Assembly (NCBI GenBank): GCA_937998865.1
Contig: CALLBR010000028.1
Span: forward strand, 1 to 53,908
Direction: 5' to 3'
Length of the DNA: 53,908 nt
From: an uncultured bacterium
GTDB taxonomy: Bacteria > Nitrospirota > Thermodesulfovibrionia > Thermodesulfovibrionales > Thermodesulfovibrionaceae
The first letter of the stretch is position 1. Every line of letters starts with the position of its first letter. This document shows, piece by piece, positions 1-53,908 of the stretch. Made by a program: the position numbers and the translations under genes. A model generated the notes under the pieces. It worked only from the letters and a program-made list of their open reading frames with translations, was not told where the DNA came from and made no database searches.

Positions 1-303
1 GCAATTACAGGAGAAAAATCAGGCTCGGAGTGACAGGGAAGATTTTTTGCAATGACACTCTCCACTATTTTTGCAAGGACCTCCTCCTTATGTCATTGCG
101 AGGAGCGCAAGCGACGAAGCAATCCTCTGTTTCTAAAAATCCCTTTTTCTGAAAATTCCCAGAGAAATTACCTTGCAGTGATTCGTTCTTTTCAATCAAT
201 CTCATCGGTATCTATTAAGCCACTATGACTCTCACGAAGAGTTCAATAAAACTTTAAAAATGAATCTTTTTAGAAGTCTTCTTCCAAATGATATAATCAA
301 AAA
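1..303. other. Non-coding stretch before the first gene
   Basis: I see no convincing gene here. The stretch holds one copy of a dispersed GTCATTGCGAGGAGC-type repeat (listed separately) and, near position 25-40, a CGGAGTGACA fragment of the kind that often accompanies the other end of such repeats. No clear Shine-Dalgarno precedes the MFS gene at 304, and I could not pick out a promoter with confidence. Confidence 0.6.
92..125. repeat. Dispersed intergenic repeat, GTCATTGCGAGGAGC type
   Basis: The stretch starts GTCATTGCGAGGAGCGCAAG and ends CGACGAAGCAATCC. The inner part is an imperfect palindrome (TTGC...GCAA and GCGC/GCGA arms). Elements of nearly this sequence are known as intergenic repeats in several unrelated bacteria, so I recognise the type from general knowledge. 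Only one full copy is present in the window, so its repeat status here rests on recognition, not on copies seen. Confidence 0.55.
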
Positions 304-1497
304 ATGTCCCATCCAATTAAAAATAAAGAATTTAGGGCTTACTGGATAGGGCAAACTATATCTCTCAGTGGCACTTGGATGCAATATATTGCCCAGAATT
401 GGCTTGTTTATATTTTAACTAAATCTGCTTTTTATCTTGGTTTAATCTCCTTTTTGTCGTCCTTTCCTATTCTAATTTTTACTCTATTTGCTGGAGTTGT
501 TGCAGATAGATATTCAAGGAAAAAAATTTTAATTTTGACCCAAATTTTCTCTCTTTTCCCAGCTTTGTTTCTTGGCATAATAATCCACATGAACATAGTT
601 ACAATTTGGCATGTTGCCCTTGCCTCCTTTGTTCTCGGTATAGCAGGAGCCTTTGATATGCCTGCCAGACAGGCATTTATCTCAGAATTAGTCTCAAAAG
701 AAATGATTACAAAAGCAATTGCAATGCAATCAATCTCTTTCAATATGGCAAGAATCATAGGTCCTTTTTTGGCTGGTATAGTAGTAACCAATTTTAATTT
801 CCAAATGTGTTTTTATTTAAATGCCTTAAGTTTTATCCCGTTAATATTTATTTTGATTACTCTTTGTAGTAAAAGTTGCTCAAGTTCTGAGGAAAGTAGC
901 TCCTTTAAGGACTTTTTCAAAGAAGGCTTAAATTTTCTTTTCAACAATAAGAGGATTCTGTTTATTATCCTCGCTGTAGGAAGTTTCACAATTTTTGGGA
1001 TTTCTTTTATTCCAATTTTACCGATAATTGTAGATAAAATTCTGCACTCTAACATTGAGGGATTAGGAATGATTATTTCATCCATAGGCTTTGGCTCCCT
1101 AATTGCCGGAGGTATTATAACTCTGAGAAAAGACATAGAAAACAAAGAAAGTCTGATATTCAAGGCTTCTATGATTATTCCAATAGGAATTTTAGGGATT
1201 GCCTTTTCAAAAAATATCTACCTTACCATGGGCTTTGCCTTTATTTTAGGTTTTGCTTTTGTTAATTTTTTCACCATGAGTAATAGCTATATTCAAAATC
1301 AAACAGAGCAGAAACTAAGAGGCAGAATAATGAGTTTCTTTTCTTTCGTTTTTCTCGGATTTACTCCTATTGGTAATATTTTAGTAGGAATTTTAGTAGA
1401 TATTTTTGGCGTAAGAAATGTTCTTATTTCATATGCTCTGTTATGTTTTCTATCGGGATTGTTTTTTCTTAAAATTTTATTGCATCGTAAATGTTGA
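304..1497 (+). CDS. MFS transporter, MFS_3/EntS-like exporter
   Basis: A 397-residue integral membrane protein with about twelve hydrophobic segments, the normal size for a major facilitator. The loop between helices 2 and 3 carries the MFS signature A-D-R-Y-S-R-K-K (about residues 67-74), and the stretch DMPARQAF near residue 117 is typical of the EntS-like MFS_3 branch that exports siderophores or drugs. It probably works as a proton-driven exporter in the inner membrane; the substrate cannot be told from sequence. The gene stands alone ahead of gcvH, with 87 bases between them and no obvious Shine-Dalgarno before its ATG. Confidence 0.88.
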   Translation: MSHPIKNKEFRAYWIGQTISLSGTWMQYIAQNWLVYILTKSAFYLGLISFLSSFPILIFTLFAGVVADRYSRKKILILTQIFSLFPALFLGIIIHMNIVTIWHVALASFVLGIAGAFDMPARQAFISELVSKEMITKAIAMQSISFNMARIIGPFLAGIVVTNFNFQMCFYLNALSFIPLIFILITLCSKSCSSSEESSSFKDFFKEGLNFLFNNKRILFIILAVGSFTIFGISFIPILPIIVDKILHSNIEGLGMIISSIGFGSLIAGGIITLRKDIENKESLIFKASMIIPIGILGIAFSKNIYLTMGFAFILGFAFVNFFTMSNSYIQNQTEQKLRGRIMSFFSFVFLGFTPIGNILVGILVDIFGVRNVLISYALLCFLSGLFFLKILLHRKC

Positions 1498-1584
1498 TAT
1501 TTGATAATTACCAATGATAAGCTAATTTCTATACACTTCATGAAGAAGGTCGAGCATAGAAAATAAAATTTTAATGGAGGGAAA

Positions 1585-1974
1585 ATGAGTTTGGAAAATT
1601 ACAGATTTCACAAAGAACATACTTGGGTAAAATTATCTGGTAAAAGTAAAAAAGTAAAGGTTGGTATCACAGACTATGCTCAAGAATCCTTAGGAGATAT
1701 TATCTACATTGAGCTTCCAGAGGTAGAATCTCATGTAGATGCAGACAGTGAGATGGCTGAGATTGAATCAACAAAAACTTCCTCACCGGTTATTGCACCT
1801 GTAAGTGGTGTAGTTGTTCAGGTAAATGAGGAACTTATTGACCATCCAGAAATAATAAATGAAGATCCCTATGGAAAAGGTTGGATTGCTGTGATTGAGA
1901 TGGACAACCCTGATGAAGTGGATGACTTAATGGACCATGAGGAATACGAAAGTTATCTCGAAGAAGAAAAATAA
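1585..1974 (+). CDS. gcvH: Glycine cleavage system H protein (lipoyl carrier)
   Basis: A 129-residue lipoyl-domain protein, the usual length of GcvH. It begins with the family pattern YRFHKEHTWVK and carries the lipoylation site E-S-T-K-T with Lys64 as the modified residue, followed by APVSGVVVQVN. In glycine cleavage the lipoyl arm shuttles the aminomethyl group between P, T and L proteins in the cytoplasm. A GGAGGG site lies 5 bases before the ATG. The stop codon shares a base with the start of lpdA, so the two are translated together. The residues round the lysine (ESTKT instead of the commoner ESVKA) differ a little from classical GcvH, and no gcvT or gcvP gene is nearby, so a second lipoyl-carrier role is possible. 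Confidence 0.93.
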   Translation: MSLENYRFHKEHTWVKLSGKSKKVKVGITDYAQESLGDIIYIELPEVESHVDADSEMAEIESTKTSSPVIAPVSGVVVQVNEELIDHPEIINEDPYGKGWIAVIEMDNPDEVDDLMDHEEYESYLEEEK

Positions 1975-3341
1975 TGAAGATTACAGTTATTGGAGGCGGT
2001 CCTGCTGGATATGTATCTGCTCTTACAGCAAAAAGAGCAGGTGCAGAAGTATTTTTAATTGAAAGAGACGAGCTTGGAGGAACCTGTCTAAATAGAGGTT
2101 GTATACCTACAAAAACAGTCATACACTCTTTGGAAATCTTAGATAAGATAAAGGCTCAAAAATATACTCGTGATACTGCCTTTGAGATTTCCTTAGATCT
2201 ATCAAGTATTTTTCAGAGAAAGGATAGCGTTGTTGAAACCCAGAGAAAGGGACTAATAACGCTTTTAAAACAGTCTGGAGTCACTATCATAAAAGATGAT
2301 GCTTATTTGATATCACCTAAAGAAGTATTTTTAAAAAATTCTTCAGAAAAAATTATATCTGACAAAATTATTATCGCTACAGGTTCAAGACCAGCTGAAC
2401 TTCCTATACTTGGTTTTGATGGGCAGAGAATTCTATCTAGTGATGACCTATGGAACATGAGAGAAATTCCAAAATCCATTACAATAATAGGTGCAGGTGC
2501 CATAGGATGCGAGTTTGCTTGGATTTTTCATCTTCTTGGTAGCAAGGTTACCTTGATTGAGCTTATGCCAAGAGTTTTGCCCATGGAAGATGAGGAAATT
2601 TCAAAGGCTCTTGAAAGACTCTTTAAAAAGAGAAAGATAGATTTTCATACAGGAGTAAAAATAGAAGACTTAAAAAAGAATGAAAGAGAGGTTGAAATTA
2701 CTCTTTCTAACGGTAAAAACATCATTTCAGAGAAAATAGTTGTATCTGTTGGAAGAGCCTATAATACTGATTTCCTTCAGGGTGTTGAAATTAATTTTGG
2801 TCCAAAGGGAGAGATTTTAGTTGATGAATTTCTCCAGACAAATTTGGAGGCTGTTTATGCCATAGGGGATGTAAATGGTAAGTGGTTACTTGCTCATGTG
2901 GCGTATAAAGAAGGAGAGATTGCGGCTAAGAATGCCTTGGGAGAGAGCTTAAAAATGGATTATTCTGTCATACCCTCTACAATATTTACAGTATCTGAGG
3001 TTGCATCAGCAGGAATGAGAGAAAATGAAGCTTTACAAAAAGGACTAAAAATCAGAAAGGGACTTTTTCCCTTTAGGGCGATTGGTAAAGCCCATGCAAT
3101 AGGTGAGATTGATGGATTTGTTAAGGTTATTGCTGAGGAGGAGACAGATGTTTTACTGGGTGCCCATATTATTGGACCAAAGGCTTCTGAGCTAATTCAT
3201 GAGCTTGCTTTGGCTATAAAGTTAAAGGTAAAAGCTAAAGAAGTAAAGGAACTTATTCATTCTCATCCTACTCTTTCTGAATGCATCTGGGAAGCTGTGG
3301 CAGATATCCATGGAGTGGCAATCCACAAAATAGACAGATAG
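1974..3341 (+). CDS. lpdA: Dihydrolipoyl dehydrogenase (L protein/E3)
   Basis: A 455-residue flavoprotein disulfide reductase that reoxidises protein-bound dihydrolipoamide with NAD+. The FAD-binding GGGPAGY sits at residues 7-13, the redox-active disulfide is Cys38/Cys43 in GGTCLNRGCIPTK, the NAD-binding GAGAIGCEF follows near residue 180, and the dimer-interface active-site pair is His431/Glu436 in HSHPTLSE. Length and all catalytic elements are intact. It overlaps the gcvH stop by one base, so its partner is evidently the lipoyl carrier encoded just before it. Confidence 0.95.
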   Translation: MKITVIGGGPAGYVSALTAKRAGAEVFLIERDELGGTCLNRGCIPTKTVIHSLEILDKIKAQKYTRDTAFEISLDLSSIFQRKDSVVETQRKGLITLLKQSGVTIIKDDAYLISPKEVFLKNSSEKIISDKIIIATGSRPAELPILGFDGQRILSSDDLWNMREIPKSITIIGAGAIGCEFAWIFHLLGSKVTLIELMPRVLPMEDEEISKALERLFKKRKIDFHTGVKIEDLKKNEREVEITLSNGKNIISEKIVVSVGRAYNTDFLQGVEINFGPKGEILVDEFLQTNLEAVYAIGDVNGKWLLAHVAYKEGEIAAKNALGESLKMDYSVIPSTIFTVSEVASAGMRENEALQKGLKIRKGLFPFRAIGKAHAIGEIDGFVKVIAEEETDVLLGAHIIGPKASELIHELALAIKLKVKAKEVKELIHSHPTLSECIWEAVADIHGVAIHKIDR

Positions 3342-4244
3342 ATGCTTTCTCTTATCAAGATTGCCTTTGTCTTCCTATTAATTCTCTTTTTGCTTCGTAA
3401 AAAAATTAATGTAGGATATGCTTTAATTGTTGGAGCCATAGCCTTAATTTTTTTATTTCCTATTGAGTTTAATAGGCTTCCTTTAACTATCTTAAAAGCT
3501 TTTTCTTCTCATAGTTTTTTAAATCTTTTCTCTTACATTGATTAAATCCTTTGAGTATTCATTAAGACAAACAGGGCTAATGCAGAAAATGACAGAGGCA
3601 TCGCAAAGATTAGTAAAAGATAAAAAGTTATCTATAATCTCTATGCCCCTCATAATAGGAATGCTACCTTCTTTAGGAGGTGCTTATCTTTCAGCACCAA
3701 TGGTTGATTCAGCCACAAAAAATACGAGGTAGATTTATCAATTTCCCTCTTTGGGAATGTCCTTTTTCTTTGCCTTTGGTTTAGGTTTTCTGTAAGGAAG
3801 ATTTTTGAAATATTTTAATACGGGTTTACTTTGGATGTAATAGTGCTTGTTTTTGGAGTTATTATTTTTAAGGAGATGCTTCAGTTCTCAGGAGCTGTAG
3901 AAGATATTGCAAGGGCTATAACAAATTTAGAGATTCCCTATCTTTTAATCTTTATTTCCCTTCCCTTTTTTATGGGTCTTATAACAGGAATTAGTGTTGG
4001 TTTCGTAGGAAGCACTTTTCCTCTGTTAATTCATCTTAAACCGATCATTCCTTATGAAATATCTCTTGCTTTTGTCTCTGGTTATGCTGGCGTACTAGTC
4101 TCTCCTCTTCATTTATGTTTGATTCTGACAAAGGAATATTTTAAAGCTGATATGCTTGGTATCTATAAAAAGATCTTTCCTGCCATTCTGATTATTTTTC
4201 TCTTTACATTGATAGAATATACGGTTTTAAGATATTATATTTAA
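3342..4244 (+). pseudogene. Broken DUF401-family membrane transporter gene
   Basis: Three pieces of one membrane protein lie in two reading frames: residues from 3342 to about 3545, a second piece 3538-3732 in another frame (KMTEASQRLVKDKKLSI...GMLPSLGGAYLSAPMVDSA), and a third 3831-4244 back in the first frame (FMGLITGISVGFVGSTFPLL, then GVLVSPLHLCLILTKEYF). Order and content match one DUF401 protein (a citrate-transporter-like family of roughly 400 residues). The 3733-3830 part, read in a third frame, still shows NFPLWE before stops. At least two frameshifts and stops make a functional product unlikely. It begins on the base after the lpdA stop and so was once part of that operon. Confidence 0.85.
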
Positions 4245-4269
4245 GATTTATTTCAAGGAGGTTTCATAA

Positions 4270-5550
4270 ATGGGTGAAATAATAGACATAATTGCAAGAG
4301 AGGTTCTCGATTCCAGAGGTAATCCCACAGTTCAGGTAGAGGTGCTTTTAGACTCAGGGGTTGTAGGAATGGCAACTGTTCCTTCTGGTGCCTCTACAGG
4401 TACGAAAGAAGCTTTAGAGCTAAGAGACGGTGATAAGAACCGTTACATGGGTAAAGGTGTTCTCAAGGCAATAGAAAACATATATCATGAAATAGCTCCT
4501 AATATCATTGGAATGGAGTCAACTGATCAAGAGGGAATAGACAGATTTTTAATGGAGCTTGATGGTACTGAAAACAAAAGCAAACTTGGTGCAAATGCTA
4601 TCTTAGCCATATCAATGGCTGTATGCAAGGCTTCAGCAGAAGAGTGTGGCTTATCCCTTTATCGCTACATAGGTGGAACTCATGCAAGGGTTTTACCTGT
4701 TCCTATGATGAATATAATAAATGGCGGAGTCCATGCGGACAATAATCTTGACTTACAGGAATTTATGATTGTGCCTGCAGGATTTAACAGTTTTTCTGAT
4801 GCTTTGAGAGCCTCTGTAGAAGTTTTTCATACTCTTAAGGGAATATTGAAAAATAAAGGACTTAATACATCTGTTGGTGATGAAGGCGGTTTTGCTCCTA
4901 TGCTTGAAAACAATGAAGAAGCGGTAAAGCTAATTCTTGAAGCTATAAAAGAAGCTGGATATAATCCAGGCAAAGATATTTATATAGCTTTAGATTCTGC
5001 AGCCTCAGAGTTTTTCAGTGAAGGAGCATACAAGGTTGAAGGTAAAAAACTCAGTCCCAAAGATATAGTAGATTATTATGAAGCCTTGGTTGATAAATAT
5101 CCGATTATCTCAATAGAAGATGGAATGAGTGAGGAAGACTGGGATGGATGGGAATTGCTTACAAAAAGATTGGGTAAAAAGATTCAGCTTGTAGCAGATG
5201 ATCTTGTAGTGACAAACCCAAAAATAATTAAAGAAGCTATGAATCGCTCAATAGCTAACTCTATTCTGATAAAACTCAATCAGATCGGTACAGTTTCAGA
5301 GACTCTTCAAGCAATTGAGCTAACAAAAAATAATAAATATACGGCTGTTATCTCTCACCGGTCAGGAGAAACAGAAGATACAACAATAGCAGATCTTGCA
5401 GTGGCTTGTAATACTGGATTCATAAAAACAGGTTCTCTCTGCCGTGGAGAAAGAATAGTAAAATATAACAGACTTCTTCAAATTGAAGAGGAACTGGAAG
5501 ATACAGCTATTTTTAGAGGAATATCGGCTTTTTATAATCTTGGACTTTAA
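4270..5550 (+). CDS. eno: Enolase (phosphopyruvate hydratase)
   Basis: A 426-residue enolase of standard length, interconverting 2-phosphoglycerate and phosphoenolpyruvate. Seen motifs are [12 protein letters not shown] at the N-terminus, the catalytic-loop [19 protein letters not shown] with the acid/base glutamate, [14 protein letters not shown] with a Mg2+ ligand, LIKLNQIGT with the catalytic lysine, and [15 protein letters not shown]. An AAGGAGG site sits 7 bases before the ATG. The usual GDDLFVTN is ADDLVVTN here, a conservative change. ftsB follows after one base and a GH57 gene after that, so it probably heads a three-gene operon. Confidence 0.97.
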
Positions 5551-5551
5551 T

Positions 5552-5881
5552 ATGTCAAAGCATGCATTAAAAGAACAACTTAGAAGAGAGCGAAACATAA
5601 GGAGCAAAATATATGTTATTTTGCTCCTTATAGTATTATTTTTTTTGCTTTATGGTTTTTTCTTTGGGAATATGGGATATTTGAAGTATCGTGAACTAAA
5701 GAACAATGAAAAGAAACTTCTCACAGAAATTGAACAAATATCTCAAGTGAATAGTTCCCTTAGCAGGGAGATAGATTTATTAAAAAAGGATCAAGCTTAT
5801 TTAGAAAAATACGCAAAAGAAAAATTCGGATTAGTAAAACCAGGAGAAATGATCTTTCAATTTAAAAGTGAAGAAAAATGA
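5552..5881 (+). CDS. ftsB: FtsB/DivIC-like septum formation initiator
   Basis: A 109-residue bitopic protein: a basic cytoplasmic start (MSKHALKEQLRRER), one membrane helix at about residues 18-40, then a heptad coiled coil ending in KYAKEKFGLVKPGEMIFQF, the characteristic C-terminal block of FtsB/DivIC. In the divisome FtsB joins FtsL and FtsQ in the inner membrane. I chose the ATG at 5552, one base after the eno stop; the frame is open further upstream but that would extend into eno without reason. The eno-ftsB linkage is common in bacteria. It overlaps the next start as ATGA. Confidence 0.9.
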   Translation: MSKHALKEQLRRERNIRSKIYVILLLIVLFFLLYGFFFGNMGYLKYRELKNNEKKLLTEIEQISQVNSSLSREIDLLKKDQAYLEKYAKEKFGLVKPGEMIFQFKSEEK

Positions 5882-8010
5882 GCATTAACATAGCAATTCT
5901 TTGGCATATGCATCAACCCTATTACTATGATCCTTTAAAAAACAAATTTATGCTTCCTTGGGTAAGGCTTCATGCTACAAAAGACTATCTTGATATGCTT
6001 TTGATTTTAAAGAAATTTCCAGAAATTAAAGTTACTTTCAATTTGGTTCCCTCTCTTTTAAAGCAAATTAGAGAATATGAACAAGGAGCTACAGATATTT
6101 TTTTTGAACATAGTATTATTAGAGCTGAGGATTTGACTCTAGAACAGAGGGTTTTTATACTGGATAATTTCTTTCTTGCCAATTGGGAGACAATGATAAG
6201 ACCTTTTCCCAGATACAGGGAATTATTAGAAAAGAGAGGCAAAACCTACGGAGATTTGGAAAGTATAGCAAAAAAATTCACCTCTCAAGAAATTAGGGAT
6301 ATTCAGTTATTATTTAATCTCGTATGGATTGATCCTTTACATAGAGAGGAGGACAGCCTTTTAAAGGATATACAAAAAAAGGGTATGAATTTTTCTGAAG
6401 AGGAAAAAGATTATGTTTTAGAAAAACATCTTCAAATATTAAGAAAAATAATACCAACCTACCGAGAAATGGCAAATTCAGGACAAATAGAGATTTCCCT
6501 TTCTCCCTTTTATCATCCTATATTACCTTTAATTTATGATAATTATAAAGCAAGAGAATGCATGCCCTGGGTTATTCTTCCTGAAAATCATTTTAGAGCT
6601 CCAGAGGATGCAGAAGCTCAGATTAAAAGAGCGATTAAGTTTTTCGAAGAAACTTTTCAATTTCAGCCAAAGGGTATGTGGCCCTCAGAGGGTGCTGTAA
6701 GTGAAGAAGTTCTCTCCCTCATTAAATCATCGGGTATTCAATGGGTAGCAACAGATGAGGATATATTGGCTAAGTCATTAGGTATAAGTCTTAGAGCAGG
6801 AGAAAAACTTTTACATCCAGAGACCCTGTATTGTCCTTATAACTTTGAGGGTTTGAACATTTTTTTCAGAGACAGAATCCTTTCTGATTTAATAGGATTT
6901 GTTTATTCAAACTGGGATGCTCACAAAGCAACAGAGGATTTTATGGCAAGATTAAAAGAGGCGCCGGAGAATTCATTAATTTCAATAATTCTGGATGGAG
7001 AAAATGCTTGGGAATATTACAAGAGCGATGGTTTAGATTTTCTAAACAATCTTTATTATAAAATTCAGAGGGAAAAAAGCATAAGAACTGTTACTTTTTC
7101 AGAATATTTGAGTAATTATTCTGATATAAAACCTCTAAGAAAGGTTTTTCCAGGTTCATGGATTAATGCAAATTTTTCTATTTGGATTGGCCATGAGGAG
7201 GACAACTTGTCTTGGGATTATTTATATAAAGTAAGAAATGATTTGATAAATTTTCAAAGAGAAAATCCCCATATAGACATGTCAGAAGCTTGGGAAGCGA
7301 TATATATTTGTGAAGGAAGTGACTGGAATTGGTGGTATGGAGACGAACATTATACAGAGACGAAGGATGTATTCGATGAGATATATCGCCATAATCTTAT
7401 GAATATATATATCAAGATAGGAAAGGAATCTCCGGCATTCTTAGAGATTCCCATAAGTAAAAAAATGAAAGAGATAAAACCAGAGTTAGAACCCAGAGGA
7501 TTTATATATCCCAAAATAGATGGGAAAATAACTGGATATTTTGAATGGCTTGAGGCTGGTAAATTTTCCCTCAAAAGATTAGGTGGAAGCATGCATAAAT
7601 CAGAGGGATTATTATCAGAGTTGTATTATGGATTTAACAAAAAATTTCTTTATGTGAGGCTTGATCCCCACTGCTCATTAGAGGAATTTAAAAACTTAAA
7701 ATTCAACATTCAAATTATAGAACCTCAAAGAATAAAAATAGTCTGGGATCCTCAGAATAATACCTTTGCCCGTCTATACAAGGAAAAAGATGAGGCATGG
7801 ATTGAATCAGGAGAAATAGACAGTATCGCAATTGATCAAATTTTTGAAATTGAAATACCTCTTGAAAAAATTGGTATAAAAGAGGAAGAGGAAGTTTCTT
7901 TTTTTATCGAAGTATTAAAAAATAATAATCCCATTGATAGAGCTCCTGCAATAGGTTTTATTAAGGTAAAAATACCTCATCCAGAATTCGAAAAACTCAT
8001 GTGGTTGTAA
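5878..8010 (+). CDS. Glycoside hydrolase family 57 (alpha-amylase-like)
   Basis: A 710-residue GH57 protein. The N-terminus LWHMHQPYY is the family's first conserved region; GMWPSEGAVSEEVL contains the catalytic nucleophile glutamate and ILDGENAWEYY the acid aspartate. Residues from about 540 on form an extra beta-rich domain. No signal peptide is present, so it should act on cytoplasmic alpha-glucans such as glycogen or maltodextrins, as a 4-alpha-glucanotransferase or amylopullulanase-type enzyme; exact specificity cannot be read from sequence. Its start overlaps ftsB. GH57 enzymes are most common in thermophiles. Confidence 0.92.
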   Translation: MSINIAILWHMHQPYYYDPLKNKFMLPWVRLHATKDYLDMLLILKKFPEIKVTFNLVPSLLKQIREYEQGATDIFFEHSIIRAEDLTLEQRVFILDNFFLANWETMIRPFPRYRELLEKRGKTYGDLESIAKKFTSQEIRDIQLLFNLVWIDPLHREEDSLLKDIQKKGMNFSEEEKDYVLEKHLQILRKIIPTYREMANSGQIEISLSPFYHPILPLIYDNYKARECMPWVILPENHFRAPEDAEAQIKRAIKFFEETFQFQPKGMWPSEGAVSEEVLSLIKSSGIQWVATDEDILAKSLGISLRAGEKLLHPETLYCPYNFEGLNIFFRDRILSDLIGFVYSNWDAHKATEDFMARLKEAPENSLISIILDGENAWEYYKSDGLDFLNNLYYKIQREKSIRTVTFSEYLSNYSDIKPLRKVFPGSWINANFSIWIGHEEDNLSWDYLYKVRNDLINFQRENPHIDMSEAWEAIYICEGSDWNWWYGDEHYTETKDVFDEIYRHNLMNIYIKIGKESPAFLEIPISKKMKEIKPELEPRGFIYPKIDGKITGYFEWLEAGKFSLKRLGGSMHKSEGLLSELYYGFNKKFLYVRLDPHCSLEEFKNLKFNIQIIEPQRIKIVWDPQNNTFARLYKEKDEAWIESGEIDSIAIDQIFEIEIPLEKIGIKEEEEVSFFIEVLKNNNPIDRAPAIGFIKVKIPHPEFEKLMWL

Positions 8011-8057
8011 TACTCAATTTTTTATCATTGCTAAATTCTAAAAAATAAAATTTAATA

Positions 8058-8086
8058 TTGACTTCTAATTTTTATTTATTTTATTA
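8058..8086 (+). promoter_or_regulatory. Candidate sigma-70-type promoter for the electron-transfer pair
   Basis: TTGACT at 8058-8063 and TTATTA at 8081-8086 are 17 bases apart in the 122-base gap before the membrane-subunit gene. The surroundings are very AT-rich, so a chance match is possible. Confidence 0.45.
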
Positions 8087-8132
8087 TTAATTAAATTTAT
8101 ACTTTTATAAAAAACATTTTTTGGAGGGATTT

Positions 8133-9023
8133 ATGGATATCCTTTTAAATCTGTTTGCCTTTCTGTCTCCCCTTTTGCTTTTATTAGGTATAGGCATTAA
8201 ATTCGCAAGAATAGCTAATCAACCAGTCCACGTTAGATGGGAAATATATGACATTCCATCTGCTAAAAGAGGTGAAGCTGAACATGCAGGCTCCTATCTT
8301 GAAGAAATAGATTGGATGAAAAAGGAACCAAAAAAAAATCTACTAGTTGAGTTCGTTGAACCATTAAAGGAAATTTTTTTCCTTCATCGAGTAAAAAAAT
8401 TTAACATCTATGGATTATGGATTTGGTCATTGTTTCTTCATTGGGGAATATGGTTACTTTTTTTATGGGTCTTTCTTGTCCTTTTAAATGCAACCTTATA
8501 TTCATTTAATCTGGAGAATTTAATTTTTATAGCATACCTTTCTTATGGCTTTGGAGTATTAGGTTCTCTGGGATTATTTGTTAAGAGAATTTCAAATAAA
8601 GAGTTAAAGTTGTATACTTCTGGAATAGATTATGTAAATTTATTTTTCCTCTTCCTGCTATTTTTTACAGGATTATTGATGATTCAGTTAGATGATTATT
8701 CTAATGAGGTCCTATCTTATATGAAAGGAATAGTAAGTTTTACTTTGCAATCTGAGAACTTCTCAACTTTGACATTGCTTCACTTTTTAATCTTTGAAAT
8801 TTTTCTCTTATACATCCCCTTTTCAAAATTCTTTCACGGACCTGTAAAATTCTTCACTTTTCATAAAATTCTCTGGAATGATTCATATCAAAAGAAAGGT
8901 TCCAGGGAAGAAAAGAAAATTATGCAACAGCTAAATTACAAAGTAAAATGGGCAGCTCCTCATATTTTGCCTGAAAAAAGCTGGCTTGAAAATGCCCAAA
9001 ATACAAATTTCGATGAAAAATAA
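8133..9023 (+). CDS. Membrane cytochrome-b-like subunit (TmcC/HmcE/DsrM-like)
   Basis: A 296-residue membrane protein with about five to six hydrophobic helices and histidines placed inside or at the ends of them (FLHWGIWLLFL, LLHFLIFEIF, FFHGPVKFFTFHKILW), as in b-type cytochrome subunits that exchange electrons with menaquinone. The next gene encodes an HdrD-type iron-sulfur protein, the standard partner in the Tmc, Hmc and DsrMK complexes of sulfate reducers. I chose ATG 8133, 4 bases after the GGAGGG site, not the TTG at 8121, which overlaps that ribosome-binding site. Exact family assignment is uncertain because these subunits diverge quickly. Confidence 0.75.
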   Translation: MDILLNLFAFLSPLLLLLGIGIKFARIANQPVHVRWEIYDIPSAKRGEAEHAGSYLEEIDWMKKEPKKNLLVEFVEPLKEIFFLHRVKKFNIYGLWIWSLFLHWGIWLLFLWVFLVLLNATLYSFNLENLIFIAYLSYGFGVLGSLGLFVKRISNKELKLYTSGIDYVNLFFLFLLFFTGLLMIQLDDYSNEVLSYMKGIVSFTLQSENFSTLTLLHFLIFEIFLLYIPFSKFFHGPVKFFTFHKILWNDSYQKKGSREEKKIMQQLNYKVKWAAPHILPEKSWLENAQNTNFDEK

Positions 9024-9040
9024 CCATTAGGAGGGCGAAA

Positions 9041-10645
9041 ATGAAAAATTTAAGAGATTTTTCTAAAGAAACTCAAGATACTTTAGAAGATATAAATTTA
9101 GAAGATTTAGTCTCTCTATCTCCTTATTTAGAGGAAAAAGATGGGTTTAAAGAACTATCTGCTGACTTGAAAGATAAATACGATTTTTCTCTTGACGGAT
9201 TCACGGCATTTCCTTTTCCAATTCCTTCAGAGGAAGAAAAGGCAAAAATTGTGGAAAAATTCCTCAAGGGTATAGAGAAACTTTTAGATCCAGAATCAAA
9301 CTGGACTTTTTTAAAGCCCTTTTCTCTCTCCCTTAAATATTGTGTTAAATGCAACACTTGTGCTGAGGCTTGTCATGTTTATGTTGGCAGCGGAAGAAAA
9401 GAAATATATAGACCTAATTTCCGTTCCGAAATATTAAGAAGGATATATAAAAGATACTTTACTCCCAGTGGCAAACTCCTTAAATCCTTTGTTAGTGCTG
9501 ATATTGAAGTGAATTACTATACTATAAGAAGGCTTTTGGAGCTTGCTTATAGATGCACCTTATGCAGAAGATGCGCTCTTTATTGTCCTATAGGCATAGA
9601 CAATGGCTTGATTGCCAGAGAATTGAGAAAAATGTTTAGTCAAGAACTGGGGATGGCTCCTGTTGAGGTATACAAAAAAGGATCAAGACAGCATCTAAAG
9701 GCAGGTTCCTCCACAGGTATGGGACCTGAAGCCTTTAAGGATATTATTAAATTTATAGAAGAAGACATTCATGAAAGAATTGGCAAGAAAATAAGTATTC
9801 CCGTGGATAAAAAGGGCGCAGCCATTCTCTTACTCCATAATGGAGGAGAATATCTTGCTTGGCCTGACCATATTGCAGCATTCGCTATCCTTTTTGATTT
9901 TGCAGGAATAAATTATACATTGAGCAGCGAAACTCTTGGGTATGATGGAGTAAACTATGGAGCTTGGTATGATGACGTAGAGCTTGCAAGAATTGGCCTA
10001 AGACACCTTCAAATTGCTCATGATCTTGGAGTAAAAAAACTTGTAATTGGTGAGTGCGGACATTCTCACAAGGTATATACTATAGTTTTTGATAAGATTC
10101 TACCAGCTAGTTCACCTCTGTGGAATATTCAAAGAGAATCTTGTCTTCCCTTGATGAGAGAGATAGTAAAGAGTGGTAAGATTAAATTTGATCCTAATAG
10201 AAATAATTTTCCCGTTACCATGCATGACTCCTGTAATATAGTGAGACTCATGGGTGTTATGCAACCTCAGAGGGATGTTATACAAGCTCTTACACCTAAT
10301 ACCTTTAGAGAGATGAATCCAAATCGTTCCTATAATTATTGCTGTGGAGGTGGTAGCGGTTTTGCTATTATCAGGTCTTTGAATTTCCCCACTTGGAGAA
10401 TTAAAGTATCCTTTAGGTTGAAAACAAAACAAATTCTGGATACCTTTAGTGATGTCTTAGAGAAAGATATTCCCAAAGTTGTTATCGCTACATGTTCAAA
10501 TTGCAAAGGTGCTCTGAGAGACATTATTAAAACTTACGATCTATTTGAAAAATATAAAATTACTTATTCTGGCTTAGCAGAATTTATTGTTAATGCTATT
10601 GCAGATATTCCGCCATTTCTCAATCTGGATGAGCTACCTGAGTAA
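9041..10645 (+). CDS. HdrD/DsrK/TmcB-like iron-sulfur oxidoreductase
   Basis: A 534-residue cytoplasmic iron-sulfur protein. Two ferredoxin-like [4Fe-4S] motifs are visible, YCVKCNTCAEACHVYVG (about residue 105) and YRCTLCRRCALYCPIG (about 177). A CCG domain follows: GECGHSHK, HDSCNIVRL, YNYCCGGGSGFA and ATCSNCKGA, the ligands of the non-cubane cluster used by HdrB/HdrD for thiol-disulfide chemistry. With the membrane subunit just upstream it should pass electrons between the quinone pool and a cytoplasmic acceptor. TmcB or DsrK-type are the closest named relatives I can suggest. Good GGAGGG site 4 bases before ATG. No dsrJOP or cytochrome c gene is beside it. Confidence 0.85.
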   Translation: MKNLRDFSKETQDTLEDINLEDLVSLSPYLEEKDGFKELSADLKDKYDFSLDGFTAFPFPIPSEEEKAKIVEKFLKGIEKLLDPESNWTFLKPFSLSLKYCVKCNTCAEACHVYVGSGRKEIYRPNFRSEILRRIYKRYFTPSGKLLKSFVSADIEVNYYTIRRLLELAYRCTLCRRCALYCPIGIDNGLIARELRKMFSQELGMAPVEVYKKGSRQHLKAGSSTGMGPEAFKDIIKFIEEDIHERIGKKISIPVDKKGAAILLLHNGGEYLAWPDHIAAFAILFDFAGINYTLSSETLGYDGVNYGAWYDDVELARIGLRHLQIAHDLGVKKLVIGECGHSHKVYTIVFDKILPASSPLWNIQRESCLPLMREIVKSGKIKFDPNRNNFPVTMHDSCNIVRLMGVMQPQRDVIQALTPNTFREMNPNRSYNYCCGGGSGFAIIRSLNFPTWRIKVSFRLKTKQILDTFSDVLEKDIPKVVIATCSNCKGALRDIIKTYDLFEKYKITYSGLAEFIVNAIADIPPFLNLDELPE

Positions 10646-11431
10646 TCAAGAAGATAATTTTATTCGATGACTGTTACAATAGATATTAAATCTGTTGCCT
10701 CTTAAAAAGCCTATTAGAGTTAGCCCCACTTCTTCGGCGATTTCAACTGCCAAAGAAGTGGGAGCTGTTCTACTCACTATTATAGGAATTTTCCATTTAG
10801 CTGCCTTTAATGCCATTTCCGATGAAATTCTTCCGCTAACCAGAATTATCTTTCCTTGAAAGGGTATTTTATTAAGTATAGCCCATCCGATAACTTTGTC
10901 CACTGCATTATGTCTTCCTACATCTTCAGCAATGAATAGTATTTCCTTTGAATCTGATATGGCTGCTGCATGAATGCAGCCTGTTGTCCTATACAAATCA
11001 GATTTTAATTGGAAATCCTTGAAGAGTTTAAATAAAGTTGTCTCACTTATTGAGCAATTATCATCTATTTTAGTTTTTAAATTTCCTATAAAACTCACAG
11101 AAGCCATACATCCAGAAGTAATAGTTTTTCCCTCTAATGAAACAAATCCTTCAAGTAAAATTTTAACTTTTATTTCTTTGTCGTTGTTTTCTATTAAAAT
11201 TTTTTCTGGACACCAATCTCCCTTAAGGATATTCTCTGTCATTAAAAAGCCAGTGATAAGTTCTTTTATTTGTATAGGTGAGGCAGCTAAAGATATTACT
11301 TCTTCCTCATTTACGAAAATTTTTATCTTTTTCTCTACTGCTATTAAATCTTCAATTTCTTCGAATCCTTTAGATTGGTATTTTACAATTCTTTTCCGAT
11401 TTAAAGGTTCCATGAATTGTATTTTAATCAT
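10646..11431 (-). CDS. fdhD: FdhD-family formate dehydrogenase accessory sulfurtransferase
   Basis: A 261-residue FdhD protein, which carries sulfur from a cysteine desulfurase to the molybdenum/tungsten cofactor of formate dehydrogenase. The strongest signatures are EDVGRHNAVDKVIGWAI (about residue 167) and the N-terminal ITGFLMTENI. The segment that holds the CxxC of E. coli FdhD reads TSGCMAS here, with a single Cys108. A mogA-type cofactor gene lies elsewhere in the window. Its stop codon abuts the stop of the convergent upstream gene with no base between. The start is ATG 11431; a second ATG at 11413 is possible, and neither has a clear Shine-Dalgarno. Confidence 0.9.
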   Translation of the reverse strand: MIKIQFMEPLNRKRIVKYQSKGFEEIEDLIAVEKKIKIFVNEEEVISLAASPIQIKELITGFLMTENILKGDWCPEKILIENNDKEIKVKILLEGFVSLEGKTITSGCMASVSFIGNLKTKIDDNCSISETTLFKLFKDFQLKSDLYRTTGCIHAAAISDSKEILFIAEDVGRHNAVDKVIGWAILNKIPFQGKIILVSGRISSEMALKAAKWKIPIIVSRTAPTSLAVEIAEEVGLTLIGFLRGNRFNIYCNSHRIKLSS

Positions 11432-11502
11432 TATAATTTTTTTCTTGCAAATTATTTTAAAAAACTGCTATTCTGAAGAATAATAAACTTTAGGAGGTAG
11501 CT

Positions 11503-11823
11503 GTGTTTAGTATCAGTGAAAAAGCAGCCGAAAAGGCAAAATTAATCCTCAAAAATGAGGGAAAAGAAGGTTGGGGATTGAGAATATTCTCCACAGAAGG
11601 ATATTGTAGCCCCTCTTTTGGACTTGATATCGATGAAAATCCACAAGAAGGTGATGAAGTTATTGAAAAGGATGGTTTAAGGGTTTTTTTAGATAAACAG
11701 ACCTTTGACCTCCTTAGCGAGATTGAGCTCGACTATTACGAAGACGAAGAGCAAGAAGGATTTATCCTTAAAGGACCAATGCCTTCCTGTGGTCCAGGTT
11801 GTGGAGGAGGCTGCGGCGTTTAA
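11503..11823 (+). CDS. HesB/IscA-like iron-sulfur accessory protein
   Basis: A 106-residue protein with the HesB/IscA fold pattern: SISEKAAEKAKLIL at the start, Cys35 in the first metal-binding position, and a cysteine/glycine-rich end with Cys96, Cys100 and Cys104 (SCGPGCGGGCG). A-type carriers hold an Fe-S cluster or iron for delivery to apoproteins; the window encodes several iron-sulfur clients. It begins with GTG at 11503, fixed by an AGGAGG site 5 bases upstream. TTGCAA at 11445 and TATTCT at 11469 could form a weak promoter in the 71-base divergent gap. hemB follows after 3 bases. Confidence 0.8.
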   Translation: MFSISEKAAEKAKLILKNEGKEGWGLRIFSTEGYCSPSFGLDIDENPQEGDEVIEKDGLRVFLDKQTFDLLSEIELDYYEDEEQEGFILKGPMPSCGPGCGGGCGV

Positions 11824-11826
11824 GCC

Positions 11827-12798
11827 ATGTTTCCTCTTCATCGTCCAAGAAGGCTAAGAAAAACAGAAATCCTGAGGAAAATGGTGAGGGAGACAACCCT
11901 CACTCCTCAGGATTTTATTTATCCCATGTTTATAGTGCCGGGCAGGGGTGTTAGAAATCCCATATCTTCAATGCCTGAATGTTTTCAGGAAAGTGTTGAT
12001 GAAGCTATTAAGAATGCAAGAGAGGTTTTTTCCCTTGGCATTCCTGCAGTAATTCTTTTTGGAATCCCGGAAAAAAAGGATGAAAAAGCTACTTTTGCCT
12101 ACGATGAATCTGGAGTAGTGCAAACAGCTGTCAAGGCAATTAAAGATGCTATACCAGAACTTATAATAATTACTGATGTATGCCTTTGTGAGTATACATC
12201 CCATGGACACTGTGGAATTATAAAAAACGGTAAAATAGACAATGACTCAACTCTGGAAGTTTTAGCCCTTGAAGCTTTGTCCCATGCCAAAGCAGGAGCA
12301 GACATAGTTGCTCCTTCTGATATGATGGATGGAAGAGTTGGAAAGATTCGCAAAGCCCTTGATGAGGAAGGATTTAGTGATGTAATAATTTTATCTTATG
12401 CTGCAAAATACGCATCAGCCTTCTATGGACCTTTTCGGGAAGCTGCTCAATCAGCTCCAGCTTTTGGAGACAGACGCAGTTATCAAATGGATCCTGCAAA
12501 TCGAAGAGAGGCACTAAGGGAAGTTGCTCTTGACATTGAAGAAGGTGCAGATATAGTTATGGTAAAACCTGCTTTAGCATATCTTGACATTATCTCTGAT
12601 GTAAGAAATAACTTTCCTGTTCCAGTGGCAGCTTACAATGTAAGTGGAGAATACTCGATGATAAAGGCAGCTACAAAACTTGGATGGTTAAATGAAGATG
12701 CAGTTATGATGGAAATTCTCACAGCAATAAAAAGAGCAGGAGCAGACCTTATCCTTACCTACTTTGCAAAAAAGGCAGCCAAATTGCTTCAAAGATAG
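11827..12798 (+). CDS. hemB: Delta-aminolevulinic acid dehydratase (porphobilinogen synthase)
   Basis: A 323-residue HemB that condenses two 5-aminolevulinate molecules to porphobilinogen in tetrapyrrole synthesis. The two active-site lysines are in [15 protein letters not shown] and [10 protein letters not shown]; the metal-site cysteines of the zinc class are in [14 protein letters not shown]. Length and motifs are complete. It sits 3 bases after the HesB-like gene and 9 bases before uvrB, in one transcription unit. No strong Shine-Dalgarno is visible, which fits translational coupling. Confidence 0.97.
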
Positions 12799-12807
12799 TT
12801 TTTTTAA

Positions 12808-14826
12808 ATGGATAGATTTATCCTTCAAAGTCCCTTTAAACCAAAGGGAGATCAGCCGAAGGCAATTTCTGAGCTTGTCGCAGGAATTAAGAAAGGTAAA
12901 AGGCATCAAGTTTTGCTAGGGGTAACAGGCTCTGGAAAAACTTTCACTATTGCCAATGTAATTGCTAAAATAAACAAGCCAACTCTTGTAATAGCTCACA
13001 ATAAAACCCTTGCTGCTCAACTTTATGGAGAGTTAAAAGAGCTTTTCCCTCACAACGCTGTTGAATACTATGTGAGCTACTATGACTACTATCAACCAGA
13101 GGCTTATATTCCCGAGACCGATACATACATTGAAAAAGATGCTCTTATTAATGATGATATTGACAGAATGAGACATTCTGCAACACTCTCTGTACTTACT
13201 CGGAAAGATGTGATTGTGGTTGCTTCTGTTTCATGTATTTATGGAATTGGCTCACCAGATGATTACTTGGCAATGCACATTACCATTGAAGAAGACATGA
13301 AAACAGAAAGAGATGCCCTATTGAGAAAACTAGTTGAAATAATTTACACAAGAGCAGAAGAGGATTTCAGAAGAGGCACTTTTCGTGTAAGAGGGGATGT
13401 GATTGATATTTTTGCCTCTCACTGTCTTGATAAAGCCTACAGGATTGAGTTTTTTGATGATGAAATTGATGCTCTTTATGAAATAGATCCCCTTACAGGT
13501 AGAAAAATTAAAAGGATAAATAGAATATTCATTCCACCCAATAGTCATTGGGTTACTCCTGAACCAAGCTTAAGGAGAGCTCTTAAAAGTATAGAAGAGG
13601 AACTGGAGGAGAGAATAAGGTATTTTAAAGAAAGAGGAGAGGAGCTCTTTGCAGAGAGAATTGAAAGACGAACTCGTTTTGATATGGAACTTCTAAGTGA
13701 GTTTGGTCATTGCCATGGAATAGAAAATTACTCAAGACACCTTAGTGGAAGGCTCCCAGGAGAGCCTCCTTTTACATTGATTGACTATATTTATGCTGGT
13801 CCTTCTAAGGGAGATTTTCTTACTGTGATAGATGAAAGTCATGTAACCGTGCCACAGATTGGAGGAATGTATGAAGGAGATCGTTCAAGAAAACAAACTT
13901 TAGTTGAATATGGCTTTAGACTTCCTTCAGCTCTTGATAATCGTCCCCTTACTTTTAAGGAATTTGAGCATAGGATGAACTATGTAATCTATGTTTCCGC
14001 AACCCCTGGAGATTATGAGATTGAAAAATCCGACGGAAGAGTCATTGAGCAGATAATAAGACCAACTGGACTCATAGATCCAAAAATAGAAGTCCGTCCT
14101 GCCTCAAATCAGGTAGAAGATTTACTTGAAGAAATTCAAAAAAGAGTTAAAAAAAATGAGAGAGTTCTTGTTACAACTCTTACAAAAAAAATGGCTGAGG
14201 ATTTGACAGATTATTATATAAATCTTGGTATTAAGGCTAAATATTTACATTCTGATATAGATACACTTGAAAGAGTTGAGATATTAAGAGATCTAAGGCT
14301 TGGCAAATTTGATGTACTCATAGGAGTAAATCTTCTTAGAGAAGGTCTTGACCTTCCGGAGGTTTCTCTTGTAGCCATATTTGATGCAGATAAAGAGGGA
14401 TTTCTTAGATCAGAAAAATCTCTTATTCAGACTTCAGGTAGAGCCTCAAGAAATATAAATGGCACAGTTATATTATATGCAGACACAATGACAGATTCTA
14501 TGAGAAAGGCAATAGAGGAAACAGAAAGAAGGCGTAAAATTCAAATGGAATATAACAAAAAAATGGGGATAACTCCACAAACAGTAAGGAGCAAAATAAA
14601 AGACATTCTCGCATCAATTTATGAGAGGGATTATGTTTCCTTAGATGCACTGAAGGAAGAAGTGGAGGAATACGAAATATCAGAAGAAACTATAAAAAAA
14701 CTTGAAGCAGAAATGAAAAGAGCAGCAGAGAATCTTGAATTTGAAAGAGCAGCAGAGATAAGAGATAAGATAAAAAAACTAAAGGAAAAAATTCTTAAAA
14801 TTGGACTCATAGCAGAATCCAATTAA
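12808..14826 (+). CDS. uvrB: Excinuclease ABC subunit B
   Basis: A 672-residue UvrB, the damage-verifying helicase-like subunit of nucleotide excision repair. Walker A is [10 protein letters not shown], the beta-hairpin region reads [14 protein letters not shown], helicase motifs include DESHVT and the motif VI block QTSGRASRN, and the C-terminal UVR motif ([20 protein letters not shown]) that binds UvrC is intact. Size is standard. It is the last gene of the HesB-hemB-uvrB unit and converges with the MurU-AmgK fusion gene across a 42-base gap in which I see no terminator hairpin. Confidence 0.97.
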
Positions 14827-14868
14827 GATCTCTAATAAACCCTTTTCGAATTTAATATGAGGTAATAC

Positions 14869-16737
14869 TTAGTGGGAATATCTTTCTTTGCTTATTATGG
14901 AATGCATTTGGTTGACAAGCTCTTTTAGGATATTAAGTTCTTCAGGGCATTCAGCAAGATCCTCAAGAAGAAGCTTTATTGCAGAAGGAATAAATCTTGA
15001 GAAGTTTTTTTTACCTTTGCGATTAGATAGAAAACCGTAAGCGCCAAGAGCTTGCATATGCCTTTGGATTTTACATAGACTAAGCTTTTGAAGGAATAGA
15101 GGCTTTTGGAATCCTTGATCATTAATCTTTAACATCTTTTCCATATAAAAATCTACAAGCTCTTTCCTTAATTCATCACTTAGCTTTACATAGGGATCCC
15201 AGATTAATGATGCTAAATCATACTCTGGAGGTCCTAAACGAGCTGATTGATAGTCTAAAAAATAGATTTTACCCCTCTTAATCATTATGTTTTGGCTTTG
15301 TAAATCCCTGTGTAGTAATACTTTATCTGCTTGTGTGAGCTTTTCAGCAATGTACTGGAGTTCTTCTTTTAGTCTTTTCTGCCATTTTTTTCCAAATTTT
15401 GAAATGTCCATATGAAAAACTCCTTTCACACATTCCCTTAAAAAATATTCGCTTTCCCAGAGAAAATATTCATAATTAAACTGGGGCAATGAAATCTGTA
15501 ATTCATTCAACAATGGAGTTATTTGCCAATGAAGTTTGAAAATCTCTTCAAGAATTCGCTTATAAACCTGAAGTATTTCCTTCTTTTTTCTTTTGCATTG
15601 CATCCAGCTGTAGAGAGTTATATCGCCAAGATCTTCGAACACTATTAATTTTTTTTTAACTTCATAAATTTTAGGGACTGGAAAAGAAATTTTTTTAAGA
15701 AATTTATTGAGTTTTATAGTTTTGTGAAATTCTTCATTTAATTCCTCATAGATACAATAGATTTTTTTATCTTTTCTGTAATATGACCTTGTTGAACCTC
15801 CATAGGCTATGATTTCATGGGTCTTTTTTATCTCCTTTATAGGAATAATGAAATTTTTTCCAATAATACAATCTGAGAATTTTGATTGAGAAAAGTTGCG
15901 TTTAGAATTTGAAATTTCAACTTCAGGTAAGAAAATTACGTTTTTAACTTGAAGAGGGATACTTATTTTTACATTCCTTTCCATCACAACAGGTCCTAAA
16001 ACTTCTAATAAACAGCATCCTTTAGAGGAGGGATGGACATAAAAAGAGATAAAATTTCTCTTTATTTTTTCAAAAACAGCTCGTGCATAGTTAAGAGGAG
16101 TCCCTATGTCATGCCAGAAATTATATTTTACTGGAAAGACTCTTACCGCATAGCCTTCAGATTTAGCCTTTATCCATAAATCTATTATTGAGGAGGGACC
16201 GGGAGGAATAAGTTTTAAAATTTCAGAACTATATATGGCAACACCAGTAAAAGCAAAATTAGCTTCCATTTTTCTATCTGAATTAACAATTTCCAGGAGT
16301 TTTCCCTGATTGTCAACAATGAATTTATTTTCCCCTGGATAATTATGTACTAAAAGAGTAATATGGTTTTTTGAGTTTTTATGCCATTTAATAGCTTCTA
16401 TGAGATTTCCATCCCAATATATATCAGCATTATGCACAATGAAAATACTGCCTTTGAGAAAATCTTTAGCATTATAAAGAGCTCCAGCTGTGTCAAGAAT
16501 TTCTTTTTCATGGAAAATCTCTATAGGAATTCTTCTTTTCTTAATATAGTTTTCAATTTCATGAGCTTTATAGTGCAGATTTATACCAATCCTGTCAATA
16601 CAATTATTCCTTAAGAAATTGTAAATGTAATCAAGTATAACATCGCCTGCTATTGGCATAAGCGGTTTAGGAATATAATTAGTTATTGGTCTAAGTCTTT
16701 TTGAAAATCCTGCAGCTAATATGAATCCCTTAATCAT
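14869..16737 (-). CDS. MurU-AmgK fusion: MurNAc-1-P uridylyltransferase plus sugar kinase
   Basis: A 622-residue two-domain protein. Residues 1-235 are a nucleotidyltransferase: FILAAGFSKRLRPITNYIPKPLMPI gives the NTP-binding G-x-S-x-R with Lys24 of PKP, and the rest follows the MurU/ManC fold. A short linker region (about 236-310) follows. Residues 320-600 are an aminoglycoside-phosphotransferase-type kinase with the catalytic loop HRDLQSQN (His476, Asp478, Asn483), metal Asp495, and GPPEYDLASLIWD, closely like the block in AmgK. AmgK (anomeric MurNAc/GlcNAc kinase) and MurU are adjacent separate proteins in Pseudomonas peptidoglycan recycling. The preceding gene, overlapping by 8 bases, is a NamZ-type MurNAc-releasing enzyme, which supports this substrate. 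Another sugar remains possible. Confidence 0.82.
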   Translation of the reverse strand: MIKGFILAAGFSKRLRPITNYIPKPLMPIAGDVILDYIYNFLRNNCIDRIGINLHYKAHEIENYIKKRRIPIEIFHEKEILDTAGALYNAKDFLKGSIFIVHNADIYWDGNLIEAIKWHKNSKNHITLLVHNYPGENKFIVDNQGKLLEIVNSDRKMEANFAFTGVAIYSSEILKLIPPGPSSIIDLWIKAKSEGYAVRVFPVKYNFWHDIGTPLNYARAVFEKIKRNFISFYVHPSSKGCCLLEVLGPVVMERNVKISIPLQVKNVIFLPEVEISNSKRNFSQSKFSDCIIGKNFIIPIKEIKKTHEIIAYGGSTRSYYRKDKKIYCIYEELNEEFHKTIKLNKFLKKISFPVPKIYEVKKKLIVFEDLGDITLYSWMQCKRKKKEILQVYKRILEEIFKLHWQITPLLNELQISLPQFNYEYFLWESEYFLRECVKGVFHMDISKFGKKWQKRLKEELQYIAEKLTQADKVLLHRDLQSQNIMIKRGKIYFLDYQSARLGPPEYDLASLIWDPYVKLSDELRKELVDFYMEKMLKINDQGFQKPLFLQKLSLCKIQRHMQALGAYGFLSNRKGKKNFSRFIPSAIKLLLEDLAECPEELNILKELVNQMHSIISKERYSH

Positions 16738-17899
16738 AGAGTAGGTAGTTTTTTCTTATCTTTTCAAAGCCTTTTAACTCTTTGCTCCATACTTCTTCCA
16801 CATCTCTAAGGGAGGTACCTCTCTCTATTTCTTTCCTTAACCAATCAGAACCTGTAAGAATGTCAAAAGGAAGTTTTTCAAATTCGTATTCATAAGGTGG
16901 GTTTCTCCAAATTCTCTTATGGGGATAAAGTTCATGGATGGAGAGTAAAATAGCTATGGCAGTTTTAAAAGGCTTAAACTTCTCTCTGTCAATTACATGT
17001 ATTTGAGCACCACCGCAAAGCTCATCTTTGAATTTGTTAAAGGTGGGTGTAAAATAAAGAGGTCTAAATATTACTCCTTTCAGTTTGTAGTCTCTCAAGT
17101 GCTTTACAATTTTTTCAGGTTCAATAAAGGGAGCTCCAAAAATCTCAAAGGGCCTTGTTGTACCTCTTCCCTCACTTAAAATGGTTCCTTCTAAAAGACA
17201 CATCCCTGGGTAAACGATCGCAGTATCCAGGGTAGGCATATTTGGAGAGGGCATGACCCAGGGAAGTCCTGTTTGATCAAACCATTGAGATCTCCTCCAA
17301 CCTTTTAAGGGGATCACTGTGAGGTCGAGATTATGGTAAAACTTATCTTTAAAATATAAGGCAATCTCTCCTATTGTCATAGCATGTCTTACAGGTAAAG
17401 GATGAATACCAACAAAGGAGGAAAATTCCTTTTTTAAAAGAGGTCCCTCTGTTAAGTGACCTCCTATAGGATTCACTCTGTCTAAAATAATAATTGGAAT
17501 TCCTTTTTCTTCACAGGCTTCCATGCAAAGGGCCATAGTCCATATGAAAGTGTAATATCTAGAACCAATATCTTGCAGGTCTATGATAAATATTTCTATG
17601 TCTTGAAGCATCGCTGCAGAGGGCTTTCGCCTTTGGCCATAAAGGCTATGAATAGGCACACCTTTTTGTCTATCGAAAAAGCCTTCCCATTCAATCATAT
17701 TGTCTTGAGTGTTACCAAATATTCCATGCTGGGGACCGAAAAGAGCAGTAATTTTTATTTTTTTACTTTTGAATAGTAATTCTGCTGTAGAGATTATTTT
17801 TCGATTAATTGAAGCTGGATGAACTAATAATCCAGCTTTACAGCCGTAAAATCTTCTTGGTAAATTTTTATGGAAAAGGTCAATTCCTGAATAAACCAT
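16730..17899 (-). CDS. namZ: DUF1343/NamZ-like exo-beta-N-acetylmuramidase
   Basis: A 389-residue DUF1343 protein. Typical family blocks are FGPQHGIFG, FIIDLQDIGSRYYTFIWTM, LDRVNPIGG, MPSPNMPTLDTA, YPGMCLLEGT and SEGRGTTRPFEIFGAPF. Members studied in Bacillus and Bacteroidota (NamZ) release MurNAc from the non-reducing end of peptidoglycan fragments. No signal peptide is present: the protein starts MVYSGIDLFHKNLP two bases after the tolB stop, and no usable upstream start exists, so a cytoplasmic location is likely. It sits between tolB and the MurU-AmgK fusion, giving release, phosphorylation and UDP-activation of MurNAc in one operon. Confidence 0.9.
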   Translation of the reverse strand: MVYSGIDLFHKNLPRRFYGCKAGLLVHPASINRKIISTAELLFKSKKIKITALFGPQHGIFGNTQDNMIEWEGFFDRQKGVPIHSLYGQRRKPSAAMLQDIEIFIIDLQDIGSRYYTFIWTMALCMEACEEKGIPIIILDRVNPIGGHLTEGPLLKKEFSSFVGIHPLPVRHAMTIGEIALYFKDKFYHNLDLTVIPLKGWRRSQWFDQTGLPWVMPSPNMPTLDTAIVYPGMCLLEGTILSEGRGTTRPFEIFGAPFIEPEKIVKHLRDYKLKGVIFRPLYFTPTFNKFKDELCGGAQIHVIDREKFKPFKTAIAILLSIHELYPHKRIWRNPPYEYEFEKLPFDILTGSDWLRKEIERGTSLRDVEEVWSKELKGFEKIRKNYLLYD

Positions 17900-17901
17900 T
17901 G

Positions 17902-19089
17902 TTATCTGCTGCAGTAGGGTAAATATCCATAGGTTAAGGGTTTTTGTATAAAACCATTTGAACTTATTAAGTAAATTTCCCTCTTACCTCTTCTGTCTGA
18001 CATTATGGTAAGAAAATGACCATCAGGACAGAAGGAGGGTTGTTCATTGTTTCCTTTGTGTGTAATTTTTATCAATTGATTAGAAAGTAAATCAAGAGTA
18101 TAAATTTGAAAACCTGCTTCTTGGGAGGAAAAGGCAAGCATATTACTTTCGGGATTTATTGCAGGTTCGGTATTGTATTTGCCCTGATAGGTAATCCTTT
18201 GGGTAATCATATTTTCTCTCATGAGATAAATATTTGGTGAACCTGCTCTGTTAGATACAAAAAAGATACCCAATGGAGACCACCGAGGTGAAGACTCTAC
18301 CCAACGAGATGTACTAAGAGTTCTACTTTTTCCATTTAAATCAGTTATTTTGATCTCTGAAAAATCATCCCTATAGGCGAGATAAATAAATTGATTATTG
18401 TCTATAATATCTCCCAATTGGAGTAATTCCTTGCTCTTTATGAGCTCCGTATTTTTCTTTGTAGAAAGATCAAAGAGTTCAATAGACCAATATCTTCCCT
18501 TCAAAGAGGAAAAAAGTATTCTATTTCCTCTTAAAAGTACTCTTGAAATAATTTCTCTTCTTATTCCCGTATCATATATGGTTTTTCCGTTCCAATTAGC
18601 GATAAATATTCCCATATTCTCTTTGAATTTTCTTACAAAAACTATGCGATTAAAAAAAGGTGCTTCCTTCCCAGTTAAAATTTTATAAATCTCAGAGGCT
18701 ATGAAATGACCATTTTGCTCATTATTTTTTAATTCGTAGTCTTTTACAAAAAAAGGGGAGTTGTTAGAAACAAAATAAGCTTTAATCGTGATTTTCTCAT
18801 CCACTTTAGCTTGCATTACTATGTCTACATTAGATGATTGCCAAAAGCTTGATTGAAATTTATCCTCCTTTAAAGGGAAAGGACCATAAACTTCGAAGTA
18901 TTCGGTGAATTCTAAATCTTCCTTTATTGTGATAAATACTTTCTCAATAATGTCAAATCCTTCTAAAGCCATGTGAATCTTTTTTATTCCTGGTTGAGTA
19001 ATATCAAGATAAATTTTATCTGCAAAAGTAATTCTATTAAAGAATATGACAGGAAGAATGATAATTATCATAAAAAGAATCTTTTTCAT
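17902..19089 (-). CDS. tolB: TolB-like periplasmic beta-propeller protein
   Basis: A 395-residue secreted protein. Residues 1-23 form a signal peptide (MKKILFMIIIILPVIFF... then TFADK). The N-terminal alpha/beta domain is followed by PD40-type propeller repeats, for example SRWVESSPRWSPLGIFFVS, NTEPAINPESNMLAFSS and NEQPSFCPDGHFLTIMSDR. TolB is the periplasmic hub of the Tol-Pal system that keeps the outer membrane attached during division. Its start overlaps the stop of tolA as ATGA. No pal gene follows; namZ comes next. Confidence 0.88.
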   Translation of the reverse strand: MKKILFMIIIILPVIFFNRITFADKIYLDITQPGIKKIHMALEGFDIIEKVFITIKEDLEFTEYFEVYGPFPLKEDKFQSSFWQSSNVDIVMQAKVDEKITIKAYFVSNNSPFFVKDYELKNNEQNGHFIASEIYKILTGKEAPFFNRIVFVRKFKENMGIFIANWNGKTIYDTGIRREIISRVLLRGNRILFSSLKGRYWSIELFDLSTKKNTELIKSKELLQLGDIIDNNQFIYLAYRDDFSEIKITDLNGKSRTLSTSRWVESSPRWSPLGIFFVSNRAGSPNIYLMRENMITQRITYQGKYNTEPAINPESNMLAFSSQEAGFQIYTLDLLSNQLIKITHKGNNEQPSFCPDGHFLTIMSDRRGKREIYLISSNGFIQKPLTYGYLPYCSR

Positions 19090-19739
19090 GGCTTAAATCT
19101 CAATCCTATTAGAATTTCCTTATGGGGTTTTGGTAAAGGAGTAGCATAGTTAATAGCTCTTATTACCGAAGAGTCAAAAAGTGTATTACCTGATTTTTTT
19201 TCAAATCCCTCAATTATTGTTTGACCATTGGGAAGTATTCTTATTGTTACAATCGCTTCGAGATTTTTTGGAACTGTTTCAGGTAAATTCCATTTTTCTC
19301 TTATAATTCCTGATATAAGTAGTAAATAATTTTGAGATACTTCATTTTCTTTATTATTTTCTATTCCACTCAGGGGAACATTTCCCGCATTAACTTTGGA
19401 TATTGATATTTTTGCCTTTTCAATGATTCTCTTTTTTGCCTTCAAGGCTGCTATTCTTTCTTCTAAAATTTTTTCCTCCTCTTTTGAAGGCGAAGGAGAT
19501 TTCTTTTTAGATTTTGTTAGAAGCTCTTTTTGTTCTTCTATTTGCTTTTTATTTTCCTCTAAAGTTTTAGTAGAATCCGAACTGTAAGAGGGACCAACTT
19601 TTGTTTCTTCTAAAATATTTACATAGGTGATGTTATTAATTTCAGAAATAGATTGGCGAATCGTGAAAAACATAAATAAAAAGATTAAACTATGAAGAAA
19701 AAGAGATAAAAAGAAATAGTTGATAAGGTTTTTTGTCAT
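19086..19739 (-). CDS. tolA: TolA/TonB-like energy-transducing protein
   Basis: A 217-residue bitopic protein: an N-terminal membrane helix at about 7-27, a charged Lys/Glu-rich middle (residues 55-110) that should span the periplasm as helix, and a C-terminal TonB/TolA domain (REKWNLPETVPKNLEAIVTIRI... FDSSVIRAI). Position between tolR and tolB marks it as the TolA of this operon, connecting the TolQR motor in the inner membrane to TolB/Pal. It is shorter than E. coli TolA. Both ends overlap their neighbours by four bases. Confidence 0.8.
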   Translation of the reverse strand: MTKNLINYFFLSLFLHSLIFLFMFFTIRQSISEINNITYVNILEETKVGPSYSSDSTKTLEENKKQIEEQKELLTKSKKKSPSPSKEEEKILEERIAALKAKKRIIEKAKISISKVNAGNVPLSGIENNKENEVSQNYLLLISGIIREKWNLPETVPKNLEAIVTIRILPNGQTIIEGFEKKSGNTLFDSSVIRAINYATPLPKPHKEILIGLRFKP

Positions 19740-20140
19740 CTAATCTCTTTTGGTTCTGTTATCATACCTATTTTTTCTATTCCTGCAGCTTTAATCTCGC
19801 CCATAACCTCGGCAACTAATCCGTAGGGAACATCTCTATCAGCTCTAAGCAAAACAGTAGGGTTTGACTCCTTGAATAGGGAAAGCAAGTTTTGAAGATC
19901 TGACATAGATGATAACTTGTTATTAACATAAATTTTCCCATCTTTTGTTAGATCAATATTTATCTTTTCTGTTTCCTCTATGCTTTTACCTTTTGTTTTA
20001 GGTAAGTTAACATTTATTCCCTGAGTTAGCATAGGAGCTGTGATCATAAATATTATTAACAAAACAAGCATGATATCAACAAGAGGAATAACATTAATTT
20101 CTCCTAATAGGGATTTTCTACGAGGGCCTAATCCTGCCAT
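19736..20140 (-). CDS. tolR: TolR/ExbD biopolymer transport protein
   Basis: A 134-residue ExbD/TolR protein: GEINVIPLVDIMLVLLIIFMIT contains the single membrane helix with the proton-path aspartate of the PLVD motif, followed by a periplasmic domain ending in LLRADRDVPYGLVAEVMGEIK. With TolQ it forms the proton-driven motor of the Tol system. It overlaps tolQ by 13 bases and tolA by 4. Confidence 0.93.
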   Translation of the reverse strand: MAGLGPRRKSLLGEINVIPLVDIMLVLLIIFMITAPMLTQGINVNLPKTKGKSIEETEKINIDLTKDGKIYVNNKLSSMSDLQNLLSLFKESNPTVLLRADRDVPYGLVAEVMGEIKAAGIEKIGMITEPKEIR

Positions 20141-20769
20141 GGATACTTTAAGAGAGTTTCATGAAAATCGCTTAATTCTGAAATAAATTTGTTTGCTTGA
20201 TTTGTAAAATAATTATACGCAATTACAGCTGGTATGGCGGCAAATAGTCCTGCTGCCGTATTTACTAAAGCTTCTGCAATTCCAGGAGCTACAACAGCTA
20301 AGGAAGCAGAACCTTTTATCCCTATGTTTCTGAAAGCATCCATGATTCCCCATACAGTACCAAAAAGTCCAATAAAAGGAGTAGTGGAGGCAGTAGTGGC
20401 AAGAAAACCTAAATAACTTTGAATTTTTCCCACTTCCTCAGAATAGTATTTCTTTGATAGTATTTCAAGACCGATAGGATTTTTACTCATTAAATTATCT
20501 TTTCCACTTATTTCTGTAAAAACACCTCTAAAGAGAGAAGCTATAGGACTAATATCAAATCTCTTTGATAGAGCAAAAACTTCTTTTGCTTCCTTAGAAC
20601 TTATAAATATATCGAAGAATCTATCATTTTCTTTTCTCATTTTTTTATAAATTTTTAATTTATAAAAAATTATTGCCCATGAAAAGATGGAGAAGAAAAG
20701 TAAAATTAAAAGAACAATCTTTGCAACAATTCCTGTTTGCTTTATAAGATCTATAACTGTAATTTCCAT
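20128..20769 (-). CDS. tolQ: TolQ/ExbB proton channel protein
   Basis: A 213-residue MotA/TolQ/ExbB protein with three membrane helices; the conserved channel block is FIGLFGTVWGIMDAFRNIG and the last helix ALVNTAAGLFAAIPAVIAYNYF. I start at ATG 20769 (MEITVIDLIKQTG...), which matches the length and opening of other TolQ proteins. A TTG at 20799 is in frame but lies within a candidate promoter whose transcription start would be about 20771, so it is not a likely start. First gene of tolQ-tolR-tolA-tolB-namZ-murU/amgK. Confidence 0.93.
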   Translation of the reverse strand: MEITVIDLIKQTGIVAKIVLLILLFFSIFSWAIIFYKLKIYKKMRKENDRFFDIFISSKEAKEVFALSKRFDISPIASLFRGVFTEISGKDNLMSKNPIGLEILSKKYYSEEVGKIQSYLGFLATTASTTPFIGLFGTVWGIMDAFRNIGIKGSASLAVVAPGIAEALVNTAAGLFAAIPAVIAYNYFTNQANKFISELSDFHETLLKYPWQD

Positions 20770-20777
20770 AAGATAAA

Positions 20778-20806
20778 TAATAAAATAGCTAAGTTTCAAA
20801 TGTCAA
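20778..20806 (-). promoter_or_regulatory. Candidate sigma-70-type promoter for the tol operon
   Basis: Read on the minus strand, TTGACA (20806-20801) and TTATTA (20783-20778) are 17 bases apart. Transcription would begin about 20771, two bases before the tolQ ATG, and there is no Shine-Dalgarno before that ATG. Together this suggests a leaderless or nearly leaderless transcript. Confidence 0.55.
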
Positions 20807-20958
20807 ACAAGACTAAAATTTTAAGGATTATTTCACATGCCTTATTTTTAAAACCTTTATGATAAATCTTTATGGTCAATTCTTTAATGGTAAGCAAATA
20901 CCAAAAATCATATTTTAAGTTATAATAAATATTAAAATTTTTTAATGATGGAGGTAAG

Positions 20959-22263
20959 ATGCACATAGCAATAATAGGAACTGGATATGTAGGCTTAGTT
21001 ACAGGAGCTTGTTTTGCTGAATTTGGAGTTTTTGTAATATGTGTAGATAAAGATGAAGAAAAAATTCATAAATTGAAAAAAGGTATCATTCCCTTTTATG
21101 AACCTGGCTTGGAAGATTTGGTTAAAAGAAATATAAAGGAAGGTAGATTAAAATTTACTACCAGCATTAAGGAAGCGGTGGAAGAGTCTCTCGTAATTTT
21201 TATTGCTGTTGGAACTCCTCCAAGAGGTGATGGCTCAGCGAACTTAGAATATGTAGAGGAAGTTGCCAAGCAGATAGCTGAAAACATGAATAGTTATAAG
21301 GTTATTGTAACTAAAAGTACTGTTCCCGTAGGAACTGGATTTAAAATCAAGGAAATTATCATTAAAAATCTTAAAAAACCTGTAAATTTTGATATTGTTT
21401 CCAATCCAGAATTTTTAAGAGAGGGATCAGCAGTAGAGGATTTTATGAGACCTAATAGAGTAGTTATAGGTGCAGAAAGCGAACAGGCAATAGCAATTAT
21501 GAAAGATCTTTACAGACCCTTGTATCTATTAGAAACTCCCTTTGTAATAACTAATATAACCACATCAGAGCTAATTAAATATGCCACAAATAGTTTTCTT
21601 GCCACAAAGATATCTTTTATAAATGAAATATCAAATCTTTGTGAATTAGTAGGAGCAAATGTTAATGTTGTTGCAAAAGCTTTGGGACTTGATGGAAGAA
21701 TAGGTCCCAAATTTCTTCATGCAGGCATAGGCTTTGGAGGTTCTTGTCTTCCAAAAGATACAAGAGCCTTAATAAAACTTGCTGAAGAGAAAGGTTTAAG
21801 CATGAGTATTGTAAAGGCTGCCATAGAGGTTAATGAGAAACAAAAGGAGAGGTTAACACAAAAAATAATAGATGTCTTCAATGGTAACTTAAAAGATAAA
21901 AAAATAGGCATATTGGGACTTTCTTTTAAACCAAATACTGATGATATTAGAGAAGCTCCTTCTCTTTTTATTATAAAGAGACTTCTTCAAGAAGGGGCTA
22001 AGATAAAAGCTTATGATCCCATTGCCATGGATAATACGAAGCTTTTGTTCCCTCAAATTGTTTATTGTAAAGACTCTTATGATTTAGCAAAAGACTGTAA
22101 CGCAATTGTTATAGTGACTGAATGGAATCAGTTTAGAAATCTTGATTTAATCGAGCTAAAAAAATTAATGAAAGATTTATTTTTCTTCGATTTTAGGAAT
22201 ATATATGAGCCAGAAAAAATGAGAAATTTAGGATTCAAATACTTTAGTGTAGGGCGGGTTTAA
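20959..22263 (+). CDS. ugd: UDP-glucose/UDP-sugar 6-dehydrogenase
   Basis: A 434-residue nucleotide-sugar dehydrogenase of the UDP-glucose 6-dehydrogenase family, making UDP-glucuronate with NAD+ for polysaccharide or lipid A decoration. The N-terminal Rossmann motif is GTGYVGLVTGACFAEFG, the catalytic cysteine is in GFGGSCLPKDTRAL, and the C-terminal NAD/UDP-binding domain includes GLSFKPNTDDIREAPS. An in-frame GGAGGTAAG precedes the ATG. A TATAAT at 20921-20926 lies in the divergent gap with tolQ but no good -35 box matches it. No sugar epimerase or glycosyltransferase gene is adjacent. Confidence 0.94.
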   Translation: MHIAIIGTGYVGLVTGACFAEFGVFVICVDKDEEKIHKLKKGIIPFYEPGLEDLVKRNIKEGRLKFTTSIKEAVEESLVIFIAVGTPPRGDGSANLEYVEEVAKQIAENMNSYKVIVTKSTVPVGTGFKIKEIIIKNLKKPVNFDIVSNPEFLREGSAVEDFMRPNRVVIGAESEQAIAIMKDLYRPLYLLETPFVITNITTSELIKYATNSFLATKISFINEISNLCELVGANVNVVAKALGLDGRIGPKFLHAGIGFGGSCLPKDTRALIKLAEEKGLSMSIVKAAIEVNEKQKERLTQKIIDVFNGNLKDKKIGILGLSFKPNTDDIREAPSLFIIKRLLQEGAKIKAYDPIAMDNTKLLFPQIVYCKDSYDLAKDCNAIVIVTEWNQFRNLDLIELKKLMKDLFFFDFRNIYEPEKMRNLGFKYFSVGRV

Positions 22264-22376
22264 AATTAAAAATTCCTTTATAAAGAAAATTGAATGTTTT
22301 TCTGAGAAGTTGCATTTATTACTAAAAATATAATATATTTAAAAGTTATAGTATTAACATTTTCGGGAGGTTGAAA

Positions 22377-22613
22377 TTGGTTAGAATTAGACTTATGAGA
22401 ATGGGAGCAAAGAAGAAACCTTTCTACAGAGTTGTGGTTGCTGATGCAAAAGCCAGAAGAGACGGACAGTTTATTGAAATTGTTGGTACATATAATCCCA
22501 AAACAGATCCTGCAGAGATTAATCTCAATATGGAAAGAATTAAATACTGGCTTGGGAAGGGTGCACAGCCCTCAGAAACTGTAAAAAAATTGATTGAAAA
22601 CCTATCAGCTTAA
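22377..22613 (+). CDS. rpsP: Ribosomal protein bS16
   Basis: A 78-residue S16, beginning [20 protein letters not shown] after the initiator, with GTYNPKTDP in the middle. I start at the TTG at 22377 because it gives the standard family N-terminus and follows a GGGAGG site by 6 bases; a TTG at 22371 would add two residues and touches that site. First gene of the rpsP-khpA-trmD-rplS-rnhB cluster. A TATAAT lies at 22329-22334. Confidence 0.96.
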
Positions 22614-22614
22614 C

Positions 22615-22630
22615 ATACCCAGTGGGGTAT
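22615..22630 (+). terminator. Small hairpin between rpsP and khpA
   Basis: ATACCC and GGGTAT pair around a four-base AGTG loop. The T-run after it is poor, so it is more likely a weak attenuator or RNA-processing stem than a full terminator. Confidence 0.3.
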
Positions 22631-22659
22631 TTACTACTCTTATGCACGGAGGTTAGAAC

Positions 22660-22896
22660 ATGAGCATGAAGACACTCATTGAGACAATGGCTAAGTCATT
22701 GGTTGACAAACCAGAGGAGGTTAAGGTTACTGAGATTGAGGGTGAGAAAACAACTGTATATGAACTTAGAGTTGCTCCAAGCGATCTTGGTAAGGTTATC
22801 GGGAAACAGGGCAAAACAGCAAGGGCTATGAGGACAATCTTGGGCGCAGCTGGTACAAAAGTTGGTAAAAGATGCGTCCTTGAAATCTTAGAATAG
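22660..22896 (+). CDS. khpA: KH-domain RNA-binding protein KhpA
   Basis: A 78-residue single-KH protein with the loop motif [16 protein letters not shown] (G-K-Q-G is the KH GxxG), family KhpA/YlqC. It binds RNA as a partner of KhpB/Jag and sits between rpsP and trmD in many bacteria. GGAGG lies 7 bases before ATG 22660; a second ATG at 22666 is possible. In many genomes rimM comes next, but here a terminator-like hairpin and then trmD follow. Confidence 0.92.
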
Positions 22897-22916
22897 TCCC
22901 ATTAAAAGAATTAAAT

Positions 22917-22947
22917 AAAGGGCGTGTCTATCACGCCCTTTTCTTTT
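22917..22947 (+). terminator. Rho-independent terminator-like hairpin after khpA
   Basis: AAAGGGCGTG at 22917-22926 pairs perfectly with CACGCCCTTT at 22932-22941 around the five-base loop TCTAT, followed by TCTTTT. It lies between khpA and trmD, only 9 bases before the trmD ATG, so it may act as a partial terminator or attenuator inside the cluster. Confidence 0.8.
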
Positions 22948-22955
22948 GAACTAAA

Positions 22956-23723
22956 ATGATTTTTGAAGTTTTGACAATTTTCCCTGAATTAATTGAATGT
23001 TACATAATGTATGGAGTAATTGGAAAGGCTATAGAAAAAGGGCTTGCAAAGGTGAAGATATATAATTTGAGAGATTATACATCAGACAAGCACAAAAAAG
23101 TAGATGACTATCCCTATGGTGGTGGCTCGGGAATGGTCATGCAGATAGAGCCTTTTTATAATGCCCTAAAAGAGATAAAAAAAGATGGAAAACCAAGAAA
23201 AGTAATACTTTTATCTCCTAAAGGGAGAGTGTTTACTCAAGAAACAGCAAAGATTTTTTTAACTGAAGGGAAGGGGATTGTTTTAATTTGTGGAAGATAT
23301 GAGGGAATTGACGAAAGAATTAAATTTTTTATTGACGATGAAATCTCTATTGGTGATTATGTTTTAAGTGGTGGAGAACTTCCAGCTTTGGTTATAATAG
23401 ATAGCATAATTAGATTAATTCCCGGAGCATTAGGAGATGAGATTTCAGCAAAAGAGGATTCTTTTATGAAAGGCTTTTTAGATTACCCACACTACACAAG
23501 ACCAGAGGAATTTGAAGGCATGAGAGTGCCTGAGATTCTCCTTAGTGGAAATCATAAGGAGATAGCAAGATGGAGAAAAAGAGAGGCTTTAAAAGATACT
23601 TTTCAAAAAAGACCTGAATTATTAAAGAATTTATCCTCAGAAGAAATGAAAATTCTTAAAGAGCTTTGCTCTGAAATAAATAAAAAAATTTTGGAGGAGT
23701 CCAATGAACCGGTTAATAATTAG
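22956..23723 (+). CDS. trmD: tRNA (guanine-N1)-methyltransferase
   Basis: A 255-residue TrmD that methylates G37 of tRNAs reading CNN codons. Motifs: [29 protein letters not shown] of the trefoil-knot AdoMet site, and [12 protein letters not shown]. Length is standard. It begins right after the terminator-like hairpin without a clear Shine-Dalgarno, and its end overlaps the rplS start by 20 bases. Confidence 0.96.
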
Positions 23724-24066
23724 ATCAATAGAGGAGAGATTTAAAAGGACAGACATTCCGAACTTTAAAGTAGGTGATACTATTAAAGTTCATGTGAAGG
23801 TTAAAGAGGGAGACAAGGAAAGAATTCAGGTTTTTGAAGGAGTTGTAATTGCAAGAAGAGGAGGAGGTCTAAGAGAGACTTTTACAGTTAGAAAAATTTC
23901 CTTTGGCGTTGGAGTTGAACGTGTATTTCCTCTTCATAGCCCTATAATTGATAAAATTGAAGTAGTAAGAAGAGGAGATGTAAGAAGGGCAAAGCTTTAC
24001 TATCTTAGAACTAAGAAAGGTAAAGAGGCAAAGGTTAAAGAAAAAACAGAATATACCAAGGTATGA
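23704..24066 (+). CDS. rplS: Ribosomal protein bL19
   Basis: A 120-residue L19 with the family blocks [52 protein letters not shown] and [13 protein letters not shown]. It forms bridge B8 at the 30S-50S interface. GGAGG lies 7 bases before the ATG, inside trmD. It overlaps rnhB by 4 bases. Confidence 0.97.
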
Positions 24067-24692
24067 GCCTTTTTACCTTTGATGAGGCTTTTTTCTCTCA
24101 GGGATACCTTAGTATTGCTGGAATAGATGAAGCAGGAAGAGGCTGCCTTGCAGGTCCTGTAGTGGCAGCCTGTGTAAGTTTCAGAGAAAAGGCTTTTATT
24201 AACGGCATAAGAGATTCAAAAAGATTAACCTCATGCCAGAGAGAGAGTCTTTTTGAGGAAATAATCAGCAAAGCATTGGTAGGTATTGGAATCATTGATG
24301 TAGATTTAATTGACAAATTAAATATCCTTGAAGCCACTCGTATTGCCATGATAAAAGCCTATGAAAATCTTGGGAAGAATGTTGATATTTTACTCATAGA
24401 TGCAGTAACTTTACCGAACTTAAAGGTCCCACAGAGGGCAATAATAAAAGGAGACCAAAAAAGTGCTTCCATTGCCTCTGCAAGCATTATAGCAAAAGTA
24501 ACAAGAGATAGAATCATGAAGCAATATCATGAAACTTATCCTCCATATGGTTTCAACAAGCATAAGGGTTATGCCACAAAAGAACATCTTATTGCCTTGA
24601 AAAAGCATGGTCCATGCCCAATTCACAGAAAAAGTTTCTATCCTCTTCGAGAGTTTTATACAGCACAAAGCAGACTTTTTATTGATTTTTAA
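24063..24692 (+). CDS. rnhB: Ribonuclease HII
   Basis: A 209-residue RNase HII that removes RNA from RNA-DNA hybrids. The catalytic [16 protein letters not shown] places Asp22 and Glu23; a further acidic residue is in LLIDAVTL and the Y-containing GYATKEH block lies near the end. It overlaps the rplS stop as ATGA and is followed by hypF after 15 bases. Confidence 0.95.
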
Positions 24693-24707
24693 TGTTATTC
24701 TAATTAG

Positions 24708-27044
24708 ATGAAACGTTTACAAATAAAAGTTACAGGCGTTGTTCAGGGAGTGGGTTTCAGGCCTTTTGTTTATAATCTGGCAGAAAATCTCAATTTAAAA
24801 GGATTTGTAACCAATACCTCGAAAGGAGTAACAATTGAGATTGAAGGAGAAAAGACTGAGGAATTCTTACAAAAGCTTATAAATGAGCCTCCTCCCCTTG
24901 CTAAAATTTATTCTATTGAAAAGGAAGAGCTTCCTTTAGAAGGCTATAAAGATTTTCGAATTATTGAAAGCATTGATGATTCAGGATTTACCCATGTCTC
25001 AGAGGATGTATCAATATGCAATGACTGTCTAAAGGAGCTTTTTAATCCCGCTGACAGAAGATATCTTTATCCCTTTATAAACTGCACAAACTGTGGTCCT
25101 CGTTATACAATAACATTGAAAATACCTTATGATAGACCTAATACTACTATGGCAGTTTTTCAAATGTGTAATGAATGCCTCAGAGAGTATGAAGATCCGA
25201 AAAATAGACGATTTCATGCCCAACCAAATGCCTGTCACAGCTGCGGTCCTCAAGTAAAGCTCTTTATAAAACAAGAGGGAAGATTAAAAGAATTAGCAAA
25301 TCCTATAGCTGAAACAATAAAGCTTATAAAGGAGGGGAAAATTGTTGCCATAAGAGGTCTTGGTGGTTTTCATCTCTGTTGTGATGCAAGAAATTTGAAT
25401 GCCATAGACGAACTTAGGAAGAGAAAAAAAAGAAGTAATAAACCCTTTGCTTTAATGGCACCAGAGATTAATTTTATAGAAAAATTCTGTTTTATATCAC
25501 AGCAGGAAAAAGAGCTTCTTCTCTCTCCTATGCGACCTATTGTGCTACTAAGAAAAAAACCTGAATGTGAACTTCCGGAGGTACTCGCACCCAAAAATGC
25601 CTATTTAGGATTTATGCTTCCCTATACACCTCTTCATTATTTGATTTTTTATTATCCTAAGGATCAACATAGTTTTTCTGAAAAACCTCATTTTCCAGCC
25701 CTTGTTATGACAAGTGGTAATATTTCTGAGGAACCCATCATAACTAAAAATGAAGAAGCTTTTGAAAAACTTGGCAGTGTAGCAGATGCTTTTTTAGTTC
25801 ATAACAGAGAAATATTCATGCGAGTTGATGACTCAGTGGTATCAGAGCTGGAAGGCAATATTTATTTCATAAGAAGGGCAAGAGGCTTTGTTCCAAAAGC
25901 AATATCTCTTAAAGAGGAATTACCAGAAGTTTTAGGAGTTGGTGCAGACCTAAAAAACACTTTCACACTTATAAAATCAAATTATGCCATAATGAGCCAA
26001 CACATAGGAGACATGGAAAACCTTGAAACATTGAATTTTTATGAAGAGGTTTTGGATAATCTTAAATCCCTCTATAGGACTGAACCAACTGCGGTAGGCC
26101 ATGACCTACATCCCTTGTATTATTCTACAACATGGGCAAAACAATATGCTGAGCAGAAAGGCATTCCAGCTTTTGCTCTACAGCATCATTACTGCCACAT
26201 AGCCTCAATTATGGCAGAGTATGGATTAGAGGAGCTTTTTGGAATTGCTTTTGATGGAACAGGTTATGGGACTGATGGAAAGATTTGGGGTAGTGAATTT
26301 CTATACTGCACTGTAAAGGATTTTCAGAGAGTTGCCCATTTGAAAGGGATTAGTCTTCCCGGAGGAGAAAAGGCTATTAAAGAATGCTTTCGGATAGCTA
26401 TTTCACTAATTGATGAAAGTTTTGGTGAGGACCTGGATTTAATAAGAATTCTACCTTTTTCAAAAATCATAGATATAGAAAAAATTAAGCAAATACTTAA
26501 ATTAAAAAATATTTCTCCTTTTAGCCCTCTTTCATCTGGAATGGGAAGACTATTTGATGGAGTATCCTCTCTTTTAGGAATATGTCAATACAACACCCAT
26601 GAAGCAGAAGCTGCAATCGCTTTGCAGAGTTTAATAGAAGTAGATATGGAATTTTCAGAAAAAGATAGCTATAATTTTGAAATTTTGAATTCCTCAAAGG
26701 ATTCATTAGTAATTGATTACATCCCAATGATTAGAGAAATAGTGAAGGAATATCTTAATTATAGAGATAAATCTCAAAAACTTCTGTCTCGTATCTCCTG
26801 GAAGTTTCACAATACAGTAATAAAAATAATTATTGAGCTTACTGAATATTTCAAAGATAAATATGGGATTGAGGTTGTAGGACTAAGTGGTGGTGTTTTT
26901 CAAAATTCCTATTTGATTAAGGAAACAATAAAATCTTTGAGAAATATCGGAATAAAGCCTCTCTATCACATAAATGTTCCTACCAATGATGCTTGCATTT
27001 CTTTAGGACAGGCATATATCGTGGGCAAACGGCTTAAATTTTAA
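24708..27044 (+). CDS. hypF: Carbamoyltransferase HypF, [NiFe]-hydrogenase maturation
   Basis: A 778-residue HypF. Order of domains: acylphosphatase (VQGVGFRPFVYNLAE, residues about 1-90), two zinc fingers (CNDC...CTNC and CNEC...CHSC, about 105-180), a YrdC-like carbamoyl-adenylate domain, and a Kae1-like domain with the metal motif LQHHYCHIASIM and FDGTGYGTDGK. HypF makes the thiocarbamate on HypE that becomes the cyanide ligands of [NiFe] hydrogenase. Complete and of standard size. No other hyp genes are adjacent. Its stop overlaps the stop of the convergent next gene by 4 bases. Confidence 0.97.
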   Translation: MKRLQIKVTGVVQGVGFRPFVYNLAENLNLKGFVTNTSKGVTIEIEGEKTEEFLQKLINEPPPLAKIYSIEKEELPLEGYKDFRIIESIDDSGFTHVSEDVSICNDCLKELFNPADRRYLYPFINCTNCGPRYTITLKIPYDRPNTTMAVFQMCNECLREYEDPKNRRFHAQPNACHSCGPQVKLFIKQEGRLKELANPIAETIKLIKEGKIVAIRGLGGFHLCCDARNLNAIDELRKRKKRSNKPFALMAPEINFIEKFCFISQQEKELLLSPMRPIVLLRKKPECELPEVLAPKNAYLGFMLPYTPLHYLIFYYPKDQHSFSEKPHFPALVMTSGNISEEPIITKNEEAFEKLGSVADAFLVHNREIFMRVDDSVVSELEGNIYFIRRARGFVPKAISLKEELPEVLGVGADLKNTFTLIKSNYAIMSQHIGDMENLETLNFYEEVLDNLKSLYRTEPTAVGHDLHPLYYSTTWAKQYAEQKGIPAFALQHHYCHIASIMAEYGLEELFGIAFDGTGYGTDGKIWGSEFLYCTVKDFQRVAHLKGISLPGGEKAIKECFRIAISLIDESFGEDLDLIRILPFSKIIDIEKIKQILKLKNISPFSPLSSGMGRLFDGVSSLLGICQYNTHEAEAAIALQSLIEVDMEFSEKDSYNFEILNSSKDSLVIDYIPMIREIVKEYLNYRDKSQKLLSRISWKFHNTVIKIIIELTEYFKDKYGIEVVGLSGGVFQNSYLIKETIKSLRNIGIKPLYHINVPTNDACISLGQAYIVGKRLKF

Positions 27045-27700
27045 GGCATTTCTTTAATTTTTTCAGGACTATTTATAAACCATGTTATAAAACATAATTC
27101 TGTAGGTCCGTAGCCTGTAAGCGAGGCTATTTCTTCTACTTTTTTGATAAACTCTATGTCATCATTTATTGGTTTTTCACCTGATTTTAGGAGGATTTCA
27201 TTTATTACTCTTTTTACAATTTTATCCGGCATGACTGTGTCCACACCACCCATCATTCTTAAATATTGATAAGTAACCAAGCCAATGCCTTTTATTTTAC
27301 CTATAGGATCCTTTTTCCATCCCTGAAGAGAAGAATTTTTCGCCCAGATTCTAAGAGCGGCTCTGTCGTTTAATGCTAAAGTAGGGAGATATTGTGCTAT
27401 CTCCTTTAAAATTTGCCATGATCTTTTGTTCTTCCAAAAAGAAATAGCTGCTTCAAAATTGATTTTTTCTAAATCTCTAAGAGAAGAGATTTTTTTACTA
27501 TCTACAAATTCTCTTTTGAAGGCTTTAACCTTCGGGATAACTACTTGAAAATAATTCACTCCCACAGAAGTAATGGCAGCATCAAGAAGCATCAGTATGA
27601 CATTTCCATTCCATCTTTCAGTTGAGAGACACTTTTTACTAAGCTTTTTGATGCCAGGTATTTTTTCGAAGAGCAAATTTATCTCTTCTAAAAGTTGCAT
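27041..27700 (-). CDS. HhH-GPD-like protein of unknown function
   Basis: A 219-residue protein I do not recognise as a named enzyme. The centre reads IGKIKGIGLVTYQYLRMMGG followed by DTVMPDKIVKRV, which resembles the helix-hairpin-helix plus the substrate/aspartate loop of HhH-GPD DNA glycosylases (endonuclease III pattern with an Asp placed like the catalytic one). The flanking residues are helical, as in that fold, and there is no four-cysteine cluster. A DNA glycosylase or a non-catalytic relative is possible. It stands alone, convergent with hypF. Confidence 0.55.
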   Translation of the reverse strand: MQLLEEINLLFEKIPGIKKLSKKCLSTERWNGNVILMLLDAAITSVGVNYFQVVIPKVKAFKREFVDSKKISSLRDLEKINFEAAISFWKNKRSWQILKEIAQYLPTLALNDRAALRIWAKNSSLQGWKKDPIGKIKGIGLVTYQYLRMMGGVDTVMPDKIVKRVINEILLKSGEKPINDDIEFIKKVEEIASLTGYGPTELCFITWFINSPEKIKEMP

Positions 27701-27950
27701 ATAAAATTATAACTCTCTCTTTTGAAAATTTATTATTCTCCCTTCGAAAGATTTATCAGCCATGCTTTTATAATATTAAAATTAAGCTACCTCTACTCCA
27801 TAGCCCCTTTCGTAAAATTGATTAATTCTAAAAGAAAGAAGCCATTATAAAAGTCATATTTTAAAAAAGTAAATTATAAAATTTATCTTAGACTTTTGAT
27901 TTTTGTCAGATTTATGTTAATATTTTGTAAGTTTTAAGTGGAGGGATATT

Positions 27951-28256
27951 ATGATAGTGCAGTTTAGTATTGTCCCTTTAGGGGTAGGCACAAGCCTCAG
28001 TGAACATGTTGCTAAGGTAATAGAGATAGTTAATGAAAGTGGACTTCCCTATAAATTCCATGCCATGGGAACAATAGTAGAGGGTGATTGGGATGAAGTA
28101 ATGAATTTAATAAAAAATTGTAGAGATACTTTAATGGAAGATTTAGAAAGAATTCTAATAGACATTAGGATCGATGACAGAAAAGGTGCGAAAAACAGAA
28201 TTGAAGGTAAAGTAGTTTCTGTTGAGAAAAAAGTAAAGAGAAAAATAAAAAAATGA
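27951..28256 (+). CDS. MTH1187/YqgV-family thiamine-binding protein
   Basis: A 101-residue protein of the MTH1187/YkoF-like family (DUF77): it begins IVQFSIVPLGVGTSLSEHV and contains AMGTIVEGDWDEVM, both typical. Members bind thiamine or derivatives with a ferredoxin-like fold; the cellular role is not settled. A GGAGG lies before the ATG. The 250 bases upstream are AT-rich and I found no TPP riboswitch pattern. Its stop overlaps the start of the Usp gene. Confidence 0.85.
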   Translation: MIVQFSIVPLGVGTSLSEHVAKVIEIVNESGLPYKFHAMGTIVEGDWDEVMNLIKNCRDTLMEDLERILIDIRIDDRKGAKNRIEGKVVSVEKKVKRKIKK

Positions 28257-29089
28257 TTCAACCAGAAAGGATAATTGTTGGAATAGATTTTAAGAAACTC
28301 ACAAATTCAGTAATTTCTCATGCTTTGTGGCTATCTAATGTCCTGAGATGTAAAAATCTTACCTTCTTTCATATTATCGAATATAATTTAACTCCGCCTG
28401 CTTATTTATTACCTTACATAAGCAAGGAAAAACAAATATTGGAGAATAAACTAAATAGTATTGCAACAGATTTAAAGAATCAGAATTTCAAGATAGAGAC
28501 AAAGGTCCTTTTTGGGAGATTAATGGAAGGTTTAACTGAAATAGCAAAAGACAATGCAGTAATGGTAATAGGTTTCAAACGATATATTACAAGACCCTCT
28601 ACTTCAGAGAGGATTTTAAAAGGGGTTAAGATTCCAATATTTATTGTTCAGAGCGATGAGTATGATCAAATATCAACTGAGAGGATAAAAATTTCAAAAA
28701 TACTCTGTCCTATAGATTTTTCATCCTATTCTCTGAGAGCTTTGGAGATTGCAAAAGATATTTCAAAAATAACCAATGCAAAACTTTTAATACTTCATGT
28801 GGTACCAGAACAGAGAGTTAGAAACATAATTGAAGAAACGGAATTAATTAATAAGTATCTCGAAGATCTTAGAGAGGAATCTAAGCAGAAAATGGAAAAA
28901 ATAGCAGAAAATTTTGACTTTGAAATTATTAGTGGCATACCAATTGAGGAAATTTTAAAAAGATCCAAGGAAGTAGATTTGATTATATTAGGATCAAAGG
29001 GAAGGTCCTATACTGAAGCTATATTTATGGGAAGTGTAGCAGAAGCAGTTATAAAAAATTCAAATAAAAATATTTTTTTAATTCCATGA
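28253..29089 (+). CDS. Tandem universal stress protein
   Basis: A 278-residue protein with two Usp domains (about 1-135 and 140-278). The second is clearer: ILCPIDFSSYSLRALEIAKDI at its start and DLIILGSKGRSYTEAIFMGSVAEAV at the ATP-binding end (G-x2-G-x9-G-S pattern). The first half is more divergent. Usp proteins are cytoplasmic and bind ATP or act as regulators under stress; a specific role cannot be stated. It overlaps the thiamine-binding gene by 4 bases and is followed by mogA. Confidence 0.88.
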   Translation: MIQPERIIVGIDFKKLTNSVISHALWLSNVLRCKNLTFFHIIEYNLTPPAYLLPYISKEKQILENKLNSIATDLKNQNFKIETKVLFGRLMEGLTEIAKDNAVMVIGFKRYITRPSTSERILKGVKIPIFIVQSDEYDQISTERIKISKILCPIDFSSYSLRALEIAKDISKITNAKLLILHVVPEQRVRNIIEETELINKYLEDLREESKQKMEKIAENFDFEIISGIPIEEILKRSKEVDLIILGSKGRSYTEAIFMGSVAEAVIKNSNKNIFLIP

Positions 29090-29105
29090 AAGAAGAGGTT
29101 ATTAG

Positions 29106-29588
29106 ATGAAAAAATATAAAGTTGCTATTGTCACTGTTTCTGATAAAGGATCAAAAGGTCAGAGAGAGGATATGAGTGGAAAAATTATTAAGGAGATGTT
29201 GACAAATTGGGCTGAGGTTGTTTATTACTCCATTGTTCCTGATGAAAAAGATTTAATTAAAAAAGAATTGATCACCCAATCAGACAAAGTTGACTTAATT
29301 TTAACTAATGGAGGCACCGGACTTTATCCAAGAGACGTTACCCCTGATGCTACTTTAGAAGTGATAGACAGAGAGATTCCAGGAATTGCAGAAGCAATGA
29401 GAATAGAAGGTTTGAAAAAAACAAAGCATGCAATGCTATCAAGAGCTGTAGCTGGCATAAGGGGTAAAACTTTAATCATTAATCTACCAGGAAGTCCCAA
29501 GGCCGTTAAGGAATCTCTTGAAGTAATCTTAGAAGCCTTACCTCATGCTATAGATAAAATTAAAGGTGATCCTTCTGACTGTGCCTAA
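29106..29588 (+). CDS. mogA: Molybdopterin adenylyltransferase (MogA/MoaB)
   Basis: A 160-residue MoaB/MogA protein that adenylylates molybdopterin before metal insertion. Motifs: TNGGTGLYPRDVTPDAT and LINLPGSPKAVKESLEVIL. It fits with the FdhD elsewhere in the window, both serving molybdenum or tungsten enzymes. An AAGAGG lies before the ATG; the stop overlaps the ccdA start by one base. Confidence 0.92.
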   Translation: MKKYKVAIVTVSDKGSKGQREDMSGKIIKEMLTNWAEVVYYSIVPDEKDLIKKELITQSDKVDLILTNGGTGLYPRDVTPDATLEVIDREIPGIAEAMRIEGLKKTKHAMLSRAVAGIRGKTLIINLPGSPKAVKESLEVILEALPHAIDKIKGDPSDCA

Positions 29589-30262
29589 TGAATGAGATAG
29601 GATTCTTCGCAGCTTTTATTGGTGGTATCTTAAGTTTTTTTTCTCCTTGTGTGCTACCTTTACTTCCAGTATATATTTCCCTTTTTACAGGTCTCTCCAT
29701 TACAGAAATGTCGCAAGGGAATGCAAAAATTCGTATCTTGTTTCATACAATAATGTTTATATTAGGTTTTTCAGTTATTTATTTAGCTTTAGGAGTAGGA
29801 GGTTCCTTTTTAGGCTCTATTTTTCTTGATTATCAGGAAGTTTGGAGAACAATAGGAGGGATTATATTAATTTTATTCGGAGCTTTATTAATCGGGCTTA
29901 TAAGAAGTGGTTTTCTTATGCGAGAATTTAAGTTTCATATTAAAGTTCAAAAGCTAGGTAACCCTTTTGGAGCTTTTCTCATAGGTTTAGGTTTTGCTGC
30001 AGGTTGGTCACCTTGCATAGGACCCATTTTAGGTAGTATTTTAATTTATTCCAGTTTTAGTGATAATACCTCAGAAGGGGTGAAGCTTCTTGGAGCTTAC
30101 TCTCTGGGATTAGCAATTCCATTCCTTGTCTCTTCAATGATACTTGATACAGCAATGAGGTATTTGAGAAAATATATGAAAATTTTTCAATGGATTAACT
30201 ACGGATTAGGAGTTATTCTCATTATCTTAGGATTATTAATGGTTTTCGGGTTGACCTTATGA
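29588..30262 (+). CDS. ccdA: Cytochrome c biogenesis/thiol transport protein CcdA
   Basis: A 224-residue membrane protein with six helices. The two redox cysteines lie in FFSPCVLPLLPVY (helix 1) and AAGWSPCIGPILG (helix 4), the defining arrangement of CcdA. It passes electrons from cytoplasmic thioredoxin to extracytoplasmic thiols, for haem attachment to c-type cytochromes or for disulfide reduction. It overlaps mogA by one base. The partner thioredoxin-like protein is not next to it. Confidence 0.94.
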   Translation: MNEIGFFAAFIGGILSFFSPCVLPLLPVYISLFTGLSITEMSQGNAKIRILFHTIMFILGFSVIYLALGVGGSFLGSIFLDYQEVWRTIGGIILILFGALLIGLIRSGFLMREFKFHIKVQKLGNPFGAFLIGLGFAAGWSPCIGPILGSILIYSSFSDNTSEGVKLLGAYSLGLAIPFLVSSMILDTAMRYLRKYMKIFQWINYGLGVILIILGLLMVFGLTL

Positions 30263-30290
30263 TATTTATTTTGATATTATATTTGGGTTT

Positions 30291-32378
30291 ATGATAGACG
30301 CAATCTTTAATCCTTCATCAATCGCAGTTATTGGAGCTTCTGCGGAACCAAAAAAGGTTGGTTATTCTGTTTTGAAAAATCTTATAGAGGGTTTTAAAGG
30401 AAAAATTTATCCAGTTAATCCTGGAAGGCAAGAGATTCTCTCTCTTCCTTGTTTTCCCGGTGTATCAGCTATTCCAGAGCAGGTAGATCTGGCTGTAATA
30501 GTAATTCCTGCAAAATTTGTAGCAGAGGCTTTAAAAGATTGTGCAAGATCAGGTGTTAAGGGTGTTGTAGTTATTACAGCAGGATTCAAAGAGGTAGGAG
30601 GAGAGGGAGTACAAAGAGAGAAAGAAATTGTTGAAATAGTTAGAAATGCTGGAATGAGGATGGTTGGACCCAATTGCCTTGGAGTTATGAATACAAAGAT
30701 TAAAATGAATGCTTCTTTTGCAGCGGAAATGCCTCCGGAGGGCAGAGTAGCATTTTTCTCCCAGTCAGGCGCATTAGGAGTAGCAATTATAGATTGGGCA
30801 TTGGAGAATAATTTTGGTTTTTCAAAATTTGTTAGTTTTGGTAACAAAGCAGATTTGAATGAAACTGATTTTCTTGAATATTTTGCAAAAGATAATGATA
30901 CTGATGTTATTCTTGGTTATATTGAAGATGTGGTGGATGGTAAAAGATTCTTAGAGATAGCAAAGGCTGTTACAAAGATTAAACCTGTAATCCTTATAAA
31001 ATCTGGTGCCACAGAAGCAGGTGCAAGAGCAGCATCATCTCATACAGGAGCCTTAGCTGGATCAGACAGAGCTTTTAATGAGGCTTTCAGAAAAGCCGGA
31101 ATAATAAGAGCTCAGGGAATTCAGGAATTATTTGATATTGCGGAAATGTTTATCTCTAAAAAGAAACCTAAGGGAAGAAGACTCTTAATCATTACTAATG
31201 CTGGAGGTCCGGGAATTATTGCAGCTGATACTGCTGATAAGCTAGGCATAAGATTGGATCCCATGACTAAATCTTCTATTGATGCTATCGCAGAAAAGCT
31301 TCCATCCAGTGCTTCTCTCTATAATCCTGTGGATATAATTGGAGATGCCACTTCTGAACGTTATAGAGTGGTTGTAGACCAAGCATTAAAAGATGATTCA
31401 GTGGAGGGAATTTGTGTACTCTTAACACCTCAAGCCATGACTGATGTGGATAACATCGCTGATGTAGTTATATCAGCTTCACAAAAAACAGATAAACCAA
31501 TTTTCACTACCTTTATTGGAGGGCAAAGAATAAGAAATGCAATAAAAAAATTAAAGATGAATGGAATACCTAATTTTACCGATCCTTCTGTGTCAATTAC
31601 TGCCTACAGTAAGTTAGTAGAGTTTGTAGAACTTGTAAATAGAGAAATAAAAGAGGATACTCCAATTGTAATTTCTCAAGAAAAAATTAACAAAGTAAGT
31701 GAAACATTTGAAGGACTAAAAGCTTCAGGTATTCATGAAATAGGTGGCGAAGAGGCATTAGAAATATTATCACTTTATGGTTTTTCTTTCCCTGAAAGAG
31801 CTTTAGCAAAGACTCCTATGGAGGCTGTAGCTATTGCTGAAAGAATTGGTTATCCTGTAGTAATGAAAATTTCATCTCCTCATATACTTCACAAAACTGA
31901 TGTGGGAGGTGTAAAGCTTAATCTAACAAACGAAAAAGCGGTTTATAATGCCTTTTTAGAAATTACCTCAAATGTAAAGAGAGTAATGCCTGATGCTTTT
32001 ATTGAAGGTGTCATGATATATGAAATGGTTACAGGGGGAAAAGAAATAATACTGGGTGTTAGTTACGACAGAACCTTCGGACATATGGTAATGTTTGGAT
32101 TAGGAGGAATATATGTAGAGATTCTAAAGGATGTTTCCTTTAGAATAATTCCTGTTTCAGAACAAGAAGCTTATGAAATGATAAATGAAATAAAAGCCAG
32201 TAGAATACTTGATGGTGTAAGAGGTGAAAAACCTTATGATAAAATGGACATTGTAAATTGTATCAGAAAGCTCTCTCGCTTAGTAGAAGATTTTCCATTT
32301 ATAAAAGAAGTAGATATAAATCCCTATCTCGTTATGAACAATGGAGGAATAGGATTAGATGCAAGAATAATAATTTAG
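30291..32378 (+). CDS. ADP-forming acetate/acyl-CoA synthetase (alpha-beta fusion)
   Basis: A 695-residue protein in the order CoA-binding domain (FNPSSIAVIGASAEPKKVGY), succinyl-CoA ligase-like domains with FFSQSGALG and the phosphohistidine region SHTGALAGSDRAF, and a C-terminal ATP-grasp domain starting about residue 480 (GYPVVMKISSPHILHKTD). It makes ATP from acyl-CoA, Pi and ADP, or activates acids in reverse. Complete. The next gene, a BioD-like/DRTGG protein, follows after 22 bases with its own GGAGG. A peptide- or protein-acetyltransferase relative of this family is less likely because no GNAT domain is present. Confidence 0.93.
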   Translation: MIDAIFNPSSIAVIGASAEPKKVGYSVLKNLIEGFKGKIYPVNPGRQEILSLPCFPGVSAIPEQVDLAVIVIPAKFVAEALKDCARSGVKGVVVITAGFKEVGGEGVQREKEIVEIVRNAGMRMVGPNCLGVMNTKIKMNASFAAEMPPEGRVAFFSQSGALGVAIIDWALENNFGFSKFVSFGNKADLNETDFLEYFAKDNDTDVILGYIEDVVDGKRFLEIAKAVTKIKPVILIKSGATEAGARAASSHTGALAGSDRAFNEAFRKAGIIRAQGIQELFDIAEMFISKKKPKGRRLLIITNAGGPGIIAADTADKLGIRLDPMTKSSIDAIAEKLPSSASLYNPVDIIGDATSERYRVVVDQALKDDSVEGICVLLTPQAMTDVDNIADVVISASQKTDKPIFTTFIGGQRIRNAIKKLKMNGIPNFTDPSVSITAYSKLVEFVELVNREIKEDTPIVISQEKINKVSETFEGLKASGIHEIGGEEALEILSLYGFSFPERALAKTPMEAVAIAERIGYPVVMKISSPHILHKTDVGGVKLNLTNEKAVYNAFLEITSNVKRVMPDAFIEGVMIYEMVTGGKEIILGVSYDRTFGHMVMFGLGGIYVEILKDVSFRIIPVSEQEAYEMINEIKASRILDGVRGEKPYDKMDIVNCIRKLSRLVEDFPFIKEVDINPYLVMNNGGIGLDARIII

Positions 32379-32400
32379 TTAGAAACTAACGGAGGTAAAA

Positions 32401-33462
32401 ATGATACCTGTTTTTATAATATCAAATCGCGCTTTTACAGGAAAGAATTTCTTTGCCTTAGGTTTAGCCTTAACCCTCAAAGAAAAAGGTTATAGCATTG
32501 GTTATATGAGGCCCTTAGGTAGAATACCAATTAAAAAAGGAACCGAGATTGTTGATGAAGAGGCTTTTTTTATCACTGAAATGTTAGAACTTAGTGATCC
32601 TCTAAATGTAATCTCTCCCTTTGTATTTACTTATGAAGCTCAATATAGATTGTTGAATGGAGAAGATTTAGGAGTTAAAGATAGAGTAAAAGAAGCCTTT
32701 TTAAAGCAAAAGGAAAAGGATTTTCTTATTGTTGTTGGAGCAAATAATATTTTTGAAGGTTACTCTCTTGGAATAGATTCTATTAGTCTTATTGAAGAAA
32801 TGAATGGAAAGGTATTAGCCATCCAGCATTGGGATAGCGATTTAGCCATTGATGATATTTTAGGAATAAAAGCCTTAATCAAGGATAAATTCATTGGAGC
32901 AGTTATAAATAAAGTTCCTCCAGAACAAATTCATCATGTAAAAGAAAAAGTAGTACCCTTTATGGAAGGAAAGGGAGTAAAAGTTTTAGGGGTATTTAAA
33001 AAGGAAAAAATTTTAGAGTCTGTAACAGTAAGAAGACTTATGGAAGCTATAAATGGTGGCTTAGTTTGTGGAGAAGACAAATTAGAGGAATTTGTTGAAA
33101 ATTTATCAATTGGTGCCATGGATCCAGAAACAGCCTTATCTTATTTTCTACGGATACCAAATAAAGCAGTTATAACAGGCATTCATAGAACTGATATTCA
33201 GATAGTAGCTATGGAAACATCAACAAAATGTCTAATTCTAACTGGCGGTATGCATGTGAATGAGACTGTAGTTGGAATAGCAAAAGCAAAGGGGATTCCA
33301 ATAGTAGTTACAGCTTTAGATACTTTTACAGCTGTGGATAGAATGGAAAAATTGATGGGTAAAGCAGTTATTAGAGAGAAAAATAAGGCTATTAAAGCTA
33401 AGGAAATAATAAAAAGTGACTTTAATATAGAAGAATTCCTCAGAATAGTAAGAAATGAGTGA
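32401..33462 (+). CDS. BioD-like plus DRTGG domain protein (phosphotransacetylase N-terminal-like)
   Basis: A 353-residue protein. The N-terminal half is a P-loop-type BioD-like domain; the usual glycine-rich loop is degenerate (SNRAFTGKNFFALGLALTL). A DRTGG domain follows at about 215-320 (GAMDPETALSYFLRIPNKAVITG...RTDIQ). The same pair of domains forms the N-terminus of long phosphotransacetylases, here without the catalytic domain. Standing behind an acyl-CoA synthetase, it may regulate or sense acetyl-CoA metabolism; that is inference. It overlaps argB by 8 bases. Confidence 0.82.
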   Translation: MIPVFIISNRAFTGKNFFALGLALTLKEKGYSIGYMRPLGRIPIKKGTEIVDEEAFFITEMLELSDPLNVISPFVFTYEAQYRLLNGEDLGVKDRVKEAFLKQKEKDFLIVVGANNIFEGYSLGIDSISLIEEMNGKVLAIQHWDSDLAIDDILGIKALIKDKFIGAVINKVPPEQIHHVKEKVVPFMEGKGVKVLGVFKKEKILESVTVRRLMEAINGGLVCGEDKLEEFVENLSIGAMDPETALSYFLRIPNKAVITGIHRTDIQIVAMETSTKCLILTGGMHVNETVVGIAKAKGIPIVVTALDTFTAVDRMEKLMGKAVIREKNKAIKAKEIIKSDFNIEEFLRIVRNE

Positions 33463-34330
33463 AACTGAATTAGAAATACTGGAAAAGGCAAAAATACTTG
33501 TTGAAGCTCTTCCCTATATTAGGAAATTTTACGGTAAAACTTTTGTCATAAAATATGGAGGAGCTGCTCAAAAGGAAAATCCTCTTAAAAATTCCTTTGC
33601 GCAAGACATAGCTTTGCTAAATTTTATCGGAATTAAAACAATAATTGTTCATGGTGGAGGACCCAAAATATCTGAATTAATGAGAAAACTTGGGAAAGAA
33701 CCTCAATTTTTTCAGGGCCATAGAGTAACTGACAAGGAAACAATGGAAATTGTGGAAATGGTTCTTGGAGGTGTAATTAATAAGGAGATTGTTCAATTAA
33801 TAAATTTTCACGGAGGTAAGGCAATTGGTTTAACAGGTAAAGATGGTAATTTAATTAAAGCCAAAAAGAGACATATGAAAATAAATCAAGAAGAGATAGA
33901 CTTAGGTTTTGTGGGAGAAGTGGAAGAAGTACATACTGAATTACTTGAGAATTTACAGAAAGATACCTTTATCCCAGTAATTGCTCCTATAGGTTATGAT
34001 AAGGAGGGTAACAGTTACAACATTAATGCTGATAATGTTGCATCAAGTATTGCTGTTTATCTGAAAGCCGAAAAATTAATACTTCTTACAGACGTAAGAG
34101 GAATATCAAACGAAAAGGGTGAACATCTTCCTACATTAAAAATTAACGAAGCACTTAAGCTTATAGAGGAAAATGTTATTAGCGGAGGTATGATACCAAA
34201 AGTTTATGCTTGTTTAAGTGCTTTAACTGGTGGTGTAAAAAAAACCCACATCATAGATGGAAGAATTCCTCATAGTCTTCTCCTCGAAATTTTTACTAAA
34301 AAGGGCATAGGAACAGAGATCATTCTTTAG
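33455..34330 (+). CDS. argB: Acetylglutamate kinase
   Basis: A 291-residue ArgB that phosphorylates N-acetylglutamate in arginine synthesis. Motifs: VIKYGGAAQ (phosphate-binding lysine), VHGGGPKISELM, GLTGKDGNLI, NINADNVASSIA and GGMIPKVYACLSAL. Length matches the hexameric, arginine-inhibited type. It overlaps the gene before by 8 bases; rsmE follows after 2 bases. Confidence 0.95.
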   Translation: MSETELEILEKAKILVEALPYIRKFYGKTFVIKYGGAAQKENPLKNSFAQDIALLNFIGIKTIIVHGGGPKISELMRKLGKEPQFFQGHRVTDKETMEIVEMVLGGVINKEIVQLINFHGGKAIGLTGKDGNLIKAKKRHMKINQEEIDLGFVGEVEEVHTELLENLQKDTFIPVIAPIGYDKEGNSYNINADNVASSIAVYLKAEKLILLTDVRGISNEKGEHLPTLKINEALKLIEENVISGGMIPKVYACLSALTGGVKKTHIIDGRIPHSLLLEIFTKKGIGTEIIL

Positions 34331-34332
34331 AA

Positions 34333-35061
34333 ATGTCAGAGATTAGACTCTTTATTAACTACAGCGAAATCTATCCTGGTAAGATAGTTCAATTATCAAA
34401 AGAAGATAGGAAATATCTATTTACTGTTATGAGGGCTAAAGCAGGAGATAATATTACTATTCTAAATGGCAAAGGGAAGAGTTTTCATGCAAAAATAATA
34501 GATAAAGGAGTATTGGAAGTTTTAAATGAATCAAATACCACAATAGATACTCCCTACAATTTGGTTCTATGTCAATCACTTCTTAAAGGTGAAAAAATGG
34601 ATTTTATAATTCAAAAAGCAACAGAGATAGGTGTTTCAAAAATCATGCTCTTTACAAGTGAGAGATCCATAGTAAAGGTGACTTCTAAGCTTGAGAGATG
34701 GAAAAAGATTGCCAAGGAGGCAGCAGAACAATCAGTAAGATTAAATGTTCCTGAGATAGAAGCTGTAGAAACTTTTGATAATTTATTAAAAATAGTAGAT
34801 AACGGCATCCTTTTTTGGGAGAGAGCAACTCAACCTCTAATTGATGTTTTTTTGACTTTAAATATTTCTAAACCAATATTTTTAATCATAGGACCTGAAG
34901 GAGGTTTTACCCAAAAAGAAGTACAGTTAGCTTTAAATAAGGGTATTGGGATAGCTTCATTAGGTAGAAGAGTTATTAGATCTGATACTGCTGCCATTGT
35001 TTCTTTAGCTTTGATAAGTTTTTTATGTGATAATCATGTTATAATTAAAAAAAATGAATGA
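34333..35061 (+). CDS. rsmE: 16S rRNA m3U1498 methyltransferase
   Basis: A 242-residue RsmE of the SPOUT class: an N-terminal PUA-like domain, then LLKGEKMDFIIQKATEIGVS and the knot motifs LIIGPEGGFTQKEV and LGRRVIRSDTAAI. It methylates U1498 of 16S rRNA. Start 2 bases after argB; end overlaps rsfS by 8 bases. Confidence 0.95.
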   Translation: MSEIRLFINYSEIYPGKIVQLSKEDRKYLFTVMRAKAGDNITILNGKGKSFHAKIIDKGVLEVLNESNTTIDTPYNLVLCQSLLKGEKMDFIIQKATEIGVSKIMLFTSERSIVKVTSKLERWKKIAKEAAEQSVRLNVPEIEAVETFDNLLKIVDNGILFWERATQPLIDVFLTLNISKPIFLIIGPEGGFTQKEVQLALNKGIGIASLGRRVIRSDTAAIVSLALISFLCDNHVIIKKNE

Positions 35062-35437
35062 AACATCAAAAGAAAAAGCTCTACTGATAGCGAATTTTTT
35101 AGATGATAAAAAAGCTTTAGACATTAAAATTCTGGAGTTAAAAGATCTTACCATCATAACAGATTATTTCGTAATTTCCTCTGCTGAAAGTATTACGCAA
35201 GTTAAAGCATTTACTGAATATGTTTTAGAACAAATGGAAATTAGAGGGTTCAAACCTCTGGGTATAGAAGGCTTTGATTATGCTCATTGGGTACTTTTGG
35301 ACTATGGAGATGTTATTGTACATATATTTTTAGAGGAGACAAGGCAATATTATGACCTTGAACGCCTCTGGCTCGATGCTCCAAGAGTATCATTTAAATC
35401 CTCTATCGAAGATAAAAACCTCGCAATGTATAGATGA
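35054..35437 (+). CDS. rsfS: Ribosomal silencing factor
   Basis: A 127-residue RsfS with the family signature DYFVISSAESITQVKAFT, GFDYAHWVLLDYGDVIVHIF and YYDLERLW. It binds uL14 and blocks subunit joining when nutrients run short. The last 35 bases overlap the 3' end of the convergent tonB-like gene. No nadD gene is adjacent. Confidence 0.95.
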   Translation: MNETSKEKALLIANFLDDKKALDIKILELKDLTIITDYFVISSAESITQVKAFTEYVLEQMEIRGFKPLGIEGFDYAHWVLLDYGDVIVHIFLEETRQYYDLERLWLDAPRVSFKSSIEDKNLAMYR

Positions 35438-36161
35438 AATGTCCAGTAATTGTTAATGTTTCTTTTTGCCAGTCATCAGGTAATGGCCAAAAAGGTTGAG
35501 CTTCTTTTAGGGCTCTTATAGCTGCGTCATCAAGCATTTTATATCCTGAAGTTCTAATTAACTCTATTGATTGAAGTCTTCCTTTTTTATCGATAATGAA
35601 CCTTATATATAAATCCCCAAATATTCCTTTTTCTGCAGCTTCTGGCGGATATTGCCATACCCTCTCAATTTTCTCTTTTAATCTCTGTAAATATCCCCAA
35701 TCATTAAATTCTTTTGTAGAAAAAGTTAATCCTTGAGAACTATTTATTTGTTCCTTCTCTTTTTTATCTTTCAATAATTTTGCTAATACTTCTCTATCAA
35801 ATACATCTGGCTTTTTAGTATCCTCTAAAGGTTTAATTTTTTCTGACAAAATTCTATTGGCAATTTTGTTATCCTTCTCCTTTGTCACTTCTTCTTTCTT
35901 GGAAGAGCTACCTTCAGGAATACCCTCTGGAACAGAAGATAGTTTTTTTGGTTGTTGTTCTCTTTTTAAAGATGGCATTTTTCCTATTTTTTGAGGTTCT
36001 GTTTTTTCTTTCTCTTCTCTTGTAGATTTTTCTTGCATTGGCACTATCAGAACTGATACTACCTCTTTTCTTGTAGGAATAGGTGAATTTTTTTGAATAA
36101 ATTGCAGTAAACTAAGCAAAAGAATATGCATAATCAATGAATAAACGATAGCTTTTCTCAC
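35403..36161 (-). CDS. TonB-family energy transducer
   Basis: A 252-residue bitopic protein: an N-terminal anchor (about residues 6-22), a long Lys/Glu/Pro-containing spacer (about 40-160), and a C-terminal TonB domain with YPPEAAEKGIFGDLYIRFII and GYKMLDDAAIRALKEAQPFW. It would couple an inner-membrane motor to outer-membrane receptors. It is distinct from the TolA-like protein of the tol operon. Its 3' end overlaps rsfS, and its start overlaps the reductase gene before it by 4 bases. Confidence 0.85.
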   Translation of the reverse strand: MRKAIVYSLIMHILLLSLLQFIQKNSPIPTRKEVVSVLIVPMQEKSTREEKEKTEPQKIGKMPSLKREQQPKKLSSVPEGIPEGSSSKKEEVTKEKDNKIANRILSEKIKPLEDTKKPDVFDREVLAKLLKDKKEKEQINSSQGLTFSTKEFNDWGYLQRLKEKIERVWQYPPEAAEKGIFGDLYIRFIIDKKGRLQSIELIRTSGYKMLDDAAIRALKEAQPFWPLPDDWQKETLTITGHFIYTLRGFYLR

Positions 36162-37309
36162 ATATTTATTTTAACCTGAGGGAGCAAAATTCTTGAAATG
36201 AGACTACCAAAAGCTTTTAAGTATAAAGGAGTTAAGTTAGAAGTTTTTTCTTTTCTCAGCCAAAGAGCCATGGCAAGTTCTTGTATATGAGGATTACGAT
36301 GCTTATTCAACCATTTGTCAATTCTTTTATCGTCTCCGAACATGTAATCTTGAAAATTTTTCATAATAAAAAATTGTCTACCAAATCTTTGTTCCCAAAG
36401 TTTTTCGTAAATGTTCAAATTCTTTTGTTTAATTGCTTCAGAGGCAAATTGGGCAGACTTCATGGCATAGTAGATTCCTTCAAAGGAAACAGGCATGACT
36501 GTACCCAGAGCATCACCACAGAGGATTATGTTTCCCATGTAAAAAGGTCTTTTTTCCCACTTTGGTATTTTATAGGCTCTTAATTTCATATCTGAAATAT
36601 TTGTTGAGGGAAATCTTTTCTTTATGAAATTATCAATAAAATTTTTAAGCTCCTTTGCTTTTGGAGAGCCAGTACCTATTGACAGATAATTATTTCCTGG
36701 GAAAACCCATGAATAAAAAAATGATGCATGAGTACTGCCAAACCAAAATTCGCAAGCTTCTGTTTGAAGCTCACTATTTATCTGAATTTGAGAACTTATT
36801 GTCCAAAAAAAATTAGGCTTTTTAATGCCACTTAAGGAACAAATCTTTGAATTCACTCCGTCAGCTGCAATTAAATATTTACAGATAATCTCCCTCAAAG
36901 TACCATTTTTCAACTTAACAGTAGCTTTTATACTTTTGTTTTTTTCTAAATTAACCACCTCTCCCTCAATAAGAGTGGCACCTTTTTCTGTAGCGATTTT
37001 TCTAAGAAAGGAGTCAAATTCAAATCTATTGAAGATTAATATCTCTCCCTTTTGCAATTCTACTTCAAGGGGCTCTGAATAAGGAGGAATGATGATGACT
37101 TTTTTAACTCTTCTGAATTTGAGTTTTTTTGTAATTTCATCAAGGATGCCTAAATCCTTCAACCCTGCGGAAGGAATTCCACCTCCGCAGGGCTTTTTAA
37201 ATTCTAAATTTCTTTCAATTAAGCAAGTTTCAATTCCTTCCTCTAATAAAAATTTAGCAGCAGTGGAGCCTGCTGGGCCTCCACCAACTACTAAAACTTC
37301 ATAATTCAT
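36158..37309 (-). CDS. Geranylgeranyl reductase-family FAD oxidoreductase
   Basis: A 383-residue flavoprotein: FAD-binding VVGGGPAGSTAAKFLLEEG, then the substrate-region motif KKPCGGGIPSAGL typical of geranylgeranyl/isoprenoid reductases, and GDALGTVMPVSFEGIYYAM in the second FAD motif. Members saturate double bonds in isoprenoid chains of quinones or lipids; a menaquinone side-chain reductase is a reasonable guess. It sits between usp and tonB. Confidence 0.88.
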   Translation of the reverse strand: MNYEVLVVGGGPAGSTAAKFLLEEGIETCLIERNLEFKKPCGGGIPSAGLKDLGILDEITKKLKFRRVKKVIIIPPYSEPLEVELQKGEILIFNRFEFDSFLRKIATEKGATLIEGEVVNLEKNKSIKATVKLKNGTLREIICKYLIAADGVNSKICSLSGIKKPNFFWTISSQIQINSELQTEACEFWFGSTHASFFYSWVFPGNNYLSIGTGSPKAKELKNFIDNFIKKRFPSTNISDMKLRAYKIPKWEKRPFYMGNIILCGDALGTVMPVSFEGIYYAMKSAQFASEAIKQKNLNIYEKLWEQRFGRQFFIMKNFQDYMFGDDKRIDKWLNKHRNPHIQELAMALWLRKEKTSNLTPLYLKAFGSLISRILLPQVKINM

Positions 37310-37316
37310 TTCATTT

Positions 37317-37757
37317 TTATTTTTTAGTTACTACCAAAACAGGACAAGGTGCATTTCTTATAACTCTTTGAGTAGTGCTACCGACGAAAAATCTCTCTAC
37401 GCCACTTCTTGGTAATGTTCCAATAATAATTAAATCTACGTTATTTTCATTAGCAAACTTAATTATTTCTTCATAAGGTATTCCTCTTTTTACAACTGTA
37501 TCCACTTCTTGCAATCCTTCGCGAAGGTCTATACCAAAAGATTGGAGATTTCTTTTTGCATGATTTTCTAAATCCTGGTAAAGCTCAGTTATGGAAGGAT
37601 GGGGGATGTGGAGGTTTGATGCTTTTTCAATATCGTAAATTACATGCATCATGACAAGTTTTGCATTAAACATTTTTGCTAAATCTACAGCATAGGACAT
37701 GGCATAAAGAGATTCGTCTGAAAAATCTGTAGGTAATAAAATTTTTTTAAACTTCAT
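37317..37757 (-). CDS. Universal stress protein
   Basis: A 146-residue single-domain Usp: KKILLPTDFSDESLYAMSYAVDLA at the start and the ATP-binding end DLIIIGTLPRSGVERFFVGSTTQRVIRNAPCPVLVV, which has the G-x-x-x-x-G-x8-G-S pattern in slightly altered form. AGGAGG precedes its ATG. It overlaps coaX by 11 bases. Confidence 0.93.
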   Translation of the reverse strand: MKFKKILLPTDFSDESLYAMSYAVDLAKMFNAKLVMMHVIYDIEKASNLHIPHPSITELYQDLENHAKRNLQSFGIDLREGLQEVDTVVKRGIPYEEIIKFANENNVDLIIIGTLPRSGVERFFVGSTTQRVIRNAPCPVLVVTKK

Positions 37758-38514
37758 AGTTACCTCCTAATTTTTTAATGTTTTTTAAGTATATCAATCT
37801 CATGCCTTCAATTACAAGATATGGATTTAAAAAGTGAGGATAACTTAAATATTTTGATAATAAATGAGCATTACCTCCTGTCAGTACAATACTCAGTTTC
37901 TGCTGAAGGTATTCTTCAATTTTTTTAACTATTCCTTCCACTGCAAAAACGGTTCCCCAAACTACACCACTCTTAATTGAAGATAAGGTGTCTGTTCCTA
38001 AAATTGACTCAGGAGAGTTAATCTCCACAATTGGTAACTGAGCTGTTTTTTCCTTTAGACACTCACTCATTATCTTTAGTCCCGGCATTATTGTTCCTCC
38101 GAGAATTTCTCCTTTATTTGACAAAATTGTAATTGTGGTAGCAGTACCTGCGTCAACAATGGCTAAATTTTTCTTATATTTTTCATAGGCTGCAACTGAG
38201 CAAGTAAGCCTGTCAGCACCAAATTTTTCAGGATTTTTAACTTTAATATTAAGTCCAGTTATAAGAGTATGATTGATGAGGAGGATATTCTTAAAAAAAG
38301 ATTCATAATTTCTTATAAAATTTTCAGAAAGTTGTGGAACCACCGAGCAAATTATACATTCAGCTTCTCTGAAGGGGGATAATATGCTCTTTAATTCTTT
38401 CCAATTTATTTTTTCTTTTGGCGATTCAAGTATTAAGGAGAAATTATCTATTTTAGGATCTTGGAAAAAAGCAATCTGTGCTGTTGAATTTCCTACCTTA
38501 ATAGCAACTAACAT
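37747..38514 (-). CDS. coaX: Type III pantothenate kinase
   Basis: A 255-residue CoaX, the first enzyme of coenzyme A synthesis. Motifs: VAIKVGNSTAQIAFF (phosphate-1; IKVGNS where DIGNT is usual), KFGADRLTCSVAAYEKY, AIVDAGTATTITIL and GGTIMPGL. Position 5 is Ala-Ile-Lys instead of Asp-Ile-Gly, so the metal-binding Asp of the DxGNT motif looks replaced by Lys. The gene starts one base after the birA stop; birA-coaX pairing is widespread. Confidence 0.92.
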   Translation of the reverse strand: MLVAIKVGNSTAQIAFFQDPKIDNFSLILESPKEKINWKELKSILSPFREAECIICSVVPQLSENFIRNYESFFKNILLINHTLITGLNIKVKNPEKFGADRLTCSVAAYEKYKKNLAIVDAGTATTITILSNKGEILGGTIMPGLKIMSECLKEKTAQLPIVEINSPESILGTDTLSSIKSGVVWGTVFAVEGIVKKIEEYLQQKLSIVLTGGNAHLLSKYLSYPHFLNPYLVIEGMRLIYLKNIKKLGGNYEV

Positions 38515-39315
38515 TTATTTTGCTCTAAGAAGTGTAACATCTCCAGCACTTATTTTTTCATATTTTCCATCTTGCAGTTTAACTATCAATCTTCCTTCTT
38601 CATCTATGGCTTCTGCTAATCCCACTAATTCTCTGTAATTAAGAATAATTTTTACTTGCTTTCCAATAGTTCCACTTAAGGCCATCCATCGATCAATTAT
38701 TGTTTTTCGGTTTTTCTTTTCAAGTAATTGATACCATTTGTCAAATTCTTTGATTATTTCTGCTATCAGCAAAGCTCTTGAGAATTCTTCTCCCTTACAT
38801 AGTCTTAATGAGGTAGCAATTTCTTTGATTTCTTCAGGTATGTCATTTTCTGTCATGTTAATATTTAATCCTATACCAACAACTGCAGCTTTTATTTTTT
38901 CTCCCTCAATTTTCATTTCTGTTAGAATTCCACCAATTTTTTTATGATCTATTAACATATCATTTGGCCATTTTATTAACACAGGAATTTCACTGTATCT
39001 TCTAAGAGCAGTGGTGCAAGCAACTACACTTGTTAAGGTAATCAAAGTGGCGTATTTAGGAGTAATATTAGGACGCAGGGCAAAGCTCATATATATATTT
39101 TTACCAGCTGGTGAAATCCAGCTTCTCCCTAATCTTCCTTTTCCTTTGGTTTGTCTATCTGCTATTACTACTGTACCAGTTGGATAACCCTCTTTAAGAA
39201 GTTCATAAGCTATGGTGTTAGTTGATTCTACTTCATCATATACCACTATTTCCTTGCCAATTTCAGTTACATTGGAGAAAATTAATTTTTTTATCTCTTC
39301 TGCAGTAAATTCCAT
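38515..39315 (-). CDS. birA: Biotin-[acetyl-CoA-carboxylase] ligase
   Basis: A 266-residue ligase that attaches biotin to carrier proteins. Motifs: GKGRLGRSWISPAGKNIYMS (biotinyl-AMP site), IKWPNDMLIDHKKIGGILTEM and GIGLNINM, then a C-terminal SH3-like domain. There is no N-terminal helix-turn-helix, so it is not the repressor type. coaX starts directly after its stop. Confidence 0.95.
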   Translation of the reverse strand: MEFTAEEIKKLIFSNVTEIGKEIVVYDEVESTNTIAYELLKEGYPTGTVVIADRQTKGKGRLGRSWISPAGKNIYMSFALRPNITPKYATLITLTSVVACTTALRRYSEIPVLIKWPNDMLIDHKKIGGILTEMKIEGEKIKAAVVGIGLNINMTENDIPEEIKEIATSLRLCKGEEFSRALLIAEIIKEFDKWYQLLEKKNRKTIIDRWMALSGTIGKQVKIILNYRELVGLAEAIDEEGRLIVKLQDGKYEKISAGDVTLLRAK

Positions 39316-39319
39316 AAAA

Positions 39320-39940
39320 TTACCTCTCTTCCTTTAGAATAATTACTTCAATTTTGCCTTTTAGTTTTTCTGAAAAATGTAATGCATCTTTTTGTTCACC
39401 CACAATACTTCCATAATGCATAGGAATGGCTATCTTAGGCATAATGTCTAGGGCTGCCTGCACAGCCTCATCAGCTGTCATTACGTAAGTGCCAGATACA
39501 GGTAGAAGGGCTATATCTATATCCTTAAAGGATTTCATTTCAGGAATATAATCTGTATCGCCAGCTATGTAAATTCTCTTGCCAGATACTTTAAAAATGT
39601 AACCTAACCATCCCTTTTCTTTGGGATGAAAATTTTTATTTACATTATAAGCTGGAACAGCTTCTATTTCTATGCCCTCTACATTGATTTTGTCACCTAC
39701 TTTTACTACTACTTCTTTTGCTTTCATTTTACCAGCACAGTCTGATGGTAAGACTAAGGTCGTGTTCGGTCCTAAAAGTTTTTGGATATCATCAGGACTA
39801 AAATGATCAAAATGATCATGAGTGATGAGAATTATGTCTGCTTTATCAGGCTTTGAGATTTTGAAAGGGTCTGTGTAAATGATTTTTTCCCCTATAATCT
39901 TAAAAGTGTCATGACCAAGCCATTTAATATTTTCAATCAT
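39320..39940 (-). CDS. UlaG-like metallo-beta-lactamase-fold hydrolase
   Basis: A 206-residue MBL-fold protein: WLGHDTFKI at the start, the metal motif THDHFDHFS, then IAGDTDYIPEM and PMHYGSI carrying the remaining ligands. This short form is the UPF0173/UlaG-like group of metal-dependent hydrolases with poorly defined substrates. AGGAGGTG precedes the ATG. It is the first gene of the minus-strand run that goes on to birA, coaX, usp, the reductase and tonB. Confidence 0.88.
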   Translation of the reverse strand: MIENIKWLGHDTFKIIGEKIIYTDPFKISKPDKADIILITHDHFDHFSPDDIQKLLGPNTTLVLPSDCAGKMKAKEVVVKVGDKINVEGIEIEAVPAYNVNKNFHPKEKGWLGYIFKVSGKRIYIAGDTDYIPEMKSFKDIDIALLPVSGTYVMTADEAVQAALDIMPKIAIPMHYGSIVGEQKDALHFSEKLKGKIEVIILKEER

Positions 39941-40002
39941 TTTGCACCTCCTAAATAAAATGTTTCATTATATAATACTAAATTTTAGAACAACTTAACA
40001 AT

Positions 40003-40029
40003 TTGACTTTTTTTAAAATTTTTTATTAG
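40003..40029 (+). promoter_or_regulatory. Candidate promoter of tRNA-Pro
   Basis: TTGACT at 40003-40008 and TATTAG at 40024-40029 with a 15-base spacer, ending 13 bases before the mature tRNA. The spacer is short, so confidence is modest. Confidence 0.4.
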
Positions 40030-40042
40030 AGTAAAAAGTTAT

Positions 40043-40117
40043 CGGGGCGTAGCGCAGACTGGTTAGCGCACCTGCCTTGGGAGCAGGGGGTCGGTGGTTC
40101 AAATCCACTCGCCCCGA
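40043..40117 (+). tRNA. tRNA-Pro (anticodon TGG)
   Basis: A full cloverleaf: acceptor stem CGGGGCG (40043-40049) pairs with CGCCCCG (40110-40116), discriminator A at 40117; anticodon stem CCTGC/GCAGG with loop CTTGGGA and anticodon TGG at 40078-40080; T-loop GGTTCAAATCC. No CCA is encoded. A run of eight T follows at once and may end the transcript. Confidence 0.97.
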
Positions 40118-40238
40118 TTTTTTTTAGTTTTTCAGGAAAACATCAATTCAAAATTTTTATAAATCCAAATAACAGGCTTGTCAAATCATTATAATTTGTG
40201 ATTTAATATATAAGTTAATAAAACCGAGGAGGAAGATA

Positions 40239-42131
40239 ATTAAGCTAAAAAAAGAAGGCAAAGTTATTGATTTAACTCCTGAAAATATAGAGGCTTTACT
40301 AAAGGACAATGAAGTTGTAGCAATAAAGGTAAAGGATCAATTAAAAGATCTCTCTTATTTATATTCCATTAATGACAATAATGAAGAAGTAGAATTAATT
40401 ACTATCAATTCTCCTGAAGGCATTGAAATTCTAAGACATTCAACAGCTCATATAATGGCACATGCCGTTAAAGAGTTATTTCCCCAAGTAAAAGTCACAA
40501 TAGGTCCTTCTATTGAAAACGGATTTTACTATGATTTTGATAAAGAAGAGCCTTTCACTGATGAGGATTTAAAAAAGATTGAGAAAAAAATGCAAGAAAT
40601 AATAAAGTCAAAAACTCCCTTTACAAGAAAGGAAATTTCAAAAGAGGAAGCTATTAAACTTTTTGATTCTATAGGTGAAACTTACAAAGTGGAGATACTC
40701 AGAGAAATAGAGGAAGATAAAGTATCCCTCTATGAAGAAGGCGGATTCATAGATCTATGTAGAGGTCCCCATATTCCTCACACAGGTATGGTAAAAGCTT
40801 TCAAAATCCTAAGTGTAGCAGGTGCTTACTGGAGAGGCGATGAGAGAAATAAAATGCTTCAAAGAATTTATGGCACTGCATTCCCTACAAAAGAAGAACT
40901 TGATGCCTATCTTAATTTTCTTGAGGAGGTTAAAAAAAGAGACCACAGAAGATTGGGAAAAAAGCTCAAATTATTTGAAATAAGCGAAGAAATAGGCCCA
41001 GGATTGATTATTTGGTTGCCAAATGGAGCGATAATAAGAAAAGTAATAGAAGATTTCTGGAAAGAGGAGCATATAAAGGGTGGCTATCAACTTCTCTATA
41101 CTCCTCATATTGCGAAGCTTGATTTATGGAATAAAAGCGGGCATCTTGATTTTTATAGAGAAAACATGTTTTCACCTATGCAAATAGATGATGTGGCTTA
41201 TCAACTTAAGCCCATGAATTGCCCTTTTCATATTCAGGTTTATAAATCAGAAATTCGTAGTTATAGAGACTTGCCTCTTAGATTTGCAGAGCTTGGCACA
41301 GTATACAGATATGAAAGATCTGGAGTTTTGCATGGTCTCCTAAGAGTAAGAGGTTTTACTCAGGATGATGCCCATATTTTTTGCACTGAAGAGAATCTTG
41401 AAGAAGAAATTCAGAAAGTTCTTGATTTTACTATTTTTATCCTCTCTACCTTCGGATTTAAGGATTACGAAATTTATATTTCTACAAGGCCTGAGAAATT
41501 TGTAGGAACTGAAGAGAATTGGATAAGAGCAACTAATGCTTTAGAGAGAGCCCTTAAATTAAGGAATTTAGATTATCAAATAGATCCTGGAGAGGGAGTC
41601 TTTTATGGACCAAAAATAGACATAAAGATAAAAGATGTTTTAAAAAGAGCTTGGCAATGTAGCACTATTCAGGTGGACTTTAATATTCCTGAGAGATTCC
41701 ATATTACTTATAGAGGGAAAGATGGTTTAGAACACCGACCAATTATGATCCACAGAGCATTGATGGGTTCATTAGAGAGATTTATAGGTGTTTTGATCGA
41801 ACATTATGCTGGGGAATTTCCTACTTGGCTTGCTCCTGTGCAAGTTTTAGTTATGACCATATCAGAAAAACATGTAAATTATGCCTACAAAGTCTATGAG
41901 AGTTTCTTAAGAAGTGGAATTAGGGCACAACTTAACATAGAAAATGAGAAAATAGGTTATAAAATTAGACAAGCTACTTTAGAAAAGGTTCCTTATATGG
42001 TAATAATTGGTGATAAAGAGATGAATTCTAATAAAATTACTGTAAGGCGGAGAGATGGTGAAAATTTAGAATCCATAGATTTAGAAAATTTCCTTAGCTT
42101 TATAGATAAGGAAATAAAAGAAAAAAACTAA
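40239..42131 (+). CDS. thrS: Threonyl-tRNA synthetase, probable ATT start
   Basis: ThrRS of 630 residues if read from the ATT at 40239. Domains: N-terminal TGS ([16 protein letters not shown]), the editing domain with [11 protein letters not shown] and RGPHIPHTG, class II catalytic motifs ([34 protein letters not shown]) and the anticodon-binding domain. Between the in-frame stop at 40170 and Met at 40455 there is no ATG, GTG or TTG, yet this part encodes the conserved TGS and editing region. GAGGAGG ends 6 bases before ATT 40239, which makes it the likely start. Starting at 40455 would remove the TGS domain and the first histidine motif. First gene of thrS-infC-rpmI-rpmH. Confidence 0.94.
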
Positions 42132-42148
42132 AGTAAGGAGGTGCTCAA

Positions 42149-42655
42149 ATAGCAACAAAAGAAACAAGAATTAATGAAGCTATTAAGGCAAAAGAGGTTA
42201 GATTAGTAGATGAGAATGGAAAACAAATGGGAGTAGTTAGCCTAAAAGAAGCAATAAACATAGCAAGAGAGAGAGGATATGACCTTGTAGAAGTAGCACC
42301 AAATGCAAATCCGCCTGTATGTAAAATAATGGACTACGGAAAATACAAATATCAACTTGAAAAAAAGTCAACCTCTAAGAAAACACCTACAGTAAAAGAA
42401 ATCAAGATAAGACCTCAGATTTCAGATCATGATCTTCAATTAAAAGTAAAGCACATTAAAAGATTTATTCAAGAGGGTGATAAAACAAGGATAACTTTAT
42501 TTTTTAGAGGAAGAGAAATAGTCCATCAAGAACTTGGCATTAAAGTATTCGATAAAATAAAGGCTCTTCTTATCGGATTCCCTCACAAAATTGAACAAGA
42601 ACCTCGTCTTGAGGGAAACAACATGAGCATGATTATCGCTCCGGGAAAAGATTGA
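42149..42655 (+). CDS. infC: Translation initiation factor IF-3, probable ATA start
   Basis: IF-3 of 168 residues when read from the ATA at 42149. After the start it reads ATKETRINEAIKAKEVRLVD, the normal N-terminal domain; the C-terminal domain has VKEIKIRPQISDHDLQLKVKH. An in-frame TAA lies at 42134, and the only codons between it and the conserved region are GGA GGT GCT CAA ATA, so no ATG, GTG or TTG is available. AAGGAGGTG ends 5 bases before ATA. In E. coli infC uses ATT and IF-3 represses its own translation by rejecting that codon; the same logic fits here. The next Met (42227) would cut off 26 conserved residues. Confidence 0.94.
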   Translation: MATKETRINEAIKAKEVRLVDENGKQMGVVSLKEAINIARERGYDLVEVAPNANPPVCKIMDYGKYKYQLEKKSTSKKTPTVKEIKIRPQISDHDLQLKVKHIKRFIQEGDKTRITLFFRGREIVHQELGIKVFDKIKALLIGFPHKIEQEPRLEGNNMSMIIAPGKD

Positions 42656-42714
42656 TTAAATTTTCCTTTTTATTTTAAAATAAATGTCTAAATTTTTAGA
42701 GGAGGAGATTAATT

Positions 42715-42915
42715 ATGCCAAAACTCAAAACTCACAGAGGTGCCTCAAAAAGGTTTAAAGTTACAGCGACAGGAAAGATTCTAAGAAGAAGAGCAAACAA
42801 AAGTCATCTTCTTACTGGCAAGCCTTCTAAAAGAACAAGGAATTTAAGAAAAGCAGCTTTAGTTGATGAAACCATGTACAAGGCAATCAAATCTCTTATA
42901 CCTTATAAATTTTAG
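42715..42915 (+). CDS. rpmI: Ribosomal protein bL35
   Basis: A 66-residue L35: [20 protein letters not shown], then [21 protein letters not shown]. It follows infC after 59 bases and has GAGGAGGAG before its ATG. rplT, its usual follower, is not there; rpmH comes next. Confidence 0.97.
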
Positions 42916-42926
42916 AGGAGGTAAAA

Positions 42927-43067
42927 GTGGGAGCTTATACAACTTACCATCCTCATAAATTAAAAAAGAAAAGAACTCATGGGTTCTTGAAACGAATGAG
43001 TACTCCAGGTGGCAGGAGAGTAATCAAAAGGAGAAGAGCTAAAGGTAGATGGAGATTAACACCATAA
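42927..43067 (+). CDS. rpmH: Ribosomal protein bL34
   Basis: A 46-residue L34, too short for a simple length cut-off. [19 protein letters not shown] and [12 protein letters not shown] are the defining blocks. It starts with GTG at 42927 behind GAGGAGG, only 11 bases after rpmI. The N-terminus ([12 protein letters not shown]) departs from the common KRTYQPSK. Its last 19 bases overlap yidD. In most genomes rnpA lies here; it is absent. Confidence 0.95.
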
Positions 43068-43273
43068 TATCTAATTTTTCTCTGCTCTTAATAAGAATTT
43101 ATAGGAGGTTTATTTCTCCATTGATGCCTCCGGCATGTAGATTTTATCCCAGCTGTTCACAGTATGCAGAAGAGGCTATAAAAAAATATGGTTTAAAGGG
43201 TATTTTTTTAGCCATAAAGAGAATACTTAAATGTCATCCTTTACATCCAGGAGGATATGATCCTTTAAGGTGA
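43049..43273 (+). CDS. yidD: Membrane protein insertion efficiency factor YidD
   Basis: A 74-residue YidD with [34 protein letters not shown] and the ending [13 protein letters not shown]; three conserved cysteines. It assists YidC-dependent insertion at the inner membrane through an amphipathic helix. Its ATG lies inside rpmH and yidC follows 4 bases after its stop. Confidence 0.94.
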
Positions 43274-43277
43274 GAAT

Positions 43278-44828
43278 ATGGAAAACAATGGTTTGAGAGC
43301 AATTTTAGCAGTAATTTTAAGTATGTTAATACTTTTTGGAAGTCAATATATCTTTACAAAATATTTCCAAAATCCAGAGAAGCTTTCTCAGAAGGAGACT
43401 AATACATTGCCTCCTCAAGAACAGAAGCCAACAGAAACACTTCCAGCAAAATTACCTTTAACTAAGAAAGAAGAAACCAAAAAAGACATTAAAGATATAA
43501 AGTACAGAGAAATAGAGATTGAAAATGAAGTATTCAAGGCAACTTTATCCAATGAAGGTGCTACTATAAAAAAAGTTGAGCTAAAGAGATACAAAGATAA
43601 AAAGGGATTCCCCATCCTTCTTACCTCCACTGAAGTGGCTCCTCTTTCCATATATAAGGACAAAAATTTAGATTTTTCTAAGCTTATTTTCACTGTGGAA
43701 GGACCAGAGACTAACTTTAGTAATTCGGAGAAAGTGAATATTACCTTTAAATACAGCGATGGAGAACTTTCAATCAAAAGGGTATTAACTTTCCATAAAA
43801 GAGATTATTACATAGATGTCAACGAGGAAGTTTCTGGGATAGGAAATTACTATGTAACTTTAGGTAAAGATTTTGGAATTTTTGATAAAGAAGATACCTC
43901 CCATTGGGGACCTGTAATATTAAAGGAAGCAGAAAGAATTGAGTTAAAGCCAAGTAAAATAAAAGAATCTCAACAATACAAGGAAGGCATAAAGTGGATT
44001 GCACAGGAAGACAAGTATTTTTTCTCTGCCATAGTTCCTCTGACGAAAGCAAATCAATATGTGATATCACCTATGAATGGCAATGCTCTCATTTTTGTAG
44101 ATTTTAATGAGGGGCAAAATCAATATAAGTTATTCGTCAGTCCGAAGGAATATGATTACCTTAAGAAGTTTAATCTTGGACTTGAGCATATTATAGATTT
44201 TGGCTTTTTCTCAATTATAGCTCGTCCCCTATTTTGGTTTTTAAAACTTCTATATAGTCTAACCCATAATTATGGTATTGCCATTATAATCCTTACAATT
44301 ATTGTAAGAATTCCTTTTATTCCACTTGTTAATCGGGGACAAAAGTCTATGCAGAAACTTAGTGAACTTCAACCTAAGCTTATGAAGTTAAGAGAACAAT
44401 ACAAAAATGATCCTCAGAGACTTCAAAAGGAAATGATGGAACTTTACAGAAAATATAAAATTAATCCTATGGGAGGATGTCTACCCATTTTACTTCAAAT
44501 TCCTGTATTCTTTGCTCTATATCAAATATTAACCATAGCAATTGAATTAAGACAGGCACCCTTCATGCTATGGATTCAGGATCTTTCAGCAAAGGATCCC
44601 TACTATGTTTTACCAATTCTTATGGGTGCCACTATGTTAATACAGCAAAAAATGACTCCCTCTACCATGGACTCCACTCAGCAAAAGATTATGTTACTAA
44701 TGCCTGTAGTATTTACTTTCATTTTCCTTTCTTTTCCCTCTGGATTGGTTCTCTATTGGTTGGTTAATAATGTTTTTGGAATCATCCAGCAATTTTATAT
44801 TAATCAGAAGACTAAAAAGTCTGTGTGA
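43278..44828 (+). CDS. yidC: Membrane protein insertase YidC/Oxa1
   Basis: A 516-residue YidC: an N-terminal membrane helix (about 8-28), a large periplasmic beta-domain (about 60-300) of Gram-negative type, then the conserved five-helix Oxa1 core with RGQKSMQKLSELQPKLMKLR, MELYRKYKINPMGGCLPILLQIPVFFALY and FPSGLVLYWLVNN. It inserts proteins into the inner membrane with or without Sec. AAGGTGAG precedes ATG. The stop overlaps the GTG of mnmE. Confidence 0.96.
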   Translation: MENNGLRAILAVILSMLILFGSQYIFTKYFQNPEKLSQKETNTLPPQEQKPTETLPAKLPLTKKEETKKDIKDIKYREIEIENEVFKATLSNEGATIKKVELKRYKDKKGFPILLTSTEVAPLSIYKDKNLDFSKLIFTVEGPETNFSNSEKVNITFKYSDGELSIKRVLTFHKRDYYIDVNEEVSGIGNYYVTLGKDFGIFDKEDTSHWGPVILKEAERIELKPSKIKESQQYKEGIKWIAQEDKYFFSAIVPLTKANQYVISPMNGNALIFVDFNEGQNQYKLFVSPKEYDYLKKFNLGLEHIIDFGFFSIIARPLFWFLKLLYSLTHNYGIAIIILTIIVRIPFIPLVNRGQKSMQKLSELQPKLMKLREQYKNDPQRLQKEMMELYRKYKINPMGGCLPILLQIPVFFALYQILTIAIELRQAPFMLWIQDLSAKDPYYVLPILMGATMLIQQKMTPSTMDSTQQKIMLLMPVVFTFIFLSFPSGLVLYWLVNNVFGIIQQFYINQKTKKSV

Positions 44829-46207
44829 TCTCCACAGAATTTGATACAATTGCCGCTATTAGCACACCCATTGGAGAAGGGGGGATTGGTATAATCCGCA
44901 TAAGCGGATCTAAGTCCATATCCATAGCTTCTAAAATCTTTAAATCACCAAAAGAAAAAGACCTCTATAATTTAAAATCTCATACAATTCATTATGGTTT
45001 CATTATAGATCCAGAAACATCTGAAAAAATAGATGAAGTTCTTCTCACTATAATGCGAGCGCCTAATACCTATACAAAAGAGGATGTTGTGGAGATAAAT
45101 TGTCATGGTGGTTATGTAATTTTAAATAGAATCCTAAATCTGGTAATTAGGTATGGTGCAAGGCTTGCAGAACCTGGAGAATTTACAAAGAGAGCTTTTC
45201 TTAATGGTAGAATCGATCTAAGTCAGGCTGAATCTGTAATTGACCTAATTAGAGCTAAGACAGAGGAAGCACAAAGAATTGCTATGGAACATCTAAGTGG
45301 TAAACTTTCTGAAAAGATAAACTCTCTACGAGATTCATTAACAAGAGTTTGCGCTCATATAGAGGCTTATATTGATTTTCCAGAAGAAGACATTGATGGT
45401 TTAACAGAAAGTGAAATTGAAAGGGAAATAAGGAAAATTAATTCAGAAATAAAAGAGCTTATTGAAGGATATGAAGAGGGCAAGATTTACAGAGAAGGAC
45501 TTAAGGTAGCAATAGTGGGAAAACCAAATGTAGGAAAGTCATCCCTTCTAAATGCTCTTTCCATGAAAGACAGAGCAATAGTAACTGAAATTCCCGGAAC
45601 TACAAGAGATATCATTGAAGAATACATTAATATTAAAGGCTTACCTTTAAAAATTATTGATACTGCAGGGATTAGGCATTCCCATGATCTTGTAGAAGCA
45701 GAGGGGATAAGGAGATCTCTGAAAGCCATAGATGAAGCAGAATTGGTGTTATTTTTACTTGATATGAGTAGAGAAATTGACAGTTTAGATAAGGAGATAA
45801 TGGAAAGAGTAGGGGGAAAAAGGATTATTCTAGTCCTTAATAAAAAGGATATAAAAAGAGAGGACTTTAAAATTCCTGAAAAAATTCAAGACCAACCATC
45901 TATTGAAATTTCAGCATTAAAAGGTGAAGGCATTGATGATTTAAGAGAATTAATTTTTAGAACTTTTATTTCTGGAAAATATTCAAAGGAAGGAGTTCTT
46001 GTAACAAAGCTGAGGCATAAAATTGCTTTAGAGAATGCTTACGAAGCTCTTCACAATGCTTTGAATAGTTTTAAAAAAGGCGAGCCCTTAGAGATTACTG
46101 CCATGTATCTCAGAGAAGGGCTCAGTTTTTTAGGTCAAATAATAGGCATTGTAACTACTGAAGATATATTAAATCTTATCTTCAATGAATTCTGCATAGG
46201 TAAATGA
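44825..46207 (+). CDS. mnmE: tRNA-modifying GTPase MnmE
   Basis: A 460-residue MnmE (TrmE): the N-terminal tetrahydrofolate-binding domain (DTIAAISTPIGEGGIGIIRISG), the inserted G domain with GKPNVGKSSLLN, DTAGIRHS and NKKD, and the C-terminal CIGK with the conserved cysteine. With MnmG it modifies U34 in tRNAs. The start is GTG 44825, overlapping the yidC stop as GTGA. mnmG does not follow; the run ends here. Confidence 0.96.
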   Translation: MISTEFDTIAAISTPIGEGGIGIIRISGSKSISIASKIFKSPKEKDLYNLKSHTIHYGFIIDPETSEKIDEVLLTIMRAPNTYTKEDVVEINCHGGYVILNRILNLVIRYGARLAEPGEFTKRAFLNGRIDLSQAESVIDLIRAKTEEAQRIAMEHLSGKLSEKINSLRDSLTRVCAHIEAYIDFPEEDIDGLTESEIEREIRKINSEIKELIEGYEEGKIYREGLKVAIVGKPNVGKSSLLNALSMKDRAIVTEIPGTTRDIIEEYINIKGLPLKIIDTAGIRHSHDLVEAEGIRRSLKAIDEAELVLFLLDMSREIDSLDKEIMERVGGKRIILVLNKKDIKREDFKIPEKIQDQPSIEISALKGEGIDDLRELIFRTFISGKYSKEGVLVTKLRHKIALENAYEALHNALNSFKKGEPLEITAMYLREGLSFLGQIIGIVTTEDILNLIFNEFCIGK

Positions 46208-46220
46208 ATATCTCTTTAAA

Positions 46221-47084
46221 CTATTTCTGTTTACTCACTCCTAAAGTTTGAGTCAAAAGCTCTTCTAAAGCTTTATCATTCACTTCTATCTTATGTTTAC
46301 TCTTCAATCCTTCAATATATTTTTCGAACCATTCCTGTTGTTTCTTTGCTTTTAACTGTTCCATTAATTGTCCTTTAATCTGTTCAAATTCAATAGCAGT
46401 ACCTCTTACATCAGTAACTTTGAAGATATAAAGACCATCTTTACGATTAAAAGGCATACTGACTTGTCCTTTTTTAAGATTAAAAATTAAGTTTTCCAAT
46501 TGGGGTTCCAGTTGACCCTTTTTAAAAAATCCTAAATCACCACCGCTTCCCTTTGTTTTGGAGTCTTTTGATAATTCTTTTGCTATTTTAGCAAAATCTT
46601 CTCCTTTATCAATTCTTTCATATACTTTTTGGGCATCTTCTTGGCTACTTACTATAATTTGGCTAAGTCTTACTTCTGTTGGTTTTATAAATTGATCTTT
46701 GTTCTTTTCATAGTAGTCTTTTGCTTCATTTTCTGTAACATCTTGAATTTTTTTAATTTCTTGCTCTAAAAGCATATTTATGAGAGTAATTTTTTTAAAC
46801 TCTTCTAATCTTCTTTTGAAATCTTCAGATTTTGCAAGATTTTGTTTTTTTGCTTCTTCGTAGAGAACTTCTCTTTTAATCAGTTCATCTTTAAGCCTAC
46901 TAAAACCCTCAGGAGATGTGAGAAAGGCTTTTGTCTGAGGAGGTAAATTTTTAAGATCTTCCTGTAAATCTTTTTTTGTAATCTTCGATGAACCTGTTTT
47001 CACAATTACATCCTCTTTACTTTGACTACAGGCAAAAATTGACAGAATAAAAACCAAGAGAATAAATAGATTCAGTTTTTTCAT
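46221..47084 (-). CDS. PpiC-type peptidyl-prolyl isomerase lipoprotein
   Basis: A 287-residue SurA/PrsA-like protein. A lipoprotein signal peptide ends in ILSIFAC (lipidated Cys19). A SurA-N-like helical region is followed by a parvulin domain at about 137-230: VRLSQIIVSSQEDAQKVYER, DSKTKGSGGDLGFFKKGQL and MPFNRKDGLYIFKVTD. It should be a membrane-anchored periplasmic chaperone. It converges with mnmE over 13 bases and has no strong operon partner. Confidence 0.88.
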   Translation of the reverse strand: MKKLNLFILLVFILSIFACSQSKEDVIVKTGSSKITKKDLQEDLKNLPPQTKAFLTSPEGFSRLKDELIKREVLYEEAKKQNLAKSEDFKRRLEEFKKITLINMLLEQEIKKIQDVTENEAKDYYEKNKDQFIKPTEVRLSQIIVSSQEDAQKVYERIDKGEDFAKIAKELSKDSKTKGSGGDLGFFKKGQLEPQLENLIFNLKKGQVSMPFNRKDGLYIFKVTDVRGTAIEFEQIKGQLMEQLKAKKQQEWFEKYIEGLKSKHKIEVNDKALEELLTQTLGVSKQK

Positions 47085-47124
47085 CTAATACTCCTTTCTC
47101 AATTTTTTCTCTAATTTAACATTC

Positions 47125-47268
47125 CTATGGATTTTTTAGCAAATTAATGAGAAAACCCTTAAAATGCTCATAGAAGGTTTTTAAATCCTTTTCAAAATAT
47201 CTTTTATTTTGATGCCATACCTTTAGATAGGAACCACTAAAGAGAGCTAACTTATTTTTTATTTTCAA
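47125..47268 (-). other. Possible 47-codon reading frame after tail copy 1
   Basis: Overlapping the end of the first tail copy in another frame is a TTG-started frame reading KIKNKLALFSGSYLKVWHQN, then KRYFEKDLKTFYEHFKGF, ending in a stop at 47125. The residue composition looks protein-like, but I recognise no family, and the TTG start and poor ribosome-binding spacing are weak support. It may be the broken end of another gene. Confidence 0.25.
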
Positions 47269-47473
47269 TTATTTGGATTTCCTCCTCCGTTAATCCATAC
47301 AACTTATATACCAGTTCGTCTATCTCTCGCTCAAGGGCTGAGGTGTCGGTGTCTGGATCTTGCTTTTTGGCAGCGAGGATGCTATTAAGAATATAAAGGT
47401 GAAAGAGGAGTGATTGAAAGGATTTTAAGAAGGCTAATTGTACATATGCAATCTTGACCCATGACTTTCTCAT
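47252..47473 (-). pseudogene. Tail copy 1: C-terminal fragment of a type IIG/TaqI-like restriction-modification protein
   Basis: A 73-codon frame whose last 42 residues, from AAKKQDPDTDTSALEREIDE to LYGLTEEEIQIIENKK, are the recognisable extreme C-terminus of Eco57I/TaqI-like combined restriction-modification proteins, normally 800-1100 residues long. The rest of the protein is missing; the first 30 residues look unrelated. It starts 2 bases after the ATPase stop. Positions 47295-47332 match 53273-53310 at 37 of 38 bases. Confidence 0.75.
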
Positions 47474-47475
47474 AT

Positions 47476-49890
47476 TTATTTAGTCCAATCATACTTTAAC
47501 TTTCCACATTTGCATCTTAATTTTTTTTTGACCTCATCATAATATTTCACTGAAACTGTTTTGTTACATTCATCACAATAAAACAAATTTTTCAGTTTTT
47601 TTACATCATCCCAAAAAGCTCTACAATCACCGATACTAGCTTGAAAACTGTTGTAGTGAGAATCTACATTTCCTATAAAAAGAGAGTTGTTGAGTAACTT
47701 ATCTATAATTTCAGCAAATATGCTTTTAGAAGTTTGTTTATTCACTTTGCTTTTTAAGCAGGAAAGCATTTCATTACACATTCTTTTTTCATTTATATCA
47801 TTGCCTTTATACGGAACATAAACTTCTATTTCCTGTGAAATCTCTTTTAGAATTTTTTCTAAATATTTTCTTATCAAATTTCCTAATCCTATAGGATCAT
47901 TATTCTTTATTTTATTTTCAATAGCATATTCTAAATCGATAAGACTCTCATCTAAATGGGTACCATCTTCCGCTGACCACTTTATAGCTTGAATATACCA
48001 ATTTACGTTCCCTCTTACTAAATTCTTCATTAGTTCAAACCAATCTTTTTCGTGTGTTAAAATTATAACTTGATAATCTTTGAATTTTTCTATTATGATG
48101 TCTGCTAATCTTTTTCTATGTTCACTGTCAAAGCTTGAAACTATATCATCTAAGACAAAAAACTTATTTTCTTTATTAAATGCCTCTACTGAAGCAAGGA
48201 AAAATGCTATTCCTAAACTATTTAAATGTGATTCACTAAGATATTTTTGTGGAGGCGATGCGTTTAGATTGTGAAATTTATACTCTATTGTAAGCCCCTT
48301 TAAATCATCGTTATCTTCAACAAGTTTCACTTGAAAATCTGATATGTTTTCACCGGGGTGCATGTAATTATAATATTCAGATATTTTATCTGAAAACTGA
48401 TTTATAAATTTATCAAGTTCTTCTTTCTGTTTTTTTACAAATTCATTATAAATCAATGTCATGGATTTTAAATACTTTTCTAAAATTTCTTTTTCTTTCC
48501 TAAAATATTGTATTTCCTTATATCTTTCCCATGAAAGAGAGATTCTATCCTGTATTTCAAGGATTTTCTGTCCTTGTAATTGAAGACCTAATTCCGTATA
48601 TTTTTCATCACAATATTTAATAGTCTTATCTAATATATTCTGGTCGATCTTGATATCCTCTGGACATTTTAATTGTTCCGATCTGAATAAATCTTTTTCT
48701 ATTTCTTTCTCTAAATCATGCCACCAGTTTTTAAATGTTCCTATAAATTCCTGTAACAATATATTATCTTTGTTAGAATAAAATTCGGTTTTTTCAATAA
48801 CAGACAATAAACTCATAAAATCTTGCAAATAACTTTTTAATTCTTTTTTTAGATTCTCTAATTCATTTTTTATCTCTTTAATTGATGACAATTTTTTTAT
48901 TCGCTCATTAATCTCGCTAATTAATTCCATCTTACTTTTATTTTGAAAACATAAAGGACATTTATCTTCTTCCCATATGCGGCTCTGAATGATGTTCACA
49001 CCAATATTCCATAATTTTTCAAGAGCAATTTGTTTTATGAGCTCTATATTATTTAAGAGGTTATTGTAATTTGAACAATAATTTTGATATTTTTCATAAA
49101 ACTGTTCAATACCATTCTTTAAAGATAAGAGCTGATTTTTACTCTTTTCTAAATAATCGCGCTTTCTTATCACAATGGAGTCATCTACAGATTTAAAATT
49201 GTTTAAAAGATTGTCTATATCTTTAGTTGTAGCAATCTTGGGGAAATTTAAATCTTTTATTAATTCATTTACTTTCTGAATCAAAGCAGTGTCATCTACT
49301 ATTAACTCGCCAAGTTTCTCCAGTATTTGGCCTTCTCTTTTACTTATTTCATCATCAAATCTTTTTGTCTTAATCTTTTGAGCAATTTCATTCCGAGTTC
49401 TTTTCAAGGTGTCTCTTGTCTTTAAAACATCCTCAAGTCCTATAATTTGTGAGATTTTGTCTAATCTCACTTTTTTTGTTGCAAGAATTAGCTCTGTTAA
49501 ATTAGCGTATCTTAGAATTAAATTTTCTTGTTTTGAGTTTGAGATATACTGTGTAAAAAAATCCGAGAAATTTTGATTGGTTATTCTAAGTTCCACATCT
49601 ATTTCTTTTATATTATCTACTTTACTATCCGAAAAAAACATAGACACTGATGCTTTTTCATTATCCGAGATATGAATGTTCCGGATTGCCGTAACGCCAC
49701 CCCTTCTATCTATCTCTTCTCCAGATAAATGATCAATTTTATCATGATAAAACCATTCAATAGCGTCAGTTATACTACTTTTTCCACTACCGTTTTCTCC
49801 ATAGATTAAGCAAGATTTTGAATTTAAATTTAACTCTAACTTATTTTTTATTCCTCTAAACCCTTTTATTTCAACCTTTTTAAGTTTCAT
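47476..49890 (-). CDS. SMC/RecF-like ATPase with zinc hook and C-terminal zinc ribbon
   Basis: An 804-residue ABC-type ATPase. Walker A is YGENGSGKSS (Lys37); the arms are long coiled coils with a CPLC hook at Cys311/Cys314; a signature-like LSESHLNSLG lies near residue 555; Walker B is FFVLDD (Asp581/Asp582) followed by a switch histidine, LTHEKDW (His613). The end has CDEC and CKC (Cys772, 775, 793, 795), a zinc ribbon. The fold resembles RecF/Rad50-type and defence ATPases (AAA_15 class). Its ATG overlaps the 62-residue gene by 11 bases, in one operon with a GIY-YIG nuclease. It may sense DNA ends or phage DNA; its function is inferred only. Confidence 0.85.
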   Translation of the reverse strand: MKLKKVEIKGFRGIKNKLELNLNSKSCLIYGENGSGKSSITDAIEWFYHDKIDHLSGEEIDRRGGVTAIRNIHISDNEKASVSMFFSDSKVDNIKEIDVELRITNQNFSDFFTQYISNSKQENLILRYANLTELILATKKVRLDKISQIIGLEDVLKTRDTLKRTRNEIAQKIKTKRFDDEISKREGQILEKLGELIVDDTALIQKVNELIKDLNFPKIATTKDIDNLLNNFKSVDDSIVIRKRDYLEKSKNQLLSLKNGIEQFYEKYQNYCSNYNNLLNNIELIKQIALEKLWNIGVNIIQSRIWEEDKCPLCFQNKSKMELISEINERIKKLSSIKEIKNELENLKKELKSYLQDFMSLLSVIEKTEFYSNKDNILLQEFIGTFKNWWHDLEKEIEKDLFRSEQLKCPEDIKIDQNILDKTIKYCDEKYTELGLQLQGQKILEIQDRISLSWERYKEIQYFRKEKEILEKYLKSMTLIYNEFVKKQKEELDKFINQFSDKISEYYNYMHPGENISDFQVKLVEDNDDLKGLTIEYKFHNLNASPPQKYLSESHLNSLGIAFFLASVEAFNKENKFFVLDDIVSSFDSEHRKRLADIIIEKFKDYQVIILTHEKDWFELMKNLVRGNVNWYIQAIKWSAEDGTHLDESLIDLEYAIENKIKNNDPIGLGNLIRKYLEKILKEISQEIEVYVPYKGNDINEKRMCNEMLSCLKSKVNKQTSKSIFAEIIDKLLNNSLFIGNVDSHYNSFQASIGDCRAFWDDVKKLKNLFYCDECNKTVSVKYYDEVKKKLRCKCGKLKYDWTK

Positions 49891-50068
49891 TTTTTATCTC
49901 CTCATCTAATAATTTATCAATCATATTTTTAACATATGTTTCTGTAAATTTCTTCGTTCTATACAATTCCTTCAATTTATTTGCTAAATTTTTATCAACA
50001 TCTTGGATTGAAGTTATGCTTTCAAAGAACTCTTCCAAAATTTTTTCTCCAGACTTTATTTCACTCAT
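49880..50068 (-). CDS. Small helical protein of a putative defence operon
   Basis: A 62-residue acidic/basic helical protein starting MSEIKSGEKILEEFFESI. I choose ATG 50068 because AGGAGGTG lies 6 bases before it; an earlier in-frame ATG at 50092 lies within the ribosome-binding region. No family is recognised. It overlaps the nuclease gene before it by 8 bases and the ATPase gene after it by 11 bases, so it is strictly coupled to both and could be an adaptor. Confidence 0.7.
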   Translation of the reverse strand: MSEIKSGEKILEEFFESITSIQDVDKNLANKLKELYRTKKFTETYVKNMIDKLLDEEIKNET

Positions 50069-50537
50069 TTTTTTCACCTCCTGTTTTTTCAAAATATTTC
50101 CAATTTATCTCAAGTTTAAAATCAAAGTTTTCATGAATAATTTGAAAACCAGTTTTATTGTTGCATATAGGATATATTCCATAATTATTAACAAAATCTA
50201 AAATAAAAAAACTTTCAAGGTCCTCAATTCTATAATTCCATATGCTTTTTAAAACTTCAAAATTTATGTGTGTAAAGTAAAGTTCGTCAAGTTTTCTATA
50301 ATTAAATAAGCCTATATTTCCTGATTCTCCGTTCCAATGCTGAATTAATCTCTTGCCAATACTATTAGTCTTTTTTTCGCTCATTCCAATGTATATTAAC
50401 CTTGATTTTCCAAAAGGATATTGAATTTCGTTTTCTTTTAAGAAAATAAAATAAAGGCCACATATTCCATAAAGGTTTTTGATATTTGATGGCTCTATTT
50501 TTTTGGAATTGCTAAAATTTATAATGTACTTCTTCAT
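50061..50537 (-). CDS. GIY-YIG nuclease-like protein
   Basis: A 158-residue protein with the pattern of a GIY-YIG nuclease: CGLYFIF (Tyr29 of GLY), RLIYIGMS (Tyr49 of YIG), KRLIQHW with Arg63, then Glu108 in EDLESFFILDF and Asn126 in YPICN. This order and spacing agree with the catalytic Tyr/Tyr/Arg/Glu/Asn set. There is an insertion between GLY and YIG. No DNA-binding domain is attached. It is the likely effector of the operon with the ATPase; that is inference. Spacing of 11 bases from the WYL-like gene. Confidence 0.75.
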   Translation of the reverse strand: MKKYIINFSNSKKIEPSNIKNLYGICGLYFIFLKENEIQYPFGKSRLIYIGMSEKKTNSIGKRLIQHWNGESGNIGLFNYRKLDELYFTHINFEVLKSIWNYRIEDLESFFILDFVNNYGIYPICNNKTGFQIIHENFDFKLEINWKYFEKTGGEKNE

Positions 50538-50548
50538 GTTATATTATT

Positions 50549-50845
50549 TTATAACTCGCAAAAAATTATTGGTATTCTCGAATCTCCTTTTTTATATCCA
50601 GGACGAGGCTCAGAAAAAATTTCATCAGTGACTTGTAAATTTGAAATTTTATCGACAACATAGAGCCTCCAAAAAGGTTCTTTTCCAGACGAACTATACC
50701 CTCCCACTTGATATGCGCATAAAACTTCATTGCCTGTATTTTTATGTATTCCATAAGTATGAGGTTCCACAATTCTATCGTATCCCTCATAATTAAATTT
50801 AATTACCTTCCTATTTTTAATCGCTTCACAAATAAGATTATTCAT
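50549..50845 (-). CDS. WYL-domain-like protein
   Basis: A 98-residue protein resembling a lone WYL domain: ICEAIKNRKVIKFNYEG, then RIVEPHTYGIHKNTGNEVLC, AYQVGGYSSSGKEPFWRLY and VDKISNLQVTDE. WYL domains bind nucleic acids or nucleotide ligands and often regulate defence systems. GGAGGT lies before the ATG. It is the first gene of the four-gene set and its ribosome-binding site touches tail copy 2. There is no helix-turn-helix. Confidence 0.7.
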   Translation of the reverse strand: MNNLICEAIKNRKVIKFNYEGYDRIVEPHTYGIHKNTGNEVLCAYQVGGYSSSGKEPFWRLYVVDKISNLQVTDEIFSEPRPGYKKGDSRIPIIFCEL

Positions 50846-50857
50846 TTTTTACCTCCT

Positions 50858-50926
50858 TCAATTATTCTTTATCTCCTACTCCATAAGCCCATATAGCTTG
50901 TACAACTGCTGGTCTATATAATGCAA
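50858..50926 (-). pseudogene. Tail copy 2: degenerate restriction-modification C-terminus
   Basis: Read on the minus strand the stretch gives IDQQLYKLYGLME, stop, EIKNN, stop, which aligns without gaps to IDELVYKLYGLTEEEI of tail copy 1, with TAG in place of one GAG codon. At base level 50887-50917 matches copy 3 at 23 of 31 positions. It is too short and broken to function. Confidence 0.7.
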
Positions 50927-50954
50927 TTAGTCTATAAAAAAAGTTTTTATCAAA

Positions 50955-53216
50955 TCAATTTCGATTTGATTCACATAAAGCATCATAATGTTCTTTATCT
51001 TTTTTTTCTATTGTTTCAAGAACACATTTAACACAAGTTTCCATCTCGTTAATATCTGGAAATTTTTGCAAATGTTCTGGGTTTTCTTCGTGTGAATATT
51101 CATCAAGGATTTTCAAAGTCGTCTGTTTTTCTTTCAAATCAATATCCGCAAAATATTTTCCACATTTATCTTTAAATTTTTTTCCATCAGGATATTTTTG
51201 AAATAAATATGCTTCCAAAAATCGCCTTGCGATGTTGGGTAGTATATATAATAACTCAAAATTAGACTTGTCTTTAGATTCATTATATTGCTTTAGAATG
51301 CTAAACAAATAATTGTATTCTGATTTAAACTTTCTCAGAACATCTGGTAGGTTTTCAATTATTGTAAATTTGTCATTATTAGATGTTATTTTTTTAATTA
51401 AATAGTAATTTTCTTTATCTCTTTTATTTTGTTTGTTAGGTGTACCATCAGGATCACTTTTTACTAAATCCTTTAATAAATTGAAGAAATCAAATTTGTG
51501 AGTTGTAATAAATAATTGTTTACAATTTAAAATCTTTTCAGCAAGAAAACCATAAACTTTAAAGGTATGATTGCTGTCTAAACTCGAAACAGGGTCATCA
51601 ATGAAGACAATGGATTCAGATAAATTAAAGTCTTTTTCTTCCAATCGTACAAAGAAATAAATAAGGGCAATAATGTTTTTTTCACCAGTACTCAAATTTT
51701 TTGCAATTTCAATATCTCTGTAAATTTGATATTTTCCGTTATCTAAAAGTTTTAATTTTAATTTATCATCATTAAAAAATTGCGTTAAATAATAATTTAT
51801 TTTCTCTGCTCCAAGTGCCCCTGATTTGATTTGACTGTTGATTTCATTTATTTTCCTTTCAATTTCATTTTTTTTATTTTTTAATTGTTTAATCTTTTTA
51901 TTATAACAATCCAACAGTCGGACACGGGCAAAATATTTTATTTCATCAACTGCTTTTGCTGCATGATGATTCTTTATTTTTTCTTTAGCTTGACTTTTTT
52001 CTTTTTCAAGGTTTTCAACTTTTTGGTTGTTATCTGCAATAATTTTATTTATTTCATTAATTAAGTTTTCAATACTTGTTTGGTTACTATTGATATCTTC
52101 CAAAACCAATGCATCAAAGGGTTTTTCTCTTTTCTCTTTGAGTTTGTTCAACAAACCCTCTAATGAATAAGTATAATTTTTTAATTCAGACAGTAAAACT
52201 CGTAGTTTTTCTTCGTATTCTTTCTGATAACCTGGAAAAAATCTGGCTTTATCGGGTGTTTGAAATCTTTCAATATCGTTTTTATGGTTATTTATTTGCT
52301 TTTCTTGGCGATCTATCTGATTAATCAATTGCTCAAATTCATCGGAAAAATGTTTGTTCAATCTTTCTAATAAATCTTCTGGTAATCTGTTCCCACAAAA
52401 CTGGCAGGTTGCTTCATTTTTATGAAGATTTATACCTTCCCATACCCAAGTACTTAATTTAGGATTATCTTTTAATTTTTCAATAACTTGTTGAACAGTA
52501 ATTTTTTTTGTTAAAATATTTTCGACCTCATTAAAATACTTATTGAGTTTTAGCTGCATTGATATTGTAGGTAACATTTCGTAGTGTGTTGAAATTCTTA
52601 TGGTAGTGAGTAATTGATTATATTCTTCATCTTGTAATATCAAATTTCTGTAATTATCTCTTATTCCATTTATTTTTTCCTCAAGTTCATTTTTATCAAA
52701 TTCTTTAGGATTTGTGATGCCAAGTATACTTCTCATATTACTTGCTTTATCTGTAAGGAATTGGTCTTTATGCTTTTCGTGACTTTGTTTTTTCTTTACA
52801 ATTTCCTTTAAATGTTTCTCTTGTTCATCTTTTTCTTTTATCAGGTTATTAACAGTATCTTCTAACTCTATTGACTCCTTACTTAGTAATAAAACCGGAT
52901 TGATTTCATGTTTATCATCATTCCATCTAAAATTTTCCTCAATAAAATCTTCATTAAAGACCCGAATATTAAAATCTTGGCCGATGTTTATTTCCGTTAT
53001 TTCATCGCTTTCTGTTTTTAATATGAATGAAACACTTTCAAAATCAGGGTTTAGTCTTTTATCCTCCAAAAATTTAAATATTCTTGATAAAGTTGTTTTA
53101 CCAGAATAATTCCAACCATAGAAAAAATTATATCTTTTGAATTCATTACAATTTCGTAACCAGGTAAAATCCTTAAATGTACCTAAATTTGATATTTTAG
53201 CTATTTTCTTAATCAT
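50955..53216 (-). CDS. rloC: RloC-like anticodon nuclease (AAA_13 ATPase)
   Basis: A 753-residue protein of the PrrC/RloC type. Walker A is FFYGWNYSGKTTLSRIF (Lys40); long coiled coils carry one CQFC hook (Cys271/Cys274), the zinc hook that separates RloC from PrrC; the signature is LSTGEK (508-513), Walker B SIVFIDDP (Asp540/Asp541), then TTHK (His573). The C-terminal RRFLE with Arg664/Glu668 and His709 fits the Arg-x3-Glu...His triad of the anticodon nuclease. RloC cuts tRNA after DNA damage or phage attack. Translation is probably coupled to the tail-copy-3 frame, which overlaps the start. It lacks the usual type I hsd neighbours within the window. Confidence 0.82.
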   Translation of the reverse strand: MIKKIAKISNLGTFKDFTWLRNCNEFKRYNFFYGWNYSGKTTLSRIFKFLEDKRLNPDFESVSFILKTESDEITEINIGQDFNIRVFNEDFIEENFRWNDDKHEINPVLLLSKESIELEDTVNNLIKEKDEQEKHLKEIVKKKQSHEKHKDQFLTDKASNMRSILGITNPKEFDKNELEEKINGIRDNYRNLILQDEEYNQLLTTIRISTHYEMLPTISMQLKLNKYFNEVENILTKKITVQQVIEKLKDNPKLSTWVWEGINLHKNEATCQFCGNRLPEDLLERLNKHFSDEFEQLINQIDRQEKQINNHKNDIERFQTPDKARFFPGYQKEYEEKLRVLLSELKNYTYSLEGLLNKLKEKREKPFDALVLEDINSNQTSIENLINEINKIIADNNQKVENLEKEKSQAKEKIKNHHAAKAVDEIKYFARVRLLDCYNKKIKQLKNKKNEIERKINEINSQIKSGALGAEKINYYLTQFFNDDKLKLKLLDNGKYQIYRDIEIAKNLSTGEKNIIALIYFFVRLEEKDFNLSESIVFIDDPVSSLDSNHTFKVYGFLAEKILNCKQLFITTHKFDFFNLLKDLVKSDPDGTPNKQNKRDKENYYLIKKITSNNDKFTIIENLPDVLRKFKSEYNYLFSILKQYNESKDKSNFELLYILPNIARRFLEAYLFQKYPDGKKFKDKCGKYFADIDLKEKQTTLKILDEYSHEENPEHLQKFPDINEMETCVKCVLETIEKKDKEHYDALCESNRN

Positions 53217-53373
53217 AATTTTCCTCCCTTAACTTTGTCCCTTTTACAATTTCAATTTCTTCATCTGTAAGCCCATACAACTTATATACCAGTTCGTCTA
53301 TTTCTCGCTCCCAGTGGGGTGGTATCGGATTGTGGTTTTTATTTTTTATTACGTAAATATAATCTAAAAGCAC
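53209..53373 (-). pseudogene. Tail copy 3: restriction-modification C-terminal fragment coupled to rloC
   Basis: A 54-codon frame from GTG 53373 reads LLDYIYVIKNKNHNPIPPHW, then EREIDELVYKLYGLTDEEIE and IVKGTKLREE, the C-terminus of a type IIG/TaqI-like protein, including the typical PPHWEREID. An in-frame TGA lies two codons before the GTG, so the rest of the protein is missing. The stop overlaps the rloC ATG by 8 bases, so if translated it would couple to rloC. It shares 37 of 38 bases with tail copy 1. Confidence 0.7.
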
Positions 53374-53408
53374 TAATCAAAATTAAAGGCACTTAGTTAA
53401 TCATTAAT

Positions 53409-53908
53409 TTAATCAAATATTTTTTGTCCTCCTTGAGAATTATCTTCAAGATATTTTAATTTACGAATGTTGTAAAACTGATTTAAGTATCTCACTCCGT
53501 CATCTATAGTTATTTTCTCTCTTGGGAAAAATCTGATTAAAAAATGTTTTTTTACCCAAGCATCTTTATAATAAGTATATGAAGTAGCAATTTTAACTTT
53601 TTCTGAAATAATTTCTATTAAAGGTTCACGGATTTTAGAATTATTTGATTGTTTAACTCCATGAATAATGTTTGTAATTGCACCCATAAGAGCATCTACG
53701 AGTTGCAACATATTAGATTCTATTAATATTCTGTGATCTTTTGGTAAAAAAGTAACTTTAGGACAGGAGAAAGAGATTTTATCCTCAGATTTTGATATTT
53801 TGTGAATTATGTACCAAGGGAAATACTTATGTTTTTTTTGTTGACCTTGTTCATGATATATATTCTCAATAATTACTTCATCATAATTATAAAAAAAAGT
53901 TTTAATAC
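53409..53908 (-). CDS. Partial gene at window edge, DUF3800-like
   Basis: The frame is open from the window end to the stop at 53409, so the 5' part lies outside. The visible 166 residues read DEVIIENIYHEQGQ at the start, then SNMLQLVDALMGAITNIIHG, and end in NSQGGQKIFD. The block LQLVDALMGAI resembles the C-terminal QLADxxxGAI of DUF3800 proteins, an RNase H-like family often found in mobile or defence regions. The match is weak. A start inside the window at 53711 is possible but would leave conserved-looking sequence untranslated. Confidence 0.6.
   Translation of the reverse strand, partial: IKTFFYNYDEVIIENIYHEQGQQKKHKYFPWYIIHKISKSEDKISFSCPKVTFLPKDHRILIESNMLQLVDALMGAITNIIHGVKQSNNSKIREPLIEIISEKVKIATSYTYYKDAWVKKHFLIRFFPREKITIDDGVRYLNQFYNIRKLKYLEDNSQGGQKIFD

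Follow-up and report, generated by a model that had tools for sequence, protein, structure and literature searches.

A predicted RloC anticodon nuclease encoded between type IIG tail repeats

What does the gene at positions 50955–53216 (minus strand) of this contig encode, and what do its surroundings say about how such a gene is kept and passed on? The stretch analysed, here called the window, is the complete 53,908-bp contig C28, and for that reason the upstream side of the island holding the gene cannot be read past the window's right end. Enzymes of the RloC family are bacterial self-sacrifice enzymes that cut tRNAs upon DNA damage or phage attack. The best explanation of our data, to which we assign a probability of about 0.83, is that the gene encodes an RloC anticodon nuclease that needs no type I restriction partner, and that it lies between copies of the C-terminal tail of a type IIG enzyme.

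The gene, hereafter rloC, opens with ATG and is predicted to encode a 753-residue RloC-family protein, an assignment that draws on the open reading frame, the AAA_13 and PDC-S06 profiles and an alignment of relatives. By family, the product would comprise an ABC ATPase, a zinc-hook insert and a C-terminal nuclease domain. The Pfam profile AAA_13 covers residues 11–721 (E 3.4e-135) and the PADLOC profile PDC-S06 covers residues 1–750 (E 5.6e-176). The PADLOC profile for PrrC gives a weak match (E 9.7e-10) over residues 477–643 only, ending before the Arg-Glu-His triad discussed below. Conservation was assessed in a 22-row alignment comprising the window protein, seven sequences from related genomes (L004–L009 and L020, where L005 represents the C-terminal portion of a disrupted gene), two proteins from Thermoflavifilum and Ignavibacteria MAGs (L014 and L015), eleven plasmid proteins and one from a phage (L025, a Streptococcus phage Javan105 protein annotated as RloC). 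A second alignment of 20 rows left out L005 and L025.

The Walker A motif GWNYSGKT (residues 34–41; 53094–53117, minus strand, as for all motifs here) keeps G34, G39 and K40 in 21 of the 21 rows that cover it. The CQFC motif, a putative zinc hook (residues 271–274; 52395–52406), is placed between Walker A and the ABC signature, within the insertion dividing the ATPase domain, and both Cys residues are conserved in all 22 rows. The signature LSTGEK (residues 508–513; 51678–51695) has L508, S509, G511 and E512 invariant in the 20-row alignment, as are D540, D541 and P542 of the Walker B/D-loop region IVFIDDP (residues 536–542; 51591–51611). His573 (51498–51500), likewise invariant in 20 rows, is the switch-type His. 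The same usage of this motif name is found in PMC2610378.

Within the putative nuclease domain, the triad comprises Arg664 (51225–51227; 22 of 22 rows), Glu668 (51213–51215; 21 of 22) and His709 (51090–51092; 21 of 22), with Ser708 just before the His (20 of 22), and all three triad residues are invariant in the 20-row alignment. From E668 to H709 there are 41 residues (40 between), and the corresponding spacing is 38–47 among the 21 rows with a complete triad. Across residues 590–753, seven columns only are kept in at least 20 of the 22 rows (L627, E633, N661, R664, E668, S708 and H709), which places the triad and S708 among just seven near-invariant positions of the last 164 residues. The sole exception to the triad is the Javan105 protein (L025:2914-5175), which has Asp at the Glu and His columns, owing either to misalignment or to a change of its catalytic residues; with neither E nor H in place there, it shows that annotation as RloC is by itself no guarantee of the triad. 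The first-pass annotation had read a CQFC hook, all ATPase motifs and the Arg664-x3-Glu668…His709 set from the window alone. Each is present as described and is conserved across these alignments, and the triad residues occupy equivalent columns throughout the family rather than the non-equivalent positions that would have spoken against the reading.

Davidov and Kaufmann (2008; PMC2610378) characterise RloC through its ABC ATPase motifs, an insert with a CX2C hook, a length of 658–897 residues and a C-terminal Arg-X3-Glu-X36-52-His motif, often with Ser before the His. For GkaRloC of Geobacillus kaustophilus the same paper gives the triad as Arg692, Glu696 and His737, with an E-to-H distance of 41, and reports from mutation that in vivo ACNase activity depends on each of these residues. 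It gives PrrC a length of 341–416 residues and a Glu324–His356 pair (E-to-H 32), and finds just 8 of 72 RloCs linked to type I or type III loci. The window protein does not fit PrrC, having 753 residues with CQFC against 341–416 without a hook, and a spacing of 41 against 32. It was correctly noted in the first pass that the spacing exceeds that of PrrC. As an oddity it falls away, GkaRloC also having 41, and on the same ground we rejected the spacing as the mark of a divergent nuclease. The position outside a type I locus, which had been presented as unusual, proves typical of RloC on the published count, and the missing locus was likewise rejected as an anomaly, given those 8 of 72. Because spacing and non-type-I location are both normal for RloC, the window gene is, as far as sequence can tell, a plain RloC and one more member of a known family. 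That the protein is an RloC we hold with high confidence on the motifs and alignments, and the original RloC-like reading stands, since every published hallmark that sequence can decide is present.

The host assembly (1.75 Mb, 99.9% complete) contains no match to HSDR_N anywhere, and its single match to Methylase_S (HsdS-like) is in a frame truncated where contig C8 ends (G000:C8:53603-54130, L028). No hsd genes are seen beside the window rloC, where the upstream side ends at the contig end. At E <= 1e-3, 10 of the 101 related genomes (host genome counted) carry a relative of rloC, as do, at 1e-30, 8 of 395 genomes of the phylum; a close-clade search of 391 genomes of the class of G404 recovered G404 alone. 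They are common on plasmids (161 records, 115 of them with at least 80% query coverage), and no relative was found on viral contigs. An annotated type I gene is present in one of 12 plasmid or phage rloC neighbourhoods (L046; flanks of 3–6 kb).

Two further copies from the same genus can be described. In G002 the gene is broken, with residues 152–750 and 1–116 about 5 kb apart on opposite strands and each part adjoining copies of the same IS3-like ORFs (L026, G002:C1:806000-825000, about 5637–14068), an arrangement that reads as an insertion followed by an inversion. In G001 (L027, G001:C14:118000-134000) a RhuM-Fic gene lies directly downstream of the relative, and this rloC also adjoins genes for a PLD/SNF2 helicase and a type IIG enzyme, in an order unlike that of L014 and L015. 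RhuM and Fic/Doc neighbours are noted in PMC3710099, which assigns the nuclease domains of PrrC and RloC to the HEPN superfamily.

The immediate setting of the gene in the window is defined by three direct copies of a type IIG C-terminal end, all on the minus strand, with a consensus near ID.LVYKLYGLTEEEI.IVEG. Between the end of tail 1 (53239–53370) and the rloC ATG lie 22 nt, and the frame of this tail terminates within the overlapping ATGATTAA. Tail 2 (50867–50917) is degenerate, with one in-frame stop, and is weak on its own (E 0.003); it begins 37 nt past rloC and ends 21 nt ahead of the next ORF. Tail 3 (47258–47395), at the far end of the island, shares 85% identity with tail 1 across 62 nt, adjoins a PpiC-type gene and closes the island. 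The window rloC therefore sits in a repeat-bounded unit. The upstream type IIG fragment of the first-pass annotation is one of these three repeats: it is type IIG-derived as claimed, and consists of the C-terminal tail only, with an open frame of 165 residues beyond it (53409–53906, minus strand), cut by the contig end. That frame was rejected as type IIG, since it has no Pfam match and resembles an ORF in G010 that also precedes a tail (30% over 104 residues, E 5e-14).

Between tails 2 and 3, positions 47476–50845 hold a same-strand run of three genes that looks like a separate small defence operon. A 98-residue WYL-like ORF (50549–50845, minus strand; WYL E 0.0013, below the Pfam cut-off) follows tail 2, and next to it are a 158-residue ORF with a weak GIY-YIG likeness (50061–50537, minus strand; GIY_YIG_2 E 0.006, below the Pfam cut-off) and an 804-residue SMC/Rad50-like ATPase with a CxxC motif (47476–49890, minus strand; SMC_N E 1.6e-25; LmuB-like according to PADLOC). 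Rfam gave no match in 46000–53908.

Tails also accompany rloC elsewhere. A tail ending no more than 25 nt from the rloC start is seen in 5 of 22 neighbourhoods (the window, L014, L015, L053 and L054), and the remaining 17, of which five are chromosomal and 12 from plasmids or phage, have no tail. The two closest relatives of the window gene, L014 and L015, both have helicase and type IIG genes upstream, and in both rloC begins within about 15 nt of a type IIG gene or a tail-carrying gene. Unlike these, the window rloC retains the tail only. In L014 a complete helicase and type IIG pair is followed by rloC 12 nt on, with another tail behind it; in L015 the order is a DUF3644 gene carrying a tail, then rloC, then another tail. 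In the DUF3644 protein (L015:6738-7982) the type IIG tail is in frame at the C-terminus, and the type IIG gene beside it has an end of its own without a match to the tail profile. In G081 (L053) a tail precedes rloC, and in G037 (L054) one lies directly before rloC and further tails follow after more ORFs. Tails stand on both sides of rloC in the window, L014 and L015, and also in L054, there with one extra gene intervening downstream. The available text of PMC2610378 and PMC3874168 makes no mention of type IIG tails beside RloC.

To see how far this pattern extends, a tail profile (A2; 47 positions, 8 rows from five genomes) was searched against 101 related genomes (E <= 0.01) and 149 genomes of the class of G404 (E <= 0.001), 250 in all, with the profile's own source genomes, three of the 101 and one of the 149, kept in the counts. 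Matches were found at 120 places in 56 of the 101 genomes and at 142 places in 67 of the 149. Tail-bearing frames shorter than 200 residues, termed orphans, number 77 and 75 in the two sets, frames of at least 600 residues 35 and 57, and the rest 8 and 10. We see 34 and 45 pairs of tails within 5 kb on the same strand (79 in total) and none on opposite strands in either set, against about 0.6 and 0.6 expected from random scatter at assumed genome sizes of 2.5 and 3.6 Mb; at 10 kb there is one opposite pair. Orphans within 15 kb of a same-strand long type IIG frame lie downstream of it in 12 and 24 cases and upstream in none (36 of 36). Two results run counter to the array pattern. Of the orphans, 46 among the 77 and 38 among the 75 stand alone, without a neighbour inside 5 kb, and tails are almost missing from plasmids, where the tail query matches 3 of 72,556 records, none of them with two places, so that no arrays are seen there.

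The genes between tails are varied. G010 has eight tails in 13.5 kb (G010:C1:1647307-1660765), and the units between them include Mrr_N proteins, a Schlafen/AlbA protein and an RNase HII-like protein; AriA/OLD-like ATPases lie between tails in L015 and L057, and HicA-, zeta- and PIN-like ORFs, recognised by eye, in L079–L081. Most of the seven G010 cargo proteins lack a strong PADLOC defence match, so the label 'defence-like' cannot be extended to every unit. On these sequence matches, type IIG tails punctuate same-strand runs of small, often defence-like genes. No description of such arrays was found in the open-licence PMC literature, as judged from titles and the beginnings of abstracts, and among the ORFs of the array loci, most of them judged by eye, none was recognised as an integrase.

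Junctions were studied for 38 orphan tails in 19 loci, chosen for holding tails. An ORF of at least 90 residues opens at −15 to +60 of the tail end in 17 of 38 cases, against 7.8% at random positions (p 8e-10), and an open frame of at least 90 residues ends near the tail start in 17 of 38, again against 7.8% (p 9e-10). The ORF start was taken as the first ATG; without this rule the comparison (17 of 38 against 39% at random positions) is uninformative. The association is a tendency, because 21 of the 38 orphan tails have no such ORF on a given side. In the same tail-biased loci, 34 of 38 type IIG matches outside long frames end within 60 residues of the C-terminus. Tails resemble each other more within a locus than between loci (0.777 against 0.655; 0 of 2000 label shuffles), though single tails are often matched best elsewhere (L014, L015, L054 and L079). 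A 253-residue cargo family precedes a tail in both L015 and G010.

How the tails arose can be read in two ways, between which we see the balance as about even. According to the first, to which we give rather less than even odds, the 3' end of the type IIG gene is a general docking point for arrays of compact defence or toxin genes, with RloC as one exchangeable unit. A unit would consist of one or more genes plus a copy of the last ~20–45 type IIG codons; the tail would provide homology for recombination, and its final codons would provide a ribosome-binding site to the next unit. Such exchange would help explain how RloC spreads without a type I partner. Several tails finish in GAAGGAG-like letters immediately ahead of an ATG, which could be a candidate ribosome-binding site.

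The second reading, which comes close to an even chance, holds that the tails are scars of decay only, left by piecemeal loss of type IIG genes whose last codons persist where they coincide with the point at which translation of the following gene begins, and that nothing docked or moved there. Stop codons in some tails, their variable left ends and the 17 of 38 orphans with an ORF opening at the tail end all fit this view. So does L054, where at about 11015–11240 the tail before rloC is fused in frame to residues that resemble, by eye, the start of a PLD/SNF2 helicase, as an internal deletion would leave; the join suggests that a helicase and type IIG pair was deleted. Against scarring stand the series of tails that lie downstream of a type IIG frame which is still complete, the direction being downstream in 36 of 36 cases, and the greater likeness of tails within loci. 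A comparison of L015 with L057 (from G009) also counts against it: these loci have in common a type IIG gene (73% at the amino acid level), the first tail (77% at the nucleotide level) and an OLD-like ATPase (54% at the amino acid level), and only L015 carries rloC and another tail in the interval from that tail to the ATPase. The two loci also differ in the gene ahead of the first tail.

The nearness of type IIG genes raises a further alternative, namely that rloC is tied to restriction much as PrrC is to type Ic systems, with the helicase and type IIG enzyme holding or triggering the nuclease, and that the window copy has lost, or is separated from, this partner. We consider this unlikely. 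The helicase and type IIG genes just upstream of rloC in L014 and L015, those just downstream in G001, and the tail before the window gene as a type IIG remnant would all agree with it. However, PMC3874168 reports that DNA breaks activate AbaRloC of Acinetobacter baylyi even in hosts deficient in restriction-modification, tblastn of the helicases from L014 and L027 and of the type IIG proteins from L014 and L015 finds no partner in the stretches available from G026, G098 and G366, and the window rloC frame is intact with no visible partner.

An RloC that needs no type I partner remains the reading we prefer. By analogy with its studied relatives, we infer tRNA cleavage, a DNA-break trigger and an antiphage role for the window protein. 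During phage attack, for example, its ATPase would respond to DNA that is linear or broken; together with the hook it would control the nuclease, which would cut tRNA anticodon loops and so stop translation. GkaRloC excises the wobble nucleotide. An ABC-HEPN RNase with a substrate other than the tRNA anticodon, such as mRNA, rRNA or phage RNA, is an improbable variant: other HEPN RNases do cut mRNA, according to PMC3710099, but the proven tRNase GkaRloC has exactly this triad spacing. Structural searches had little to say on the C-terminal domain. An AlphaFold2 model of the window protein built with L014 and L015 (3 of the 22 sequences) has a mean pLDDT of 43.8, and in this model long helices flank CQFC on both sides; a single-sequence PDB search gave no useful match, and a profile search found ATPase heads and coiled coils only. 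A non-nuclease AAA_13 protein, acting in DNA repair or as a structural ATPase, would suit a nuclease fold that finds no support in that model and no relative in the PDB, but is very improbable given that, across the 22 diverse sequences, the triad belongs to the seven best-kept columns out of 164 at the C-terminal end.

The window thus adds one more RloC, in a genome without detectable HSDR_N, to a family already known apart from type I loci, and the setting may matter more than the protein itself. If the tails are true junctions, they would offer a sequence handle on uncharacterised defence or toxin genes between two tails, help to explain why defence genes pile up in tight clusters on one strand, and lead one to expect that recombination between the short repeats adds and removes such genes. 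Should they be scars only, they would still record which genes, RloC included, once stood behind type IIG enzymes.

As regards known systems, the setting recalls integron-like gene cassette arrays, which share with it serial small units, direct repeats, a single strand and a position downstream of one anchor gene. It differs in its repeat, which is the coding 3' end of a type IIG gene and varies in where it begins on the left. Among profiles, PADLOC PDC-S06 matches the protein over its full length, and is in its library a candidate defence group with no described mechanism. PrrC of the E. coli EcoprrI locus has the same ABC ATPase and C-terminal triad in the same order, but it is half the size, lacks a zinc hook, has the shorter E-to-H distance and maps to a type Ic hsd locus. 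The closest likeness is to the studied RloC proteins, GkaRloC and AbaRloC, with which the window protein shares architecture, size class (its length falling within the published range), the CX2C hook, the R-X3-E…SH triad and independence from type I linkage, and with GkaRloC the exact E-to-H spacing. No difference in the protein is visible by sequence; what sets the window gene apart is that it is flanked by type IIG tail repeats.
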